Assembly: GCF_041435055.1 (NCBI RefSeq)
Contig: NZ_CP108002.1
Location: 496,001-560,000 of the forward strand
Length of the DNA: 64,000 bases
Source of the DNA: Streptomyces sp. NBC_00341
GTDB taxonomy: Bacteria; Actinomycetota; Actinomycetes; Streptomycetales; Streptomycetaceae
Reading direction: 5' to 3'
Positions 1 to 64,000 of the stretch are shown in pieces. The stretch's first letter is position 1. Each line of letters opens with the position of its first letter. The position numbers and the translations under genes are program-made. Below the pieces are notes generated by a model. The model was given only the letters and a program-made list of their open reading frames with translations, was not told the origin of the DNA and made no database searches.

Positions 1-1
1 G

Positions 2-445
2 GGAGTGCCCGTCATCCACGTGACGCTCCGGCTGCGCCCCGGCCATGCCGACGCCCATCCCCGTAACAAGACCTTCGGATCGCTTGCCTCCCACCTCTTC
101 ACCGCCGACGACCCGGGTGCCGCGATCCACCCGGACGCCGCCCCGGCCGAGGGTGAGCTCATCGTCCACAAGAACCGCGTCAGTGCCTTCGCCGGCAACA
201 ACCTCCAGCAGATACTCGCCGTCCAGGACATCGGTCATCTCGTGCTCGCCGGGGTCTCCACGGGCGGCGTCGTCCTGTCCACCGCGCTCCAGGCGGCCGA
301 CCTCGACTACCGGGTGACCGTCCTGTCCGACGCCTGCGCCGATCCCGACCCCGCGCTGCACCACACGCTCGTGAACGACCTCCTCGCCCGCCGCTGCGAG
401 ACCGCCACCGTCGCGCAATGGGCTCTCGCACTCAAGAACTCCTGA
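2..445 (+). CDS. Isochorismatase-family hydrolase, 3' part only
   Basis: The frame is open to the left edge, so the gene starts outside the window and the GTG at 5 is internal. The visible 147 residues are the C-terminal part of the isochorismatase-like alpha/beta fold: a VIHV strand, then HKNRVSAF, then LVLAGVSTGGVVLST and VLSDACAD. In cysteine hydrolases of this fold the segment after GVxT carries the catalytic Cys; here it reads STGGVVL, so that Cys is absent, as in the Cys-less branch of the family. The N-terminal catalytic Asp lies off the window. Substrate cannot be told. It ends about 100 bases before the next gene on the same strand. Confidence 0.8.
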   Translation, partial: GVPVIHVTLRLRPGHADAHPRNKTFGSLASHLFTADDPGAAIHPDAAPAEGELIVHKNRVSAFAGNNLQQILAVQDIGHLVLAGVSTGGVVLSTALQAADLDYRVTVLSDACADPDPALHHTLVNDLLARRCETATVAQWALALKNS

Positions 446-468
446 GCGCACCGGGGCTCGGGTCTCCA

Positions 469-474
469 TAGAAT
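469..474 (+). promoter_or_regulatory. Possible -10 element TAGAAT
   Basis: TAGAAT matches the Streptomyces housekeeping -10 hexamer. Transcription would start near 481, after the GTG at 475, which favours the GTG at 541 as the start of the downstream gene. No convincing -35 is seen, so this is tentative. Confidence 0.3.
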
Positions 475-540
475 GTGAGCGACCGCCCCGCCGTTGACGA
501 CCGCTCACGGCGCCCGCCCCGGCCGAGGGAAGACGCAACG

Positions 541-1272
541 GTGTACCAGCCCGACGAGTTCGCATTCACCGAGACCGGCCGCCGGGCCCCGGCGGCCGCC
601 CGGCGCCCGGGTGTTCCCGCGCTGTGGATCGTGGACGCGCAGCAGGAGGGCGGGCGGGCGCAGGAGCTGGCCCCTGGCATCCTCGACGCCGAGGAGCTCG
701 CGCGGGCCGGGAATCTGGCCGTCGAGGCCGACCGCTTCTGCTTCCTCGCCTCGCACGTGGCGCTGCGGATGCTGCTGGGGGCGCGGCTCGGCATCGCCCC
801 CGACGCCGTGCGGCTGACGCGGGAGCCGTGTCCGTCCTGCGGCGGGCCGCACGGCCGTCCCGCGACCGACGGCGGCGTGCACTTCTCCCTGTCGCACACC
901 CGGGGCGTCGCGCTGCTCGCCCTCGCGGACGAGCCGGTGGGGGTGGATGTGGAACGCGCCCCGGAGGAACGGGTCGTGTCGGAGATCGGGGACCAGCTGC
1001 ATCCGGCGGAGCGCCGAGAACTGGCGGCGCTGCCCGCAGAGGAGCGGCCGGCCGCCTTCGTACGGGCCTGGACCCGCAAGGAGGCGTATCTGAAGGGCAC
1101 CGGTATCGGGCTGGCCGACGGGATCTCGCACGACCACATGGGGACCGGCCCGGTTCCGCAGCCGGGGCCCGCGGGCTGGACCGTCACCGATGTCGCGGTC
1201 CCCCTCGGATACGCGGCGGCGGTCGCCGTCCGCACGGCGGGGCGCCCGCCCGCCCACGAAGACGACCGGTGA
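541..1272 (+). CDS. 4'-phosphopantetheinyl transferase (Sfp type)
   Basis: Transfers the phosphopantetheine arm of CoA to a conserved Ser of acyl or peptidyl carrier proteins, activating fatty-acid, polyketide or NRPS machinery in the cytoplasm. The family signatures are all present: FSLSHT near residue 115, GVDVE near 135 (Mg-binding acidic pair) and [12 protein letters not shown] near 178. At about 243 residues it is the size of Sfp-like, not AcpS-like, enzymes. I chose GTG 541 because GAGGGA lies 10 bases upstream; GTG 475 in the same frame would add 22 unconserved residues and would precede the possible transcription start. A CxxC pair ([10 protein letters not shown]) lies in the middle. 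phosphoglucomutase follows 52 bases later, so the two may be co-transcribed. Confidence 0.88.
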
Positions 1273-1324
1273 AGATGGCCCGGCGGGCAGATCGCACCGA
1301 CCGACCGATACGGAGGAGTGGCAG

Positions 1325-2965
1325 ATGCCGCACACACGAGCCGGACAGCAGGCGCGCCCCGAGGACCTGACCGATGTGGCCCGGCTGGTGACGGCGTATT
1401 ACACGCTGCACCCGGATCCGGCCGAGGCGGGCCAGCGGGTGGCCTTCGGCACCTCGGGGCACCGGGGTTCGTCGACGGCCACCGCGTTCAACGAGGACCA
1501 CATCGCCGCGACGAGCCAGGCGATCAGCGAGTACCGGGCCGTGCAGGGCACGGACGGGCCGCTCTTCCTCGGGGCCGACACCCACGCGCTCTCGGAGCCC
1601 GCGCGGGTCACCGCCCTCGAGGTGTTCGCGGCGAACGAGGTGAGCGTTCTCATCGATTCCGCCGACGGTTACACCCCGACGCCCGCGGTCTCGCACGCCG
1701 TCCTCACCCACAACCGCGGCCGTACCTCGCACCTGGCCGACGGTGTGGTGGTCACACCGTCCCACAACCCGCCCGGTGACGGCGGGTTCAAGTACAACCC
1801 GCCGAACGGCGGTCCGGCCGGGTCCGCGGCGACCGGCTGGATCCAGGAGCGGGCCAACGAGATCATCGCGGGCGGGCTCAAGGACGTCCGCCGGGTGCCC
1901 TTCACCCGCGCGCTGGCGGCGCCCTCGACCGGGACGTACGACTTCCTCGGCAGCTATGTGACGGACCTTCCGTCCGTGCTCGACCTCGACGCGGTGCGCG
2001 CCGCCGGGGTGCGGATCGGCGCCGATCCGCTGGGCGGGGCGTCGGTCGCGTACTGGGGCCGCATCGCGGAGCAGCACCGGCTCGACCTGACCGTGGTCAA
2101 TCCGCTCACCGACCCCACCTGGCGGTTCATGACGCTGGACTGGGACGGCAGGATCCGGATGGACTGCTCGTCCCCGTACGCGATGGCCTCGCTGATCGGG
2201 CAGCGCGACCGCTTCGACATCGCCACCGGCAACGACGCCGACGCGGACCGGCACGGCATCGTCACCCCCGACGCGGGCCTGATGAACCCGAACCACTACC
2301 TCGCCGTCGCCATCGACTACCTGTACCGGCACCGGGACCGGTGGCCGGCGGGAGCGGGCATCGGAAAGACCCTGGTGTCCTCGGGAATGATCGACCGGGT
2401 CGCCGCCGGTCTCGGCCGGCAACTGGTCGAAGTGCCGGTCGGATTCAAGTGGTTCGTGGACGGTCTGGCCGACGGGTCGCTCGGATTCGGCGGCGAGGAG
2501 TCGGCCGGGGCCTCGTTCCTCCGCCATGACGGATCGGTGTGGACGACGGACAAGGACGGCATTCTGCTCGCGCTGCTCGCCTCCGAGATCCTCGCGGTGA
2601 CGGGCGAATCGCCGTCCGCTCACTACGCCGCGCTGGTCTCCCGGTTCGGTGAGCCGGCGTACGCCCGGATCGACGCCCCGGCGGACCGCGAGCAGAAAGC
2701 GGTGCTGGCGCGGCTCTCCCCCGAGCAGGTCGGCGCCGACACCCTCGCGGGCGAACCGGTCACGGCCGTGCTCACCTCCGCGCCGGGCAACGGTGAGGCG
2801 ATCGGCGGAATCAAGGTGACGACGGAGAACGCCTGGTTCGCCGCCCGGCCCTCGGGCACGGAGGACGTCTACAAGATCTACGCCGAGTCCTTCCTCGGCA
2901 CCGAGCACCTCGGCCGGGTCCAGGAGGAGGCCAAGGCCGTCGTCTCGGCCGCCCTGGACAGCTGA
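1325..2965 (+). CDS. pgm: Phosphoglucomutase (alpha-D-glucose phosphate-specific)
   Basis: Interconverts glucose-1-phosphate and glucose-6-phosphate, linking glycolysis to glycogen and nucleotide-sugar synthesis. 546 residues, normal for the bacterial Pgm family. The landmarks are in order: substrate loop TSGHRGS near 41, phosphoserine loop TPSHNPP with Ser146, metal-binding DADADRHG near 303, sugar-binding GGEESAG near 389 and phosphate-binding [10 protein letters not shown] near 507. ATG 1325 is preceded by CGGAGGAG at the right distance. It could supply glucose-1-phosphate for the exopolysaccharide locus that begins about 8 kb downstream, but that link is inference. A strong hairpin follows the stop. 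Confidence 0.96.
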
Positions 2966-3002
2966 CCCCGACGCACCCCGGCGCGGCAGCGGTCCCGCTT
3001 CA

Positions 3003-3037
3003 CCCGTCCGGCCCCGCACGGTGGCGGGCCGGACGGG
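3003..3037 (+). terminator. Terminator hairpin after pgm
   Basis: A perfect 12-bp stem (CCCGTCCGGCCC with GGGCCGGACGGG) around an 11-base loop, 37 bases after the pgm stop. No U tract follows, as is usual in Streptomyces. Confidence 0.75.
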
Positions 3038-3102
3038 AGGTGCGCAGGCTGTCCCGAGAGCCGCCGATTCGCTGGGACGGCGGAGCCTGATGGGGGTGCG
3101 AC

Positions 3103-5178
3103 GTGTCGGACGCCGGTGGAGCGGTCCCTGGGACGACCACGGGCGACGTCATGTCGGTAGCACTCCTGGACGCCTTGTTCAGCCAGTCCGCGGTGGGCCT
3201 GCACGTCCTGGACACGGAGCTGCGGGTGGAGCGCGCCAACCCGCTGTCCGAAGCGGTCGACGCCGATCAGATCGTGGGACTGCACTTCACCGAGGCGTAC
3301 TGGTTCGACGATCCGGCCAGGGCCGAACTACTGCTGCGCGGCGTGCTGGAGAGCGGCCTGCCCGTGCTCGACCAGGTGATCCGGGGGCGGCTGGCGCGCG
3401 CGCCCGGCCCCAGCCACAGCCTGCGGGTCACCCTGCACCGGCTGGACGACCCCACGGGGCGGCCCCTCGGGGTGCTGGCCGCGGTCGTCGACATCAACGA
3501 ACGGGAGAAGGCCCGCGCCCGAGCGGACTGCCTGACGGCCGTGCGCAGGGAGGTGGGCCACTCCCTCGATGTGGCGGCGACCTGCGAGGGCCTGGTCGCG
3601 GCCCTGGTGCCTAGGTTCGCCGACTTCGCCGTGGTCGAGGTGGTGGACGAGGTCCTGCGGGGCTCGCCCCCGCCGGCCGGTCCGCTGGGGCGCGAAGTCC
3701 CCTTGCGCCGGGCGGCGCAACGGGGACCCGGTGGCGACGGCATGGCCGGGGACATGCGGCGGCTGCCGGAGCGCACGCCGTTCGCGCTCGCCGTCACGGA
3801 CCTGCGCCCCCGGCTGTCCCCGCTCGGCCCGGACACCCCGTGGCTGGCCGCGGATCCGGACAGCGCGCGGATGATCGAGGTGTCCGGGGCGCACTCGCTG
3901 ATCGTGGTGCCGCTGAAGCTGCACGGCGCCGTGCTGGGCCTGGTGAGCCTCTACCGGTTCCGCGGAACCGAGCCCTACGACGAGAACGATGTCGCGCTCG
4001 CGCTGACGGCGGCCGCCCACGCCGCGCTGAGCATCGAGAACGCCCGGCGCTACGAGCGCGACCACGTGATCGCGTCCACCGTCCAGCGCAGGCTGCTCCC
4101 CCCGCACGACCGTGCCCGGGTCGCCGTCGAGACCGCGCACATCCTGCTGCCGGGGCGCAACAGCGGCTGCTGGTTCGACACGGTCGGGCTGTCGGGTGCG
4201 CGTACCGCGCTGATCATCGGCAATGTCGAGGGACACGGGCTGCAGACGGCCATCACCATGGGGCAGCTGCGCACCGTCATCCACGCGCTGGCCGGACTCG
4301 ACCTGGAGCCCGACGAGGTGCTGGCCCGGCTCAACGACACGGCCGACCGGCTGGCGCGCGAGCGCAGGTCGCTGCCGCCCGGCGACTCGCTGCACAACCA
4401 GTCCCTGACGGCGACGTGCATGTACGCGGTCTACGACCCGTTCACCCGGACGTGCACCGTGGCGCGGGCGGGGCATCCGGCGCCGGTGGCCGTCGGACCC
4501 GACGGCAGCCCGGTGGTCCTGGACGTGCCCGAGGGGCCGCCGCTCTTCTCCGACGACAGCGCCCCCTTCGCCACGGCGACGGTCCGGCTCGACGAGGGCA
4601 GTGTGCTGGCGTTCCTCACCGGTTCACTGCTGCCGGACGCCCGGTCCGTGGCCCGGGTACAGGAAGCGCTCGCCTTTCCGGACCGCCCGCTGCGGCAGCT
4701 GTGCGACGCCATCGTCTACAGCCTGCCGGCCGGCGCCCGTCCCGACGGTGCCGCGCTGCTCCTCGCCAGGACCGGGGTCGTCCCGCCCGACCGGGTCGCG
4801 ACCTGGGAACTGGCCCACGACCGGACCACGCCCGCCATGGCCCGCACGCTCGTCCGGGACCGGCTGGAAGGGTGGAACCTCGACGAGGAGACGATCGAGG
4901 CGACCGAACTCATCGTGAGCGAGCTGATCACCAACGCGGTCCGCTACGGAACCCCGCCGCTGCAGCTGCGTCTTCTGCTGGACCGCACCCTGACCTGCGA
5001 GGTCCACGACACCAGCCCGATGGCGCCCAACCTGCGCCACGCGCGCACCCTGGACGAGGGCGGTCGCGGCCTGTTCATCGTGTCGCAGCTCGCCACGCAC
5101 TGGGGCACCCGGTACGGCGCGGAGGGCAAGGCCCTGTGGACCGAACAGGAGGTCCCCGCTCCGGAGGGCGGCTCCTGA
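3103..5178 (+). CDS. PAS-GAF-PP2C-HATPase regulator with degenerate phosphatase
   Basis: 691-residue cytoplasmic multidomain signalling protein: PAS (about 15-130), GAF (about 150-325), SpoIIE/RsbU-type PP2C (about 330-555) and an RsbW-like HATPase anti-sigma domain (about 570-690). The HATPase keeps its N box (E607, N611 in ELITNAVRYG) and the DEGGRGL glycine loop, so it can probably bind ATP and act on a sigma factor or anti-anti-sigma partner. The PP2C part has lost its metal ligands: GGDW is SGCW (Cys356), GDVxGHG is GNVEGHG (Asn374), TDGL is TGSL (Gly507) and the final DD is DG (548-549). It is therefore probably a pseudophosphatase. GTG 3103 follows a G-rich Shine-Dalgarno; ATG 3151 is the alternative. 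Confidence 0.88.
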   Translation: MSDAGGAVPGTTTGDVMSVALLDALFSQSAVGLHVLDTELRVERANPLSEAVDADQIVGLHFTEAYWFDDPARAELLLRGVLESGLPVLDQVIRGRLARAPGPSHSLRVTLHRLDDPTGRPLGVLAAVVDINEREKARARADCLTAVRREVGHSLDVAATCEGLVAALVPRFADFAVVEVVDEVLRGSPPPAGPLGREVPLRRAAQRGPGGDGMAGDMRRLPERTPFALAVTDLRPRLSPLGPDTPWLAADPDSARMIEVSGAHSLIVVPLKLHGAVLGLVSLYRFRGTEPYDENDVALALTAAAHAALSIENARRYERDHVIASTVQRRLLPPHDRARVAVETAHILLPGRNSGCWFDTVGLSGARTALIIGNVEGHGLQTAITMGQLRTVIHALAGLDLEPDEVLARLNDTADRLARERRSLPPGDSLHNQSLTATCMYAVYDPFTRTCTVARAGHPAPVAVGPDGSPVVLDVPEGPPLFSDDSAPFATATVRLDEGSVLAFLTGSLLPDARSVARVQEALAFPDRPLRQLCDAIVYSLPAGARPDGAALLLARTGVVPPDRVATWELAHDRTTPAMARTLVRDRLEGWNLDEETIEATELIVSELITNAVRYGTPPLQLRLLLDRTLTCEVHDTSPMAPNLRHARTLDEGGRGLFIVSQLATHWGTRYGAEGKALWTEQEVPAPEGGS

Positions 5179-5210
5179 CGGCACGCTGTCCGGCCCCGGG
5201 GAGACGGGTG

Positions 5211-5246
5211 CGGCGCACCGCGGCCGGGGTGGGCCGTGGTGCGCCG
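5211..5246. terminator. Bidirectional terminator hairpin
   Basis: CGGCGCACC pairs with GGTGCGCCG, and inner GC pairs extend the stem. It lies between convergent genes ending at 5178 (+) and 5296 (-), so it can serve both. Confidence 0.6.
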
Positions 5247-5295
5247 CGGTCAGGAAGCCGGCACCGGCCCCGGATTCAGGGACGGCCGGTATCGG

Positions 5296-5790
5296 TCAGC
5301 GGCGGCCGCCGTGGTGACGGCCCCAGGACTTCGAGTCGACCTTGTGGCCGCGTGCGTCCTTGAGGGTCGCCGTGTCGCTGTTGTCCCAGACGTAGCGGCG
5401 GAGGTCCTGGTAGACGTCGTGGCTGTTGTCACGGCCGACACCGGTGTGCACGCGCACCGAGGAGCGGCCCGCCAGCCGCAGGTCGAAGCGGTAGGTGCGG
5501 TGGCTCTCGTCGCTGAGGGTCCAGCCGCGCAGGTTGACCGAGCCGCGGCCGGTGTTGGTGACGGTGACCCATTCACCGTTCAGGCTGCGGTTCGATCCGT
5601 TGTCGCGGCCGGGGCTGTCGTACTGGATCTTGCCCAGGACGACGGACGGGCGCGGGGCCGGCTTGCTGTGGCCGTGGTCGTGACCGCGGCCGTGGCCGTG
5701 GCCGTCTGCTGCCGCCGGAAGGGCGGCGGCGGCCAGGAGCGCGCCGGAAGCGAGAACGGTGGCGGTGATCCGCCGTGCGGAACGGGACAT
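5296..5790 (-). CDS. Secreted lamin-tail-domain protein
   Basis: 164 residues. A Sec signal peptide (basic start, hydrophobic run, ALPAAADG cleavage region) is followed by a His/Gly-rich stretch (DGHGHGRGHDHGHS, about 29-42) that could bind metal. The rest is one lamin-tail (LTD) beta-sandwich: GEWVTVTNTG, LRGWTLSDESHRTYRF, the VRVHTG strand and a closing WDNSDTATL. LTD domains occur on exported nucleases and as lone secreted proteins, and no catalytic domain is attached here. ATG 5790 is preceded by GAGGGG. Its role outside the cell is unknown; a structural or adhesive part is the usual guess. It converges on the regulator gene across a hairpin. Confidence 0.82.
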   Translation of the reverse strand: MSRSARRITATVLASGALLAAAALPAAADGHGHGRGHDHGHSKPAPRPSVVLGKIQYDSPGRDNGSNRSLNGEWVTVTNTGRGSVNLRGWTLSDESHRTYRFDLRLAGRSSVRVHTGVGRDNSHDVYQDLRRYVWDNSDTATLKDARGHKVDSKSWGRHHGGRR

Positions 5791-6185
5791 GAAGACCCCT
5801 CAGATGCAGGCCGGGACTGTGCGGTCCGGGCGTTGTCCGGTCCCGGCGTGGTGCCGGGAAGCCACACTGTGAACCTGTTGCCCGTTGCGTGGACAGTGCC
5901 CGGGTACGTGTTACGAAGTGCGGACATTTCCGTCACACACGGATGCAGGAGCCACCCACCGAACCCTCCGGGTACCTGTCAATCCCTGTCCGTTGCACCC
6001 ACCCGTACGGCGCCGGGTTGACGGGGCCGGGCACCTCCGCTCCCCCGCCGTCGCGGGCCCGCACCCGGTCCGTGAATCCGGTCCCGGAACCTGTAACAGT
6101 CACCGCACGAATAGACCTGAACGTCCGTTCCGTTACCCCCGGAAGTACGCACGGAGGTTCACTCGAACACGTGATGAATCGGGGT
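5791..6185. other. 395-base intergenic region
   Basis: No convincing gene on either strand; reading frames here lack coding bias and recognisable motifs. It must hold the promoter of the lamin-tail gene (leftward) and the 3' end of the transcript of the next membrane protein. I could not single out a reliable -10/-35 pair or a strong hairpin. Confidence 0.5.
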
Positions 6186-6821
6186 TCACGACCCGGCGGG
6201 TGCGGGGTCCGCGGCGGGGCGCCTCCCGGACCGGCCGAGCAGGACCACCGAGCACACGGCGGCGAACGCGCACCAGGTCGAGACGAACTCCAGCCGCCAC
6301 AGCGCGGCGCAGACAACGGCCCCGACCGCGGCCAGCCCGCCGAGCCACCTCAGCCACCGGTCGCCGGACATCAGCAGCGATCCGACGGTGGCCAGGAGAT
6401 AGCCCGCGACGAGCAGCCCGGGGAACGGCAGGTCGAGCACATAGCCCAGGGTGTGCCCCCGGATCTGCGCGGTCACCGGCCGGTCGGCCAGGCCGTATCC
6501 GAGCGCGGTGGAGGTCGCGGCTCCGGCCGCGAGCGGCACCAGCAGCCGGCGCCGGGCGTGCGGCGGCGCGGCGCACAGGACGCCCGCCGGCACCCAGAGC
6601 GCCAGCAGCGGCAGGGCGATGACCGCCCAGGCCACGGTCGCCGGGCCGGTGCCGCCCTGCGCACGCCACACCGCGGACTCGATGATCTGATGGGCGCCCA
6701 GCAGCAGCGGGAGCGCGGCGAGCGGGAGGTCCCGGACCCGGCGGGTCCGTAAGACGCAGGCGGCGCCGACCGCCGCGATGGCGGTGCCCGCCACAAGGTC
6801 GGCGGTCGCGCTCCAGCACAT
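6186..6821 (-). CDS. Small multi-pass membrane protein (DUF6629-like)
   Basis: 211 residues with about six hydrophobic segments. The start MCWSATAD, the HQIIESAVWR motif near residue 44 and WRLEFVSTWCAF near 172 look like a family I associate with DUF6629; that label is from memory and unverified. Function is unknown. Leu24 is encoded by TTA, one of only two TTA codons noticed in the window, so translation should need the bldA tRNA and be tied to development. The start is the first ATG, and it has no close operon partner. Confidence 0.7.
   Translation of the reverse strand: MCWSATADLVAGTAIAAVGAACVLRTRRVRDLPLAALPLLLGAHQIIESAVWRAQGGTGPATVAWAVIALPLLALWVPAGVLCAAPPHARRRLLVPLAAGAATSTALGYGLADRPVTAQIRGHTLGYVLDLPFPGLLVAGYLLATVGSLLMSGDRWLRWLGGLAAVGAVVCAALWRLEFVSTWCAFAAVCSVVLLGRSGRRPAADPAPAGS
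6750..6752 (-). promoter_or_regulatory. TTA (bldA-dependent) codon
   Basis: Codon 24 of the membrane-protein gene reads TTA in frame (GTC TTA CGG on the minus strand). In Streptomyces, TTA codons are read by the late-accumulating bldA leucyl tRNA. Confidence 0.8.
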
Positions 6822-6926
6822 GGCGTCACCCGGGGGTCTCTCGTTCGCGTGAACCGGTCCACTCGCCGGTCACGCTACGGCCCCGGCAGCGGGCGCGACA
6901 GATGACACGGCCGCGCGCGGTGAGGC

Positions 6927-7226
6927 TCAGGCCGTCGCGTCCGACCAGGCGTAGGGCGGCGGGACCGGACCGTCGGGGTGGACCGCGCCGGCCTCTCCGA
7001 GTTCCCGGTCGGCCACGCTCATCAGCTGGGCCGCGACATCGCGCATCGCACGGCTCGCCGCGAGTTCGTCGCCGATGGTGGGCACATCCGGGTCCTGCGG
7101 GCTGCAACGGGCGACCCCGTGGCCGGTGAGTCTCGCCGTGCCGGTGTCCAGCACCGCCTCCGCCGTGGTCGCACCGTCCTGCTCGGACAGATCAACGTGG
7201 ACCGTCCACTCCATCGTCCGGCTCAT
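6927..7226 (-). CDS. DUF1876 small protein
   Basis: 99 residues with the pattern of the actinobacterial DUF1876 family: MEWTVHVDLSEQDG, TTAEAVLDTG, the LTGHGVARC strand, then IGDELAASRAMRDVAAQLM, giving a small alpha/beta fold. Several paralogues usually occur per Streptomyces genome. Molecular function is unknown. The start at 7226 is supported by GGGAGGTG a few bases upstream; extending the frame farther gives only low-complexity sequence. It is divergent from the PP2C phosphatase gene, with 270 bases between them. Confidence 0.85.
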   Translation of the reverse strand: MSRTMEWTVHVDLSEQDGATTAEAVLDTGTARLTGHGVARCSPQDPDVPTIGDELAASRAMRDVAAQLMSVADRELGEAGAVHPDGPVPPPYAWSDATA

Positions 7227-7496
7227 CGCGCACCTCCCGGCCCGCGCCGGCCGCCGTGCGACGCCGCCACGCGGGTTCCCTCCCAGCATCCACCCAACCG
7301 GCGCACCCCGCGCGCTGCGGCCACCGGGGACGGCTCGGACTGCGCGGATCACCGCGCCGAAATACGATGAGCGGAGCCTCGTCCGGAACAGCCGGCGCGT
7401 GGCCCCGTACCGGATCCGAAGCGTTGACCTCCCGGATCGTCCGCCACGACAGACCCTGTGGTGCGGCTCGCCACCACACGCACTGGGGAGCGGCCC

Positions 7497-8330
7497 ATGA
7501 ACCGGCGTCGTCCTCCCCGCTCGGCCAGTGCCGAGGAGCTGCTGACCACGCTCCAGCAGCTCACCTCGCGGGCGCGCCGCGAGGTGGAGCTGCACCAGGC
7601 ACGGGTGGAGCTGGCGGAGGCGCTCCAGCGGGAGATGCTGCCCTCGTCGCTGCCCGATCTGCCGGGGCTGCAGACCGCCGCCCGGTACACGCCCGCGCGC
7701 AGCGGTCTGGACATCGGGGGCGACTGGTACGACGGCTTCCTGCTCCCGGACGGTTCGCTGGCGTTCGCCATCGGGGACGTACAGGGGCACGACGTCGAGG
7801 CGGCGGCCTTCATGGGCCAGATCCGGATCGCGATGCGCGCGCTGGCCGTCACCGCGGCCGATCCGGGCGAAGTGGTCCGGCGGACCAATGACCTGCTGCT
7901 GTCCGTGGACTCCGGTCTCCTCGCCACCTGCACCTTCGTCCGGATAGATCCGTTCACCCGGGAGCTCCAGAGCGCCCGTGCGGGACATGTCGCCGCGGTG
8001 TGGGCCACGGCGGACGGGCGGGCGGGCACCACCGAGGACGAGGGCGGTCTGCCGCTCGGGATCCAGGCCGGTGAGGAGTACCCGGTCACCACCCGGCGCC
8101 TCACGACCCCCGGCGCCTTCGTGCTGCTGACCGACGGGGTGATCGAGGGCCCCTCCTACTCGATCGACGAGGGGCTGGACGCCGTGGTGCGGCTGGTGAG
8201 CTCACGGGTCGGCGACGACGCGGACGAGCTGGCCGACGCGATCCTGGGAGCGGCGGAGCGCACCGGGCACGAGGACGACGCCGCCGTACTCGTCGTGCGG
8301 CACGACGCGTTCCCCGCCGCTCCCGGATGA
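7497..8330 (+). CDS. PP2C (RsbU/SpoIIE-type) protein phosphatase
   Basis: 277 residues. A short N-terminal coiled-coil-like helix (ELHQARVELAEALQREMLP) is followed by a complete PPM/RsbU catalytic domain. All metal-binding motifs are intact: GGDWYDGF, GDVQGHD, LTDGVIE and the final EDDAAVLV. It should dephosphorylate a serine on an anti-anti-sigma (STAS) protein in a partner-switching pathway. It lacks an obvious sensor domain of its own, and the MASE1 membrane protein 67 bases downstream on the same strand may belong to the same pathway. ATG 7497 has GGGGAG at the right spacing. Confidence 0.92.
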   Translation: MNRRRPPRSASAEELLTTLQQLTSRARREVELHQARVELAEALQREMLPSSLPDLPGLQTAARYTPARSGLDIGGDWYDGFLLPDGSLAFAIGDVQGHDVEAAAFMGQIRIAMRALAVTAADPGEVVRRTNDLLLSVDSGLLATCTFVRIDPFTRELQSARAGHVAAVWATADGRAGTTEDEGGLPLGIQAGEEYPVTTRRLTTPGAFVLLTDGVIEGPSYSIDEGLDAVVRLVSSRVGDDADELADAILGAAERTGHEDDAAVLVVRHDAFPAAPG

Positions 8331-8397
8331 CGTGGTGATCCGGCTGGTGCGTGTCACGCCACCACCGCCGACCGGGTCCGGTGTCTGATGAGATCTG

Positions 8398-9405
8398 ATG
8401 AGAACCGTGATCCTCAGCGAGGAAAACCGGCGCAGGGCCGTGGCACTGCTGCGCATCCTGGCCGTCGCCGCCGCCTACTTCGTGTCCGGCGGCCTGGGCC
8501 TGCTGAGACAGGTCACCGTCCACGGCGCGGTGGTCACACCCCTCTGGCCGCCGACCGGCATCGCTGTGGGCTGCCTGCTCATCATGGGCCTGCGGATCTG
8601 GCCCGGGATCGCCATCGGCTCGCTGATCGTCATCGCCACCCTCAGCGGCTCTGTGACACCGTCGACGGCGGCCGTCGTGGCGGGCAACACGCTCGCGCCC
8701 GTCTGCGCCTGCCTGATACTGCGCCGGGTCGGCTTCCGGGCCGAGCTGGACCGGCTGCGCGACGGGGTCCTGCTGGTCTTCCTGGGTGCGCTGGCCGGGA
8801 TGGCGGTCAGCGCGACCATCGGCAGCGCCATGCTCGCGGTGGACGGCAAACTGCCCGCCAGCGGGTTCTGGACGGTCTGGGTGGCGTGGTGGGCCGGGGA
8901 CGCGATGGGGGTGCTCGTGGTCACCCCGCTGGTGCTCGTGGTGCTGCGCAAGGCGCGGCTGCCCCGGATGTCCGACCGGTGGATCGAGGCCGGTGCGCTG
9001 CTGGTCGTCACGGTCGCGGGTGCGCTGGTGGCCACCCGGAGCCCGCTGTCGATGCTCTATCTGGTGTTCCCGATCCTCATCTGGGCGGCGCTGCGGTTCC
9101 AGCTGGCGGGCAGCGCGCCGTGCGCGCTGCTGGTGTCCGTCCTGGCGGTGGTGGCGGGCACGGAGCAGGTGGGGCCGTTCGCCGGACACGGCATGACGGA
9201 GGTGATGATCAACCTCACGGTCCTCAACGGGGCCGTGGCGCTGACCTCGCTGCTGCTGGCCTCCGTCGTGGCGGAGCAGCAGAACATCCGCCGCCGGATC
9301 GAGCGCGCCTGCGAGGAGCTGGCCGATGTGGTGGACCATCTCGCGCCGGGCCGCTCCGCGGCCGCCTGGCCGTCCCGGGCGAGGGACGAGCGCGAGAGCC
9401 GCTGA
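8398..9405 (+). CDS. MASE1-domain membrane protein
   Basis: 335 residues, eight or so transmembrane helices, matching the MASE1 integral-membrane sensor domain: VSGGLGLL, TPLWPPTGIAVG near residue 45, the GNTLAPV helix and the WVAWWAGDAMGVLVVTPL segment. MASE1 is normally the N-terminal input of histidine kinases or GGDEF enzymes. Here the protein ends about 50 residues after the last helix with a basic tail and has no output domain. It may signal through a separate partner, and the PP2C phosphatase just upstream is the obvious candidate (inference). Confidence 0.85.
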   Translation: MRTVILSEENRRRAVALLRILAVAAAYFVSGGLGLLRQVTVHGAVVTPLWPPTGIAVGCLLIMGLRIWPGIAIGSLIVIATLSGSVTPSTAAVVAGNTLAPVCACLILRRVGFRAELDRLRDGVLLVFLGALAGMAVSATIGSAMLAVDGKLPASGFWTVWVAWWAGDAMGVLVVTPLVLVVLRKARLPRMSDRWIEAGALLVVTVAGALVATRSPLSMLYLVFPILIWAALRFQLAGSAPCALLVSVLAVVAGTEQVGPFAGHGMTEVMINLTVLNGAVALTSLLLASVVAEQQNIRRRIERACEELADVVDHLAPGRSAAAWPSRARDERESR

Positions 9406-9423
9406 CCTCCGCCGCGCCGGGCG

Positions 9424-10683
9424 TCAGCCCGGGAAGTGCCGGTCCAGGAAGTCGTTGCGGAAGGTGCCGTGCGGGTCGTACCGGGCCATCAGCTTCTCGA
9501 AGTCCGCGTACCGCCCGTACAGGGTGCGCAGGACGTCGGGGGCGGTGGTGAACACCTTGCCCCAGTGCGGCCGCGCGCCGAACGGGGCCAGCGCCTCCTC
9601 GATCTCCCCGAGCACCGGCGCCACTGCCGCGGTGTCCGGTATCCAGGTGAAGTGGAAGGCCACCGAGTCCCGGCCGGACGCCGGGCTCAGCCACAGCTCG
9701 TCACCCGCGACACTACGGATCTCGGAGATCTGGAGCAGCGGGGCGATCCGGTCCCGGAGCCTGCCCAGCGCCCGGTAGGCGGCCGCGGCGTCCTCGCGGG
9801 CCACGAAGTACTCCGACTGCAGCTCGTCCCCGTTGCTCGGGGTGAACTCCATCCGGAAGTGCGGCAGCCGGTGGTGCCAGGCGCCCGCCGCACCCTGCTG
9901 CCGGGTGCAGTTGCCGGCCGGCACACCGGGGATGGGGTGGCGCGGACCGTCCGCGAGCCGTGCGCCCAGCCACTCGGCCGGCATCTGCCGCGCTCCCCCG
10001 CTGCCGACCCGCTGTTTGAGCCACACCTGGCCGACCGGTCCCGGGCGCCAGTCGGTGAACACGCTGACGCTGTACGCGGCCGACATCACCTCGTCGAAAC
10101 CGCCGGTCAGCCGGGACTCGGGCAGGTCCTCGTACACCCACTGCTGTACGTCGAAGGCCGGGACCACGTCCAGCGTCAGCCGGGTCACCACGCCCAGCGC
10201 GCCCATGGCGACCACCGCTCCGGGGAAGTCCGCGTCACCGCGTCGCAGCGAGACGGTTCCGCCGTCCGCCGTGACCATGTCCAGTGCCCGGACGGCGCCG
10301 GCCAGCGAGCGGTTCCCGGCGCCGGAGCCGTGGGTTCCGGTCGAGCAGGCGCCGGCCACCGAGATGTGCGGGAGCGAACCCAGGTTGTGCAGGGCGAAAC
10401 CGCGCTCGTGCAGTTCCCCGGCGAACTCACCGAAGCGCAGCCCCGCGCCGACCGTCACCGCTCCCGCGCCCGGGTCGATCTCGACCACCCGCGGCAGGCC
10501 CGCCACCGAGACCAGGTCCCCGGCGGTGTCGGCCACGGTGTTGAACGAGTGCCGGGTGCCCAGGGCGCGCAACGCGGTCGAAGCGGCCACCGTCTCCCGC
10601 AGCTCGGCCTCCGAGCGAGGCACGCACAGCCGCCTCGCCCCGAACGTGACATTGCCGGCCCAGTTCTTCTCCGCGGGAGTCAC
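9424..10683 (-). CDS. FAD-dependent alditol oxidase-like protein
   Basis: 419 residues, collinear with Streptomyces AldO/xylitol oxidase and the D-arabinono-1,4-lactone oxidase family. N-terminal PP-loop FAD domain with GTRHSFN, where His45 corresponds to the covalent FAD-linking His of AldO; LPHISVAGACSTGTHGSG follows. The substrate site keeps the EIR pair (QISEIRSV) and HWGK, matching the AldO Glu/Arg and Lys. It probably oxidises a polyol terminus with O2, giving H2O2. GTG 10683 is preceded by AGAGGA. It converges almost end to end with the MASE1 gene. The native substrate cannot be fixed from sequence. Confidence 0.88.
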   Translation of the reverse strand: MTPAEKNWAGNVTFGARRLCVPRSEAELRETVAASTALRALGTRHSFNTVADTAGDLVSVAGLPRVVEIDPGAGAVTVGAGLRFGEFAGELHERGFALHNLGSLPHISVAGACSTGTHGSGAGNRSLAGAVRALDMVTADGGTVSLRRGDADFPGAVVAMGALGVVTRLTLDVVPAFDVQQWVYEDLPESRLTGGFDEVMSAAYSVSVFTDWRPGPVGQVWLKQRVGSGGARQMPAEWLGARLADGPRHPIPGVPAGNCTRQQGAAGAWHHRLPHFRMEFTPSNGDELQSEYFVAREDAAAAYRALGRLRDRIAPLLQISEIRSVAGDELWLSPASGRDSVAFHFTWIPDTAAVAPVLGEIEEALAPFGARPHWGKVFTTAPDVLRTLYGRYADFEKLMARYDPHGTFRNDFLDRHFPG

Positions 10684-11044
10684 CGTGCGTCCTCTTTCAC
10701 TCGTGGCCGGGCGCAGTCCCCCGGCGGTGCATTCTCCCAGAAGGCGCCGCGGGCCCCTCGGGCGAGGCGGCAGCGCAGACCAACCAACCGACCACGTACA
10801 GTAGTTGGCGGTGCGCCGGTACATATCCGCACACCACCCGATTCCGGTGTGTCCCAAATACCAACACCCCCGCACAGAACCAGTGATCCAGCCCGGAACG
10901 GGACGAGTTCCGGCTCACACCGCATGTCTGAACTTCACTGGAACTCCAGCGAAATGGCACGTGTGTGGATATCGTGCACCGAGCGAGGGCGCATCCGTCA
11001 GTCCCCAGGATCGGCGGATGCGCCCCGTTTGTGGAGATGCAACT
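10684..11044. other. 361-base divergent regulatory region
   Basis: Separates the alditol oxidase (leftward) from the exopolysaccharide priming gene (rightward). No coding sequence was supported. It holds several short inverted repeats (CCAAC...GTTGG around 10778-10808; CTGGA-TCCAG near 10936-10950) and an 11-bp leader hairpin listed separately. No confident -10/-35 pair was found. Confidence 0.5.
10987..11025 (+). promoter_or_regulatory. Leader hairpin before the EPS priming gene
   Basis: GGGCGCATCCG (10987-10997) and CGGATGCGCCC (11015-11025) form a perfect 11-bp stem with a 17-base loop, followed by CGTTT. It ends 19 bases before GTG 11045, just ahead of the Shine-Dalgarno GGAG. It could be an attenuator, an RNA switch element or an mRNA stabiliser. 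Confidence 0.55.
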
Positions 11045-12604
11045 GTGACTGGGGGGTTCATGGGGCATGTCGAGCTACCCGAAACCGGAATGTCAGGGCC
11101 CGTGGGACTGGCGGGGGCGCCGCTTCCACGGACCGCTTCGAACCGGCCCCGCAGCCACGAGTTCGACCGGCTGCCGCAGGGCCCGACCGTACAGCGCGAG
11201 CGTTCTGCCCGGCCAGGGCCGAAGGGAGGGCCTGGCCGGTATCTGCCGCTGGTCGTCTGCTTCGACCTGCTGGGCCTCGGCGTGCCCGGCTGGCTCGTGC
11301 TGCGCACCGACGGCGAACCCCGGGCCCTGGCCGGTGCGGCCGCGGCGGCACTGGCCTGGTCGTGCGTACGGGCGGTGCGCGGCCGGTACGCACTCCGGGC
11401 GCCCGGCCGGCCTCCCGGGGCGCTGACCGCGTCCGGGGACTGGCTGCTGCTCATCGGTGTGCTGGCGGTGCTCTGGACCTTCACCGACCCGGCCATCGAT
11501 CCGGCGTCGGCGGTGGTGGCGCTGATTCCCGGCCTGCTGGCGACGACGGCCGGGGCCGGGGTCCGCCGGCTGCCGGCGCGGGGGAAGCGGCGGACGGCCC
11601 GCAGGGTGCTGGTGGTCGGGGCGGCCGCAGGGGTGGACCGGGCGGTACGGCTGCTCGGTTCCCGCACGGATCACGGCTACCTCGTGGTGGCCGCCGTGCC
11701 GGTGGGGACGGCCGCGCTGAGCTGCGACGCCCCGGTGCCGGGCCGGCTCGCGCCCGCGCCGGCCGACGACGACGCCTCGACGGTGCTGGGCGCTGCCTTC
11801 GCGCACGAGGCGGACCTGGCGCTGGTGATACCGGGGCCGGAGCTCACGGAGGAGCGATTACGACGGTTGTCCTGGGGGCTCCACGACGGCGGACTGGAGC
11901 TGTCCGTGCTCTCGCACCTCTCGGAGATCGCGGCGGGCCGGGTCCGGCCGGCCTCGGCGGCCGGACTGACCCTGCTGCACATCGTGCCGCCGCTGCGGCG
12001 GGGGCCGCAGGCCGCGCTCAAGGCCGCGGTGGACCGGAGCGGCGCCGTCCTCGGCCTGCTCGCGCTGGCCCCACTGCTGCTGCTGGTCGCGGCAGCGGTC
12101 AGGTTCACCTCCTGCGGACCGGTCTTCCACCGGCAGATCCGCCACGGGCAGCACAGCCGGCCGTTCACCATGTGGAAGTTCCGCACGATGGTGGCGGACG
12201 CCGAGCGGCACCGCGAGCGGCTGGCCACGTGCAACGAGTCCGACGGGCCGATGTTCAAGATGCGCCGCGACCCCCGGGTCACCCGCGTGGGCCGGCTGCT
12301 GCGCCGCTCGTCCCTGGACGAGCTGCCCCAGCTCCTCAACGTCCTTCGAGGTGACATGTCCCTGGTCGGTCCGCGCCCGCCGCTGCCGGACGAGGTGTCC
12401 CGCTACGACGAGCGCGAGCTGAGACGGCTCTCGGTCAAGCCGGGACTGACCGGCCTGTGGCAGGTCAGCGGGCGCTCCGACCTGTCCTGGCAGGAGACCG
12501 TGTCGCTCGACCTCTGGTACGTGGACAACTGGTCGGTGGCCACGGACGTGGGACTGATGGCCCGCACGCTGCGGGCCGTCACCGACGGCCGCGGGGCGTA
12601 CTGA
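11045..12604 (+). CDS. Polyprenyl glycosylphosphotransferase (EPS priming enzyme)
   Basis: Adds the first sugar-1-phosphate to undecaprenyl phosphate at the membrane. About 519 residues: four or five N-terminal helices, a Rossmann-like CoA_binding_3 region (VLVVGAAAGVDRAV), one more helix, and a complete bacterial sugar-transferase domain (KFRTMV, RRSSLDELPQLLNVLRG, SLVGPRPPLP, KPGLTGLWQVSGRS, DLWYVDNWS). Codon 272 is TTA (11858-11860), implying bldA control. GTG 11045 has GGAG upstream; ATG 11060 is the alternative. A 12-bp hairpin follows the stop. It opens the exopolysaccharide locus. Confidence 0.9.
   Translation: MTGGFMGHVELPETGMSGPVGLAGAPLPRTASNRPRSHEFDRLPQGPTVQRERSARPGPKGGPGRYLPLVVCFDLLGLGVPGWLVLRTDGEPRALAGAAAAALAWSCVRAVRGRYALRAPGRPPGALTASGDWLLLIGVLAVLWTFTDPAIDPASAVVALIPGLLATTAGAGVRRLPARGKRRTARRVLVVGAAAGVDRAVRLLGSRTDHGYLVVAAVPVGTAALSCDAPVPGRLAPAPADDDASTVLGAAFAHEADLALVIPGPELTEERLRRLSWGLHDGGLELSVLSHLSEIAAGRVRPASAAGLTLLHIVPPLRRGPQAALKAAVDRSGAVLGLLALAPLLLLVAAAVRFTSCGPVFHRQIRHGQHSRPFTMWKFRTMVADAERHRERLATCNESDGPMFKMRRDPRVTRVGRLLRRSSLDELPQLLNVLRGDMSLVGPRPPLPDEVSRYDERELRRLSVKPGLTGLWQVSGRSDLSWQETVSLDLWYVDNWSVATDVGLMARTLRAVTDGRGAY
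11858..11860 (+). promoter_or_regulatory. TTA (bldA-dependent) codon in the priming enzyme
   Basis: In frame within GAG GAG CGA TTA CGA CGG. It is the only TTA codon noticed in the exopolysaccharide locus, and it falls in the enzyme that starts every repeat unit. Confidence 0.85.
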
Positions 12605-12635
12605 GTGCGGCGGCGGACGCGGGGTACCGGAGGGT

Positions 12636-12675
12636 GCCGGGCGGGCGACGGCGTGACGGTGTCCGCCCGCCCGGC
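12636..12675. terminator. Bidirectional terminator, 12-bp stem
   Basis: GCCGGGCGGGCG pairs perfectly with CGCCCGCCCGGC across a 16-base loop, in the 90-base gap between the convergent priming enzyme and fcl genes. Confidence 0.75.
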
Positions 12676-12694
12676 CGGGCGGGCGGGCCGCCGG

Positions 12695-13678
12695 TCAGAC
12701 CTGGGCGCCCTGCTCCTGGAGCCACCAGGCGTAGGTCGCGGCGATTCCGTCGCGCAGCGCGATCCGCGGCGCGAAGCCGAGGGAGACCAGCCGGGACACG
12801 TCCAGCAGCTTGCGCGGGGTTCCGTCCGGCTTTCCGCTGTCCCATTCGATCCGCCCCTGATAGGACGTCACATCGGCTACGGTCGAGGCGAGTTCACGGA
12901 TCGTCAGGTCCTCGCCGGAGCCGACGTTGACGGGTTCCTCGCCGTCGTAGCGTTCCAGCAGCAGCACACAGGCGGCGGCCAGATCGTCGACGTGCAGGAA
13001 TTCCCGCCGGGGGCTGCCGGAGCCCCAGAGCGTGACGGCCGGAGCCCCGCTGCGCCGTGCCTCGTGGAAGCGGCGGATCAGCGCGGGCAGGACGTGCGAG
13101 GTCTCCAGGTCGAAGTTGTCGCCGGGCCCGTAGAGATTGGTGGGCATGGCGCTGATGTAGGAGGCGCCGTACTGCCGGCGGTAGGACTGGGTCTGCACGA
13201 TCCCGGCGATCTTCGCCAGCGCGTACGCCTCGTTGGTCGGCTCCAGCGGGCCGGTCAGCAGGGCGCTCTCGGGGATGGGCTGCGGGGCGCGCTTGGGGTA
13301 GATGCAGGACGAGCCGAGGAAGAGCAGCCGCCCGACGCCCGCCGCGTGCGCCCCGGCGATCACGCTCAGCTGGATCCGCAGGTTCTCCTCCAGGAACTGC
13401 ACCGGGTAGGTGCTGTTGGCCATGATCCCACCGACCTTGGCGGCGGCCAGCACCACGGCGTCCGGCCGGGCGTCACGCAGAAAGGCCGCGGTGCGCCCGG
13501 CGTCGCACAGGTCCAGGCGGTCGCGGCCACGAGTGACCACCTCGTGGCCTTCGGCGGTGAGGCGGCGCACCACCGCAGAGCCCACCAGACCTCGGTGGCC
13601 GGCGACGAACACCCGGGCGGCGGGCCGTAGCAGGGACGGGACGGATTCCTGGGAAGGGCCGGGGAGATCAGTCGTCAT
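12695..13678 (-). CDS. fcl: GDP-L-fucose synthase
   Basis: Epimerises and reduces GDP-4-keto-6-deoxymannose to GDP-L-fucose with NADPH. 327 residues of the extended SDR fold: [12 protein letters not shown] is the nucleotide loop, then AAAKVGGI, the active-site Ser in GSSCIYP, the YALAK catalytic Tyr-Lys pair, [13 protein letters not shown], and [17 protein letters not shown], which is diagnostic for WcaG/Fcl. It lies divergent from gmd with 112 bases between them, so both enzymes of the GDP-fucose branch are together. This points to fucose or a related 6-deoxyhexose in the exopolysaccharide. The start is the ATG at 13678. Confidence 0.95.
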
Positions 13679-13790
13679 GGCTCGGATTGTGCCAGCAGCT
13701 GCATGACGCGGTGACGTTTTACCGCAGATCGCTCAAACTCTGAAATTTCGACGGCCAACAGCCTCTCGGGCGACCACAGAAGGGGGAGAC

Positions 13791-14804
13791 GTGGCGAAGA
13801 CCGCGCTCATCACCGGCGTGACCGGACAGGACGGTTCGTACCTGTCCGAGCTGCTGCTCCACAAGGGATACACGGTCCATGGACTCATCCGCCGTTCGTC
13901 GAGCTTCAACACCGAGCGGATCGACCACATCTACCAGGGCCCGGAGGAGGAGGACCGCTCCTTCGTCCTGCACCACGCCGATCTCGCGGACGGGGTCGCC
14001 CTGGTGAACCTGCTGCGCGACATCCGGCCCGACGAGGTCTACAACCTCGGCGCGCAGTCGCACGTCCGGGTCTCCTTCGACGCGCCGCTGTACACGGGGG
14101 ACATCACCGGGCTCGGCACCACCCGCCTTCTGGAAGCGGTGCGCGCCAGCGGCATCGACACCCGGGTCTACCAGGCGTCCTCCTCCGAGATGTTCGGCGC
14201 CAGCCCGCCGCCGCAGCACGAGCGGACGCCGTTCCACCCGCGCAGCCCGTACAGCGTCGCGAAGGTCTACTCGTACTGGTCGACGGTCAACTACCGTGAG
14301 GCATATGGGATGTTCGCGGTCAACGGGATCCTTTTCAACCACGAGTCCCCGCGCCGGGGTGAGACCTTCGTGACCCGGAAGATCACGCGCGGGGTGGCCC
14401 GGATCAAGGCGGGGCTCCAGACGCGGCTGCATCTGGGGAACCTGGACGCGGTCCGCGACTGGGGTTACGCCCCCGAGTACGTGGACGCCATGTGGCGGAT
14501 GCTCCAGTGCGACACCCCGGACGACTACGTGGTGGCCACCGGCGAGGGGGCCAGCGTCCGGCAGTTCCTGGAGTACTCCTTCGAGCATGCCGGTCTGGAC
14601 TGGCGCGAGCACGTCCGGTACGACGCGAAGTACGAGCGACCCAGCGAGGTCGACGCGCTGATCGGGGACGCCTCCAAGGCGGCGGAGCTGCTCGGCTGGA
14701 AGCCGGCCGTGAAGTCGCGGGAGCTGGCCCGGATCATGGTCGACGCCGATATCAGGCAGCTGGCCGACCAGCTCACCGGGGCCGCGGTGCGGGTGGACCG
14801 GTGA
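13791..14804 (+). CDS. gmd: GDP-mannose 4,6-dehydratase
   Basis: Converts GDP-D-mannose to GDP-4-keto-6-deoxy-D-mannose, the step before Fcl. 337 residues with [42 protein letters not shown], the [12 protein letters not shown] catalytic Tyr-Lys, [20 protein letters not shown] and the GDP-binding DWGYAPEYV, all characteristic of Gmd. GTG 13791 follows AGGGGGAG. Its stop overlaps the GTG of the next small reading frame (GTGA), beginning a chain of four translationally coupled genes. No mannose-1-phosphate guanylyltransferase lies in the window, so GDP-mannose must come from elsewhere. Confidence 0.95.
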
Positions 14805-15085
14805 GCGGCCCCGGAAGCCCGGGGCTCACCCCGGACGGCCGGAACGTCACCTACGACTCCCGGCCCTCGCTCGCCCCGACGGTGCTGGGGACCATCTCCG
14901 GCGCGACCGCCGTCTCCACCGGCTACTCGGTGGAGCTGGACGCGCCGGCCCTGGGCGGGGCCCCGGGCTCCGCCTACTCGTCCGCCCTGACCAGCGACGG
15001 AGCGGACTCGCTCCGCATCCGGTCGGGCGACGTCTCAACCGCGGCCCACCGGCCGCAGCTCGTTCTCACCTTCGGAGCTGAATGA
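14801..15085 (+). CDS. Small ORF: C-terminal remnant of a DNRLRE-type surface protein
   Basis: 94 residues, GTG start overlapping the gmd stop and TGA overlapping the next ATG. The sequence resembles the last half of a DNRLRE carbohydrate-associated beta domain: [51 protein letters not shown]. It has no signal peptide, and the N-terminal half of the domain is missing. Either a larger secreted gene was deleted down to its end while keeping operon coupling, or the short frame now only couples translation of its neighbours. It is unlikely to be exported or to fold fully. Family assignment is by eye. Confidence 0.6.
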
Positions 15086-17337
15086 TGAACGAAAGTACGG
15101 GGCGCAGATCCCGTGGCCACGGCCGGGTGCGGGCCGCGGCCGCCGCGCTCTGCCTGCTCGCCGGGGCCCTGGGCGCCGCTGCCGGGGGCTCTCCGGCAGC
15201 GGCGCTCACCCCTCCGGTCTCGCTCACCGCGGACGACCTCTCCACCTGGCAGACCAACGGAATCGTCTGGTCGATGGCCGCGACGGACAACGGGGTCGTC
15301 TACGCGGGCGGCACGTTCTCCACCGTACGGCCGCCGGACGCACCGGCCGGTACGTCCGAGCAGCCGGCGGTGAACTTCGCCGCGTTCGACGCCGCGACCG
15401 GTGCGCCGACCGGTTGCAAACTGTCGTTCACGCAGTCCTCCGGCACCGCGACCGTGCGGGCCCTGACCCTCTCCCCCGACGGTGAAACCCTCTACGCGGG
15501 GGGCCAGTTCGCCTCGGTGAACGGCGTCGGGGTGAGCAACATCGCGGCCATCGACACGGCGAGCTGCACTCCGCGCACGAACTTCAAGGTCGCCGTCTCC
15601 GCGACGGTACGGGCGCTGGCCGTCACCGACGACACGGTGTATCTCGGCGGTGACTTCAACAGTGTCGCGGGGCAGACCCGGAACAAGTTCGCCGCGGTCA
15701 CCACGGCCGCTGCCCTGAAGCCGTGGAAGGCCAACACGGATGAGGTCGGCCGGGCCGTCCAGGTCACTCCCGACGGCAAGCACGTCGTGATCGGCGGCGA
15801 CTTCTTCACCGTCAACGGCACCACGTCGCACGCGCTCGCGGTGGTGAACGCGACGACGGGCGCCCTGGACAAGAGCTACCCGGGCTTCATCCCGAACACC
15901 TCGACGGTGCAGGACCTCACCGCGGACGCCACCAAGTTCTACACCGCGAACGAGGGTACCGGGGGCGGTGTCTTCGACGGCCGGATCGCGGTGGACCTGG
16001 GAACCTTCCAGCAGGTCTGGCGCGACACCTGCCTCGGTGCCACCCAGGCCATCCTGGTGCACAGCGGGGTTCTCTACAGCGGCAGTCACGCACACGACTG
16101 CTCCTCGATGGGCGAGTTCCCCGACCAGCCGCGCAAGCATCTGCTGGCCCAGTCCGTGGACGATCCCAAGCTGCTGCCGTGGTTCCCGGACACCAACGAC
16201 GGCATCGGGGAGCCGGTCGGCCCCCGGGCGATGGCCCAGACCGACAAGGGCGGCCACCACTACCTCTGGGTGGGCGGCGAGTTCACCACCGTCAACAGCT
16301 CACCCCAGCAGGGGCTGACCCGCTTCGCCGACGGACCCGACACCGGGGCGCCCTGGGTGCCCAACGTCAGCGTCTCCACGGTCGCCGCGGGCAAGGTGGA
16401 CGTGAACTGGCAGACGAGCTTCGACACGGACGACGGCGAGCTGACCTACCGGATCTACAAGGACGGCGCGAGCACCCCCGTGTACACCACGACGGGATAC
16501 TCGGTGTTCTGGGACCGGCCGCAGCTGCGGTGGACCGACACCGCTGTCGCGCCGGGCGAGACGCACACCTACCGGATCAGTGCGAGCGACGGCACCAACA
16601 CCAGCGCCAAGTCGCCCGCGGTGACCGCGACCGTGGCGGCGAAGGCCGAGGGCTACCCGGCCAGGGTGCTGTCCGACGGGGCGAGCCTGTACTGGCGCTA
16701 CGACGAGGGCACCTCCACCTTCGCCGCCGACACCAGCACGGGCAGGGACAACGGCTTCCTGCGCAACACGCCCTCCTACCGGCAGACCCCGGCGGCCGTG
16801 TCCGGCCCCTCGACCGCCATCGGGTTCAACGGGTCCACGCAGTACGCGTACAGCAACCGGACCCACGACCAGACCTCGAAGTTCTCCGTGGAGACCTGGA
16901 TCAAGACGACCACGACCCGGGGAGGGAAGATCATCGGCTTCGGTAGCAACACCCTGGAGACCAGCGGCAAGTACGACAAGCATGTGTACATGCTCAACAA
17001 CGGGCGCCTCACCTTCGGCACCCACAACACCGGCGGCCAGACCGTCAGCACGACCGGGTCCTACAACGACGGCGCCTGGCACCACGTCGTCGCCACCCAG
17101 GGTTCCGGCGGCATGGCCCTGTACGTGGACGGGAAGCTCCGCGCCTCGAACGCGCAGTACACCAAGAACGAGGCCTATCCCGGCTACTGGCGGGTGGGCG
17201 GGGACAACCTGGCGACCTGGCCGAACCGTCCGACGAGCGACTTCTTCGCCGGCCAGATCGACGAGACCGCCGTGTACCCGACCGCGCTGACCGCTGCCCA
17301 GGTCAGTGCCCACTACGCCCTGAGGACAGGTGGATGA
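15082..17337 (+). CDS. Secreted beta-propeller / FN3 / LamG protein
   Basis: 751 residues. Signal peptide (hydrophobic run, SPAAALTPP), then about 380 residues of repeating strands with the pattern VYAGGTF.TV, LYAGGQFASVNG, VYLGGDFNSVAG, VVIGGDFFTVNG, WVGGEFTTVNS, which reads as a delta-60/PQQ-like propeller. A fibronectin type III module (VSTVAAGKVDVNW, about 425-515) and a LamG/concanavalin-like domain (FSVETWIKT, HHVVATQGSG, GQIDETAVYP; about 530-750) follow. These are sugar- or protein-binding folds with no catalytic motif. It is embedded in the EPS operon with ATGA overlaps on both sides, so it is probably a cell-surface partner of the polymer. Confidence 0.85.
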   Translation: MMNESTGRRSRGHGRVRAAAAALCLLAGALGAAAGGSPAAALTPPVSLTADDLSTWQTNGIVWSMAATDNGVVYAGGTFSTVRPPDAPAGTSEQPAVNFAAFDAATGAPTGCKLSFTQSSGTATVRALTLSPDGETLYAGGQFASVNGVGVSNIAAIDTASCTPRTNFKVAVSATVRALAVTDDTVYLGGDFNSVAGQTRNKFAAVTTAAALKPWKANTDEVGRAVQVTPDGKHVVIGGDFFTVNGTTSHALAVVNATTGALDKSYPGFIPNTSTVQDLTADATKFYTANEGTGGGVFDGRIAVDLGTFQQVWRDTCLGATQAILVHSGVLYSGSHAHDCSSMGEFPDQPRKHLLAQSVDDPKLLPWFPDTNDGIGEPVGPRAMAQTDKGGHHYLWVGGEFTTVNSSPQQGLTRFADGPDTGAPWVPNVSVSTVAAGKVDVNWQTSFDTDDGELTYRIYKDGASTPVYTTTGYSVFWDRPQLRWTDTAVAPGETHTYRISASDGTNTSAKSPAVTATVAAKAEGYPARVLSDGASLYWRYDEGTSTFAADTSTGRDNGFLRNTPSYRQTPAAVSGPSTAIGFNGSTQYAYSNRTHDQTSKFSVETWIKTTTTRGGKIIGFGSNTLETSGKYDKHVYMLNNGRLTFGTHNTGGQTVSTTGSYNDGAWHHVVATQGSGGMALYVDGKLRASNAQYTKNEAYPGYWRVGGDNLATWPNRPTSDFFAGQIDETAVYPTALTAAQVSAHYALRTGG

Positions 17338-18032
17338 GACATCCGTTCCTGGCCGGCGCCGCCGCCGTGATCACGGCGGCGGCGCTGGCCGCCTGCGGCT
17401 CCTCCTCCGGCGGGGGCGGGGAGAAGACGGCCGGCGCCGGGTCCGCGGCCTCTGCGGGACCGGTGGCCGGCGCGCCCGCGGAGCCGGACGGCTCCGCGCA
17501 GGCCGGTCCGCGGGCCTCGCACTCCAGCGAGCCGCCCAAGACCCCGACCGACGAACTCACCCCGGCCACCGGCACGTTCACCAAGAAGCAGAAGAAGTAC
17601 CTGGTCGACCGGGTGCCCAAGGGCATGGACCCGGCGGCGGTGCTCCAGACCGGACAGGCGACCTGCGACCGGCTGACGTATCTGGTCAAGGTCGACCGGG
17701 ACATCGCGATCGGGGCCGTGGCCACGGGCGAGATCGCTGATGCCGAGCCCGCAGCCGGGCAGCTGTGCACCCAGCACAAGGAGCTGGTGGCAGAGGCCTC
17801 ACGGGCGTACCCCGACGGCCGTTACGAGAGCGCACGGCTGCGGCCGGGCCGCTACCGCGATGTCTCACCGACGAAGAGCTGCGGCTGGGAGATCACCGGG
17901 GCGAACGGCAAGGTCCTGGCGTCGGGCTCGTCCGACGACGGGAAGCGCAGCCGCATCACGATCCCGGCGGCGGCCACCGCCTTCACCTCCACAGGCTGCT
18001 ACGCCTGGCTGCCCGAAGGAGGCAACGGATGA
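17334..18032 (+). CDS. Putative lipoprotein in the EPS operon
   Basis: 232 residues. The N-terminus has a lipobox (ALAAC, Cys21) followed by a Gly/Ser-rich spacer, so it should be lipidated and outer-face anchored. The middle is Pro/Thr-rich, then a helical segment (FTKKQKKYLVDRVPKG...) with two Cys, and a C-terminal beta region (GRYRDVSPTKSCGWEI, STGCYAWLP) that resembles small extracytoplasmic modules in actinobacterial lipoproteins. No function is assigned. Start and stop overlap both neighbours by four bases, so its dose is tied to the LamG protein and the following glycosyltransferase. Confidence 0.75.
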   Translation: MRHPFLAGAAAVITAAALAACGSSSGGGGEKTAGAGSAASAGPVAGAPAEPDGSAQAGPRASHSSEPPKTPTDELTPATGTFTKKQKKYLVDRVPKGMDPAAVLQTGQATCDRLTYLVKVDRDIAIGAVATGEIADAEPAAGQLCTQHKELVAEASRAYPDGRYESARLRPGRYRDVSPTKSCGWEITGANGKVLASGSSDDGKRSRITIPAAATAFTSTGCYAWLPEGGNG

Positions 18033-18856
18033 ACAGGCTGCCGATAGCCGTGGCCATCCCCACGAAGAACGAGGGGCTCAACATCGCGGAGGCGGTGAAG
18101 TCGGTCCTCGGCCACTTCGAGGCGGTCGTGGTGGTCGACTCGCACAGCACGGACGACACGGCGAAGATCGCCGCGGAGTGCGGGGCCGAGGTCGTCATGT
18201 ACACCTGGGACGGCGGGCATCCCCGGAAGAAGCAGTGGTGCCTGGACCATGTCCGCACGGACCTGGACTGGATCCTGCTGCTCGACGGCGACGAGCGGCT
18301 GAGCCCCGGTCTGCTGGCCGAACTGCGGCAGATCTTCGCGGATCCGGACACCCCGAAGCCCGCGGCGTACGACATTCCGCTGGGGTACTGGTTCTCCGGG
18401 AAGCGGCTGCGGCACGGCTACACCATCCGCAAGCGGTCGCTGACCGACCGCACCCGCAGCCGGTACCCGGAGGTCGGGGATCTCGACGCACCCGGCATCG
18501 GTGAGGTCGAGGGCCATTACCAGCCGGTCGCTCAGAGCGCCGGGGCCCTCCGCAACCCGATCGAGCACCAGGATCTCGACCCGGTGACCGCCTGGTTCGA
18601 ACGGCACAACCGGTACTCGGACTGGGAGGCGTGGCTGGAGCACCATCCCGAGGTCAAGGAGCAGGTGCGCAGGGTCAAGTCCCGCCAGGGGCAGCTGTTC
18701 CACAAGGCGCCGTTCAAGCCGCTGGTGTCGTTCGCGTACATGTACGTGTACCGACGCGGCTTCCTGGACGGGCGGGCGGGCCTGGACTTCGCCCTGGCGA
18801 TGAGCTTCTACCGGTGGCAGATCGCCCTGAAGTCACGCGAGGCGCCCGCTCCTTGA
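18029..18856 (+). CDS. Family 2 glycosyltransferase (WaaE/KdtX-like)
   Basis: 275 residues, GT-A fold. VAIPTKNEGLNIAEAV at the start, VVVVDSHSTDDT, and the metal-binding LLLDGDERLS, with the HPRKKQWCLDH segment typical of the WaaE/KdtX-like branch. The C-terminal part is basic with a short amphipathic or membrane-contacting stretch (PLVSFAYMYVYRRGFLDG), so it probably works at the inner face of the membrane on a lipid-linked acceptor. AAGGAGG precedes ATG 18029. Donor and linkage cannot be told. It ends the rightward operon and faces the next GT4 gene head-on, with one base between the stops. Confidence 0.88.
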   Translation: MNRLPIAVAIPTKNEGLNIAEAVKSVLGHFEAVVVVDSHSTDDTAKIAAECGAEVVMYTWDGGHPRKKQWCLDHVRTDLDWILLLDGDERLSPGLLAELRQIFADPDTPKPAAYDIPLGYWFSGKRLRHGYTIRKRSLTDRTRSRYPEVGDLDAPGIGEVEGHYQPVAQSAGALRNPIEHQDLDPVTAWFERHNRYSDWEAWLEHHPEVKEQVRRVKSRQGQLFHKAPFKPLVSFAYMYVYRRGFLDGRAGLDFALAMSFYRWQIALKSREAPAP

Positions 18857-18857
18857 G

Positions 18858-20018
18858 TCACCGGCGGTTCCGGCGGACCACGTCCTCGTAGGTCCGCCGG
18901 AGCGTCCGGGTCACGACGTCGATGGTGAAGTCCGCACCGACCAGCTCCCAGGCCGCCTGTCCGGCCTCGGCGTTGGCCTTCGGCTCCAGCAGTTCCAGAA
19001 TGGCCCGCGCGACCTTGTGCGCGTTGGCCCCGTCCTCGCCCACCCGGCTGTCGATCACCCGGCCCGCACCGGCCCGCGCGACGTCGGGCCCGAGGCCGCA
19101 GGTGCGGGTGATGACCACGGGGGTGCCGACGGACATCGCCTCCAGGACCGAGACGCCGAGGGGTTCCTCGATGGACGGGAGGACGTACACATCGGCCTGC
19201 CGCCCCGCCGCGAGCACCTCATCGTGGCCGAGCGGTCCCACGTGGTCGAGCGAGTCCAGCACACCCAGCTCGCGGGCCAGCCGGAGGGTGCCGGGCAGGG
19301 CCCCGGTGTCCGGTCCCGCCAGTACGAACCGGGCGTCCGGGTGCTCGGCCAGCACGGCGGGCATCGCGGCGACGAAGTCCTGCGGGCGCTTTCGCTCCTG
19401 TATCCGGGCGAGGAAGAGCACCGTCGGCGGCCGCGCGGGGTCACGGGCCGGCTTGCGCTCCTGCGGCTGAACGCCGTTGACCAGGCGCACGGTCCGGGTG
19501 AGCGGTACCGGCGCCGCGACGGCGTTCACGTCGACGCGCTCGGCCTCCGTGAGGTGCAGCACGGCGTCCGCCCGGCGCAGGACCCTGCGTACGCCCAGCA
19601 GATCGGTCAGCTGCGCGACGCGGTTCTCTGTCGGGTCCACCATGCCGTGCGTCTGGACGATCAGCGGGGTCCCGGACGCCAGTGCGAGCAGGGCGGCGGG
19701 CAGCGTCACCAGATCGCGCATCAGATGTACGTGGACGATGTCGGCGCCGCGCATCATCCGGCGCGCGGCCAGCAGCAGCGGCCCGGAGGTGATGCCGCTG
19801 ACCTCGAACCGGGGCAGCAGATGGCGGGCCTGGTAGAGGTGGGCGGGCACCCCCTCCACGAGGGTCGGCAGCGGGCCCGCGAAGCCGTCGCCGAGCGCCA
19901 TGATCCGGGCGTCGTCCCCCGCGGCGCGCTGGACCCCGGAGAGATTCAGGGCCACCCGGGTCGGACCGCCGAAGGCGTGGTCCGGGGTGTGCAGTGTGAC
20001 GACGTGCAGGATCTTCAC
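18858..20018 (-). CDS. Family 4 glycosyltransferase
   Basis: 386 residues, GT-B fold, retaining. N-terminal MKILHVVTLHTPDHAFGGPTR, where the Gly-rich loop contacts the donor; DIVHVHLMRD; C-terminal VLFLARIQERKRPQDFVAAM; and EPLGVSVLEAMSVGTPVV, which contains the E-x7-E signature for nucleotide-sugar binding. It probably adds one sugar of the repeat unit in the cytoplasm. It is transcribed leftward from a 105-base region shared with the Wzy-like polymerase gene. Specificity is unknown. Confidence 0.9.
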   Translation of the reverse strand: MKILHVVTLHTPDHAFGGPTRVALNLSGVQRAAGDDARIMALGDGFAGPLPTLVEGVPAHLYQARHLLPRFEVSGITSGPLLLAARRMMRGADIVHVHLMRDLVTLPAALLALASGTPLIVQTHGMVDPTENRVAQLTDLLGVRRVLRRADAVLHLTEAERVDVNAVAAPVPLTRTVRLVNGVQPQERKPARDPARPPTVLFLARIQERKRPQDFVAAMPAVLAEHPDARFVLAGPDTGALPGTLRLARELGVLDSLDHVGPLGHDEVLAAGRQADVYVLPSIEEPLGVSVLEAMSVGTPVVITRTCGLGPDVARAGAGRVIDSRVGEDGANAHKVARAILELLEPKANAEAGQAAWELVGADFTIDVVTRTLRRTYEDVVRRNRR

Positions 20019-20123
20019 CAGGGTTCCCCTCGACCTCGGCAGCTGCTGCCCAGACTAGTCATCACATCCCCCCAAGTGGGTTGATTCGTTAGAGTGTTCA
20101 CAGGCTCACGGAACGGGGAACAG

Positions 20124-21638
20124 ATGACGTCCGTGCACGGGGTGGCGCCGCCCGGTCCCGTCCTGGGGGGCGGTCCGCCGAGTCCGGTGGAGCCGCCCGC
20201 CAAGCCCATGTCCTGGGCGATGCTGTCGCGCGCGATGGCCGTACCGCTCATCCTCGGTCTGGTCTGCTTCCTGCCGGCGCTGATCGCCGCGCAGCCCGGG
20301 AGCGGGACCCGCGACACCGGCTACTGGCTCCAGCTGGTGCTGACGTGTTATTCGGGGGCGCGCCTGGCGACCATGATCCTGTCCACCCGGCGGCGGCTGC
20401 TGCAGGGCGTCTTCTGGATGTTCGTGTACATCGCGATGGGGGTGGCCCCGTTCGCCCAGGCGGTGATCGGGCAGACCCCGACTCCTCTGGTCGGGCCGCG
20501 CTCCGATCTGGTGACCGCGATCGCGCTGGTCCTGGTGGGGTGCGCGGCGTTCGACCTCGGGGCGCTCCTGGCGTCCCGGCGTCCGCTGCGCAGGCGTACG
20601 GGCGCGCGCGGGGGCGGCGGCCGGGCGACCGCGCACCCGGTCCGGCTGCGGCTGCTGGTGCTGCTGGCGTTCGCCGCGAGCGGCTACTACGTGCTCAAGC
20701 TGGGCGGGCCCGCGGTCTTCTTCTCCAGCAGGCAGGAGATCAGCGCCTCGGTCGCGGAGAGCGGGGTCGTCTCCGGCGGTTCCAATGTGGGCTCCGCGTT
20801 CCTCAAGGGGTTCGGCACGGTTCCGGCGCTGCTCGCGCTGCTCTTCTACACCCGGCGGCTGGTGACGTCGCGCCGGGCCCGTCGCGCACCGTCGACCGTA
20901 CTCGCCTGGTTCGCACTGCTGATCGTGAACCTGGTGGTGAACAACCCGATCTCCAATGCCCGTTACTGGTTCCTGACGGTGCTGGTCTCGCTGCTGTTCA
21001 CCGCGTTCCCGGCCAGCGCGGCGATGTACCGCTCGGTGCTGGCCATGGGCGTGATCGGGGCCCTGGTGCTGTTCCCGTACGCCGACCGGTTCCGCTACGA
21101 CGACTCCGGGTACCGGCCGGTCGAGTCGTCCTCGGTCTTCGAGCCGCTGGCCACCAAGGACTACGACCAGACCGTCATGTTCGCCAACACCATCTCCTGG
21201 GTCGACACCCGGGGCCACACCTACGGCCGTCAACTGGCGGGCTCCGCGTTCTTCTTCGTGCCCCGGGCCGCCTGGAGCGGAAAGCCCGAGGACACCGGGG
21301 TCCGGGTCGGGCAGTGGATGGGGATGAACATGACCAACCTCTCGGCGCCGCTGTGGACCGAGCTGTGGGTCGACTTCGGCGCCCCGGGCATGATCGGCGG
21401 CTTCGCCCTGATCGGGTACGCGGCCGCGCGCACCGACCGCCGGTACGCGCGGGCGGTCTCCCGGGACGGCCCGGGGCCCGGCAGCGTCCTGGCCATCGCC
21501 GCGCCGCTGATCGCCGGGTACACCTTCATCCTGCTGCGCGGCCCGCTGTTGCAGGCGGCCGGGAAGCTGGCCATCGCCGCGCTGTGCCTGGCGCTGGTCA
21601 CGAGCTTCAGGGACCGGAACCAACAGCGGTCGCGCTGA
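20124..21638 (+). CDS. Wzy-type EPS polymerase (O-antigen polymerase family)
   Basis: 504 residues with 10-12 predicted membrane helices and a large extracytoplasmic loop (RYDDSGYRPVESSSVFEPL...SWVDTRGHTYGRQLAGSA region, about 320-400), the usual plan of oligosaccharide repeat-unit polymerases. No soluble domain. It should join flipped repeat units on the outer face. ATG 20124 follows ACGGGGAA. Its last 32 bases overlap the 3' end of the oppositely transcribed Wzx-like gene. Wzy sequences are poorly conserved, so the call rests on topology and on the neighbours. Confidence 0.78.
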   Translation: MTSVHGVAPPGPVLGGGPPSPVEPPAKPMSWAMLSRAMAVPLILGLVCFLPALIAAQPGSGTRDTGYWLQLVLTCYSGARLATMILSTRRRLLQGVFWMFVYIAMGVAPFAQAVIGQTPTPLVGPRSDLVTAIALVLVGCAAFDLGALLASRRPLRRRTGARGGGGRATAHPVRLRLLVLLAFAASGYYVLKLGGPAVFFSSRQEISASVAESGVVSGGSNVGSAFLKGFGTVPALLALLFYTRRLVTSRRARRAPSTVLAWFALLIVNLVVNNPISNARYWFLTVLVSLLFTAFPASAAMYRSVLAMGVIGALVLFPYADRFRYDDSGYRPVESSSVFEPLATKDYDQTVMFANTISWVDTRGHTYGRQLAGSAFFFVPRAAWSGKPEDTGVRVGQWMGMNMTNLSAPLWTELWVDFGAPGMIGGFALIGYAAARTDRRYARAVSRDGPGPGSVLAIAAPLIAGYTFILLRGPLLQAAGKLAIAALCLALVTSFRDRNQQRSR

Positions 21639-22851
21639 CCGGGACCGCCTCCGATCCACGGCGACGGTTCAGCCGGGCCACCCGGGTCCAGGTGGCGATC
21701 GCCTTGCAGACGGAGCCCAGGCAGAGGCCCCAGGCCGCGCCCGGCACCCCGCCGAGCCAGTAACCGCCGGCCAGGAAGCCCACCGCGGCGAGCGAGAAGA
21801 CCACCTGGATGGAGAGCGTGGTGCGCGGATCGAGCAGTCTCAGCGCCAGCAGCCCGCAGGTGCCGACGGCCATGGCCGCGTACTGGCTGCCGGTCGCGGG
21901 GAGCAGCGCCGCCGCCGTTGGCCAGGTGTCGCCCAGCAGATGGCGGCCCACGGAACCGGGCAGCAGCGCCAGGACGGTGGCCCAGCCGGCGGCGGTCGCC
22001 GCCAGTACGGCGGCCAGGGCGGCGGTGGCCCGTACGCGTAGCCGGTCGGTGGCGAGCCGTCCGAGCAGCGGGGGGCCGAAGCCGGTGGCGGAGGTGAACA
22101 GCACGTTCAGCGGGCCGAAGAGAGTGGTCGCGCCGCGCAGCGCACCGACCACGAGGGGGTTGCCGACCATGCCCAGGCCGAGCACGGAGAGCTGGCTGGT
22201 GGCGTTGCCCACCCCGAACTCGACGACGAACCGCCGGCCCAGGTGTCCGCGCCGCAGCAGTGGCGCCAGCCGCACGGGCGTCCCTGCGGTCCGCCGGTGC
22301 AGCAGGGTGACGGACAGCAGGAGTGCCGGCAGCGCGGACAGGCCCCAGACGGTGACGAGCCGGGCGGCCGAGGCGCCGTGCGGCTGCACGGTCAGCGCGC
22401 CGAGCACGCAGGCCAGCCGGAGCGTGTCCGCGCCCAGGGCCAGGTGCTGGGCCTGGAGCGTGGCGAAGGCGTAGCGGGCCGTGTCCTGTGCGAGGACGAC
22501 GGGCAGGACCAGTCCCAGCGTCATCAGGGCCCGCGCGGTGTCTCCCGCGAGCACGGCGCAGACCCCGGCGAGCGCGCCGCCGAGGACGGCCGAGACGAGC
22601 AGGGTGAGCGCGACGGCGGAGCGGCAGGCGCCACGGGTCTCCTCGCCCGCGCCCCGGCGCAGCACGAGCGGCTGTCCGGTGTAGGCGCCGAAGACGCCGA
22701 GCAGCACGGTGAAGACCAGGTAGACGCCGGAGAACCGGGCGAAGTCGGAGACGGTGGAGAGCCGGGCCGCCACCACCAGCACCAGGATGTTGGTGAGCGC
22801 CGCCACCCCCTGGTCGGCGACCGAGCAGACGACCGCCGTGCGTGCCTTCAT
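21607..22851 (-). CDS. Wzx-type polysaccharide flippase
   Basis: 414 residues with about 12 membrane helices (ALTNILVLVVAARL at the start, regular hydrophobic segments throughout), matching the MOP/polysaccharide-biosynthesis exporter plan. It should flip the undecaprenyl-linked repeat unit for the Wzy-like polymerase. Its ATG overlaps the stop of the Wzz-like gene (four bases), so the Wzx-like, Wzz-like and WcaI-like genes form one leftward operon. Its 3' end overlaps the convergent Wzy-like gene by 32 bases. Confidence 0.82.
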   Translation of the reverse strand: MKARTAVVCSVADQGVAALTNILVLVVAARLSTVSDFARFSGVYLVFTVLLGVFGAYTGQPLVLRRGAGEETRGACRSAVALTLLVSAVLGGALAGVCAVLAGDTARALMTLGLVLPVVLAQDTARYAFATLQAQHLALGADTLRLACVLGALTVQPHGASAARLVTVWGLSALPALLLSVTLLHRRTAGTPVRLAPLLRRGHLGRRFVVEFGVGNATSQLSVLGLGMVGNPLVVGALRGATTLFGPLNVLFTSATGFGPPLLGRLATDRLRVRATAALAAVLAATAAGWATVLALLPGSVGRHLLGDTWPTAAALLPATGSQYAAMAVGTCGLLALRLLDPRTTLSIQVVFSLAAVGFLAGGYWLGGVPGAAWGLCLGSVCKAIATWTRVARLNRRRGSEAVPVSATAVGSGP

Positions 22852-24623
22852 CTCTGTCCCGCGGAACTGCTGTGGTCGCTGCCGCCGCTGTGGCCGTTTC
22901 CGCCGCCGTGCCAGGTACTGCCGCCGTCCAGGGTGCGCAGGCCGAGTGTCTCCGCGGGGTCTCCGGCACGGCCGCCGGTCCGGCCGGGCCCGTCCGGGTG
23001 CGGGCGGCCGCCCTGCCCGTCGCGCCCCGGTCCCGGTGCCTGTCCTTCATGGGCGCGGCGCTTGGCCGCCTTCCGGCGTGCCCGGCGCTCGAGGCGCCCG
23101 TGACCGGGGTGCAGCAGGGTGCCGAGCACGGACCCGCCCGCGGCGCCGATGATCTCGCGGATCCGCTCCAGGTCGCTGCGGTGCACCTCGCGCGGGTCGC
23201 AGACCACCACGACGCCCTCCACCCGGTCGATGAGCGCGACGGCGTCGGCGTACGAGAGGACGGGCGGGGCGAGCACGATGACGACGGCTCCGGGCCGGCC
23301 GCCCTCCGCGAGGATCCGGCCGACGGGCGCGGAGGTCAGGGCGCGCGGCACGTTGTCCATCCGGCGGCCCGCGATCAGGGTGAAGGCCCCGGAGCCGGGC
23401 ACGTCCACATTGGTGCGGCTGTCCGAGGGCCAGCCGCGCTCGTCGCGCTCTGCGGGCCGGTGGGGCCGCCCGCCCCGGTTCGCGGCGCCGAGGTCCCTGG
23501 CCAGTGACGGGGTGCGCAGATCGGCCTCGACCAGCAGGACGTCGCGCCCCATCTCCGCGAAGGCGGCAGCCAGGTTGACCGCCGCGGCGGCGGCCATGGC
23601 GTTGTCGCCGCGGGGCGCCGTGACCAGGAGGCGTCGCCGCTCGGCGAACGAGGGGTCGTAGGCGAGCCGGAAGGCGACCGCCCGGTACTCCTCCGCCAGC
23701 CTGCTCCCGCCGCGTCCGATGGCGAGCAGCCGGCCCGCCCCGGCGCGTTCCCTGGGCAGGGTGCCCAGCAGCGGGGCACCCAGTGAGCGGACGAGTTCCC
23801 TGGTGGAGCGGACCGCCGGGTCGAAGACGAGCCGTACCCAGGACAGCAGCAGGCCGAGGGCGAGTCCGACGACGCCGCCGAGTCCGAGGAGCAGGGGCAG
23901 CCCCGCGCCGGTGGGCCGCTCGGGCGCGACGGGCTTCTTGTTCAGGTAGCCGGGCGTGGTGTCGAGCGCGCGCAGCTCCGAGATCTTCTGGCTCAGTTCG
24001 GAGATGGCGACGATGATGTTGGCTCGGGCGCTGGTGACGTCGCTGCCGGCGGCGCCGGTCTCCTGCTCGGCCAGCCGGTCGCGCTGCTCCGTGAGCGGCT
24101 TCAGCTGGGCGCGGTAGCCGTCGACCATGTTGTCGATGCTGTTCTCGGTGCGCTCGCGGCGGATCTCCAGGTAGGCCTCGGCGAGCGCCTGGGCGCGCGC
24201 CCTGGCCTGTTCCGGGTCGCGGGCGGTGTAGGAGAACCTGAGCACGAGGGTGTTGGGCGGGTTGGTGACCTGGAGGCCGGTCAGCAGCTTGCCGACCTCG
24301 ATCCGGTCGCCGTGCTTGACCAGCGAGCCGACGGCCACGGTACCCACGGCGTCGCTGACGGCCGTCTGTCGTTCGGAGCCGATGTTGATGCCCTTGTCGG
24401 CCGAGGCGCCCGCCGCGAACGGGTCGGAGGCGGCCGAGCGCACCGACACCTCTCCGATGGAGGTGTAGGTGTCCTCGCCGCTCAGGGCGAGCCAGCCGCC
24501 GCCGAGCAGCCCGAGGACCACGCCGCACGCGAGCAGGACGCGGTAGCGCAGGAGCTGCCTGAACTGATCCCGCAGCAGGGCGGGTTCGTCCTGGTCCTCC
24601 AGAGCGCGGATCGGCTGGGTCAT
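22848..24623 (-). CDS. Wzz/BY-kinase-type chain-length protein lacking a P-loop
   Basis: 591 residues. Wzz domain with TM1 near 26-48, an extracytoplasmic part with coiled-coil-forming helices (ARDPEQARARAQALAEAYLEI...), and TM2 near 237-260. The cytoplasmic part is shaped like a BY-kinase/ParA ATPase but its Walker A is ruined: GDNAMAAAAAVN (339-341 onward) stands where GEGKST belongs, and the A' motif is VLLVEADLR, with Glu366 for the usual Asp. The C-terminus is basic, then Gly/His/Ser-rich, without a Tyr cluster. It probably sets polymer length as a scaffold without kinase activity. Four-base overlaps link it to both neighbours. Confidence 0.87.
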   Translation of the reverse strand: MTQPIRALEDQDEPALLRDQFRQLLRYRVLLACGVVLGLLGGGWLALSGEDTYTSIGEVSVRSAASDPFAAGASADKGINIGSERQTAVSDAVGTVAVGSLVKHGDRIEVGKLLTGLQVTNPPNTLVLRFSYTARDPEQARARAQALAEAYLEIRRERTENSIDNMVDGYRAQLKPLTEQRDRLAEQETGAAGSDVTSARANIIVAISELSQKISELRALDTTPGYLNKKPVAPERPTGAGLPLLLGLGGVVGLALGLLLSWVRLVFDPAVRSTRELVRSLGAPLLGTLPRERAGAGRLLAIGRGGSRLAEEYRAVAFRLAYDPSFAERRRLLVTAPRGDNAMAAAAAVNLAAAFAEMGRDVLLVEADLRTPSLARDLGAANRGGRPHRPAERDERGWPSDSRTNVDVPGSGAFTLIAGRRMDNVPRALTSAPVGRILAEGGRPGAVVIVLAPPVLSYADAVALIDRVEGVVVVCDPREVHRSDLERIREIIGAAGGSVLGTLLHPGHGRLERRARRKAAKRRAHEGQAPGPGRDGQGGRPHPDGPGRTGGRAGDPAETLGLRTLDGGSTWHGGGNGHSGGSDHSSSAGQR

Positions 24624-25903
24624 CGGCGTGGTCTCCCTTGGGCGGCGTCCTGAAGGACCTCGGTGAGCAGTGCGTCGAAGCGGGCGAGACCGGCCTCCCG
24701 GCCGAGGTGCTGTGCCACGTAGCGGGGGCCGTGGGCGCCGAGTTCGTCGGCGGCGGCCGGCTGCTCGACGAGCTTGCGGACGGCCGCCAGCACCGCGGCC
24801 GGGTCCTCGGGCGCGACGAGCAGCCCGGCCCCGGAGCGCTGCACCTCCTGGGCCGTGCCCCCCTCGTCCGCCACGGAGGCGACGACGGGGCGGCCGGAGA
24901 CGAGGTACGAGGTCAGCTTGGAGGGCACGCTCATGTCGAGTACGGACGCACGCTGGGTGACGGCGAGGACATCGGCGGCGGCCAGCACGTCGGTGAACTC
25001 GTCCGCCCCCGCCGCCGGCAGGAACTCGACGTTGGGCAGCCCGCGCGCACGCGCCAGCAGGGCTTCGCGCTGGTTGCCGTCGCCCATCAGCACGACGCGT
25101 ATCGCGGGGGCGAGCCGGGCCGCGTCGATCAGGACCTCCAGGCCCTGCTTGAGCCCCATGTTCCCGGAGTGCAGGACCACCGGGGCGCCCTCTGGCCAGC
25201 CCAGCCGCGCCCTGGTCACGGCACGGTCGGCCGAAGGGGGCTGCACGTGGGTCCAGTTGGGGACGAGCCGGATGCGCCCCGGGTCGACGCCGTAGGCGGT
25301 GACCCGGGGGACGAAGCTCTCGTGGATGACGCCGACGAGCGCGGCGGCACGCAGCGCGTACCGCTCGGCCCGGGACGCCACCGCCGCCGCCCTGTCCCCG
25401 CCGCGGATGCCGCTCTGCGCGGCGGCGGCGCCCATCAGGTCCTGCACGACGGGTATGTAGGGGACGCGGTGGCGGCGGGCCAGCCGCGCGCCCAGGACGC
25501 CGCCCGCGAGGCTCGGCAGCTGGGAGATCACCGCGTCCGGCCGCACCGAGGGCGGGGAGACCAGACCGTGTGCGAGGACGGTTGCCTCGAAGGCGGCTCT
25601 GCGCAGGGCACTCTGACGGGGCGGTACATAGTGTCTTCGCCGGTGCACCGTCACCCCCGAACGTTCCTCCTCGGCCCGCCACACACCCCGGTACTCCGGC
25701 TCGGTCCGCCAGGACGGATAGTGCGGCATACCGGTCAGCACATGGGTCTCGGCGCCGGACGCGGCCCAGTGTTCCGCGAGTTGAGCGGCGTACGGGCCGA
25801 TTCCGGTCAGCTCCGGCGCGTAGTTGGTCGAGACGACCAGCAGGCGGCGGTTCCGGAACGGCTCGTGCTGACCCGCGTACGGCAGCTGATCTGCGTCTGA
25901 CAT
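24620..25903 (-). CDS. WcaI-like family 4 glycosyltransferase
   Basis: 427 residues. RLLVVSTNYAPELTGIGPYAAQLAEHW and HVLTGMPHYPSWRTEPEYRGVWR are hallmarks of the WcaI branch (colanic acid glycosyltransferase). VVLHSGNMGLKQGLEVLI and the donor-side SVPSKLTSYLVSGRPVVASV complete the GT-B fold. It likely adds a hexose or fucose to the lipid-linked intermediate. It is the first gene of the leftward WcaI-Wzz-Wzx operon; its stop overlaps the Wzz-like start. Together with gmd and fcl it supports a fucose-containing polymer resembling colanic acid in logic, although the linkage is unproven. Confidence 0.88.
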   Translation of the reverse strand: MSDADQLPYAGQHEPFRNRRLLVVSTNYAPELTGIGPYAAQLAEHWAASGAETHVLTGMPHYPSWRTEPEYRGVWRAEEERSGVTVHRRRHYVPPRQSALRRAAFEATVLAHGLVSPPSVRPDAVISQLPSLAGGVLGARLARRHRVPYIPVVQDLMGAAAAQSGIRGGDRAAAVASRAERYALRAAALVGVIHESFVPRVTAYGVDPGRIRLVPNWTHVQPPSADRAVTRARLGWPEGAPVVLHSGNMGLKQGLEVLIDAARLAPAIRVVLMGDGNQREALLARARGLPNVEFLPAAGADEFTDVLAAADVLAVTQRASVLDMSVPSKLTSYLVSGRPVVASVADEGGTAQEVQRSGAGLLVAPEDPAAVLAAVRKLVEQPAAADELGAHGPRYVAQHLGREAGLARFDALLTEVLQDAAQGRPRR

Positions 25904-26116
25904 CGGACGGTCGCCTTCCCCCCGGAGCCACCGGTGTTCCCCCCAAGGAACAGCCCCAAAAGTGAGCTTATCCGTTCACGAGATGCGCAAGTGGTCTTCA
26001 CAGTAAGGTCGTTGCACGATCAACACCGATACCGATATCCCACGGGACCGGACGCCATGTCCGGAAACCTTCCGGTGGGACACGGACATCGCGTTCACCG
26101 TGGGGGGAGAGAACGG
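25904..26116. promoter_or_regulatory. Divergent promoter region, WcaI operon / cytidylyltransferase
   Basis: 213 bases, less GC-rich than its surroundings, between two outward-facing starts. It must contain the promoters of both. Candidate AT-rich elements lie around 25965-26040, but no pair of hexamers is clear enough to name. Confidence 0.45.
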
Positions 26117-26563
26117 ATGGTGCACAGGGTCGGCTACGCGCCGGGTGTCTACGACCTGTTCCACGTGGGTCACCTCAACATCCTGCGGCATGCCCGCAGT
26201 CAGTGCGACTACCTCGTCGCGGGGGTCGTCTCGGACGAGATGGCGGCGCTCGCGAAGGGCCACAGACCGGTCATCCCGCTGCCGGAGCGGCTGGAGATCG
26301 TACGGAGCGTCCGGTACGTGGACGCCGCGTTCGTCGAGACCGTCCCCGACAAGGTGGAGACCTGGCAGCAGGTCAGGTTCGACGTCATCTTCAAGGGCGA
26401 CGACTGGCGGGACACGGAGAAGGGCAGACGGCTCGAACGCGACTTCGCGGAGGTCGGCGTGGAGGTCGTCTACTTCCCGTACACCGTGCACACGTCCAGC
26501 ACCCAGCTGCGCCGGGCGCTGGACTCGCTGGTCAGCCTGCCCGGAGCGCTTTCAGCTCCCTGA
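26117..26563 (+). CDS. Glycerol-3-phosphate-type cytidylyltransferase
   Basis: 148 residues of the TagD/RfaE-C nucleotidyltransferase family: GYAPGVYDLFHVGHLNIL with the HxGH motif (HVGH), FKGDDWRDTEKGRRL, and the C-terminal HTSSTQLRR, which stands for the nucleotide-binding RTxGxST loop. It makes CDP-activated glycerol, ethanolamine or another alcohol phosphate. ATG 26117 has GGGGAGAG upstream. Its 3' end overlaps, tail to tail by 32 bases, a CDP-alcohol phosphotransferase gene, so product and user are adjacent. It may decorate the exopolysaccharide or build a wall polymer. Confidence 0.85.
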   Translation: MVHRVGYAPGVYDLFHVGHLNILRHARSQCDYLVAGVVSDEMAALAKGHRPVIPLPERLEIVRSVRYVDAAFVETVPDKVETWQQVRFDVIFKGDDWRDTEKGRRLERDFAEVGVEVVYFPYTVHTSSTQLRRALDSLVSLPGALSAP

Positions 26564-27272
26564 ACCACTTGACCAGGAACGCCACCAGGAACAGCGCGTG
26601 CACGGCGGCGAGCACGGCATAGCCGATCCGGAACACCGTCTCGTCACCGAGCAGCAGGAACACCAGGCAGAACACCCCGTAGTCGGCCGGCAGCAGTGCC
26701 GCGGCCCGCAGCCGGGAGACCGCCCGCGGTGGTCCGGCGCCGCCGTCCGGCGCCGGACGGCCCGCGGCGGCCGCCTTCCCGAGCTGTTCCCGCAGCAGCC
26801 CCGCGCAGAAGGTCAGCACGGCCACGAACAGGAAGCCGAGCGGCAGCAGCAGCCAGCCGTCGGACGGCAGGGCGAAGAAGCGGTGGAACGAGATCAGTAC
26901 GGCGGTGTGGACGAGGATCATCTTGGCGCAGTCGACGACGTGGTCGAGCCATTCGCCGTCGGGGCCTCCCCGGCCGGTGAGCCGGGCGAGCTGCCCGTCC
27001 GCCGAGTCCAGCGCGAACCCCACGGCGAGCCCCAGGTAGACCAGCACGGCCAGCGCCCACGTGGGCCTGGCCAACGCCACGGACGCGACGGCGGCGAAGG
27101 TGAACAGCGCGCTCACCGAAGTGACTTGATTGGGCGTCATACCCAGCCGGAACGCGCCGGCCGCGAAGATCCGCCCGGCCGGCCGGTTCACGTACCGCGA
27201 GTAGAGCGACACCCCTTTGGCCGATTTCTGCGCCCCGCGCAGTTCACGCAGCACCGTTCCCGTGCTTTCCAT
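26532..27272 (-). CDS. CDP-alcohol phosphatidyltransferase family protein
   Basis: 246 residues, six or so membrane helices. The family motif DG-x2-AR-x8-G-x3-D-x3-D is present as DSADGQLARLTGRG...GEWLDHVVD, where four Asp bind the metals. It transfers a phosphoalcohol from a CDP donor to an acceptor alcohol at the membrane. Because the gene converges with and overlaps the cytidylyltransferase gene, the donor may be that enzyme's product. The start is the ATG at 27272, with a G-rich Shine-Dalgarno. Phospholipid synthesis is the alternative, but the EPS setting favours a polymer substituent. Confidence 0.88.
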   Translation of the reverse strand: MESTGTVLRELRGAQKSAKGVSLYSRYVNRPAGRIFAAGAFRLGMTPNQVTSVSALFTFAAVASVALARPTWALAVLVYLGLAVGFALDSADGQLARLTGRGGPDGEWLDHVVDCAKMILVHTAVLISFHRFFALPSDGWLLLPLGFLFVAVLTFCAGLLREQLGKAAAAGRPAPDGGAGPPRAVSRLRAAALLPADYGVFCLVFLLLGDETVFRIGYAVLAAVHALFLVAFLVKWFRELKALRAG

Positions 27273-27300
27273 ACGCCCCCCAGCGTGTCGCCGTTCTCCA

Positions 27301-27337
27301 CGGCTCCGGCGGCGCGTCGACCGCACCGCCGGAGCCG
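27301..27337 (-). terminator. Terminator hairpin after the RNase HI gene
   Basis: CGGCTCCGGCGG pairs perfectly (12 bp) with CCGCCGGAGCCG around a 13-base loop, between the RNase HI stop and the next leftward gene. Confidence 0.7.
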
Positions 27338-27396
27338 CATCATGGCACGTGGAACCCGCCGTGCGGGGCGGTTCCGCGGGTTCGGGCGGAGGCGGT

Positions 27397-28110
27397 TCAG
27401 GCGGAGGCGGTGCGGCACTCCGGGTGGCCCCAGCCCTGGTCGTTCTTGGCGATCGTGTCCTTGGCCGCGTACGGCTTGCCGCAGTGGCAGCGCCCCGCGT
27501 ACCTGGCGCGGATGGTGGCACCGGAACGGGCCGTACCGCTGGTGCTCTTCGCCGGGCTCCTCGTCGCAGTCTTCGCCGTACCGCCGGTAGTCCGGCGCCC
27601 TTCCGAGGCGCGGGCGGCCACGGGCACCGGCAGGTCCGCGGAACCCTGGGAGGTGCCTGCCGCGCGCTGCGCCACGGCCACCTCGCTGGCCGCCTGGTCG
27701 GCCAGGGCGTTCAGCGGGTCGCCGTCCACCTGGTGGGCGGGCACGTAGACGAAGTCCACGGCCCGGCCGGTCAGCAGGGCGTCGATGCGGGCCACGAGGT
27801 CGCGGTTGGCGACGGGTTTGCCGGCCGACGTCTTCCAGCCGTTGCGCTTCCAGCCCCGGAGCCACTTGGTGACGGCGTTCATCGCGTACTGCGAATCCAT
27901 CCGGACCTCGAGCGCCACACCCGGGTCCACGGACTCCAGCAGCTCCTGGAGCGCGGTGAGCTCGGCGACGTTGTTGGTGGCGGTGCCCAGCGGCCCCGCC
28001 TCCCACCGGAACGGCCTGCCCTCGGCGTCGGCCACCACGTACGCCCAGGCCGCGGGCCCCGGATTCCCCTTCGATGCCCCGTCACACGCGGCGATCATGC
28101 GCTCGTTCAT
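27397..28110 (-). CDS. rnhA: Ribonuclease HI with a Cys/His-containing C-terminal tail
   Basis: 237 residues. Residues 5-145 are RNase HI and should cleave RNA in RNA-DNA hybrids: catalytic D10 (ACDGASKGNPG), E50 (TNNVAEL), D72 (VRMDSQYA), D138, and His126 in the flexible loop. A Ser/Thr/Ala-rich linker (about 150-200) leads to a tail with RCHCGKPYAAKD and GHPEC, whose three Cys and one His could bind zinc. The start at 28110 gives MNERMIAACDG; in-frame ATGs at 28122 and 28098 are alternatives. It reads away from the small gene at 28284. Confidence 0.9.
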   Translation of the reverse strand: MNERMIAACDGASKGNPGPAAWAYVVADAEGRPFRWEAGPLGTATNNVAELTALQELLESVDPGVALEVRMDSQYAMNAVTKWLRGWKRNGWKTSAGKPVANRDLVARIDALLTGRAVDFVYVPAHQVDGDPLNALADQAASEVAVAQRAAGTSQGSADLPVPVAARASEGRRTTGGTAKTATRSPAKSTSGTARSGATIRARYAGRCHCGKPYAAKDTIAKNDQGWGHPECRTASA

Positions 28111-28283
28111 ACCCCTGATCATGCCAGCGTCGCGGGCCCGCGAGTCCCGCCGGCGCCTCGACCCGCCCCCGAAACCCATCCCCACCTGGCATCTTCACGG
28201 TACGTAACGCTTCGGGGTGCGACGGTCCCGGAGCGCTGGTTCTCTGAGGGAGCCCGCTCTTCCCTACCGCCCAAGGAGCGACG

Positions 28284-28466
28284 ATGAGCGTTGCAGGAGA
28301 AACCGGCCGAGCCGACCAGATGCGTGAGAAGGCCAGGCACATGACCGAGGCCGCGGAGCGCACCAACGACCCGGAGCAGCGCCGTCGGCTGCAGGAGAAG
28401 GCCCGGAAGCTCCAGGAGCAGAGCGAGCGGCCGGCCGGCCGGGGCGGCAGCGACCTCCCCGTGTAG
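28284..28466 (+). CDS. Small helical protein (DUF6381-like)
   Basis: 60 residues, nearly all charged amphipathic helix (REKARHMTEAAERT, EQRRRLQEKARKLQEQ) with no membrane segment or Cys. AAGGAGCG sits just before ATG 28284, and a clean hairpin follows the stop, so it is a real short transcription unit. It resembles small Streptomyces proteins I associate with DUF6381; that label is from memory. Function is unknown. Confidence 0.7.
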   Translation: MSVAGETGRADQMREKARHMTEAAERTNDPEQRRRLQEKARKLQEQSERPAGRGGSDLPV

Positions 28467-28487
28467 CAGCGCCTCACGTGTTCCGCC

Positions 28488-28527
28488 GGTGGACTGTCAC
28501 TCTTCCATGAGTGGGTGACGGTCCACC
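28488..28527 (+). terminator. Terminator hairpin after the small helical protein
   Basis: GGTGGAC-T-GTCAC pairs with GTGAC-G-GTCCACC (12 pairs plus a T-G wobble), 21 bases after the stop. Confidence 0.7.
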
Positions 28528-28544
28528 GAGCCCTTTCCGGAGCG

Positions 28545-28585
28545 TTTCCGGACGGGCCGTTTCCGGACGGGCCGTTTCCGGACGG
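28545..28585 (+). repeat. 15-base tandem repeat, 2.7 copies
   Basis: The unit TTTCCGGACGGGCCG occurs at 28545-28559 and 28560-28574, then eleven bases of a third copy. It lies about 80 bases before the SDR gene, in the untranslated region. Confidence 0.85.
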
Positions 28586-28665
28586 CGTCCGATCAGCACT
28601 CCCTACGATGGTTCCTCGGCGGGGGCCATCGGGTCCTCGCACGGGAGTACAGGGGCATCCAATTC

Positions 28666-29400
28666 ATGAGCCGTCATCCGGTCACCGTGGTCACCGGCGG
28701 CAGCCGCGGGATCGGCGCGGCCGTCTGTCTGCGTCTGGCGGCCGACGGCCACCACATCGCGCTGGGCCACCGCTCCGACGTGGCAGCCGCCGAGGCCGTG
28801 GCCGAATCCGTACGCAGGACGGGCCGGCGCTGCGTCACGGTACGGATGGACACGACCGACGAATCCGGTGTCGACCAGCTCTTCGAGGCGGCGGCCGACG
28901 GGCTCGGCCCCGTCACCGGACTGGTCAACAACGCGGGCGTCGGCGGCCCGACGGGCCCGCTCGCGGACGCGGAGCCGGCCGGGCTCCGGCGCGCCCTGGA
29001 CGTCAACGTCATCGGGTACCTGCTCTGCGCCCGGCGGGCCGTGCGCGACATGAGCCGCACCGGGGGCGGGGCCATCGTGAACATGTCCTCGGCTGCCGCC
29101 ACCCTCGGCAGCCCCGGCGAGTACGTCCACTACGCCGCCGCCAAGGCCGCGGTGGACACGATGACCGTCGGACTGTCCAAGGAGGTCGCCTCGGCCGGCA
29201 TCCGGGTCAACGCGGTGTCGCCCGGCATCATCCGCACCGAGTTCCACGAGGACCCCGAGCGCCCCGACAAGGCCGCGGCCGGCATCCCGCTGGGCCGGCC
29301 CGGCCGCCCGGACGAGGTCTCCGGAGCCGTCGCCTGGCTGCTCTCGGACGATGCCTCGTACACCACAGGGGCGATCCTGCGGGTGGCGGGCGGACGCTGA
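28666..29400 (+). CDS. SDR-family 3-oxoacyl-ACP reductase-like oxidoreductase
   Basis: 244 residues of the classical short-chain dehydrogenase fold: TGGSRGIGAAV nucleotide loop (NADPH-type Arg after the loop region), LVNNAGVGGPTGP, the catalytic Ser in VNMSSAAAT, YVHYAAAKAAV with the Tyr/Lys pair, and VNAVSPGIIRTEFH. It is close to FabG-like reductases of unknown substrate. The gene stands alone, and the HAD-fold gene starts 22 bases after its stop, so the two are probably co-transcribed. Confidence 0.88.
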   Translation: MSRHPVTVVTGGSRGIGAAVCLRLAADGHHIALGHRSDVAAAEAVAESVRRTGRRCVTVRMDTTDESGVDQLFEAAADGLGPVTGLVNNAGVGGPTGPLADAEPAGLRRALDVNVIGYLLCARRAVRDMSRTGGGAIVNMSSAAATLGSPGEYVHYAAAKAAVDTMTVGLSKEVASAGIRVNAVSPGIIRTEFHEDPERPDKAAAGIPLGRPGRPDEVSGAVAWLLSDDASYTTGAILRVAGGR

Positions 29401-29422
29401 CGTCCGGCGGTACGGTGCGGCG

Positions 29423-29950
29423 GTGACCGGATCCGGCGGGCTTCCGCTGCTCTTCCTCGACGTCGACGGCCCGCTCCTGCCGTTCGGCCCCGCGACCGGG
29501 CCGGGCGGCGTCCACCCGACGTATCCGGCCGGCCCGTTTCCGCCCGGGCCCCGGGCGCACCCGCTGCTCGCCAGGATCGATCCGGGGCTCGGGCCCCGGC
29601 TGGCCGGGCTCGGCTGCGAGCTGGTGTGGGCGACGACGTGGGAACACGAGGCGAACGAGATCGTCGCGCCACGGCTCGGGCTGCCGCCGCTCCCGGTGGT
29701 GCTGTGGCCGGAGCCGTCGGCGCAGGACGAGCGGGACGCGCGGGCGGGTCTGCACTGGAAGACCTGCACACTCGTCGGCCGGGCCGCCGGGCGGGCCTTC
29801 GCGTGGGTCGACGACGAGATCGGTGCGGCGGACCGGAGATGGGTGGCCGCACACCACGACGGGCGGTTCCTGCTCCACCGCGTCGATCCCGGGCGCGGTC
29901 TCGCCGAAACCGATTTCCGGCAGCTCGACGCGTGGCTGCGCACGGTGTGA
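29423..29950 (+). CDS. HAD-fold hydrolase-like protein
   Basis: 175 residues. LLFLDVDGPLLPF is HAD motif I with both Asp; ATTWEHEANEI fits motif II (Thr after the second strand); WKTCTL supplies a Lys in the position of motif III; and FAWVDDEIGAADRRW is motif IV with two acidic residues. So the catalytic set is complete and a phosphatase activity is possible. There is no cap domain beyond a short Pro-rich insert. It has GTG start 29423. It is a common small actinobacterial HAD protein with no assigned substrate. Confidence 0.78.
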   Translation: MTGSGGLPLLFLDVDGPLLPFGPATGPGGVHPTYPAGPFPPGPRAHPLLARIDPGLGPRLAGLGCELVWATTWEHEANEIVAPRLGLPPLPVVLWPEPSAQDERDARAGLHWKTCTLVGRAAGRAFAWVDDEIGAADRRWVAAHHDGRFLLHRVDPGRGLAETDFRQLDAWLRTV

Positions 29951-29977
29951 GGCTGCAGCGGTCGGCCCCGGTCCGGG

Positions 29978-30847
29978 TCACACCGGGGCGGCGCCGCGCA
30001 CCAGGAGCAGTGCCACGTCGGCCGCCGCCACGACCACGGCGGCGGCGAGTGCGGCCTCGCGCCAGTGCCGGCCGAGCACCAGTCCGGCCGGCGCGACCGG
30101 CGCGGCCACCGCCAGGGTCACCGCTCCCCACAGACCCGGCGGTCCGGCCGGACCGAACGCCAGGACCGCGGAGGCCGCCACCAGCGGCACCGGCAGCAGC
30201 AGCCGGGTGCCGGCGGCACCCAGCCGGTGGGGCAGTCCGCACACCCCGTTGCGCAGGTCGTCGTCGATGTCGGGGAGCACATCGCCCAGATGCGCGGCCA
30301 GGCCCAGCAGCGCACCGGCCGTGACGGCCCACCAGGCCGGGCCCGGACTGCCGGGCAGGGTCAGGGCGGCCACCGCGGGCAGGGCGGCGAACCCGATCAC
30401 GTACGGCAGCCAGGACAGGACCGTCGCCTTCAGTCCCAGGTTGTACGCCCAGGCCGCCGCCACCGCGGCCAGGTGCACGGTTCCGGCGAGCGGCCCGCAG
30501 GCCAGCGAGAGCGGAACGCACAGCAGCGCGGCGACGAACGCCGCCGTCCACACCGCCCGGCGGCTCACGGACCCGTCGGCCACCGGCTTGCCGCGACGGC
30601 CGGACGCGGCGTCCCGCCGCGCGTCGAACGCGTCGTTGCACCAGCCCACCGAGAGCTGACCGCTCAGCACCGCTGCGACGAGGAGGGCGCGGCGGACCCC
30701 GTCGAGGCCTACGCCGACGCCGAGCGCGCCGGCCAGCACACTCACCGCGACCACCGGACCCGGGTGGCAGGAGCGGGCGAGTGCCGTCGTACGGCGCGGC
30801 GGCCAGCCGGTCGCGGCGTACACGCGCGGCGGGTCTGGGGTACCCAT
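29978..30847 (-). CDS. UbiA-family prenyltransferase
   Basis: 289 residues, eight or nine membrane helices. The first Asp-rich motif is NDAFDARRDAASGRRGKP (near 72-90) and the second is DVLPDIDDDLRNG (near 190-202), both needed to bind Mg and prenyl diphosphate. It attaches an isoprenoid chain to an aromatic or polyol acceptor in the membrane. It is divergent, across 150 bases, from the type III PKS operon, so the acceptor may be the alkylresorcinol or quinone made there. A housekeeping menaquinone or heme role is less likely given the location. The start at 30847 is the first ATG of the conserved region. Confidence 0.87.
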   Translation of the reverse strand: MGTPDPPRVYAATGWPPRRTTALARSCHPGPVVAVSVLAGALGVGVGLDGVRRALLVAAVLSGQLSVGWCNDAFDARRDAASGRRGKPVADGSVSRRAVWTAAFVAALLCVPLSLACGPLAGTVHLAAVAAAWAYNLGLKATVLSWLPYVIGFAALPAVAALTLPGSPGPAWWAVTAGALLGLAAHLGDVLPDIDDDLRNGVCGLPHRLGAAGTRLLLPVPLVAASAVLAFGPAGPPGLWGAVTLAVAAPVAPAGLVLGRHWREAALAAAVVVAAADVALLLVRGAAPV

Positions 30848-30997
30848 CCGGTGATCGTAGGTACTCCGCGCCGGAGGGACATGACAGCCACACGGGCCGT
30901 TTGCGATGATTCGCCTGCCATGAACGGGTTGTTTGCGGCGTTTTGTCCACCAAGTGGGGCAGGGTTGCGCCATGACGTCTCCGCACCAGGACCCGGG

Positions 30998-32053
30998 ATG
31001 ACCCGGATCGCCGCCGTTCACGGCACCCCGGCTCCGTACCGCCACACCCAGCGCGAGGTCACCGACATGGTGGCCCGCACCTGTCTGCCGCCCGGGGCCG
31101 ACCGGCGGGTGCTGGACCGGCTGCACGAGAACGCCCGGGTGCGCACCCGGAACATGGTGCTGCCCCTGGAGCGGTACGCGGAGCTGGACGGTTTCGGCGA
31201 CGCCAACGACGTGTTCATCGGCGCGGCCGTGGACATGGGCGCCGACGCGCTGCGCGGGGCGCTGCGGACAGCCGGGCTGCGGCCCGGTGATGTGGACCTC
31301 CTGATGTTCACGTCCGTCACCGGGGTGGCCGCCCCCTCTGTCGATGCCCGGCTGGTGGGACGGCTCGGTCTGCGCCCCGATGTGAAGCGGCTCCCGGTAT
31401 TCGGGCTCGGCTGCGTGGCCGGGGCCGCCGGGGTGGCCCGGCTGCACGACTACCTGCTCGGCCACCCCGACGACGTGGCGGTGCTCCTCTCGGTGGAGCT
31501 GTGCTCCCTGACGTTCCAGCGCCACGACGCGTCGACCGCCAACCTGGTGGCGACCGCGCTGTTCGGTGACGGGGCGGCCGCCGTGGTGGCCCTCGGCGCG
31601 GGCCGGGCGTCCGGGACCGGGCCACAGGTGGTGGCGACCCGCAGCCGCATGTATCCGGACACCGAGCACGTGATGGGCTGGGACATCCGCAGCTCCGGCT
31701 TCAAGGTGCTGCTCGATCCGGCCGTCCCCGACGTCGTGCGCCGGTATCTCGCCGACGATGTGGGCGACTTCCTGGCGGAGCACGGGCTCAAGCCGAAGGA
31801 CGTGGCGCACTGGGTGTGCCACCCGGGCGGCCCGAAGGTCCTGGAGGCCGTATCCGAGGTCCTCTCGCTCCCCGACGGCGCTCTCGACGTCACCTGGCGC
31901 TCGCTGGCCGAGGTGGGGAACCTGTCGTCCTCCTCGGTGCTCCACGTGTTGCGGGACACCCTGGAACAGCGGCGGCCGGAGCCGGGGTCGCCGGGGCTGC
32001 TGGTGGCGATGGGACCGGGATTCTGCTGCGAACTGGTGCTGCTGCGCTGGTAG
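30998..32053 (+). CDS. srsA: Type III polyketide synthase (alkylresorcinol synthase-like)
   Basis: 351 residues, chalcone/stilbene-synthase fold. The Cys-His-Asn triad is visible: Cys139 in FGLGCVAGAAG, His275 in VCHPGGPKVLEA and Asn308 in EVGNLSSSSV. It condenses an acyl starter with malonyl-type extenders into a resorcinol or pyrone. Gene order PKS / ICMT-like methyltransferase / FAD hydroxylase is that of the Streptomyces griseus srsABC phenolic-lipid operon, which is why I use these symbols; product length and ring methylation cannot be read from sequence. ATG 30998 follows a weak Shine-Dalgarno. The next gene starts 12 bases after the stop. Confidence 0.88.
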   Translation: MTRIAAVHGTPAPYRHTQREVTDMVARTCLPPGADRRVLDRLHENARVRTRNMVLPLERYAELDGFGDANDVFIGAAVDMGADALRGALRTAGLRPGDVDLLMFTSVTGVAAPSVDARLVGRLGLRPDVKRLPVFGLGCVAGAAGVARLHDYLLGHPDDVAVLLSVELCSLTFQRHDASTANLVATALFGDGAAAVVALGAGRASGTGPQVVATRSRMYPDTEHVMGWDIRSSGFKVLLDPAVPDVVRRYLADDVGDFLAEHGLKPKDVAHWVCHPGGPKVLEAVSEVLSLPDGALDVTWRSLAEVGNLSSSSVLHVLRDTLEQRRPEPGSPGLLVAMGPGFCCELVLLRW

Positions 32054-32065
32054 GTCGGAGGACAC

Positions 32066-32590
32066 ATGATCTGGTATACGGCGCTGGTGCTGGCCGTGGC
32101 GGGCGAACGGCTCGCCGAACTCGTCGTCGCGCTCCGCAACACCCGCTGGGCGCTGGCCCGCGGCGGTGTCGAGACCGGTCGCGCCCACTACCCGGCGATG
32201 GTCGCGCTGCACACGGCCCTGCTGCTGGGCTGTCTCCTGGAAGTCCGGCTGGCGGACCGGCCGTTCGTGCCGCTGCTGGGCTGGGCGATGGTGGCCGTGG
32301 TGGCGGCCGCACAGGGCCTGCGCTGGTGGTGCATCCGTACGCTCGGCCACCGGTGGAACACCCGCGTGATCGTCGTTCCGGGACTGCCGCTGGTGACCGG
32401 CGGGCCGTACCGGCTGCTGCGCCACCCGAACTACGCCGCCGTCGCCGCCGAGGGGCTCGCGCTGCCGCTCGTCCACGGGGCGTGGCTGACCGCGGCGCTC
32501 TTCACCGTGCTCAACGTGGCGCTCATGGCCGTGCGGGTCCGGTGCGAGGAGGCGGCCCTGACCGCGGCGCCCGCGGACGTGACGGCGTGA
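32066..32590 (+). CDS. srsB: ICMT-like membrane methyltransferase
   Basis: 174 residues, four or five helices. The C-terminal half carries the isoprenylcysteine-methyltransferase pattern: GHRWNTRVIV, GGPYRLLRHPNYAAV (the RHPNY signature binding SAM) and a terminal Glu-containing helix (VRCEEAAL). In the srs pathway the counterpart O-methylates the alkylresorcinol. GGAGGACAC lies just before ATG 32066. Its stop overlaps the GTG of the oxygenase gene. Confidence 0.87.
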   Translation: MIWYTALVLAVAGERLAELVVALRNTRWALARGGVETGRAHYPAMVALHTALLLGCLLEVRLADRPFVPLLGWAMVAVVAAAQGLRWWCIRTLGHRWNTRVIVVPGLPLVTGGPYRLLRHPNYAAVAAEGLALPLVHGAWLTAALFTVLNVALMAVRVRCEEAALTAAPADVTA

Positions 32591-33600
32591 TCGACCTGCT
32601 GGTGGCGGGCGGCGGTCCGGCCGGTCTGGCGGCGGCGATCCGGGCGGCCCGGCTGGGCCTGGAGACGGTCGTGGTCGAACCCCGCGCATCCCCCATCGAC
32701 AAGGCCTGCGGCGAGGGCATCATGCCCAGCGGGGTCGCCGCCCTGCGCGCCCTCGGCGTCGAGGTGTCCGGGCACCGGCTGCGCGGCATCCGGTACCTGG
32801 AGGGGGCGCGCAGCGCGGAGGCGGTGTTCCGGGGACGGACGGGGCTCGGCGTGCGGCGGACCGAGCTGCACACCGCCCTGCACGCCCGCGCGGTGGAGCT
32901 CGGCGTCCGGATCGTGCCGGGCAAGCTCGCCGGCGTGACGCAGAGCGATGACCGGGTCAGCGCGGGCGGACTGACGGCCCGTTGGCTGGTCGCGGCCGAC
33001 GGGCTGCACTCGCCGCTCCGCCGCGAACTGGGCCTGGACGGACCTGGCGCGGCGGTACGCCGGTACGGGCAGCGCCGGCACTACCGGATCGCCCCGTGGA
33101 CGGAGTTCGTGGAGGTCCACTGGTCCCGGCGCGGGGAGGCGTACGTGACGCCGCTCGGGGACGGTCTGGTGGGGGTGGCCGTACTCAGCCGGGAACGGCG
33201 CTCCTACGACGAGCATCTGACGGCGTTCCCCCGGCTGGCCGCCGCGCTGTCCGGCCGGGACGCGGGGCCCGTGCGCGGCGCCGGACCGCTGCGCCGGCGG
33301 GCGTTGGACCGGCGGGCCGGCCGGGTCCTGCTGGTCGGCGACGCCGCGGGCTATGTGGACGCGCTGACCGGGGAGGGGGTGGCGCTGGCCCTGGCGACGG
33401 CCGGGGCCGCGGTGGACTCACTGGCCGCCGGCCGGCCGCAGGACTACCCGGCCCGGTGGCGAGGCCTGACCAGACGTCACCGTGTGCTCACCGAAGCCTT
33501 GTTGGCGATGGCGCGGCATCCGGCGACCGCCCGCCTGATCGTCCCGGCCGCATACCGCGCACCAGCCGTCTTCGGCGCGGCCGTGCACGCATTGCAGTAA
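32587..33600 (+). CDS. srsC: FAD-dependent monooxygenase
   Basis: 337 residues, UbiH/geranylgeranyl-reductase-like flavoprotein: DLLVAGGGPAGLAAAIRAARLG dinucleotide site, VVEPR, KACGEGIMPSG, LVAADGLHSPLRR and the FAD-binding VLLVGDAAGYVDALTGEGV. In the srs pathway the third enzyme hydroxylates the methylated resorcinol to a quinone precursor. GTG 32587 shares GTGA with the methyltransferase stop, so the two are coupled. It ends 67 bases before the SAM-methyltransferase gene. Confidence 0.88.
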   Translation: MIDLLVAGGGPAGLAAAIRAARLGLETVVVEPRASPIDKACGEGIMPSGVAALRALGVEVSGHRLRGIRYLEGARSAEAVFRGRTGLGVRRTELHTALHARAVELGVRIVPGKLAGVTQSDDRVSAGGLTARWLVAADGLHSPLRRELGLDGPGAAVRRYGQRRHYRIAPWTEFVEVHWSRRGEAYVTPLGDGLVGVAVLSRERRSYDEHLTAFPRLAAALSGRDAGPVRGAGPLRRRALDRRAGRVLLVGDAAGYVDALTGEGVALALATAGAAVDSLAAGRPQDYPARWRGLTRRHRVLTEALLAMARHPATARLIVPAAYRAPAVFGAAVHALQ

Positions 33601-33667
33601 TCAACGGCGGGCGCGAATACTGTCGTGACGGGGGCCGGTGACATGGCCCGGGAGAGAGTGGACCGTA

Positions 33668-34303
33668 ATGGATTCAGGTCAACAGCCCACTGCCGCTGCC
33701 TCACTGTTCGACGCCATCGGCGCCGAGTACGAGCAGGCGTTCGCCGGATCGGCCGCGCACCGAGCCTCGCTGGCACTGCTGCTGGAGCGCCTGGCACCGC
33801 ACAGCCGGGTACTGGACGTCGGCAGCGGCACCGGGCGGCCGACCGCGCAGACCCTGACCGACGTGGGCCATGAGGTGCTCGGTGTCGATGTCTCGCCGGT
33901 CATGGTGGACATCGCGTCCCGGCAGGTGCCCCGGGCCGTGTTCCGCTGTGCCGATATCCGCGAGCTGCCTCTGGAGGACGGGAGTTTCGACGCCGCGTGT
34001 GTGTACTTCTCCCTCCTTCAGATGTCGCGCGCCGAGCAGTCGGCGGTGCTGGTCGGGCTCGGGCAGGCGTTGCGGGCCGGCGGCCATCTGGCCGTCGCGA
34101 CGGTCCCGTTGGACCTGGAGAACGTGAGTGGCGAGTTCATGGGGCGGCCGGCGCGGGTGACCAGCTTCGGGCCCGAGGCATTCACGGCGCTGGTGACCGG
34201 GGCCGGATTCACCGTCCTGTCGGAGAGCAGCAGCGTGTTCACGCCGGCCCATCCCGCGGCAGCGCCCGAACCCCACCTGTTCCTGCTCGCCCGGCGGAAC
34301 TGA
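33668..34303 (+). CDS. Class I SAM-dependent methyltransferase
   Basis: 211 residues of the UbiE/Methyltransf_11 type: VLDVGSGTGRPTAQTL (motif I), LGVDVSPVMVDIA (acidic end of strand 2), RCADIRELPLEDGSFD (motif II), then GQALRAGGHLAVATV (post-motif III). The acceptor is unknown; its place after srsABC-like genes makes a phenolic or quinone acceptor reasonable. I chose ATG 33668; GTG 33638 would add ten residues. Confidence 0.87.
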   Translation: MDSGQQPTAAASLFDAIGAEYEQAFAGSAAHRASLALLLERLAPHSRVLDVGSGTGRPTAQTLTDVGHEVLGVDVSPVMVDIASRQVPRAVFRCADIRELPLEDGSFDAACVYFSLLQMSRAEQSAVLVGLGQALRAGGHLAVATVPLDLENVSGEFMGRPARVTSFGPEAFTALVTGAGFTVLSESSSVFTPAHPAAAPEPHLFLLARRN

Positions 34304-34311
34304 CGGCGCTG

Positions 34312-34356
34312 CCTGAGCTGCCTGAGCTGCCTGAGCTGCCTGAGCTGCCTGAGCGA
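34312..34356 (+). repeat. 9-base tandem repeat CCTGAGCTG, five copies
   Basis: Four perfect units (34312-34347) and a fifth ending CGA instead of CTG (34348-34356), nine bases after the methyltransferase stop. A microsatellite-like array in untranslated DNA; its copy number may vary between strains. Confidence 0.9.
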
Positions 34357-34396
34357 GCCTTGATCATCGTCGAGCTTGCTGATTGAGTGGGTCGGC

Positions 34397-34933
34397 ATGA
34401 CTGATGACCGACTCCTGACCTGGCCGACCGCCCCGATAAAGACCTCGCGGCTCGTGCTGCGCCAGTCCGAGGCCCGGGACCGTGCGGTGACCATCGAGCT
34501 GAACGCCTCGCCGGAGGTGACCACGTACCTCGGTGGCCCCCAGTCGCGCGAGGAGCTCGAACGCACGGTGCCCGAAATACCCGGACAGCGCCCCGGCTTC
34601 TTCGCCGTCGAGCTCGACGGGGCGGCGATCGGCACGATCCAGCTCGATCCGCACACGGAGCGTCCGGGGCACATCCGCCCGGACATCGGGAGGACCGAGC
34701 TCGGCTACCTGTTCCTGCCGCAGGCCTGGGGGCACGGGTACGCCGCGGAGGCGTGCGCGGCAGCCCTCGCCTGGCTGGCCGGCGAACTCCCCGGCGAAGC
34801 GGTGGTGCTCCTCACCCAGACCGCCAACAAGCCCTCGATGCGCCTCGCGGCAAAGCTGGGATTCACCGAGGTGGAGCGATATCAGGCCTTCGGCGCGGAG
34901 CAGTGGTTCGGCGTCCGGTCCCCGGCACGATGA
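34397..34933 (+). CDS. GNAT-family N-acetyltransferase
   Basis: 178 residues, RimJ/RimL-like acetyltransferase_3: TSRLVLRQSEARD at the start, FFAVELDGAAIGTIQL, ELGYLFLPQAWGHGYAAEAC, with the acetyl-CoA pyrophosphate loop (QAWGHGYA) near residue 115, and TNKPSMRLAAKLGF-like C-terminal strand. It transfers acetyl from acetyl-CoA to an amine; substrate unknown. ATG 34397 is preferred; TTG 34376 is in frame upstream. It converges with the cupin gene, 19 bases apart. Confidence 0.87.
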   Translation: MTDDRLLTWPTAPIKTSRLVLRQSEARDRAVTIELNASPEVTTYLGGPQSREELERTVPEIPGQRPGFFAVELDGAAIGTIQLDPHTERPGHIRPDIGRTELGYLFLPQAWGHGYAAEACAAALAWLAGELPGEAVVLLTQTANKPSMRLAAKLGFTEVERYQAFGAEQWFGVRSPAR

Positions 34934-34952
34934 CTGGGTGCGCCTGGGCCGT

Positions 34953-35447
34953 TCACCCTCTCGCCCTGGTCCAGGCCTCGCTGTTGAGGAAGTAGGTGTC
35001 GTACAGCTCCTGAACCTCGAGCAGGCTCTCCGGCGGCACCTTTCCGTAGGCGATGCGCTCCAGATGGCGGAAGTACTCGAAGCGTTCGACGCCCGGGGTG
35101 ATGACGATGAGGATGTCGGCGTCCTCTCCGGGTGCGGCTGCGAAAGCGTGCGCGAGACCGGGCGGGACGATGACGAGGTCGCCCCGTTCCGCGGTCACGA
35201 GCTGTTCACCCGAGAGCAGTTGGGCCGTGCCGTCCAGTACGTAGAACAGCTCGGCCGACCGCGAGTGATGGTGCGGCTTCGCGCCGTCCGCGCCGTTGGT
35301 CAGACTGACCCGCTGGGTGGACAGCGCTCCGCCGGTCGAACTGCTGTCGGCCAGCAGCCTGATGGTGGTGGGTGCCCGGCCGATCACTTCTGCGTCGGCG
35401 GAGCGGACGACAACGGACTCGTCGAAGTCCGGCACGATCAGCGACAT
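34953..35447 (-). CDS. Cupin-domain protein
   Basis: 164 residues with one cupin barrel: AKPHHHSRSAELFYVLDG (His cluster and Glu, the metal site) and GDLVIVPPGLAHAFAA (second motif with Pro and His). A C-terminal helical tail (VPPESLLEVQELYDTYFLNSEAW) is added. It may be a small dioxygenase, isomerase or binding protein; nothing decides. GGAG lies seven bases before ATG 35447. It is followed upstream by the DUF4267-like gene on the same strand (35 bases), suggesting one operon. Confidence 0.85.
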   Translation of the reverse strand: MSLIVPDFDESVVVRSADAEVIGRAPTTIRLLADSSSTGGALSTQRVSLTNGADGAKPHHHSRSAELFYVLDGTAQLLSGEQLVTAERGDLVIVPPGLAHAFAAAPGEDADILIVITPGVERFEYFRHLERIAYGKVPPESLLEVQELYDTYFLNSEAWTRARG

Positions 35448-35482
35448 CTGTGGCTCCAATCGGGAGGGGGCGGGCCCTCGCG

Positions 35483-35854
35483 TCAGGCGGCGAAGAGGAG
35501 AGCCGCGTTGACGAGCATGACCACGGCCGTGGCGAAGTGGATGCCGAACGCGACCGCCCTGGTACCCCCGTTGCGCAGAACGATGAGGGTGTCACCGAGT
35601 GGGGCGATGGTGACGACCAGCATGAACCATCCGGCGGTCTGAGCACTCGCGAAGGCCAGTAGGGCGAAGCCGAGTATGCCGTAGGTGAGGTCGCGCACCC
35701 CCTTGATGGACAGGTAGGCCGCATCCCCGCCCGCCTTCGCCGGCACCCCGTAGGCGGCGGCAGCGGGGTGCGGCACCACCAGGAACCGCACCCCGATGAA
35801 GATGATCATGGCGTTGAGCAGGATGGCCAAGCCGTAGGCGAGGGGCGTGAGCAT
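35483..35854 (-). CDS. DUF4267-like small membrane protein
   Basis: 123 residues, four membrane helices. LAYGLAILLNAMIIFIGVRFLVVP, KGVRDLTYGILGFALL and APLGDTLIVLRNGG look like the DUF4267 pattern. Function is unknown; members often sit in stress-type operons with TetR or MarR regulators. Here it leads a likely operon with the cupin gene. Upstream lies a set of CTAGC palindromes listed separately. GGAGACGG precedes its ATG. Confidence 0.8.
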   Translation of the reverse strand: MLTPLAYGLAILLNAMIIFIGVRFLVVPHPAAAAYGVPAKAGGDAAYLSIKGVRDLTYGILGFALLAFASAQTAGWFMLVVTIAPLGDTLIVLRNGGTRAVAFGIHFATAVVMLVNAALLFAA

Positions 35855-35869
35855 GATCCGTCTCCATTT

Positions 35870-35932
35870 CTAGCACCGCAAGGAACGAGGTCGACACTAG
35901 CATGTCAACGAAAGGTTTCCTAGCGATGCTAG
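35870..35932. promoter_or_regulatory. CTAGC palindromes upstream of the DUF4267-like gene
   Basis: Three related sites: CTAGCA at 35870-35875, the imperfect palindrome GACACTAGCATGTC at 35893-35906 and CTAGCGATGCTAG at 35920-35932. The region is less GC-rich than its surroundings. On the minus strand, TTGACA at 35908-35903 could be a -35 and TAGAAA at 35872-35867 a -10 of another promoter. It is likely the operator of an unlinked or nearby repressor. Confidence 0.5.
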
Positions 35933-36016
35933 ACATCGAAGCACTGAAGCACTGATACCTGCCGCTCCTCCCCCGCCCCGCCCCCGTAGCGGAGAACAGG
36001 CACCCCGGCCCCGGCG

Positions 36017-36946
36017 TCAGGCGGACGGGCTCTCGAAGTAGTGCCCCTTGCCGAGGTCCTCGAGGAGCCCGGGGTGGGTCGGCTGCCACCCGAGCAGCTC
36101 GCGGGTCAGGGCGCTCGACGCCGGGCCGTCCAAGCCCAGGAAGCCGCCCAGCCAGCCGAAGTGCTCACTCGCGTCCTCCGCCGGGACGGCGGCCACGGGG
36201 AGATCGAGACCGTGTCCGATCACTTCGGCGACATCGCGGATCGGGACCCCCTCGTCAGCGACCGCGTGCAGTACGGATCCTGCGGGAGCCTGCTCCAGCG
36301 CCAGGCGGAAGAGGCGTGCGGCATCGAACCGGGCCACGGCCGGCCAGCGGTTGGAGCCGTCACCGACGTAGCCGGAGAAGCCCTTGTCGCGGGCGACGCC
36401 GACCACGGACGCGATGAAGCCCTTGTCCCCGTCGCCGTGCACCGTCGGGGGAAGCCGCACCACGGATGAGCGGACACCGCGCGAGGCAAGGGAGAGCGTC
36501 AGCTGCGCGTTGGCCTGCCGGGCGCCCGCACCCTCGAACGGCACCTCTCCGCCGGAGCCGAGCCCGTCCCGCTCGGTCACGACCCGTCCGGGCGCGATCC
36601 CCATCGTCCCGGACGCGATGACGAAGGGCCGGTCGGAGCCCGCGAGCGCATCGCCGAACGTCTCGATGGCGGCGCGGTCCGCGTCGGCGGCACCCTGGAA
36701 GTCGCCCGAGAAGGCGATGTCGTGCTTGAACGCGAGGTGGACCACGCCGTCCGAGGCCTCGGCCGCACTCCGCAGGGCGTCGAGATCCTCGAGGCTGCCC
36801 CGGTACACCTCGGCCCCGGCCGCGTCGAGCGCGGCGGCCGAAGCGTCCGAGCGAGCGAGTCCGACGACCTGATAGCCCGCACCGATGAGCTCGGGAACGA
36901 CGGCGGATCCGATCCAGCCGGACGCTCCAGTAACGAAGACACGCAT
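36017..36946 (-). CDS. NAD-dependent epimerase/dehydratase (atypical SDR)
   Basis: 309 residues of the extended/atypical SDR type: MRVFVTGASGWIGSAVVPELIGAGY is the nucleotide loop, VVGLARSD follows strand 2, DGVVHLAFKHD is strand 4, and RLPPTVHGDGD lies in the substrate half. The usual YxxxK is not evident, as in atypical SDRs (NmrA-like/SDR_a). GGGAGGTTTCCC precedes ATG 36946. It is divergent from a TetR gene with two operators between, so the enzyme is very probably the TetR target. Such pairs often respond to electrophiles or aromatic aldehydes. Confidence 0.87.
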   Translation of the reverse strand: MRVFVTGASGWIGSAVVPELIGAGYQVVGLARSDASAAALDAAGAEVYRGSLEDLDALRSAAEASDGVVHLAFKHDIAFSGDFQGAADADRAAIETFGDALAGSDRPFVIASGTMGIAPGRVVTERDGLGSGGEVPFEGAGARQANAQLTLSLASRGVRSSVVRLPPTVHGDGDKGFIASVVGVARDKGFSGYVGDGSNRWPAVARFDAARLFRLALEQAPAGSVLHAVADEGVPIRDVAEVIGHGLDLPVAAVPAEDASEHFGWLGGFLGLDGPASSALTRELLGWQPTHPGLLEDLGKGHYFESPSA

Positions 36947-37000
36947 GGGAAACCTCCCGGTTATGCCGACCGCCCACGCCGAGAAGCTCGGCGGCCAGTC

Positions 37001-37019
37001 GATGTCAGCAACTGTCATC
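37001..37019. promoter_or_regulatory. TetR operator 1
   Basis: GATGTCAG-CAA-CTGTCATC, an imperfect 19-base palindrome with seven of eight pairs matching per arm. It lies in the divergent gap, nearer the epimerase promoter. Confidence 0.75.
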
Positions 37020-37030
37020 ACCGTACACCT

Positions 37031-37049
37031 GATGCCAGTCACTGTCATC
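37031..37049. promoter_or_regulatory. TetR operator 2
   Basis: GATGCCAG-TCA-CTGTCATC, again seven of eight pairs. It starts exactly 30 bases (three helical turns) after operator 1 and covers the -35/spacer of the tetR promoter, so it should mediate autorepression. Confidence 0.78.
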
Positions 37050-37052
37050 ACA

Positions 37053-37058
37053 TAGAAT
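37053..37058 (+). promoter_or_regulatory. -10 element of tetR (leaderless)
   Basis: TAGAAT, ending seven bases before ATG 37066. The expected transcription start falls on or next to the A of the ATG, and there is no Shine-Dalgarno, so the mRNA is probably leaderless. Confidence 0.65.
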
Positions 37059-37065
37059 CGCCGCT

Positions 37066-37632
37066 ATGAGCAGATGGGAGCCGAACGCGCGCGGCAGGCT
37101 GGAACAGGCCGCGATGGAGCTTTACAGCGAGCACGGGTTCGAACAGACCACCGTGACCGAGATCGCCAGGCGGGCGGGGCTCACGGAGCGGACGTTCTTC
37201 CGGCACTTCAGCGACAAGCGCGAGGTCCTGTTCGCGGGCTCGTCCACGCTCCAGGACCTCTTGGTGGACACGCTCGCGGGCGTACCCGGGTCGGCGGCCC
37301 CGATCGATGCCGTGGCCGCGGCGCTCGACGCGGCCGCGACCGTCTTCCGGGACCGTCACGAACAGGCCCGACAGCGCCAGAGGATCATCAACGCCAACGC
37401 CGAGCTGCAGGAGCGCGAGCTGATCAAGCTCGCGAGGCTGTCCGCGGCCATCTCCGACACCCTGCGCCGGCGCGGCGTCGCGGAACCGGCCGCGAGCCTG
37501 GCCGCAGAGGCGGGGATCGCCGTCTTCAAGGTGACGTTCGAGCGCTGGATCGACGGGACCGGCTCCCGGGACATGTCACAGCTCATCCGGGAAGTCCTCG
37601 ACGAGCTGAAGGCCGTGACAGCGGGCGGGTAA
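37066..37632 (+). CDS. TetR-family repressor
   Basis: 188 residues. N-terminal HTH: LEQAAMELYSEHGFEQTTVTEIARRAGLTERTFFRHFSDKREVL, the full TetR_N pattern with recognition helix near residues 37-45. The C-terminal ligand half (helices from about 60) resembles the TetR_C_17-like type. It very likely represses itself and the divergent epimerase through the two 19-base operators between them. The start is fixed by the promoter: the ATG sits where transcription begins. Ligand unknown. Confidence 0.92.
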   Translation: MSRWEPNARGRLEQAAMELYSEHGFEQTTVTEIARRAGLTERTFFRHFSDKREVLFAGSSTLQDLLVDTLAGVPGSAAPIDAVAAALDAAATVFRDRHEQARQRQRIINANAELQERELIKLARLSAAISDTLRRRGVAEPAASLAAEAGIAVFKVTFERWIDGTGSRDMSQLIREVLDELKAVTAGG

Positions 37633-37760
37633 CCCCTCGCCACGGTTCCCCGCAGCTGCCCACCGCCCCCACCCGGGCCACCGCACGGGTGCCGAGATGC
37701 CGAAGCGCGTACCAGGACATACCTTCCACTTGGCTCATGTTCGCGCTCCGGGAGGTGCTG

Positions 37761-38384
37761 ATGCGGAAGGCAGGCCGCACTCCGTGCCGGGCACTTCGCG
37801 GCTCCGCCCCGGGGCCGGGCAGAGCGTCGGCCCGTACCGCGTCCGCAGGCCTGCTCGCCGCCGCACTGCTGATCACGGCGACGACGACAGCGCCCCCGTC
37901 CTACGCCGGCTCACCGCCGAGCCGGTCGCCGTCAGCCGGATATCGATCGCCGTCCACCGGTCCTAACCAGGTCTACCGGTACGGCTACTCGTTGGGCTTC
38001 CGCCCCTTCACCAGCCCCCACGATGTACGCGAGCAGCTCACCGGCAACTTCTGGCTGTTCCCGGTGCGCGGTGACTGCCCGGCCGTGATCCGCCCGGCGG
38101 ACGAATGCGATCTGCTGGGCGGAAACCCGATCCGGGTGGAGGCGATCGGGTACGACAGTCTGCAGATCGCGACGCTTCCCGGCCACGATCTGGGCGACGG
38201 CATGCACATCCGGTTCACGTTCGCCCGCGCTCTCGGACTGCACTGTCTGGTGGTCAGCGCCTGGCAGGACAGGCCCACCCCGTGCAGCGAGAGGACGCTG
38301 TGCGGCGCGGCGAGCCGTACGGGTGCCCGGGTTCTGTGGCGCGTCCTCGCCGAGACGCTGAGCGTCTCCGCCTACGTCGCCTGA
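37761..38384 (+). CDS. Secreted protein of unknown function
   Basis: 207 residues. Basic start, hydrophobic run (GLLAAALLITATTTA), and SYAGSPP as cleavage region; then a Ser/Pro-rich stretch and about 140 residues of mature protein with six Cys, some of which could form disulfides (RGDCPAVI, ADECDLL, LHCLVV, TPCSERTLCG). No family recognised. GGGAGG five bases before ATG 37761 fixes the start. Codon bias supports coding. It lies between tetR and the convergent kinase gene. Confidence 0.65.
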   Translation: MRKAGRTPCRALRGSAPGPGRASARTASAGLLAAALLITATTTAPPSYAGSPPSRSPSAGYRSPSTGPNQVYRYGYSLGFRPFTSPHDVREQLTGNFWLFPVRGDCPAVIRPADECDLLGGNPIRVEAIGYDSLQIATLPGHDLGDGMHIRFTFARALGLHCLVVSAWQDRPTPCSERTLCGAASRTGARVLWRVLAETLSVSAYVA

Positions 38385-38405
38385 CCTGGGCGGACGGGCA
38401 CTGCC

Positions 38406-40136
38406 TCAGGCGTGGAAGCCGTTGCACACGACGGGGGTGTAGTCCTTCGGCCCGCCGTCGACGCGATAGATCACCACCGTCCAGTCGCCCCGGTCCTCCC
38501 CCACCGGGATCGCGTCGAGGGTCTTCGCTCCGAAGTGGGCCCGGAAATCGTCGGGGTACTTCAGCCTGACGGCTGCGCCGGAGGACCAATGGGCGTAGAT
38601 ATCGACCGGTTTGCTGGTGTAGCCGATGCCCTTGGCCTCTGACCGGAGCGGCCGCCCGGTGGCGCGGTCGGTCTCGTGCGGGGGCCGCACACCCACCGAG
38701 ACGTAGTAGGGCGCCGGTCTCCTCCCCTTCCCGGCGTCCTCGAACCGCATCGACACCGAGGCGGTGTCGGAGCCGGTGGTGTGCGACACGGTGGAGATCA
38801 GACCGGACGGCGGAAAGGACTCGGGAACCTCGTCCGTATCGCAGCCGCCGCTGCCCAGAGCGGCCTGGTCCGGGTCGTCGGACAGGGTCCAGCGGTCCTG
38901 CGACACACGGTCGTTCACGATGTGGTCCGGTGGGCCCTTCGGCTTCTCCGGGGTTGCCGAACGGCTCGCGGCCGGACGGCCCGACACGGTGGCACCGGGC
39001 TCGGCCGCGGCACCGGCGCCCCCGCCGTCCGTCTCCGGGAGCAGCCAGACCGTCACCGGCACCGCGATCGCCACCGCGCACACGGCGGCCCAGATCCGCC
39101 CCCGCCGCGGGCGCCGGCCCACGTTCCCGGCCGCCGGAGGACCCGCCGCCGGCTGATCGGCAGGATCGGGCTCCGCCCGCCGGGCCGGGGCGGCGGTTCC
39201 CGGGGCCGGCACCGTGTCCGTCTCCGGCTCCGCGTGACCACCGGACGCCATGGGCGCCGTGGTCGCGCCCCCCGGTACGAGGACGGCTCCGGCGGTACGG
39301 ACCAGCGCACCGTAGTGGGCGTCCGACGCCAGCGGCGAGTCCACCCCGCACAGCGCGATCACGACGGCGGGCGCCGGCCGCTCCGCAGGGTCCTTCTCTA
39401 CGCACATCCGGATCAGCGCGGCCAGGTCCGGCCGCACCCCCGCCAGGTCGATCTCCTCGTGCACGGTCCGGTAACTCACCGAGGCGGCGTCACCCGTGCC
39501 GAACGGGGGCCGGCCGGTGGCGGTGTAGGCGAGCGTGGCGCCCAGCGCGAAAACGTCCGCCGCCGGGCCCGCCTCGTTGCCCAGCAGTACCTCGGGGGCC
39601 GTGTATCCGGGTGTTCCCGTGGCCATCCCCTCGGGGGTGAGGACCGACTGTTCGATGCCCCGTGCGATCCCGAAGTCGATCAGCTGCGGCCCCTGCGGCG
39701 AGAGGATGACGTTGTGCGGCTTCAGGTCCCGGTGTGTGACTCCGTGCACGTGGACCGCGGCCAGTCCCTCGGCGAGTGCGGCCAGCAGCCGCAGGGCGCT
39801 GTCCGGCGGGAAGGGGCCGCCGGTGCGGACGGCGGCGCGCAGCGTGGGCCCCGGCACGTACTCCGTGGCCAGCCAGTAGGGGGACGCGTCGAGCGAAGCC
39901 TCGATCAACTGGGCGGTGTACACGCTGCGTACGGTCTCGACAGTCGCGGCCTCGCGCCGGAACCGGGCCAGCGTCTCGGGGTGATCGCTGATCTCGTCGC
40001 GGATGACCTTGACGGCCACCAGCCGTCCGCCGGGTGACCGGCCGAGGTACACCTGCCCCATACCGCCCGCGCCGAGGCGGCCGAGCAGTTGGTAGGTGCC
40101 TATGCGGGCGGGGTCCTGGGGCCTCAGTGCGTCCAC
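38406..40136 (-). CDS. Membrane Ser/Thr protein kinase (PknB type)
   Basis: 576 residues. Kinase domain about 12-270: LGAGGMGQVYLG, Lys43 in VAVKV, HRDLKPHN with Asp137, DFGIAR, and TPGYTAPEVL. A Pro/Ala-rich linker leads to one membrane helix (IWAAVCAVAIAVPVTVWLL, near 357-375), then an extracytoplasmic region of about 200 residues without PASTA repeats and with two Cys (GGCDTDE, VVCNGFHA). The outside part is probably the sensor, of unknown fold. GTG 40136 begins VDALRPQDP, the common start of Streptomyces kinases; ATG 40154 is the alternative. Confidence 0.9.
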   Translation of the reverse strand: MDALRPQDPARIGTYQLLGRLGAGGMGQVYLGRSPGGRLVAVKVIRDEISDHPETLARFRREAATVETVRSVYTAQLIEASLDASPYWLATEYVPGPTLRAAVRTGGPFPPDSALRLLAALAEGLAAVHVHGVTHRDLKPHNVILSPQGPQLIDFGIARGIEQSVLTPEGMATGTPGYTAPEVLLGNEAGPAADVFALGATLAYTATGRPPFGTGDAASVSYRTVHEEIDLAGVRPDLAALIRMCVEKDPAERPAPAVVIALCGVDSPLASDAHYGALVRTAGAVLVPGGATTAPMASGGHAEPETDTVPAPGTAAPARRAEPDPADQPAAGPPAAGNVGRRPRRGRIWAAVCAVAIAVPVTVWLLPETDGGGAGAAAEPGATVSGRPAASRSATPEKPKGPPDHIVNDRVSQDRWTLSDDPDQAALGSGGCDTDEVPESFPPSGLISTVSHTTGSDTASVSMRFEDAGKGRRPAPYYVSVGVRPPHETDRATGRPLRSEAKGIGYTSKPVDIYAHWSSGAAVRLKYPDDFRAHFGAKTLDAIPVGEDRGDWTVVIYRVDGGPKDYTPVVCNGFHA

Positions 40137-40286
40137 GGCCCGACTGTGCCACATCCGCACCCGCCGGACCACAACTCCCGCCCGCACGACCGGGGTCCGC
40201 GCACCGGACGCGGCGGTCCAGTCGGTTTGCGGAACATGTCGCGGACCGGGCGGCGGCCGTTCGCGCCGTCGCCCGGTCCGTCACGT

Positions 40287-40766
40287 TCAGTGCGCGGCGG
40301 TGGCCTCGAACCAGGTGGGCCCGTCGTTGAGCGACTGCTTGATGCGCAGGAGCGCGAACTCCTCCAGCGGCGGCAGCGCGTCGACGCCGAACCAGCCCAC
40401 CTCCAGCGACTCGTCGTCATTGACGCGGGCCTCGCCGCCGGTGGCCCGGCAACGGAAGGTGACGTCCAGGTACTGGCACCGGTCACCGTTGTCGTACTGG
40501 ATGGCGGGCAGCGCCTGGGTCAGTACGACGCGCTCCGCCACGCAGTGCACGGCCGTCTCCTCGTACACCTCGCGCTCCGCCGTCGCCGCCGGCTGCTCCC
40601 CCGGCTCCGCGATGCCCCCGATGATCGACCACTTCCCGGTGTCCGCACGCCGTCCGAGCAGTACTCTGCCCTCCTCGTCGAAGACGACGGCGCTGACGCC
40701 GGGCAGCAGGAGCAACTGTTGACCCGCCGTGGCGCGGATCTCTCGGATGAAGTCAGGAATTGCCAT
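40287..40766 (-). CDS. NUDIX hydrolase
   Basis: 159 residues. The Nudix box is complete: GGIAEPGEQPAATAEREVYEET, matching G-x5-E-x7-REUxEExGU, with the Glu cluster that binds Mg. It hydrolyses a nucleoside diphosphate linked to another moiety; LLGRRADTGKWSIIGG suggests an ADP-ribose or NTP cleaner, but the substrate is open. The N-terminal IPDFIREIRATAGQQ is typical of Streptomyces family members. It lies 30 bases from the lnt gene, same strand. Confidence 0.9.
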   Translation of the reverse strand: MAIPDFIREIRATAGQQLLLLPGVSAVVFDEEGRVLLGRRADTGKWSIIGGIAEPGEQPAATAEREVYEETAVHCVAERVVLTQALPAIQYDNGDRCQYLDVTFRCRATGGEARVNDDESLEVGWFGVDALPPLEEFALLRIKQSLNDGPTWFEATAAH

Positions 40767-40796
40767 GCGATGAGCCTACGTCGCGTGCGGAGCCGT

Positions 40797-42392
40797 TCAG
40801 CGGGCGCGGCGCGTGCGGACCGCACGCGCGCCGACCCAGCCGAGGCCGATGACCGCGAGCAGCGAGAGCACCCCTTCGGGCAGCGGCCCCATCCTGGTCG
40901 CGGGGGTCAGCGAGGACCGCAGCGGCACCTTTTCCACCAGTGCGTCCGGGGTGAACATCTTCGTCTTGCTGACGACGGTGCCGTCCGGGCGGATGACCGC
41001 GCTGACGCCGCTGGTGACCGGGACGACGACGGACCGGCTGTGCTCCACCGCGCGCACCCGGGACATCGCCAGCTGCTGGTAGGTCATCTCGCTGCGGCCG
41101 AAGGTGGCGTTGTTGCTGGGTACGGCGATCATCTGGGCGCCGTGCTCGACCGTGTCACGTACGGCGTCGTCGAACGCGGCCTCGTAGCAGGTGACGAGCC
41201 CGACGTAGGTGCCGGAGAGGTCGAAGACGCCGACCTTCTTGCCCGGTCCGAAGTCGCGCTGCACCCGGTCCACGTCCGAGCTGAAGACGCGCACGAAGGA
41301 ACGCATCGGCATGTACTCGCCGAACGGCTGGATGTGGCGCTTGTCGTACGTGGCCACCGGACCCTTGTCCGGGTCCCACTGGATGAGGGTGTTGCGCAGC
41401 TTGCCGGTGTCCGGCTCGACGACCGCGCCGACGACGGTCGGCACCCCGATCGCCCTCACCGCGTCGTCGATCACGATCTTCGCGTCGGCGTTGCGGTAGG
41501 GGTCGAGGTCGGAGGAGTTCTCCGGCCACAGGACGAAGTCGGGCTGCGGCACCTTGCCCGCCTTCACGTCCCGGGCGAGCTGCTCGGTGCGGTTCGCGTG
41601 ATTGTCCAGGACGGCCCGGCGCTGGGAGTTGAAGTCGAGGCCGAGCCGCGGCACGTTGCCCTGGATCGCGGCGACGGTCGCGGTGCCGTCCTCGGCCGAG
41701 TCGTCCACCAGCGGCAGCGACGCGAGCGCCGCGGCGACCGGGACCAGGACGGCCGCGGCGGTCACCGCGGCGGCCAGCCGGGGCAGTTGACCGGTGGCGC
41801 GGCGGACCCGGAAGCGGCGGACCGCCTCGAAGAGCCCGAAGCCGCACAGCACCACGGCGAAGGAGAGCAGCGGTGTGCCGCCGAGCGCGGCGAGCGGCAG
41901 GAAGACGCTGTCCGCCTGGCCGAAGGCGATCCGGCCCCAGGGGAAGCCGCCGAACGGCACCCTGGCTCGTACCGCCTCGTCCAGGGCCCAGACCGCCGCG
42001 GCCCAGAACGGCCAGCCGGCGAGCCGGGACACGGCGGAGATGCCGATGCAGCCCACCGCGATGAACAGCGCCTCGGCCGCCGCCAGGGCCAGCCACGGCA
42101 CCGGGCCGACCTCTTCCCCGGTCCAGTGCAGCAACGGCAGCATGAAGCCGAGCCCGGCGAGCAGGCCGAGGCCGAACGCGGCGCGGAGCCTGCGCTCGAA
42201 CAGCACCCAGCCCAGGAGTGCGAACCCGGGCAGAACCAGCCACCACAGGGGCCGGGGCGGGAAGCTCGCGTAGAGCATCAGCCCGGAGAGCACGGCTGCG
42301 CAGGGACGGACGAGCCGAGGCAGCAGGCGCCTGGCTCGATGGACGGAGGCGGGCTGCTGCGGGTCGCCGACCGGGGCGATGGTGGTGCTCAC
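40797..42392 (-). CDS. lnt: Apolipoprotein N-acyltransferase
   Basis: Transfers a third acyl chain to the N-terminal Cys of diacylated lipoproteins, in the cytoplasmic membrane. 531 residues: six to seven helices, a carbon-nitrogen hydrolase domain and a final helix. The triad is visible: Glu291 (VLWPENSSD), Lys351 (YDKRHIQPFGEY) and Cys402 (LVTCYEAAF). Membrane motifs include VPFGGFPWGRIAFGQ. GTG 42392 gives VSTTIAPVGD; upstream in-frame sequence is low-complexity. Putative clients in this window are the lipoproteins at 17334 and 59358. Confidence 0.93.
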   Translation of the reverse strand: MSTTIAPVGDPQQPASVHRARRLLPRLVRPCAAVLSGLMLYASFPPRPLWWLVLPGFALLGWVLFERRLRAAFGLGLLAGLGFMLPLLHWTGEEVGPVPWLALAAAEALFIAVGCIGISAVSRLAGWPFWAAAVWALDEAVRARVPFGGFPWGRIAFGQADSVFLPLAALGGTPLLSFAVVLCGFGLFEAVRRFRVRRATGQLPRLAAAVTAAAVLVPVAAALASLPLVDDSAEDGTATVAAIQGNVPRLGLDFNSQRRAVLDNHANRTEQLARDVKAGKVPQPDFVLWPENSSDLDPYRNADAKIVIDDAVRAIGVPTVVGAVVEPDTGKLRNTLIQWDPDKGPVATYDKRHIQPFGEYMPMRSFVRVFSSDVDRVQRDFGPGKKVGVFDLSGTYVGLVTCYEAAFDDAVRDTVEHGAQMIAVPSNNATFGRSEMTYQQLAMSRVRAVEHSRSVVVPVTSGVSAVIRPDGTVVSKTKMFTPDALVEKVPLRSSLTPATRMGPLPEGVLSLLAVIGLGWVGARAVRTRRAR

Positions 42393-42597
42393 CCGGCGGA
42401 GTCTACGGTGGCCCGCTGTGCGCCCGGCAGCCCTGTCCTGATGGCGGAATCCGTACCGCCGGATCGTTTCTCCACATGTTCCGCACATATCCCTGACGGG
42501 TGCCCGCCCAGGCCGTCAATCTGTGCGGCGGTTCCCCGCCGACCGGCCGGATCCGGCCGTCGCGCACGGGACCGTCACAGGCCGGGGGACGGACGTG

Positions 42598-42795
42598 ATG
42601 GCTTCAGCCGCGGAACAGGGGCCGACGGGCGGCAACGCGTCCGACGCTGCCGGTGCGGTGATTCTCGCCGCCTGCGCGATCTGGTCCCTGATCAGCGCGG
42701 CGGGCCGGGAGACCCGGCCGGAGGGGTGCTGCTGGCGCTCCTCGCGGTGGCCGCGGGCTTCGCCTGCGGCCGCGGCCCGGGATCGCCGCGGTGTC
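42598..42795 (+). pseudogene. Frameshifted remnant of an O-antigen-ligase-like gene
   Basis: From ATG 42598 the frame reads MASAAEQGPTGGNASDAAGA then VILAACAIWSLISAAGRETRPEG, an N-terminal helix of the kind seen at the start of O-antigen-ligase-family membrane proteins. Right after RPEG (about 42722-42728) one base seems lost: the next frame continues with VLLALLAVAAGFACGR, the expected second helix. Beyond about 42780 the sequence meets the 3' end of the opposite-strand gene and nothing more of the family is seen. So it looks like a decayed, truncated gene. The family label is from memory. Confidence 0.4.
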
Positions 42796-43359
42796 TCAGG
42801 CTCCGGCCGGGGCGCCGGTGGCCGGCAGGTGCAGCCGGTCGCGGATGAAGCGGACGCCCGCCTCCGCGTCGTCCACCGTCACGGTGAAGGTCCTGCCGTC
42901 ACCGAGCCGGAGCACCAGGCCCTCGCCGCGTCGTACGACCACGGCGGTGCCCTGCTCGGGGCGCCAGCGGTAGCCCCAGCCGCCCCACTGGCGCGGGGTG
43001 ACCCGGGGGGCGAACTCCGCGCCCACCACATGGGTGAGCAGGATTCGGCGGCGCGGCAGGCCCATGTGGCCGCAGCGCACTTCGAGGGCGTCGCCGTCGA
43101 CCCGGACGGCCACGTTCACGAAGGCCAGGGTGCCGAAGAGCATCAGCAGTCCGGCCGCCATGCAGCCGATCACCGACATCAGCAGCGGTGCGATGCCGGA
43201 GGTCCAGGTGGAGCTGACGGCGAGCTGGATGCCGAGCGCCAGGCAGGCGGCGCCCGCCGCGGCGAGCACCCACTGGGTCCGGTTGGTGGCCCGGCCGGTC
43301 CAGACCGCCGGGTGGGAGTCGGCTCCGCTGTGCCTCGGTTCTCGGGGGTGGTCCCTCAT
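42796..43359 (-). CDS. Two-helix membrane protein with a PH-like tail
   Basis: 187 residues. Two adjacent helices (about 29-48 and 54-83: WVLAAAGAACLALGIQLAV, then IAPLLMSVIGCMAAGLLMLFG), followed by a strand-rich cytoplasmic part (VRVDGDALEVRCG, RILLTHVVGAEFAPRVTP, TAVVVRRGEGLVLRL, FTVTVDDAEAG) that has the look of a bacterial PH-like domain, though no family is certain. Function is unknown. Its 3' end abuts the ligase remnant. Confidence 0.72.
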   Translation of the reverse strand: MRDHPREPRHSGADSHPAVWTGRATNRTQWVLAAAGAACLALGIQLAVSSTWTSGIAPLLMSVIGCMAAGLLMLFGTLAFVNVAVRVDGDALEVRCGHMGLPRRRILLTHVVGAEFAPRVTPRQWGGWGYRWRPEQGTAVVVRRGEGLVLRLGDGRTFTVTVDDAEAGVRFIRDRLHLPATGAPAGA

Positions 43360-43428
43360 GCCAAGCAGCGTACTGAAGAAACCGCGCGACGGAACGGGTC
43401 CGGCAGCCCCGGCCGGGTCGCCGGAAGG

Positions 43429-44214
43429 TCAGCGGGCGGGGGTGGCCACCATGAGCCGACGCCCCTCCGGGTAGGCCAGAGCGGCTTCCGGCATCTCGGA
43501 CACCCGGCCGCCGAGGAGCACCGCGAGACCGGTGCCCGGTTCGGCCGACGGAGCGGGTTCGGCCCCGATCCGGCGCAGCGCCTGGGCCGCGACGGCTCCG
43601 GCTGAGGGGTACAGGGCCACGGCGGGCCTGCCGGGCCGGCGCACGGCGTCGCGGATGCGCTCGGCGACCAGCTCGTAGTGGGTGCAGCCCAGCACGACGG
43701 CCCGGACGTCGGGCGGGGTGAGCGCGGCGGCGGCCGCGATGGCCCGCTCGATGCCCTCCTCGTCCGCGTACTGCACGGCGTCGGCGAGGCCGGGGCAGGG
43801 GACCTCGGTGACGGCGGCGGAGCCGGCGAAGTCACTGATGAGTCCTCGCTGGTACGGGCTGCCCGTGGTCGAAGGGGTGGCCCAGATCGCGAACGGCCCG
43901 CCCGCGGCCGCGGCCGGCTTGATCGCGGGGACGGTCCCGATGACCGGCAGGGCGGGTTCGAGCTCCGCCCGCAGCGCCTGGAGCGCGCGCACCGAGGCGG
44001 TGTTGCAGGCGACGATCAGCGCGTCGGGCCGGTGGGCGGCGGCCGCGCGGGCGACGCCGAGCGCGCGCTCCGTCACGTACTCGGGGGTGCGGGGGCCCCA
44101 GGGCATGCTGTCGGGGTCGGAGGAGAGCACCAGATCGGCGTCCGGCCTCAGCCGGCGTACTTCTGCGGCGGCGGCGAGCAGGCCGATTCCGGAGTCCATG
44201 AGCGCGATCTTCAC
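43429..44214 (-). CDS. Glutamate/aspartate racemase family protein
   Basis: 261 residues. Both catalytic Cys motifs are present: ACNTAS (near residue 71) and GCTHYEL (near 177), plus the N-terminal substrate motif MDSGIGLL and SDPDSMPWGP. This is the MurI fold, which interconverts L- and D-glutamate or a related pair. The sequence departs from canonical MurI in several loops (SDPDS for DSxxxPYG), so it may be a paralogue and not the cell-wall enzyme. GTG 44214 gives VKIALMDSG; GTG 44235 is an alternative. Divergent from the glycosyltransferase gene. Confidence 0.85.
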   Translation of the reverse strand: MKIALMDSGIGLLAAAAEVRRLRPDADLVLSSDPDSMPWGPRTPEYVTERALGVARAAAAHRPDALIVACNTASVRALQALRAELEPALPVIGTVPAIKPAAAAGGPFAIWATPSTTGSPYQRGLISDFAGSAAVTEVPCPGLADAVQYADEEGIERAIAAAAALTPPDVRAVVLGCTHYELVAERIRDAVRRPGRPAVALYPSAGAVAAQALRRIGAEPAPSAEPGTGLAVLLGGRVSEMPEAALAYPEGRRLMVATPAR

Positions 44215-44272
44215 CCGGTCACCATAGTCGACCACCCTTGCGGTCCCGGCTCAGTGGGGCAGACTTCGGCCA

Positions 44273-45445
44273 ATGAGCGCCATTGTCTGGATCGCCGTGG
44301 GTTCCGTCGCCGCCTGGGTGTGGCTGCTGCTGGGCCAGGGATTCTTCTGGCGGACGGACCAGCGGCTGCCGGACAGCACGGAGCCCGGCGACTGGCCGTC
44401 CGTCGCGATCGTCGTCCCCGCGCGGGACGAGGCCGACATGCTCCCGGTGAGCCTGCCGTCGCTGATGGCGCAGGACTATCCGGGACAGGCCGAGATCTTC
44501 CTGGTCGACGACTGCAGCAAGGACGGCACCGGAGACCTGGCCCGCGCGCTGGCCGTGCGGGACGGTGGGCTGCCGGTGACCGTGGTGTCGCCCGGGGAGC
44601 CGCTGCCCGGCTGGACGGGGAAGCTCTGGGCCGTGCGGCACGGGATCGCGCAGGCCCGGACCAGGGACCCGGAGTACCTGCTGCTCACGGACGCCGATAT
44701 CGCGCACGAGCCGGACAGTCTGCGGGAGCTGGTGGCGGCCGCCGGGTCGGGCGGGTTCGACCTGGTCTCGCAGATGGCACGGCTGCGGGTCCAGAGCACC
44801 TGGGAGCGGCTCGTCGTCCCGGCCTTCGTCTACTTCTTCTCGCAGCTCTACCCGTTCCGGTGGGTGAACCGGGCGGGAGCGCGGACCGCCGCGGCGGCGG
44901 GCGGCTGCGTGCTGCTGCGGACCGAGGCCGCGGTGCGGGCGCGGGTGCCGGAGTCGATCCGGCAGGCGGTGATCGACGACGTCGCGCTGGCCCGTGCGGT
45001 GCAGGACAGCGGCGGCCGGATCTGGCTGGGGCTCGCGGACCGGGTGGACAGTGTGCGGCCCTACCCCCGCCTGGCCGACCTGTGGCGGATGATCTCCCGG
45101 AGCGCGTACGCCCAGCTGCGGCACAACCCGCTGCTGCTGCTCGGCACGGTGCTGGGGCTCGCGCTCGTCTACCTCGCGCCGCCCGTGACCCTCGTGGCGG
45201 GACTGCTGGCCCCCGATTCCGTGACGGCCTGGACGGGGGGCGTCGCCTGGGTCGTGATGGCCGTGACGTACATGCCGATGCTCGGTTACTACCGGCAGTC
45301 CCTGTGGCTGGCGCCGCTGCTGCCGTTCACCGCCCTGCTGTACCTGCTGATGACGGTCGATTCGGCCGTCCAGCACTACCGGGGCCGCGGTGCGGCCTGG
45401 AAGGGGCGTACGTACGCGCGTCCCGAGGCCGCACCGGACCGGTGA
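44273..45445 (+). CDS. HpnB-like family 2 glycosyltransferase
   Basis: 390 residues. One N-terminal helix, a GT-A domain (VAIVVPARDEADMLP; LVDDCSKDGT; LLLTDADIAHEP metal site; GACVLLR-type segment AAGGCVLLRTEAA; DDVALARAV with the general base) and three or four C-terminal helices. PLPGWTGKLWAV and the membrane tail match the hopene-associated glycosyltransferase HpnB group. No squalene-hopene genes are in the window, so a role in hopanoid glycosylation is only suggestive. It converges with the TerD-like gene, 16 bases apart. Confidence 0.87.
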   Translation: MSAIVWIAVGSVAAWVWLLLGQGFFWRTDQRLPDSTEPGDWPSVAIVVPARDEADMLPVSLPSLMAQDYPGQAEIFLVDDCSKDGTGDLARALAVRDGGLPVTVVSPGEPLPGWTGKLWAVRHGIAQARTRDPEYLLLTDADIAHEPDSLRELVAAAGSGGFDLVSQMARLRVQSTWERLVVPAFVYFFSQLYPFRWVNRAGARTAAAAGGCVLLRTEAAVRARVPESIRQAVIDDVALARAVQDSGGRIWLGLADRVDSVRPYPRLADLWRMISRSAYAQLRHNPLLLLGTVLGLALVYLAPPVTLVAGLLAPDSVTAWTGGVAWVVMAVTYMPMLGYYRQSLWLAPLLPFTALLYLLMTVDSAVQHYRGRGAAWKGRTYARPEAAPDR

Positions 45446-45461
45446 ACCGGCGGGCGGGGGC

Positions 45462-46838
45462 TCACTTGCGGCCGGGGGTCCAGTTCATGCCCCAGCCGTA
45501 GGCCTGGTCGATGGTGCGCTGCGGGCTCACCCCGCGCTGCGGCACCAGGTAGCGGGCCTCCCGCTGCACGGTGAGATCGCCCCCGTCGTTGCTGATGAGC
45601 GCGAGTGCGCAGACCGTGGACGGGACGGTGCACTCGTCGAGCGAGAAGTCGATCGCGGCGCCGTGCTGGGGCTGAAGGGTCACCGTCGCGTGCAGATCGG
45701 CGAAGCTCCGGGCCCCTTCGTAGATGGTGACGAAGATCAGGATGCGGCGGATCCTGGACTTCTGGTCGAGATTGATGGTCAGGTTCTCGCCGGAGGTGAC
45801 AGCGCCCGTCCGGTCGTCGCCGTCGAGGTGGATGTAGGGCGCCTGCTGAAGGGCTCCGAAGGCGTTTCCGAGCGCCTGCACCACGCCCTTGCGCCCGTCG
45901 GTCAGCTCGTAGAGGGCGCAGAGGTCGAGATCGAGGTCCGCGTGGTTCGCGACGGCCCGGCCGAGCTTGCTCCCCCACCCCTTGAACTGCTTGCGCACCT
46001 CCCAGTTGAGGTTGACGCGCATGGATCCCGAGGTGCCGCCCTGCTTGGCGAGCGAGACCGACGGCGCTTCCTTGGTGAGCGTCACCTTGGTGAGCCGGAC
46101 GGGCTGGGTGACGGGCGGCGCCGGAGGAGCGGGAGGGGCCGGGGGTGCCATCGGGGTGGCGGCGGCCGGCTGCGAATACGGTGCCTGAGGGGGCGACGGC
46201 TGCGGCGGCGGCACGGAGTCGACCCGTGTTGCCGGGTTGGGCTGCGGGGGCTGCGCGGGTGCTTGGGGCCGCTCAGGCGCTTGGGGCTGGGCGGCCTTCT
46301 GCGGTTGCTGCGGCTCATCGACGGAGATCCCGAAGTCCGTGGCGAGGCCTTCGAGCCCGGTCCCGTATCCCTGACCCACGGCCCGGAACTTCCAGGCGCC
46401 CTGGCGCCGGTAGAGCTCACCGAGGATGAACGCGGTCTCGACGGTGGCGTCGGCGCTGTCGAACCGTGCCAGTTCCGAGCCGCTCGCCGTGTCCGTGATC
46501 CGCACGTACAGCCCTGTCACCCGGCCGAATGTGCCGCCGTCCGCAGAGGCGGCCAGCACGATGCGGTCGACGGCCGGCTCCACCCGTGCCAGATCGACGG
46601 CCAGGCTGTCGGTGGCCGCACCGCCGGTGGCTCGCTTGCCCTCGTGCCGCACCGCGCCGGACGCGTGGGCCGGCTGGTTGTAGAAGACGAAGTCCGCGTC
46701 GCTGCGCACCTTTCCCGAGCCGAGGAGAAGGAGCGCGGAGGCGTCGACGTCCGGCGTCCCGGGGGTGGTGTGCCACCCCAGCTCGACGCGCACGGCCTGT
46801 GCCGCCACTGGAACATTGGTTCCCTTGAGCATGGTCAT
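45462..46838 (-). CDS. Two-domain TerD-family protein
   Basis: 458 residues: a TerD/CABP-like domain (about 1-170: [55 protein letters not shown]), a long Pro/Gln/Ala-rich linker (about 175-250, many PQAP and PPAPPAPP units), and a second, more divergent TerD domain ([46 protein letters not shown]). TerD domains bind Ca and occur in tellurium-resistance and general-stress systems. No other ter genes are close. GGGGGCG lies before ATG 46838. Confidence 0.9.
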
Positions 46839-47009
46839 GCTCGCCCCCATCGTGAGTCCGGCTGCCGAAACCTTCCCGGTCAACCTAATGCTTCGGGCGG
46901 CGGGGCCTCCAGCTTCGGCCGCGTGAGCCGCGTGGCCGGCGAGCGGAAGGCGCGGGCGGCGTCCAGGAGGTGTTGTCAGAACTGATCCACTCGTGAAGAC
47001 ACTTGATCC

Positions 47010-47867
47010 ATGTCGTCCGATTCTGGAACACCACCGCGTCCGGCAGTTGAACCGTCTCCCGCGCAGCCGGGCTCCCCGGCCGCCGCTCCCTCCGACTCCG
47101 TGCGCTCCTCCCTGGCCAGGCTCCAGGAGGACCTGCGCCGGGCCGACGACTCGCTGGCACGACTACTCGGCCAGTGGCAGCCCCACGCCGACGGGGAGCA
47201 GGAGCAGCCGATCGAGTACTGGCAGGGGCACGAGGCGCAGGCCCGGCGCCTGTACGAGCTGGAGTACTCGGCGCGCACCTCGCTCCTGGTCTTCCAGTCC
47301 GGGGCCAACACCGTCGCGCCCGTCCCGTCGACGCTGGTCACGCCCACGCCCACGCCCACGCCGCCGCCTGACGACGGCCCGGAGCCGGCCCTGCGGAAGG
47401 ACGGGAACCCCACGGCCGCCTACCGCGTGGTCGTCGACCGCGACTTCCTCTCCGAGCCGGCGGCCCTGCACGCGCTCGACGAGCGGCTGGCGGCCGGTCA
47501 TCAGGTGCGGGTCGTCGACCAGCCGCTGATCAAACTCGTCGTGGCGGACGGCGAGACCGCGATGGTCCAGGTGGAGGGGGGCCGGTCGATGGTGCTGGGG
47601 CCGCCCGTGGTGCTGCTGGCCGTCGAGCTGTTCGAAGCGGTGTGGCGGCGCTCGCGCCCGTATCTGCGGGAGGACGGCGATCTGAGTCCGAAGGACCGCC
47701 GGCTCCTGCAGTTGATGCTGTCCGGTCTGACGGACGCGGCGACGGCCCACCAGCTCGGCACGTCGCCCCGTACGGTCCAGCGCCGGCTCCGCGCCCTGAT
47801 GGACGTGGCGGCGGTCTCCTCGCGGGTTCAGCTCGGCTGGTACGCGATGCGCAACAACTGGGTGTGA
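47010..47867 (+). CDS. LuxR-type HTH regulator
   Basis: 285 residues. The C-terminal 65 residues are a GerE/Lux[44 protein letters not shown]. The middle (about 130-215) resembles the phospholipase-D-like/TrmB-associated sensor part of Streptomyces LuxR-like proteins ([23 protein letters not shown]). The N-terminal 40 residues are disordered and Pro/Ser-rich, and a short TPTPTPTPP stretch lies near 110. It stands tail to tail with the large subtilase gene across a very strong hairpin. Target unknown. Confidence 0.85.
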
Positions 47868-47904
47868 ACGGTCCGCCCGCCGGGGTGCCGGCGGGCGGAC
47901 CGTT
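47865..47904. terminator. Very strong bidirectional terminator, 18-bp stem
   Basis: GAACGGTCCGCCCGCCGG pairs perfectly with its complement around the tetraloop GGTG. The stem begins in the stop codon of the LuxR-type gene and ends 16 bases before the stop of the convergent subtilase gene. Confidence 0.88.
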
Positions 47905-47920
47905 CGCCCGGTGCCGCGGT

Positions 47921-50900
47921 TCACATCCGGTTCACGTAGTCCTCCAGGGTCCTGCCGCGCAGCCGCTTCACCGGGTCGGTGACGTGCTCCGACATGGTGT
48001 TGTGCTGAAGGTAGTTCTGCACCACCCAGTGCAGGTCCCGGTCGTCGACCGTGCCGTCGTGGTCGATGTCGGCGGCACGGTTCGCGGTGCCGCGGGCTTC
48101 GTACACGGCGGCGGCGTCGCGGACGTCGATGACATCGTCGCCGTTGACGTCACCGGCGACCAGGGCGGCCACCGAGGAGCCCCCGGTGCCGGCCACGGGC
48201 CCGTATCCGCGCAGGCCCAGGTCGATCTCCTCCGACCAGGCGAAGTGGCCGGGGACCCTGACCTCGAACCGGTAGGGCTTCTCCGCGGGAGGCAGACCGG
48301 AGGCCGAGACCCTGGCGCCCGCGTCGACCGGCAGGGTTCGCCGGGTGCCGTCCGGTGCGGTCAGTGCCGCGTCGAAGCCGTCGAGGCTGTAGTCGCGGCC
48401 GGTGTCGTATCCGTAGTCCTCGGTCAGCAGTGCCTCGGCCGCGGGCCGTGCGCCGAAGGTGGACTCCGGGTTCAGCATCCGGACCGAGCCGTAGAACTGG
48501 ATGTTCAGCGGCACCTTGGCGCCCGCCGTGTCGACGGCGTACGTCGTGCCGGTGTTCAGCCCGGCCGACGTGGTCCAGTGCTCCCCCGTCACCTCGTACG
48601 TCACCTTCAGCAGCGGCATCGATTCGCCGGTCAGCCCGGCGGTGTCGGAGACGTCGAACGAGACGGTGCTGTACGACGACGCCCCGTCGGACACGTCGGT
48701 CCGGCTGATCGCGGACGGGCCGTGGGCCGACAGCTCGGCGGTCGGCTCGACACCGACGAGCCGCACGTTGCGGTCGTCGTAGCGGATCTGGGAGGTGAAG
48801 GTCTTCCAGTGGTCGAGGTCGTGCGCGGTGAGGGTGTAGGTGACGCGGTCCCCGGCGCGCGCCGCCGGTGCGCCGGCCGTGCCGACGACGTACGGCGTCC
48901 CCTCCTTGATGAGGTTGAGCACGCGTACGTCCCCGATGTTGCCGGCCGCGTCGGTGGGCCACAGCTTGAGGTAGGTGGTCGGCGGGCCCGCGCTGATCGG
49001 GACCTGGAGGTCCACCTTGCCCCGCGCGTCGGCGTTGACGTGCCCGGTGGGTGAGTTGGGGCTGTAGGTGGAGTAAAGGAGCTGGTTGTCCTGCTGGCCG
49101 ATGTCGAGCCCGGCGTCGTGGATCGCGTCGCTCTCCCCGTCACGCAGGGTGCCGGAGACGGCGAACGACGTCGCGTCGGACGGGCGTTGGACGACCACGG
49201 GGCGGGACGGGTCCCAGCCGCCGTAGGCGTCCTCGTAGACCGGCGGGTGGGAGTCCACGTAGATGTCACGCAGTTCCGTGTCGGTGCCGCCGTGGGCGTC
49301 GGTGCCCACGATCCGCAGCTTGTAGTGGCCGTCCGCTGCCCACCGGCCGCGCGGGTCGACCGGTGTGGCGGCCCGTCCGGTCAGCGGGTGGTACCAGCCG
49401 CCGACCGTCACCGGGCCGTACAGGACGCCCTCGGTGAGACCCACGGTGCTGACGCCCCCGATGTAGCCGAGGTCCTTGCCGCGGGCGTCGGCGAGGAACA
49501 CGTCGACGCTGCGCAACTGCCCGGCCATTCGCAGGTCGAAGGTGGCCGCCCCGCCGCCGGCGGAACCGGCGTCCGAGAACTGGTTGGTCGACATCACCGG
49601 CTTCGTCATGTCGATCTCCTCGAAGCCCGACTTGGCCACGCGCAGCCCGAACGGCACTCGCAGCGCGTGCGACTGCCCGCCCCGGACCGGTGTGAGGGTG
49701 AGGAAACCCTCGTAGTGGCCGGCCGGAGCACCGGCGGGCACCCGCAGGGTGGTGCGCACGGTCGTCGTGCCACGGGGCTTCGCGGTGACCCGGTCATCGG
49801 TGCGCAGGCTGATGCGGGCGGCGCGGGCATCGCCGGAGGCACCGTTGCCCCGGGTGAACTCCGCGCTCACGGCGTAACTCTCCTTGGAGCGGCTGTCGTT
49901 GATGAGGCTCATCCGGTGCTCGGTCTCCATGGCCCGGCCCAGTGGCAGCGTGCCGAGGTCGAGGGCGCCGGTGCGGTGGCCGATCTCGCTCTGCGTGCCG
50001 TCGAGGCCGAGGTACGGGGTGCGGGCCCGCACCTGGAGGCGGGCCGTGGCGTGCACCGCTGAGTACGGGGCGACGGCCCCTGCCCCGGCGTCGAAGACGC
50101 TGACCCTGCCGGGCAGCGGGCGGGCGGTGTTCATCAGCGCCGTCTTGATGTCGTCGGGCGTGAGCCGGGGGTCGTGCTGGAGCATCAGTGCCGCGGCTCC
50201 GGCGATGTACGGCGAGGCCATGGAGGTGCCGCTCAGCCGGGCGTACGCGTAGGTGTAGTCCCCGGTCTCCGGGTCGACGACGTCCGACGGGACGGAGGAG
50301 AGCACGCTGACACCGGGGGCGGTGATCTCCGGCTTGATGGTGCCGGTGCCGTACGCCGGACCGCGTGAGCTGAAGTCGGCCAGTGAGCCGTCGCCGAGGC
50401 GGAACGTCCCGGCCGCGGTGAACGTGAGCCGGGCGGAGCCGTCCGCGGCCGCGGCCGTCAGCGCGGCGCCGTCGGCGGCGGTGAGCGAGAACGCCGGGAC
50501 GTAGGACGGGCTCTCACCGATGTAGGAGGGGATGTGTCCCTCGGCCTCGTTGTCGTTGACGAGGAGGACGGCCGCGGCGCCCTCGGACTTCGCGCGCCGC
50601 ACCTTCTCGTCGAGGGTGATCCCGCCTCGGCGCACCAGGACCGCCTTGCCGGTCACGTCCTTGCCGGTGTAGCCGGCGGCGGTCCCGGTGCCGGCGTCGG
50701 CCACCTGGTAGCTGCCGGAGGCCAGCTTGTCGAGCGCGTCGCCGAACGGCTGGGCGAGCAGCCGCCCCTGGCCCGTGGTGCCGCCGGCGTCCAGGGTGTA
50801 CGCGGGCAGGGTCATCGGCTCGTCGTGCGCGCCGACGGTCAGCGGCAGCGCGGCGGCTCCCGGGCTGCCGAGGGTGTTCGTGCCCGGTCCGCTGTTGCCG

Positions 50901-52024
50901 GCGGCGATCACCGTGGTGACGCCGTCGAGAACGAGGTTGTCGGCGGCTATGGACGCCGGGCTGAGCGGGTCGTTGACCGCCGCGCCGAGCGACATGTTGA
51001 CGACGTCCACGCCGTCGCCGGCGGCCCGGTCCATCGCGGCGATGATGTCGCTGGTGCGGCCGCTGCCGTACGGGCCCAGCACCCGGTAGGCGTACACGGA
51101 CGCGCCGGGGGCGACACCGTGCGCGGCGCGTTCCGTGGACGCGGCGCCGCGCCCCGCGATGATTCCGGCGACGTGGGTGCCGTGCTCGGTGTAGTACGCC
51201 GAGCCCTGGCTGGTCTCGGCCGCGCCGGACGCCTTCCAGTCGGCGTACGTCGTCTCCATGGGGTCGGAGTCGTCGTCGACGAAGTCGTACCCGCCCGCGT
51301 AGGCGGCCTCGATGTCGGGGTGGTGGTAGTCGATGCCGGTGTCGATGATGCCGACCTTGACGCCCTTGCCGGTGATGCCCTCGTCGTGCAGCCGGGTGAC
51401 GTCGTCGTCGCTCTGTTCCGGGGCTCCGGACGCGGCGGCGCCGGCCGGCTCGCGCTGTGCGAGCGCCTTCACCGTGGTGTCCGGCCATACGGCGGTGACC
51501 TGGTCGTTGTCCAGGAGGGCGGCCACCCGGTTGCCCGGCAGTCTCAGGCTCACCCCGTCGAAGCTGTGGGTGAAACTGCGTCCCGGCTTCGGCGCGGGCG
51601 TCTTCTTCGCCGTCTTCGCGCCGTCGGGCCGCGCGAACATGCCCTCCAGAGCGGTGCGGAACTTCTGGTGGGCCTTCGTCACCGCGTCGCGGGCCTCCGC
51701 GTCGCTGACGGTGCGGCCTTCGGCCGCTGCCAGCAGCCGGGCGGTCCGGGCGGGCGGTGTGCTCAGCTGGACGATCACGTCGACCGGCTCGGAGCTGCGC
51801 AGCGCGGCCTTGTCGGTGAGGTGCAGGCCGCCCAGGTCCAGGTCGGCCATGTGGTGCAGGGCCTGGAGCTCCTGGCCGTCGAGGGAGGTGAGGAGGCCGT
51901 CGGCGCTCGGCGTCGCGGCCGGGGAGGGCGGCGCCGCGGCGGCGGGTGCGGTGGCCGCCAGGGTGGCGAGGACGGTTGCCGCCGCAGCCATCGCTAGGCG
52001 CCTGCGCCCCGGGACTTGACTCAT
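47921..52024 (-). CDS. Secreted subtilase with cohesin-like and dockerin-like domains
   Basis: 1367 residues. Signal peptide (TVLATLAATAPAAAA), an I9-like prodomain (VDVIVQLSTPP... to 190), and a S8 catalytic domain with Asp228 (GIIDTGID), His281 (EHGTHVAGI), the oxyanion Asn in AAGNSGPG and Ser601 (GTSMASPYIAG). A PA-type insert (about 435-530) splits the catalytic domain. Ig-like modules follow. Residues about 1048-1155 look like a cohesin (GDRVTYTLTAHDLDHW, VSFDVSDTAGLTG), and about 1288-1341 carry two dockerin-type EF-hand repeats (GDVNGDDVIDVRDAAAVY; DIDHDGTVDDRDLHWVV). GGAG precedes ATG 52024. Confidence 0.9.
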   Translation of the reverse strand: MSQVPGRRRLAMAAAATVLATLAATAPAAAAPPSPAATPSADGLLTSLDGQELQALHHMADLDLGGLHLTDKAALRSSEPVDVIVQLSTPPARTARLLAAAEGRTVSDAEARDAVTKAHQKFRTALEGMFARPDGAKTAKKTPAPKPGRSFTHSFDGVSLRLPGNRVAALLDNDQVTAVWPDTTVKALAQREPAGAAASGAPEQSDDDVTRLHDEGITGKGVKVGIIDTGIDYHHPDIEAAYAGGYDFVDDDSDPMETTYADWKASGAAETSQGSAYYTEHGTHVAGIIAGRGAASTERAAHGVAPGASVYAYRVLGPYGSGRTSDIIAAMDRAAGDGVDVVNMSLGAAVNDPLSPASIAADNLVLDGVTTVIAAGNSGPGTNTLGSPGAAALPLTVGAHDEPMTLPAYTLDAGGTTGQGRLLAQPFGDALDKLASGSYQVADAGTGTAAGYTGKDVTGKAVLVRRGGITLDEKVRRAKSEGAAAVLLVNDNEAEGHIPSYIGESPSYVPAFSLTAADGAALTAAAADGSARLTFTAAGTFRLGDGSLADFSSRGPAYGTGTIKPEITAPGVSVLSSVPSDVVDPETGDYTYAYARLSGTSMASPYIAGAAALMLQHDPRLTPDDIKTALMNTARPLPGRVSVFDAGAGAVAPYSAVHATARLQVRARTPYLGLDGTQSEIGHRTGALDLGTLPLGRAMETEHRMSLINDSRSKESYAVSAEFTRGNGASGDARAARISLRTDDRVTAKPRGTTTVRTTLRVPAGAPAGHYEGFLTLTPVRGGQSHALRVPFGLRVAKSGFEEIDMTKPVMSTNQFSDAGSAGGGAATFDLRMAGQLRSVDVFLADARGKDLGYIGGVSTVGLTEGVLYGPVTVGGWYHPLTGRAATPVDPRGRWAADGHYKLRIVGTDAHGGTDTELRDIYVDSHPPVYEDAYGGWDPSRPVVVQRPSDATSFAVSGTLRDGESDAIHDAGLDIGQQDNQLLYSTYSPNSPTGHVNADARGKVDLQVPISAGPPTTYLKLWPTDAAGNIGDVRVLNLIKEGTPYVVGTAGAPAARAGDRVTYTLTAHDLDHWKTFTSQIRYDDRNVRLVGVEPTAELSAHGPSAISRTDVSDGASSYSTVSFDVSDTAGLTGESMPLLKVTYEVTGEHWTTSAGLNTGTTYAVDTAGAKVPLNIQFYGSVRMLNPESTFGARPAAEALLTEDYGYDTGRDYSLDGFDAALTAPDGTRRTLPVDAGARVSASGLPPAEKPYRFEVRVPGHFAWSEEIDLGLRGYGPVAGTGGSSVAALVAGDVNGDDVIDVRDAAAVYEARGTANRAADIDHDGTVDDRDLHWVVQNYLQHNTMSEHVTDPVKRLRGRTLEDYVNRM

Positions 52025-52389
52025 GATTCGTGGCTCCGCTCTGGGCAGTGACGGTGCCTCGACTCGCCTTGTGGGCGACGGAGAGGCGGGCATCGCATGA
52101 TCATGAGCCCGGAGCCGGGCGAGCGGAAGCGCATACCGGTGGCGAGATCGTGCCTGTCGCCAAGTCGCCATCTTTCCGGGCGTGTTCGGCCGCATCTCTC
52201 CGGGTGTGTCCGGCCGCACGGCCCGTGGCGACTTCACGTCGTGTCACACATCCGCCAGCCGTTCCGGCTGTGTCACCCGCCGCCCGCTCGGTAGACCGTG
52301 CCCATGACCCTTCGCCGGTGCCCGGGTGCCGGCGAAGTCACCGCCGTGGTCCCGGTCCTGCCGAGGCCCCGCCATGCGAAAGGGCACCC
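52025..52389. other. 365-base divergent intergenic region between two subtilase genes
   Basis: No gene supported. It must hold both promoters. The clearest feature is a 24-base tandem duplication (listed separately); I could not assign -10 or -35 elements. Confidence 0.5.
52169..52216. repeat. 24-base tandem duplication
   Basis: Copies at 52169-52192 and 52193-52216 differ at three positions. Each has the core TCCGGG-GTGT-CGGCCG. It could be paired regulator sites between the divergent subtilase promoters or a chance duplication. Confidence 0.75.
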
Positions 52390-55300
52390 ATGTCCCGCCC
52401 CATCACCCGCCGCAGACGGCGGTTCACCGCCGTCGTCCTTGCGGCCGGCCTGACCGGCTCGCTGCTGGGCCTGTCGGCGCTGCCCGCCCAGGCCGCCGAT
52501 GTGCCGCACCCGCTGGGCACGGCCGTGCCCGACGTGCCGAAGAAGGTACTCACGGACCGGCGCGACAAGCTGGGTTCGCACGACCGTACGCTGCTGCAGA
52601 AGGCCGAGAGCAGGAAGAGCGGGACGGTCACCGTCCTGCTGGCCACCGCCGAGGGTGACACCGGGACGCTGCGTGCCGAGGTCACCGGCCTCGGCGGTCA
52701 CGTCGTCAGGGCGGACGACAAGCTCGGCTACGTCCGCGCCACCGTACCCACCGGGAAGGTCACCGCGCTCGCCGCGCTCAAGTCGGTCCGCGCCGTCGAC
52801 CTGAGCGAGACGTTCAAGATCCCCGATCCGTCGCCGGTCACCGGCCAGGACAGGAAGAAGGCCCAGGCCAAGGGCAAGGGCACGAGCAAGGGAAAGGACA
52901 AGGGCAAGGGCAAGGGCAACGGCTCCCCGGACTCCGGCCGGCCGGCAGCGCCCGGCCGCAGCACCCCGGCGGACAACCCCTATCTGCCCGTCGCAGAGAC
53001 CGGAGCCACCGGCTTCACCGCGGACCACCGCTCCTGGGACGGCCGGGGCGTCACGGTCGGCATCCTGGACACCGGGGTCGATCCGTCCCATCCGGCACTG
53101 CGCAACACCACGACCGGAAAGCCGAAGATCCAGGACTGGGTGACGGCGACCGACCCGGTCACCGACGCCGATCCGACGTGGCTGGAGATGCGTCTCAAGG
53201 TGACCGTCACCGACGGCACCTTCCGGTACGGCGGCGTGGACTACAAGGCCCCCGACGGTTCCTACGAGTTCCAGCTCTTCGACGAGGAGGGCACCTGGGG
53301 CAGCGAGCTCGCCGGTGACGTGAACCGGGACGGCGACCACAGCGACCGGTTCGGTGTCCTGTACCGGAAGTCGGACCACCGGGTCTGGGTCGATGCCGAT
53401 CTGGACCGGACGTTCGGTGCCTCCGATATCGTCCAGCCGTACGCCGACAGCGGCACCTGGGGCACCTTCGGCAAGGACGACCCGGACACGGCGGTCTTCG
53501 AGTCCATGCCGTTCACCGTCGAGTACCGCGATGACGTGGACCTCTCCGCGCGTGGCGGCAGCAGCGCCGGCACGAGCGCCGACTTCGTGAACATCGGCAT
53601 CGTCTCCGGTGCGCACGCCACCCATGTCGCCGGCATCACCGCGGGCAACGGGCTGTTCGGCGGGAAGATGAACGGCGCCGCGCCGGGCGCGCGGATCGTC
53701 TCCGAGCGGGTCTGCCTGTTCGCCTCCGGCTGCACCTCCTACGCCCTTGCCGAGGGCATGATCGATGTCGTCGTGAACAAGGGCGCGGACGTCGTCAACC
53801 TGTCGATCGGCGGGCTGTCCGCGCTCAACGACGGCGACAACGTCCGCGCGGTCCTGTACAACCGCCTCATCGACGAGTACGGCGTGCAGATCGTGTCGTC
53901 GGCCGGCAACGACGGACCGGGCATGAACACCGTCTCCGACCCGGCGACCTCCGACAAGGTGATCGCGGTGGGCGCCTCCGTCAGCAAGGACACCTGGTGG
54001 GCCGATTACGGCTCCCGGGTGAAGGCCCGTCAGTCGCTGTTCCCGTTCTCCGCGCGCGGACCGCGCGAGGACGGCGGGATGAAGCCGGAGCTCCTGGCCC
54101 CCGGCGCCGCCGTGTCGTCCATACCGACGTGGCTGCCCGGCGAGAGCGTCCCCGACACCGGCTACGAACTGCCCGCCGGCTACGGCATGTACAACGGTAC
54201 GTCGATGGCGTCGCCGCAGGCCGCCGGAGCCGTCGCGCTGCTGCTGTCGGCGGCGGCCGACACCCGGGTGAAGGTGTCACCGGCCGCGCTGCGCACCGCG
54301 CTGACCAGTTCCGCGACGCACCTGGAGGACCAGCCCGCCTACGCCCAGGGAGCCGGCCTGATCTCCGTCCCTGCGGCGTGGAAGCTGCTGGCGAAGAGGG
54401 GCCGGCCGACCTCGTACGACGTCAGGGCTCCGGTGTGCGGCGTACTCGCCGGGCTGCTGGCGACCCCGAAGTCCGGGGCCGGGGTGTACAACCGCTGTGC
54501 TCCGGGCGAGGGCGGGCAGGAGGTCCGCCGGGCGAAGGACTACACGGTGGAACTGACCCGCACCGGATCCGGCAGCGGCCGGGCCGAGCTGTCGTGGCTC
54601 GGCAACGACGGAACGTTCCGCGCGCCGCGCTCGGTGAGTCTGGACCGGGGCGGAAAGGCCACGATCAGCATCCGGGCGCAGTCCGGGACGGCGGGTGCGC
54701 ACTCCGCGCTGCTGCGCGTCGACGATCCGGCCACCCCCGGCGTCGACCGGCTGGTGCCGGTCACCGTCGTGGCCGCCGCCGCGCCCGCGAAGCCGTCGTA
54801 CGCCGTGTCCGCTAAGGGCTCGGTGGACCGTAACGGCACCCGGTCGGTCTTCGTCGCGGTACCCGAGGGCGCGGCGGCGCTGAAGGTGGACCTGTCCGGC
54901 GTCGCCGGTGACAGCCAGACCCGCTTCCTGGCGGTCGACCCGCAGGGCAAGCCGGTGGAGGACACCGCCGCCGACCGCTGCTACACACATTTCTCGGACA
55001 CCGAGGAGTGTGCTGCCGGCTCGCGTACCTACGAGCAGCCGATGCCCGGCGTCTGGGAGTTCGAGACGGAGGCCCGGCGCACGTCACCCGTCCTGGAGAA
55101 CCCCTACCGGCTGACCGCCACCGTGCTGGGGGCCGCGCTGGACCCGGCGTCCTCCGTGATCGACGAGGCGGCGGTCCACACGCCCGCCGAGAAGTCGTTC
55201 ACTGCCGTCAACCGGTTCGCCCCGGTGACCGCTCACGCGGTGGGCGGCTCCCTGGGCGCCCTGTCGCAGGAGCACCCGACCGTCAGCGACCAGGACATGA

Positions 55301-56718
55301 CGGGCAAGCAGATCGCGGTGCCGAGGGACGCGACGCGGCTCGAGGTGTCGATGGGCAACGCCTCCGACAAGAACGCCGATCTGGATCTGTACCTGGTGGC
55401 CCAGTCGGGGGCGCTGGTCGCCTCCTCCACCAACGGCGGTTCGCGCGAGTCGCTCTCCCTGGACGACCCCGCCCCCGGCTACTACCTGCTGTACATCGCC
55501 GGTACGGACGTGCCGTCCGGCAGCACCGCGTTCGACATCCAGGACACGATGTTCTCGACGTCGCTCGGCTCGGTGACCGTGGACCGGAGGAAGCCGGTGC
55601 GCCTGGACCCGGGTGAGTCGACGAAGGTGACGGGCCGTCTGACGGCGGACACGGCGCCTCCGGCGGGCCGCCGCCTGGTGGGCCGGTTCTCGCTGGCCAC
55701 GGACGCGGGCACCACGCTGGGCAGCGCCGACGTACTGCTCGGCAAGGTCACCAGCCCGCACGCGGACGTCACCGCGTCGTTCGGCCCGGCGATCGCCTTC
55801 GGCCTGGACGACACCGGGCGGGTCGCCGGCTCCCAGCAGGTCTCCGGCATCGGCCGGCCGATCCGCTGGGACCCGTCGAACGGCGTCACCCTGCTCGACA
55901 ACGGGGGCGCCCACGACGGCCACGTCCTCGGCCAGAGCGCGACCGCGGGGTACGCCACCGGGCAGCTGACGCCGACCGGGGGCACCCGGGCGGCCCTGTG
56001 GGACGCGGACGGCACCCTCACCACGCTGCCACTGCCCGACTGGGCCGCCTACCGCTTCGCCCGGGGGTTCGCCGTCAACGACGCGGGAACCGTCGCGGGC
56101 AATGCCACCGGCAACGTCACCGACCCGAAGACCGGGCGCAGCCTGGAGGTGAACGAGGGCTTCCTCTGGAACGCGAAGGACGGTTTCCGCAAGCTGCCGC
56201 ACCTCACGGAGAGCCGGAACCTGACGGAGCCCCTCGCCATCAACAACTCCGGTGTGGTCGTGGGCCATTCGTCCAAGGACGGCAGGCGTCGCGCCGTGCG
56301 GTGGGCCGCCGACGGAACGATCACCGATCTGGGCACGCTGCCCGGCATGGCCGACAGCTACGCCGCGGGCGTCAACACCTCGGGAACGATCGTCGGCACC
56401 AGCGGTGACGACGCGTTCGTGATCAAGCCGGGCGGCACCATGACCCGGCTGCCCGACTTCGGGTTCAGCGCCACAGCGATGGAGGTGAACGACGCGGGCT
56501 GGATCACGGGCAGCGCGGAGACGGCGCCCGATACGAACACGGCGGTCGTCTGGGACCCGGAGGGCCGCATGTACGACCTGAGCGCGATGATCGCGTCCTC
56601 GCGCTGGGTGCCGACCGACGGCATCGGCATCAACAACCGGGGCGAGGTGGCGTTCTACGCCATGGACACGGAGAACGGAGGCTCGAACAAGGTCGTCCTG
56701 GCGAAGCTGCCCGGCTGA
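52390..56718 (+). CDS. Secreted subtilase with HAF-repeat propeller
   Basis: 1442 residues. Signal peptide (LPAQAADVP), I9-like prodomain, a Lys/Gly repeat linker (about 156-178), then the S8 domain: Asp227 (GILDTGVD), His409 (HATHVAGI), Asn in SSAGNDGPG and Ser605 (GTSMASPQAAG). Asp and His are 182 residues apart, against about 32 in subtilisin, like pyrolysin/TPP II relatives; the insert has Ca-site-like DVNRDGDHSDRFG. Ig-like and pre-peptidase-like modules follow, then about 300 residues of HAF repeats (AFGLDDTGRVAG; FAVNDAGTVAG; LAINNSGVVVG; GVNTSGTIVG). ATG 52390 has AAAGGG upstream. Confidence 0.9.
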   Translation: MSRPITRRRRRFTAVVLAAGLTGSLLGLSALPAQAADVPHPLGTAVPDVPKKVLTDRRDKLGSHDRTLLQKAESRKSGTVTVLLATAEGDTGTLRAEVTGLGGHVVRADDKLGYVRATVPTGKVTALAALKSVRAVDLSETFKIPDPSPVTGQDRKKAQAKGKGTSKGKDKGKGKGNGSPDSGRPAAPGRSTPADNPYLPVAETGATGFTADHRSWDGRGVTVGILDTGVDPSHPALRNTTTGKPKIQDWVTATDPVTDADPTWLEMRLKVTVTDGTFRYGGVDYKAPDGSYEFQLFDEEGTWGSELAGDVNRDGDHSDRFGVLYRKSDHRVWVDADLDRTFGASDIVQPYADSGTWGTFGKDDPDTAVFESMPFTVEYRDDVDLSARGGSSAGTSADFVNIGIVSGAHATHVAGITAGNGLFGGKMNGAAPGARIVSERVCLFASGCTSYALAEGMIDVVVNKGADVVNLSIGGLSALNDGDNVRAVLYNRLIDEYGVQIVSSAGNDGPGMNTVSDPATSDKVIAVGASVSKDTWWADYGSRVKARQSLFPFSARGPREDGGMKPELLAPGAAVSSIPTWLPGESVPDTGYELPAGYGMYNGTSMASPQAAGAVALLLSAAADTRVKVSPAALRTALTSSATHLEDQPAYAQGAGLISVPAAWKLLAKRGRPTSYDVRAPVCGVLAGLLATPKSGAGVYNRCAPGEGGQEVRRAKDYTVELTRTGSGSGRAELSWLGNDGTFRAPRSVSLDRGGKATISIRAQSGTAGAHSALLRVDDPATPGVDRLVPVTVVAAAAPAKPSYAVSAKGSVDRNGTRSVFVAVPEGAAALKVDLSGVAGDSQTRFLAVDPQGKPVEDTAADRCYTHFSDTEECAAGSRTYEQPMPGVWEFETEARRTSPVLENPYRLTATVLGAALDPASSVIDEAAVHTPAEKSFTAVNRFAPVTAHAVGGSLGALSQEHPTVSDQDMTGKQIAVPRDATRLEVSMGNASDKNADLDLYLVAQSGALVASSTNGGSRESLSLDDPAPGYYLLYIAGTDVPSGSTAFDIQDTMFSTSLGSVTVDRRKPVRLDPGESTKVTGRLTADTAPPAGRRLVGRFSLATDAGTTLGSADVLLGKVTSPHADVTASFGPAIAFGLDDTGRVAGSQQVSGIGRPIRWDPSNGVTLLDNGGAHDGHVLGQSATAGYATGQLTPTGGTRAALWDADGTLTTLPLPDWAAYRFARGFAVNDAGTVAGNATGNVTDPKTGRSLEVNEGFLWNAKDGFRKLPHLTESRNLTEPLAINNSGVVVGHSSKDGRRRAVRWAADGTITDLGTLPGMADSYAAGVNTSGTIVGTSGDDAFVIKPGGTMTRLPDFGFSATAMEVNDAGWITGSAETAPDTNTAVVWDPEGRMYDLSAMIASSRWVPTDGIGINNRGEVAFYAMDTENGGSNKVVLAKLPG

Positions 56719-56759
56719 CCCGGCCTCCTGGTCCGACGGACCATCCGCCCGGCGGGGCG

Positions 56760-56801
56760 AAGGGCACCTCCGGGCCGCGGCCCGCGGCCGGGGGTGCCCT
56801 T
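56760..56801 (+). terminator. Terminator after the HAF subtilase gene
   Basis: AAGGGCACC pairs with GGTGCCCTT (9 bp) and GC-rich inner sequence can extend the stem, 42 bases after the stop. Confidence 0.65.
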
Positions 56802-56888
56802 GCCGTTGCGGCGCGTCCTGCCGCGCCCGTCCCCTGGTACTCCGGGGCACGGACCGGGCCAGCAGCCCCGATGCGCCCACGCCGCGAA

Positions 56889-56904
56889 ATTGGTCTAATC
56901 CAAA
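56889..56904. promoter_or_regulatory. DasR box (dre) 1 / chitinase direct repeat
   Basis: ATTGGTCTAATCCAAA fits the DasR-responsive element (core TGGTCTAGACCA) and the 12-base direct repeats of Streptomyces chitinase promoters. 140 bases upstream of the chitinase start. Confidence 0.8.
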
Positions 56905-56940
56905 TTCCGCCGAGTCCCTGCCGCATCCCTTGACGCCCCT

Positions 56941-56956
56941 ATTGGTCCAGTCCAAT
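56941..56956. promoter_or_regulatory. DasR box (dre) 2 / chitinase direct repeat
   Basis: ATTGGTCCAGTCCAAT, a near-perfect palindrome, starts 52 bases after box 1. Two boxes on nearly the same helical face fit tight GlcNAc-responsive DasR repression. Confidence 0.82.
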
Positions 56957-57028
56957 CTCTTGGGCGTGCCGCTGGATGCGGCATGAACACATCCCCTGGT
57001 GCGGTCCGTCCCCCACGGAGGTTGCATG

Positions 57029-59275
<2,247 letters not shown>

Positions 59276-59293
59276 GCAGCCGTCGTCCACGCG

Positions 59294-59329
59294 CCGCGGG
59301 CCGCCCGGGAAGTCCCGGGTGGCCCGTGG
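59294..59329. terminator. Bidirectional terminator after the chitinase gene
   Basis: A 16-bp stem with two G-T wobbles (59294-59309 with 59314-59329) around an AAGT loop, between convergent genes. Confidence 0.8.
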
Positions 59330-59357
59330 CCGGTGGTCCTGTCCGTCGACCGGTGGT

Positions 59358-60032
59358 TCAGCCCTCCACCGCTGTGGTGGTGAAGCGGTCGCCGCACACC
59401 CGGAGGCCGGAGGTCCGCAGGGTGAGCGCCTCCTTGGAGCCGGGCGGGTAGACCCTGAGGTAGTCGGGCTCGCGCCAGCAGCCGGAACCCTTGATCCCCT
59501 GGTTCAGGGTGTGCAGCGTGACGGCTGCCGTCCGGCCGGCGTCGATCACGGTCCGCTCCCCCGGCGCGCCCTCGCGCCCGGCCGGGACGCCGATCACGCT
59601 GCCGTCGCGCCTGATCATCGAGACACCCGGAAACCCTTGCAGGGTGCAGGAGTGCCCGGACTTGTTGGCGAACGTGAGCCGGTAGTGGATCTGGCCCGCA
59701 CCCGCGTCGGCGGCGCCCAGGCTCATCCCCAGGGTCTTGGTCGTGCAACGTCGCGCTTCCGGAGCACCGGCGGCCGCTGCCGGCGGGGAGGACGACGGAT
59801 CGGCCTGGTGATACGCCGCCGGGGCACTGCCGGAAGCGGAGCCGCTCGCGGCCGGCTGCCCGGCCGAGGCCGCGGTCCCGCCGCAGCCGGCCGTGACGAG
59901 GGCGATCGACGCGGCCGCGACCGGGACGAGAAGGCGGGGCCGGCGCGTACCGGCCCGCCGAGCCGTCCTCCTCTCCCGCGACCGGAGCGAATGCTCGGAC
60001 GGTGATGGGGTGGTTCGAAGAAGTGAGCCCAT
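59358..60032 (-). CDS. DUF4232-like putative lipoprotein
   Basis: 224 residues. A basic leader (RSRERRTARRAGTRRPR), a hydrophobic run and LVTAGC, which is a lipobox, so it is probably a lipoprotein with an unusually long N-region. A Ser/Ala/Pro-rich spacer leads to a DUF4232-like beta domain: GQIHYRLTFANKSGHSCTLQGFPGVSM, VIDAGRTAAVTLHTLNQG and LRVCGDRFTTTA, with four Cys likely paired. Function is unknown; many Streptomyces have several copies. The start at 60032 has GAGAGG very close, so it may lie a few codons further in. Confidence 0.82.
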   Translation of the reverse strand: MGSLLRTTPSPSEHSLRSRERRTARRAGTRRPRLLVPVAAASIALVTAGCGGTAASAGQPAASGSASGSAPAAYHQADPSSSPPAAAAGAPEARRCTTKTLGMSLGAADAGAGQIHYRLTFANKSGHSCTLQGFPGVSMIRRDGSVIGVPAGREGAPGERTVIDAGRTAAVTLHTLNQGIKGSGCWREPDYLRVYPPGSKEALTLRTSGLRVCGDRFTTTAVEG

Positions 60033-60144
60033 ACCTCTCGCCTGCTCAATTTCTCGCGGTCTGCACCTGCCGGGGGAATTCTTCCGCTCGCGCGCCCCCG
60101 GACGGTCGCGCCCCGGGACCGTCACACGCCCGCACGCCCGCTCA

Positions 60145-61704
60145 TCACCCGCGCCGCACCACGCCCTGACCGTCGAAGGCCGTCTCGCTCCGCGAGCCGA
60201 GGTCCAGCCACAGTCCGGTGAACCGGTCGAGCAGCCCGGCCGCCGCCGTCACATCGTCCGTCAGCGGCCGGTCGGCCAGCTCCGCGTCGAGCACCGCGTC
60301 CGCCAGCGCGAAGGCCCGGCCGACGGGCAGTTCCGGGTCGAGGCGCATGTCACGCTGTCGCAACGCCCTTACGGCCGCGACGAGTTCGCAGCCCACGACC
60401 AGCCGGTACGCCTCGCACGCGCGCAGCGTCTGCCGCGCCGCCAACGAGGCGAAGCTGGCCTGCTCCTCGACCCCGCGCGAGAGCACCGCATGGCCGAGCG
60501 AGGCGGGCGCGGAGAAGGCGCGCAGATCTCCGAGCGCCGCCCCGGCCGCGTACTCGAGGATCATCACGCCCGACGCGGCCAGCGCACCGTCCGCGAGGAA
60601 CGGCCGCAGCCGGGTGAAGGCCGGTTCGTTCAGCGTGGACAGGCGCGAGGTCGACAGCCGCGCCACCTGCGTCACCGCCAGCCTGAAGTGGTCCAGGGCA
60701 AGCGCGAGTTGGGCGATGTAGAAGCCGCCGTGGTGGTAGGCCGCCATATCGTCCGCCGAGATCAGCGGGTTCTCCGCCGCCGCGTTGATCTCGACCGTGA
60801 GGACGTCTTCGAGCGCGTCCGCCGCATCGTGCGCGGGCCCGTGGATCTGGGGCACGCAGCGGAAGCCGTACGGGTCCTGGATCCGGCCGAGCGGGGGCGT
60901 GGGGCGGTCGGCGGCGCCGAGCAGCAGCCGCATCCGCTCGGCGACCGCGTACGAACCGGCGTGCCGCCGCGCCTCGTGCACGGGCAGCGCGAACGCCTCG
61001 TACGAACCGTCGGTCGCCATCAGGGACAGGGCCGCCACCACCTGTGTGGCCGCGATCAGGCCGCGCAGCTCGTGCAGGGCGAGGGCAGACTGGCCGAGGG
61101 TGAGCGCGTTGCTGCTGATCAGGGCGAGGGCGTCGTTGTTGTCGAGGGGCTGCGGGGCGGGGGCCGCCCCGGAGCCCTGCCAGGGGTGTTCGCCGGCCAG
61201 CGCGAGGCCCATCTGCGCGAGCGCGGCGATGTCGCCGGTGCCGACCGAGCCGAATTCGTTGACCTTCGGATACGCGCCCGTCCCCAGCGCCTCGCAGAGG
61301 GCCGTGACGACGGTGGGACGCAGACCGGCGCCGCCCGCGAGCAGCTGGTTGGCCCGGACGGCGAGCATGGCGCGGACCTGCCGCGCGGGCAGCTCCTCAC
61401 CGATCGATCCGGCGTGGCTGCGCAGCAGCCGTAGACCGTGGTCGGCGGCCGCCCCCGTCGGTACGGACTCATTCCGGTTGGCGCCCACACCGGTGGAGCG
61501 ACCGTAGACGCGACCCCATGAGGCAATCTCCCGGGCAGCGTTCCACGAGGTCTCCACACGCTTCATACCGTCCGCCCCCAGAACGGGTTTTACGGTGGAT
61601 TCGGCCATGCGTACGACATCTGCGACCATCAGTCCGCGGCCGTCGAGGGTGACCACCGAATCACTGCCGAGAGCCACCCCGTCCGCGATATGAGACGACA
61701 TCAC
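60145..61704 (-). CDS. HAL/PAL-fold lyase without the MIO-forming Ser (ergothionase-like?)
   Basis: 519 residues with the aromatic ammonia-lyase fold: VYGRSTGVGANR (the Tyr loop), LLRSHAGSIGE (Ser-His pair), DPYGFRCVPQIHGPAHDA and NAAAENPLIS. The tripeptide that cyclises to MIO, Ala-Ser-Gly in FGSVGASGD, is Gly155-Thr156-Gly157 in FGSVGTGD, so no normal MIO can form. Elimination without MIO is known for ergothionase, which expels trimethylamine. A quaternary-amine-type ABC importer is divergent from it. So a betaine-type amino acid is a plausible substrate (inference); HutH is unlikely. GTG 61704 follows GAGGAGG. Confidence 0.8.
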   Translation of the reverse strand: MMSSHIADGVALGSDSVVTLDGRGLMVADVVRMAESTVKPVLGADGMKRVETSWNAAREIASWGRVYGRSTGVGANRNESVPTGAAADHGLRLLRSHAGSIGEELPARQVRAMLAVRANQLLAGGAGLRPTVVTALCEALGTGAYPKVNEFGSVGTGDIAALAQMGLALAGEHPWQGSGAAPAPQPLDNNDALALISSNALTLGQSALALHELRGLIAATQVVAALSLMATDGSYEAFALPVHEARRHAGSYAVAERMRLLLGAADRPTPPLGRIQDPYGFRCVPQIHGPAHDAADALEDVLTVEINAAAENPLISADDMAAYHHGGFYIAQLALALDHFRLAVTQVARLSTSRLSTLNEPAFTRLRPFLADGALAASGVMILEYAAGAALGDLRAFSAPASLGHAVLSRGVEEQASFASLAARQTLRACEAYRLVVGCELVAAVRALRQRDMRLDPELPVGRAFALADAVLDAELADRPLTDDVTAAAGLLDRFTGLWLDLGSRSETAFDGQGVVRRG

Positions 61705-61852
61705 GCGCAATTCCTCCTCAACCGGAAGCTTCGTCTTGCCCTACGGCCACTTGTCACCAGGGATTTGCCTCTGAACGGCGACTGACTATTGACAATCTAT
61801 TCAGACACCAAGAACTCTGCATGATGATATGCAGCCGGGCAAGGGACTCCAC
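61705..61852. promoter_or_regulatory. Divergent promoter region, lyase / ABC importer
   Basis: 148 bases, AT-richer than its neighbours at 61755-61830. TTGACA at 61789-61794 could be a -35 for the importer; ATTGACAAT (61788-61796) is a palindrome and CTATT occurs on both its sides, which could be an operator. No -10 is certain. Confidence 0.45.
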
Positions 61853-62896
61853 ATGATCCAATTCGACACGGTCCACAAGCGCTTCCCGAACGGCACAACC
61901 GCGGTGCACGACCTCACGCTTGAGATGCCGGAAGGCGGCGTGACCGTCCTCGTCGGATCTTCCGGTTGCGGCAAGACAACGACACTCCGCATGGTCAACC
62001 GGATGGTCGATCCGACCTCCGGGACGATCAGGGTCAACGGCAAGGACGTCCTGGAGCAGGACGCCGCCGAGCTGCGCCGCTCCATCGGCTACGTGATCCA
62101 GCAGTCCGGGCTCTTCCCCCACCGCACGGTCCTCGACAACATCGCGACCGTGCCGCTGCTGCTCGGCTGGGGCCGGAGGAAGGCGCGGGCGCGGGCGGCG
62201 GAACTCCTGGAGACGGTGGGCCTCTCCGCCGACGCCGCCAAGCGCTACCCGCACCAGCTCTCCGGCGGCCAGCAGCAGCGGGTCGGCGTGGCGCGGGCGC
62301 TCGCCGCGGACCCGCCGGTACTCCTGATGGACGAGCCGTTCGGCGCCGTCGACCCTGTGGTGCGCACCCAGCTGCAGGATGAACTCCTGCGTCTTCAGCG
62401 AGAGTTGAACAAGACCATCGTCTTCGTCACGCACGACATAGACGAGGCCGTCCGGCTCGGGGACCGGATAGCCGTCTTCCGTACCGGTGGCCACCTCGTC
62501 CAGTACGCCGGCCCCGCCGAGCTGCTCGCCCGCCCCGCGGACGCGTTCGTCGCGGACTTCCTCGGCGCCGAGCGCGGTCTGAAGCTGCTGTCGCTGACCG
62601 CACTGGCGGAGGTCGCCCAGGGGCCCGCCCCCAAGGGCACCCGCTGGCAGCTGACCCTCGACGCCGGCCGCAAGCCGCTGGCCTGGCGCGACACCGAGAG
62701 CGAGGCCGAGGCCCCGGTCCGGCCGCTGCGCGACACGGACTCGCTCCTCTCGGCCCTCAACGAATCGATCGCCGCGCCGAGCGGACTGGTGGCCCGGGTC
62801 GACGCGGAGGGCGCCCTCACGGGTGTCACGTCCCGCGAGGACATCCACGACCACGCGGGACGCGTCCACGGCGCGGCGAGCACGGTGGGCGCATGA
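61853..62896 (+). CDS. Quaternary-amine-type ABC importer, ATPase subunit (OpuCA/EgtV-like)
   Basis: 347 residues. ABC ATPase domain 1-240: Walker [10 protein letters not shown] (Lys41), Q loop [14 protein letters not shown], signature LSGGQQQR, Walker [12 protein letters not shown] and H loop [19 protein letters not shown] and [16 protein letters not shown] are typical of glycine betaine/choline (OpuC/OpuBA/ProV) ATPases. The C-terminal extension resembles a degenerate CBS region ([21 protein letters not shown]). AAGGGA lies before ATG 61853. The permease start overlaps its stop (ATGA). Substrate: betaine-like amine by family; possibly ergothioneine by context. Confidence 0.9.
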
Positions 62897-63543
62897 GCAT
62901 CGACTGGTCGTGGATATCCGACCACTCCGGTGATCTCACCACCCTGGCCGTCTCCCACCTCCAGGCCGCCCTCACCGCCGTACTCCTGGGCCTGGTCGTG
63001 TCGCTCCCCCTGGCCGTCCTCGCGCACCGGGTACGCCGGCTGCGCGGACTGCTCCTCGGGCTGTCGAACATCCTGTTCACCATTCCGTCCATCGCCGTCT
63101 TCGTACTCCTCCTGCCGGTCAGCGGGCTCACCCGCACCACCACCGTCATCGGCCTGACGATCTACACCCTCGTGGTGCTCCTGCGGAACACCGTCGAGGG
63201 CCTGGACTCCGTACCGGCCAGGACCAAGGAAGCCGCGAAGGCCATGGGTACCAGGCCGCTGCGCACCCTGCTCACCGTCGAACTCCCCCTCGCCCTCCCG
63301 GTGATCATGGCGGGCGTGCGGATCGCGACGGTCATGGCCATCTCGCTGGTCTCCGTGGCCACGTACATCGGGGACGGCGGACTGGGCCAGCTCTTCACGG
63401 ACGGCTTCCAGCGCAACTTCCCCACCCCCGTCATCGTCGGCGTCGCCCTGACCCTGCTCCTCGCACTCGTCGCGGACGCGGCGCTCGTCGCCCTCCAGTA
63501 CGTGCTGACTCCATGGACCCGCCGGCAGAAGCAGGGGGCCTGA
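62893..63543 (+). CDS. Quaternary-amine-type ABC importer, permease 1 (OpuCB-like)
   Basis: 216 residues, five or six membrane helices, BPD_transp_1 fold. The EAA loop reads RTKEAAKAMGTRPLRTLLTVELPLALPVIMAG, the site that docks on the ATPase. IPSIAVFVLLLP and TYIGDGGLGQLFTDGF are typical of OpuB/OpuC permeases. It begins in the ATPase stop codon and ends six bases before the second permease, so the three genes form one operon. A periplasmic-type binding protein, which such importers need, is expected just beyond the right edge. Confidence 0.9.
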   Translation: MSIDWSWISDHSGDLTTLAVSHLQAALTAVLLGLVVSLPLAVLAHRVRRLRGLLLGLSNILFTIPSIAVFVLLLPVSGLTRTTTVIGLTIYTLVVLLRNTVEGLDSVPARTKEAAKAMGTRPLRTLLTVELPLALPVIMAGVRIATVMAISLVSVATYIGDGGLGQLFTDGFQRNFPTPVIVGVALTLLLALVADAALVALQYVLTPWTRRQKQGA

Positions 63544-63549
63544 GCGCTC

Positions 63550-64000
63550 ATGTACGAACTCTTCAAGAACCTCGGCGCCTGGCTGGTCAGCGGTGAGCAG
63601 TGGACCGGTCCCGACGGAATCGGGCACCGCCTCGCGGAACACCTCCAGTACTCGCTGCTCGCCACCCTGATCGCCGCCGCCATCGCGCTGCCGGTCGGCC
63701 TGCTCATCGGGCACACCGGGCGCGGCGCCTTCCTCGCGATCAACCTCTCCAGCTTCGGGCGCGCACTTCCCACGGTCGGGCTCGTCGTGCTGGTCTTCCT
63801 CGCCAGCGGCCTCTCCATGTGGCCGGTCTACATCGCCCTCGTGGCGCTCGCCGTGCCCTCCATCGTCACCAACACCTACGCCGGGATGACCGCCGTCGAC
63901 CCGGAGGTCCGGGACGCCGCGCGCGGCCAGGGGATGCGTGGGCACCAGGTCCTCTTCCAGGTAGAGCTGCCCCTCGCGATGCCGCTGATCATGACCGGGC
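63550..64000 (+). CDS. Quaternary-amine-type ABC importer, permease 2 (OpuCD-like), 5' part
   Basis: 150 codons are visible; the gene runs off the window. It starts MYELFKNLGAWL, has the HLQYSLLATLIAAAIALPVG helix, SFGRALPTVGLVVLVFL and the EAA-like docking loop VRDAARGQGMRGHQVLFQVELPLAMPLI. So it is the second permease of the importer. Completion and the binding-protein gene cannot be judged from here. Confidence 0.88.
   Translation, partial: MYELFKNLGAWLVSGEQWTGPDGIGHRLAEHLQYSLLATLIAAAIALPVGLLIGHTGRGAFLAINLSSFGRALPTVGLVVLVFLASGLSMWPVYIALVALAVPSIVTNTYAGMTAVDPEVRDAARGQGMRGHQVLFQVELPLAMPLIMTG

Follow-up and report, generated by a model that had tools for sequence, protein, structure and literature searches.

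Two members of the HAL fold family are the closest described counterparts of the lyase reported here: the histidine ammonia-lyase HutH, known from the P. putida structures (PDB: 1b8f/1gkm), and the T. denticola ergothionase (PDB: 6s7j, 6s7q), a trimethylamine-lyase in which MIO is absent. On the transport side the nearest relatives are the OpuC, ProX and EgtU importers, of which the ergothioneine importer EgtUC is described as holding its ligand in an aromatic cage of F293, Y341, Y419 and Y443 together with K242 (PMC9732360).

The window, a stretch of 64,000 nucleotides from Streptomyces sp. NBC_00341, carries at its right end a lyase gene divergent from an ABC operon that runs past the window edge. 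HAL residue numbers in the list below are those of P. putida HAL:

60145..61701, minus strand: HAL-fold lyase without MIO, predicted hercynine trimethylamine-lyase, 518 aa, likely start ATG 61701
60463..60477, minus strand: RGVEE, with the HAL Glu414 equivalent
60550..60564, minus strand: MILEY, Glu385/Tyr386
61105..61116, minus strand: SSNA, with Ser where HAL has Asn195
61231..61242, minus strand: GTGD, shortened MIO loop without Ala-Ser-Gly
61408..61422, minus strand: RSHAG, with the Ser-His pair (HAL His83 equivalent)
61483..61506, minus strand: Tyr loop YGRSTGVG (HAL Tyr53 equivalent, presumed base)
61702..61852, no strand: divergent intergenic region between the lyase and the ABC operon
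61811..61824, plus strand: conserved box AGAACTCTGCATGA, presumably a promoter or operator element
61853..62896, plus strand: ABC ATP-binding protein of the quaternary-amine (ProV/OpuC) type, ORF from 61829
62893..63543, plus strand: ABC permease 1, ProW-like
63550..64000, plus strand: ABC permease 2, running on to 64269 past the window edge
64266-65195, right of the window: binding protein, Pfam OpuAC
65253-66656, right of the window: NCS1 permease

The lyase ORF (60145-61710, minus strand) opens at TTG 61710, and comparison with relatives favours the ATG at 61701 as the start. Its product is a member of the HAL fold family that lacks MIO. It matches the Pfam Lyase_aromatic domain (PF00221) with 365 bits and scores 282.4 bits against the curated hutH model (TIGR01225), below the cut-off of 539.15; none of four scanned family members reached the cut-off of a named NCBIfam model. 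Though the AlphaFold model of the lyase is of low confidence (mean pLDDT 45.6), a fold search with it recovered aminomutase, HAL and ergothionase folds, and together with the alignment this bears out the proposal of an earlier note on this DNA that lyase and ergothionase share a fold family.

The same note had read the Tyr loop, the Ser-His pair and an RCVPQIHG motif in the window, and all three are present, the last being entered from QDPYGFRC at 60856-60879. It had also read FGSVGTGD, which lies exactly at 61231-61254, as a loss of MIO through exchange of Ala-Ser-Gly for Gly-Thr-Gly. The loss stands, and extends to all 42 rows of the lyase family checked in the alignment; the exchange does not, because the aligned loop (GSVG-TGD) is one residue shorter than the GSVGASGD of HutH, pointing instead to a deletion. 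The HutH encoded in the same genome (C1:5652568) has the loop GSLGCSGD, with the Cys-Ser-Gly that can stand for Ala-Ser-Gly as the MIO tripeptide, unlike the lyase. The pattern GSVGTGD[IL] matched 80/80 named Streptomyces loci, and a narrower version 72/80. As the short loop, the Ser at position 195 and the divergent operon recur in many relatives, the observation is not due to chance.

The equivalents of Tyr53, His83, Gln277, Arg283, Phe329 and Glu414 are conserved in 42/42 rows. In the HAL family the first of these is the presumed base, the His83 equivalent confers imidazole selectivity and that of Glu414 contacts the imidazole. The lyase thus shares with HutH its fold family, Tyr loop and imidazole determinants, and differs from it in lacking both MIO and Asn195 and in its score under the hutH cut-off. 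The Asn195 position is occupied by Ser throughout the family (42/42), as in the ergothionase-type rows (5/5), and the T. denticola enzyme further resembles the lyase in carrying the same one-residue deletion and in retaining His83 and Glu414. The two types part at position 386, where four of the five ergothionase-type rows have a Lys, a residue with a catalytic role, and none of the 42 family rows does (mostly Tyr). Both aminomutase rows of the alignment, from which PAL and TAL themselves were left out, combine Gln at the Glu414 position with MIO, whereas the lyase keeps Glu414 and has no MIO, and so shows neither mark of a phenylalanine or tyrosine ammonia-lyase or aminomutase.

In the tree that the earlier note had proposed, the lyase family forms a clade of its own, apart from the HutH/aminomutase and the ergothionase types (lyase family and ergothionase types each a clade at 100/100), so that the lyase lies outside the HutH and aminomutase part; the tree is unrooted with its three parts joined at one point, and is compatible with either one loss of MIO or two. 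An identity as an ordinary HutH or aminomutase was rejected on the absence of MIO and the separate clade.

On these grounds the lyase is probably an MIO-free hercynine trimethylamine-lyase, with urocanate as the product entering the Hut pathway. The Tyr-loop base would take the beta proton of hercynine (N-alpha-trimethylhistidine), and trimethylamine, also the predicted leaving group in ergothionase-like fashion, would be expelled to give urocanate, the product predicted in common with HutH. Since trimethylamine leaves far more readily than ammonia does, the MIO electrophile would be unneeded and hence lost. The divergent ABC importer is predicted to bring the betaine into the cell, and the urocanate may then pass into the ordinary Hut pathway (HutU, HutI, HutF and an amidohydrolase). 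The earlier note had named ergothioneine, hercynine or a similar betaine as the substrate; hercynine is favoured among these, and ergothioneine is disfavoured by the missing Lys386 and by hydratases of the hutU type.

Gene neighborhoods outside the genus are consistent with a link to histidine catabolism, since hut genes adjoin the lyase in four of 14 such loci, three of which also include the importer and one of these HutH:

L060: lyase and, divergent from it, ATPase-permeases-binding protein-HutU-AAH-HutF-HutI
L150, on an Arthrobacter plasmid: ATPase-permeases-binding protein-HutU-lyase
L164: RpiR-symporter-HutH-ATPase-permeases-binding protein-lyase-AAH-HutU-HutF-HutI
L165: lyase ~4.6 kb from HutU-AAH-HutF

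At an assumed 0.5% per locus, the probability of such linkage by chance is roughly 6e-7. In the genomes carrying L164 and L165 (G137 and G212) the lyase-linked HutU is the only one. Within Streptomyces, HutU lies at most ~9 kb from the lyase in 60 of the 80 named loci, these being related by descent. The other ten non-genus loci showed no hut genes, although four of these are represented by stretches shorter than 14 kb, and none were seen at any of nine loci from a divergent subgroup within Streptomyces (L054, L057-L059, L065, L066, L171-L173). The genome to which the window belongs has its hut genes megabases away from the lyase (HutU at 3.39 Mb, HutH at 5.65 Mb). The earlier note had suggested looking for thiourocanate-type hydratases, and those scanned are of the other kind: the hydratases at L039, L060, L150, L164 and L165 and that of the window's genome all pass the hutU cut-off of 375 with 841-901 bits, short of the thiourocanate hydratase cut-off of 930. 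The window's genome encodes a single HutU-family protein, by score a genuine HutU, and no thiourocanate hydratase-like paralogue was found in it.

A quaternary-amine importer divergent from the lyase had also been proposed, and the ABC genes are present: the ATPase and permeases are ProV/ProW-like, and the binding protein sought to the right of position 64000 was located there as an OpuAC protein, as in importers of the OpuC/ProX type. The narrower suggestion of an EgtU-like importer was not upheld. With the EgtUC numbering mapped by us onto the PDB chain, the binding protein has Tyr, Asp, Phe and Gln at the four cage positions, retaining two of four aromatics, and has Ala where ProX and Lmo1422 carry the matching Lys. 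In 30 of 31 binding-protein rows one Tyr of the cage is Asp and a second is Gln, Glu or Ala, leaving the ligand of the importer uncertain; the usual pocket has Asp341 and Arg275 against Tyr and Thr in EgtUC. Glu375 and Arg379 of EgtUC are conserved, and the binding protein, in distinction to the known systems, is encoded here by a separate gene. The L164 binding protein has a full aromatic cage, its best matches being engineered acetylcholine/nicotine sensor proteins, followed by Lmo1422, EgtUC and ProX.

The proposed tie between lyase and importer is strengthened by the box AGAACTCTGCATGA in their shared intergenic region, 9-mers of which occur in all 61 Streptomyces loci with the divergent pair. 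It has a single exact copy in the window's genome; at up to two mismatches it matches 10 places, equal to the reversed control. Neither the four non-genus loci with hut genes (L060, L150, L164, L165) nor the stretches around HutH, HutU and the EgtD-family gene contain it. It therefore speaks for the divergent pair in Streptomyces and not for a hut regulon.

Certain relatives carry genes that might act upstream. Among 100 relatives (32 with and 68 without the lyase), an amidohydrolase-like gene occurs in 12/32 against 0/68 (Fisher 2e-7) and a thiol dioxygenase gene in 9/32 against 0/68 (Fisher 1.5e-5), shared ancestry being ignored in both tests. The dioxygenase matches PDB 8qfl-8qfr at ~1e-73; the PDB names read 'Cysteine dioxygenase', and we take these entries to be an ergothioneine dioxygenase whose sulfinate product presumably yields hercynine through a second enzyme. 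A fold search with its AlphaFold model (mean pLDDT 35.5, useless) gave no match at E 0.001. In 2024 the Seebeck laboratory reportedly described an actinobacterial ergothioneine dioxygenase and sulfinate desulfinase in a pathway ending at hercynine, and the present pair, which we assume to be the corresponding enzymes, may be comparable partners that first make hercynine from ergothioneine in some relatives, the dioxygenase gene lying near the lyase in some of them. Both genes are absent from the window's genome, and both lie near the lyase in only 1/80 named Streptomyces loci.

Were the lyase instead an ergothionase, imported ergothioneine would be cleaved to thiourocanate and trimethylamine. 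The shortened loop and Ser195, the placement of the binding protein in the EgtU family by sequence search, and the possible ergothioneine dioxygenase of some carriers all suit this, but the separate clade, the importer pocket unlike that of EgtUC and a genome with one HutU make it distinctly unlikely; the absence of Lys386 and the HutU-type hydratases at the loci scanned led us to reject it as the main reading. The imidazole determinants and hut linkage would equally fit an MIO-free lyase that forms urocanate from another histidine derivative (dimethylated, or a hydroxy acid) or from several imidazole betaines, and the Asp341 and Arg275 of the usual pocket may favour this. We consider it unlikely, as the OpuC-type importer and the full-cage L164 binding protein point to a trimethylammonium group, and possible hercynine-making genes co-occur with the lyase.

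The loss of the catalytic electrophile might alternatively signify a non-catalytic sensor or degenerate homologue, which the invariance of the six HAL-equivalent residues and the synteny with importer and catabolic genes render very improbable. As MIO in HAL relatives is formed from the central Ser, the remaining Gly-Thr-Gly stretch could be imagined to give a Thr-derived MIO-like ring in an enzyme that is still an ammonia-lyase. This is extremely improbable: Ala replaces the last Gly in 4/42 rows, Asn195 is lost, a separate HutH exists in the genome and, in L164, in the same operon, and we rejected it on the Ile found in place of Thr in 2/42 rows.

The assignment as a hercynine trimethylamine-lyase would, if true, give a widespread actinobacterial family a function and soil bacteria a second, MIO-independent entry into histidine catabolism, supplying the step after the reported conversion of ergothioneine to hercynine. 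Among the literature matches listed, from a search with most subscription journals outside it and hence weak evidence of novelty, no hercynine lyase was found and none brought together hercynine, urocanate and trimethylamine. Trimethylamine triggers exploratory growth in Streptomyces, and the paper describing this mentions homologues of cutCD and of TMAO reductase in S. venezuelae but considers them unlikely sources of it (PMC5207766); two further reports give its production genes in Streptomyces as not identified (PMC12211087; PMC11448094). If it acts as predicted, the lyase offers a concrete candidate source of this known Streptomyces volatile signal; that it is in fact the missing source of the long-range signal is a tentative and rather unlikely proposal. 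If it held, hercynine or ergothioneine from fungi or from the cell's own pool would be imported and then cleaved, so that feeding on a fungal metabolite and emitting an alkaline 'explore' signal would be one reaction.

The lyase and the genes that bear on its function, in and beyond the window (C1 being the window's contig), are:

60145-61710, minus strand, ATG at 61701: lyase ORF, of the aromatic amino acid lyase family PF00221 (365 bits)
Divergent from the lyase, 151 bases start to start: ABC operon, ATPase and two permeases, then genes right of the window
64266-65195, right of the window: OpuAC binding protein, part of the ABC operon
65253-66656, right of the window (3254-4657 of locus L004): NCS1 permease, after the binding protein
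C1:5652568: ordinary HutH with the loop GSLGCSGD, one in the genome
C1:3389925: HutU, one in the genome
C1:8133705: PF10017 methyltransferase, one in the genome, which we take to be of the EgtD family

By sequence, the closest solved structures are T. acidophilum HAL, T. cruzi histidine ammonia-lyase and T. denticola ergothionase. Left of the lyase (47921-60125), the translations suggest a pair of large, divergently ordered ORFs for subtilisin-like proteases, together with a chitinase-like ORF of GH18 type and a small lipoprotein.

To characterize the active site we used a joint alignment (P. putida HAL numbering) that sets 42 rows of the family, a large share of which come from closely related Streptomyces, against five ergothionase-type, six HutH and two tyrosine aminomutase rows, plus a single odd paralogue. 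Direct reading of the sequence located the motif residues cited in the earlier note where it had placed them. In all 42 family rows the loop is shorter by one residue than in HutH, indicating that MIO is absent from the family through deletion; the shortened loop carries Thr (40/42) or Ile (2/42), the next Gly being replaced by Ala in four rows, and GSVGTGD[IL] occurs in all 80 named Streptomyces loci. Tyr53, His83, Gln277, Arg283, Phe329 and Glu414 are conserved throughout the family rows and Ser82 in 40 of 42, while the Tyr280 position varies (Tyr, Phe, Leu, Val). Asn195 is uniformly replaced by Ser, and position 385 is uniformly Glu, which is not diagnostic because it also occurs in one HutH and two ergothionase-type rows. 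Position 386 is Tyr in 39 of 42 family rows, the other three having one His, one Asn and one Trp; four of the five ergothionase-type rows have Lys here. As the matching residue in parsley PAL lines the ring pocket, this Lys may, by analogy, read the sulfur of ergothioneine.

A maximum likelihood tree of 38 rows, five with unusual residue make-up, sets the lyase apart: the family (25 rows) and the ergothionase types (5 rows) each form a branch with 100/100 support, apart from a third part holding HutH and the aminomutases. The tree, being unrooted, is compatible with either one or two losses of MIO. The family is present in 32 of 100 relatives (E 1e-60) and, phylum-wide, in 16 of 396 genomes (1e-100); scanning named genomes gave at least 539 stretches, of which 80, all Streptomyces, were kept. 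Four members were scanned with NCBIfam models, none of which reached its cut-off. Several other MIO-less or divergent proteins were observed. A Paracoccus saliphilus plasmid (L152, 7911-9599) encodes an ergothionase-type lyase with Lys386, whose annotation says no more than aromatic amino acid ammonia-lyase, directly after a full hutF-I-H-G-U set and facing TRAP transporter genes. On Sinorhizobium meliloti pSymA (L153, 7926-9566) the product of a gene annotated as hutH is without MIO and carries Ala at 386; as an ABC importer and a gene with the annotation dimethylsulfoniopropionate lyase lie close by, it may represent a further MIO-less specificity. In L165 a second, divergent PF00221-like protein (11379-12785) adjoins the lyase, with AGE at the MIO loop and Arg at the His83 site.

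Gene neighborhoods were counted within about 9 kb of the lyase in the 80 named Streptomyces loci, which are related by descent and include several short contigs. An RpiR regulator is found in 71, the importer ATPase in 63, the binding protein in 61, HutU in 60, an allantoate-amidohydrolase-like gene (AAH) in 50, HutF in 41 and HutI in 11; an NCS1 permease occurs in 21. None of the nine loci from a divergent subgroup within Streptomyces has hut genes. In a Streptomyces subgroup (L054, L058, L059, L065 and L066) a block (c24-c26, c29), presumably conservon-like, splits the permeases from the binding protein-lyase pair, L058 showing just its end. Among 14 loci outside the genus (L060-L064, L149, L150, L164-L170), eight have importer genes and four (L060, L150, L164, L165) hut genes, each in a different order. 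The most telling is L164, which encodes on a single strand an RpiR regulator, a sodium symporter (PF00474), HutH, the ATPase, two permeases, the binding protein, the lyase, AAH, HutU, HutF and HutI. Since this HutH is genuine (631 bits against a cut-off of 539), the lyase would be no stand-in for it and would constitute a second entry. In the genome of L164, and likewise in that of L165, the HutU close to the lyase is the only one. The HutU proteins scanned at five lyase loci and that of the window's genome score as urocanate hydratases and miss the thiourocanate hydratase cut-offs.

Of 81 Streptomyces loci (the 80 named plus that of the window), 61 keep the divergent lyase-importer pair. The spacer between the two measures 139-175 bases and in all 61 contains the box AGAACTCTGCATGA, present as one exact copy in the window's genome and not found in four loci outside the genus. 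A second block, TGAATA...TTGTCAA, is conserved across 13 aligned rows. The Streptomyces locus L096 has two exact copies of the box (7845 and 8943).

The binding protein awaited right of 64000 is present, and its pocket was compared in 31 rows (two being the same window protein) at the EgtUC ligand contacts given in PMC9732360, whose numbering we mapped onto the PDB chain ourselves. At these contacts Tyr293, Phe419, Glu375 and Arg379 occur in all rows; 30 share Arg275 and Asp341 with Gln, Glu or Ala at 443, and this window-type pocket, having less than the full cage, departs from the EgtU-like importer of the earlier note. The L164 protein holds the whole cage (Tyr293, Tyr341, Phe419, Tyr443), and a predicted quaternary-amine ligand is thus well backed for it and only plausible for that of the window's genome. 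Kinship to EgtU by itself says nothing in favor of hercynine, because EgtUC, according to PMC9732360, binds hercynine ~10,000-fold more weakly than ergothioneine.

A possible source of hercynine is suggested by eight loci (L043, L045, L052, L053, L060, L064, L149, L105) in which a thiol dioxygenase of CDO type and an amidohydrolase-like protein lie near the lyase along with a LacI regulator. Each of these three genes was counted in just one of the 80 named Streptomyces loci. Among the 100 relatives all 12 carriers of the amidohydrolase-like gene and all 9 of the dioxygenase belong to the 32 that have the lyase, including those whose copies lie far from it (Fisher 2e-7 and 1.5e-5, inflated by shared ancestry), and they span three genera. 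In the PDB the dioxygenase finds 8qfl-8qfr (~1e-73), which we take to be the ergothioneine dioxygenase of Thermocatellispora; with a metal-dependent desulfinase, that enzyme reportedly yields hercynine and sulfur dioxide. The amidohydrolase-like protein has no match in Pfam or NCBIfam, and its resemblance to metal-dependent decarboxylases is no more than marginal (best E 0.001). More distant CDO-like proteins adjoin the lyase in L062 and L165.

Taken together, the active site speaks for an imidazole substrate and a leaving group needing no MIO, the gene context for a product handed to urocanate hydratase and a substrate imported as a quaternary amine, and the co-occurrences suggest that some carriers may produce hercynine. 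As it satisfies all three, conversion of hercynine to urocanate and trimethylamine is the probable reaction of the lyase. The dioxygenase pair being absent from the window's genome, hercynine would there come from outside or from the cell's own pool. No hercynine lyase appeared among the literature matches listed, and subscription journals could have described one. Since ergothionase already eliminates trimethylamine on the HAL fold, the lyase would not be the first of its kind; it would add to this known chemistry a variant whose predicted substrate is hercynine.
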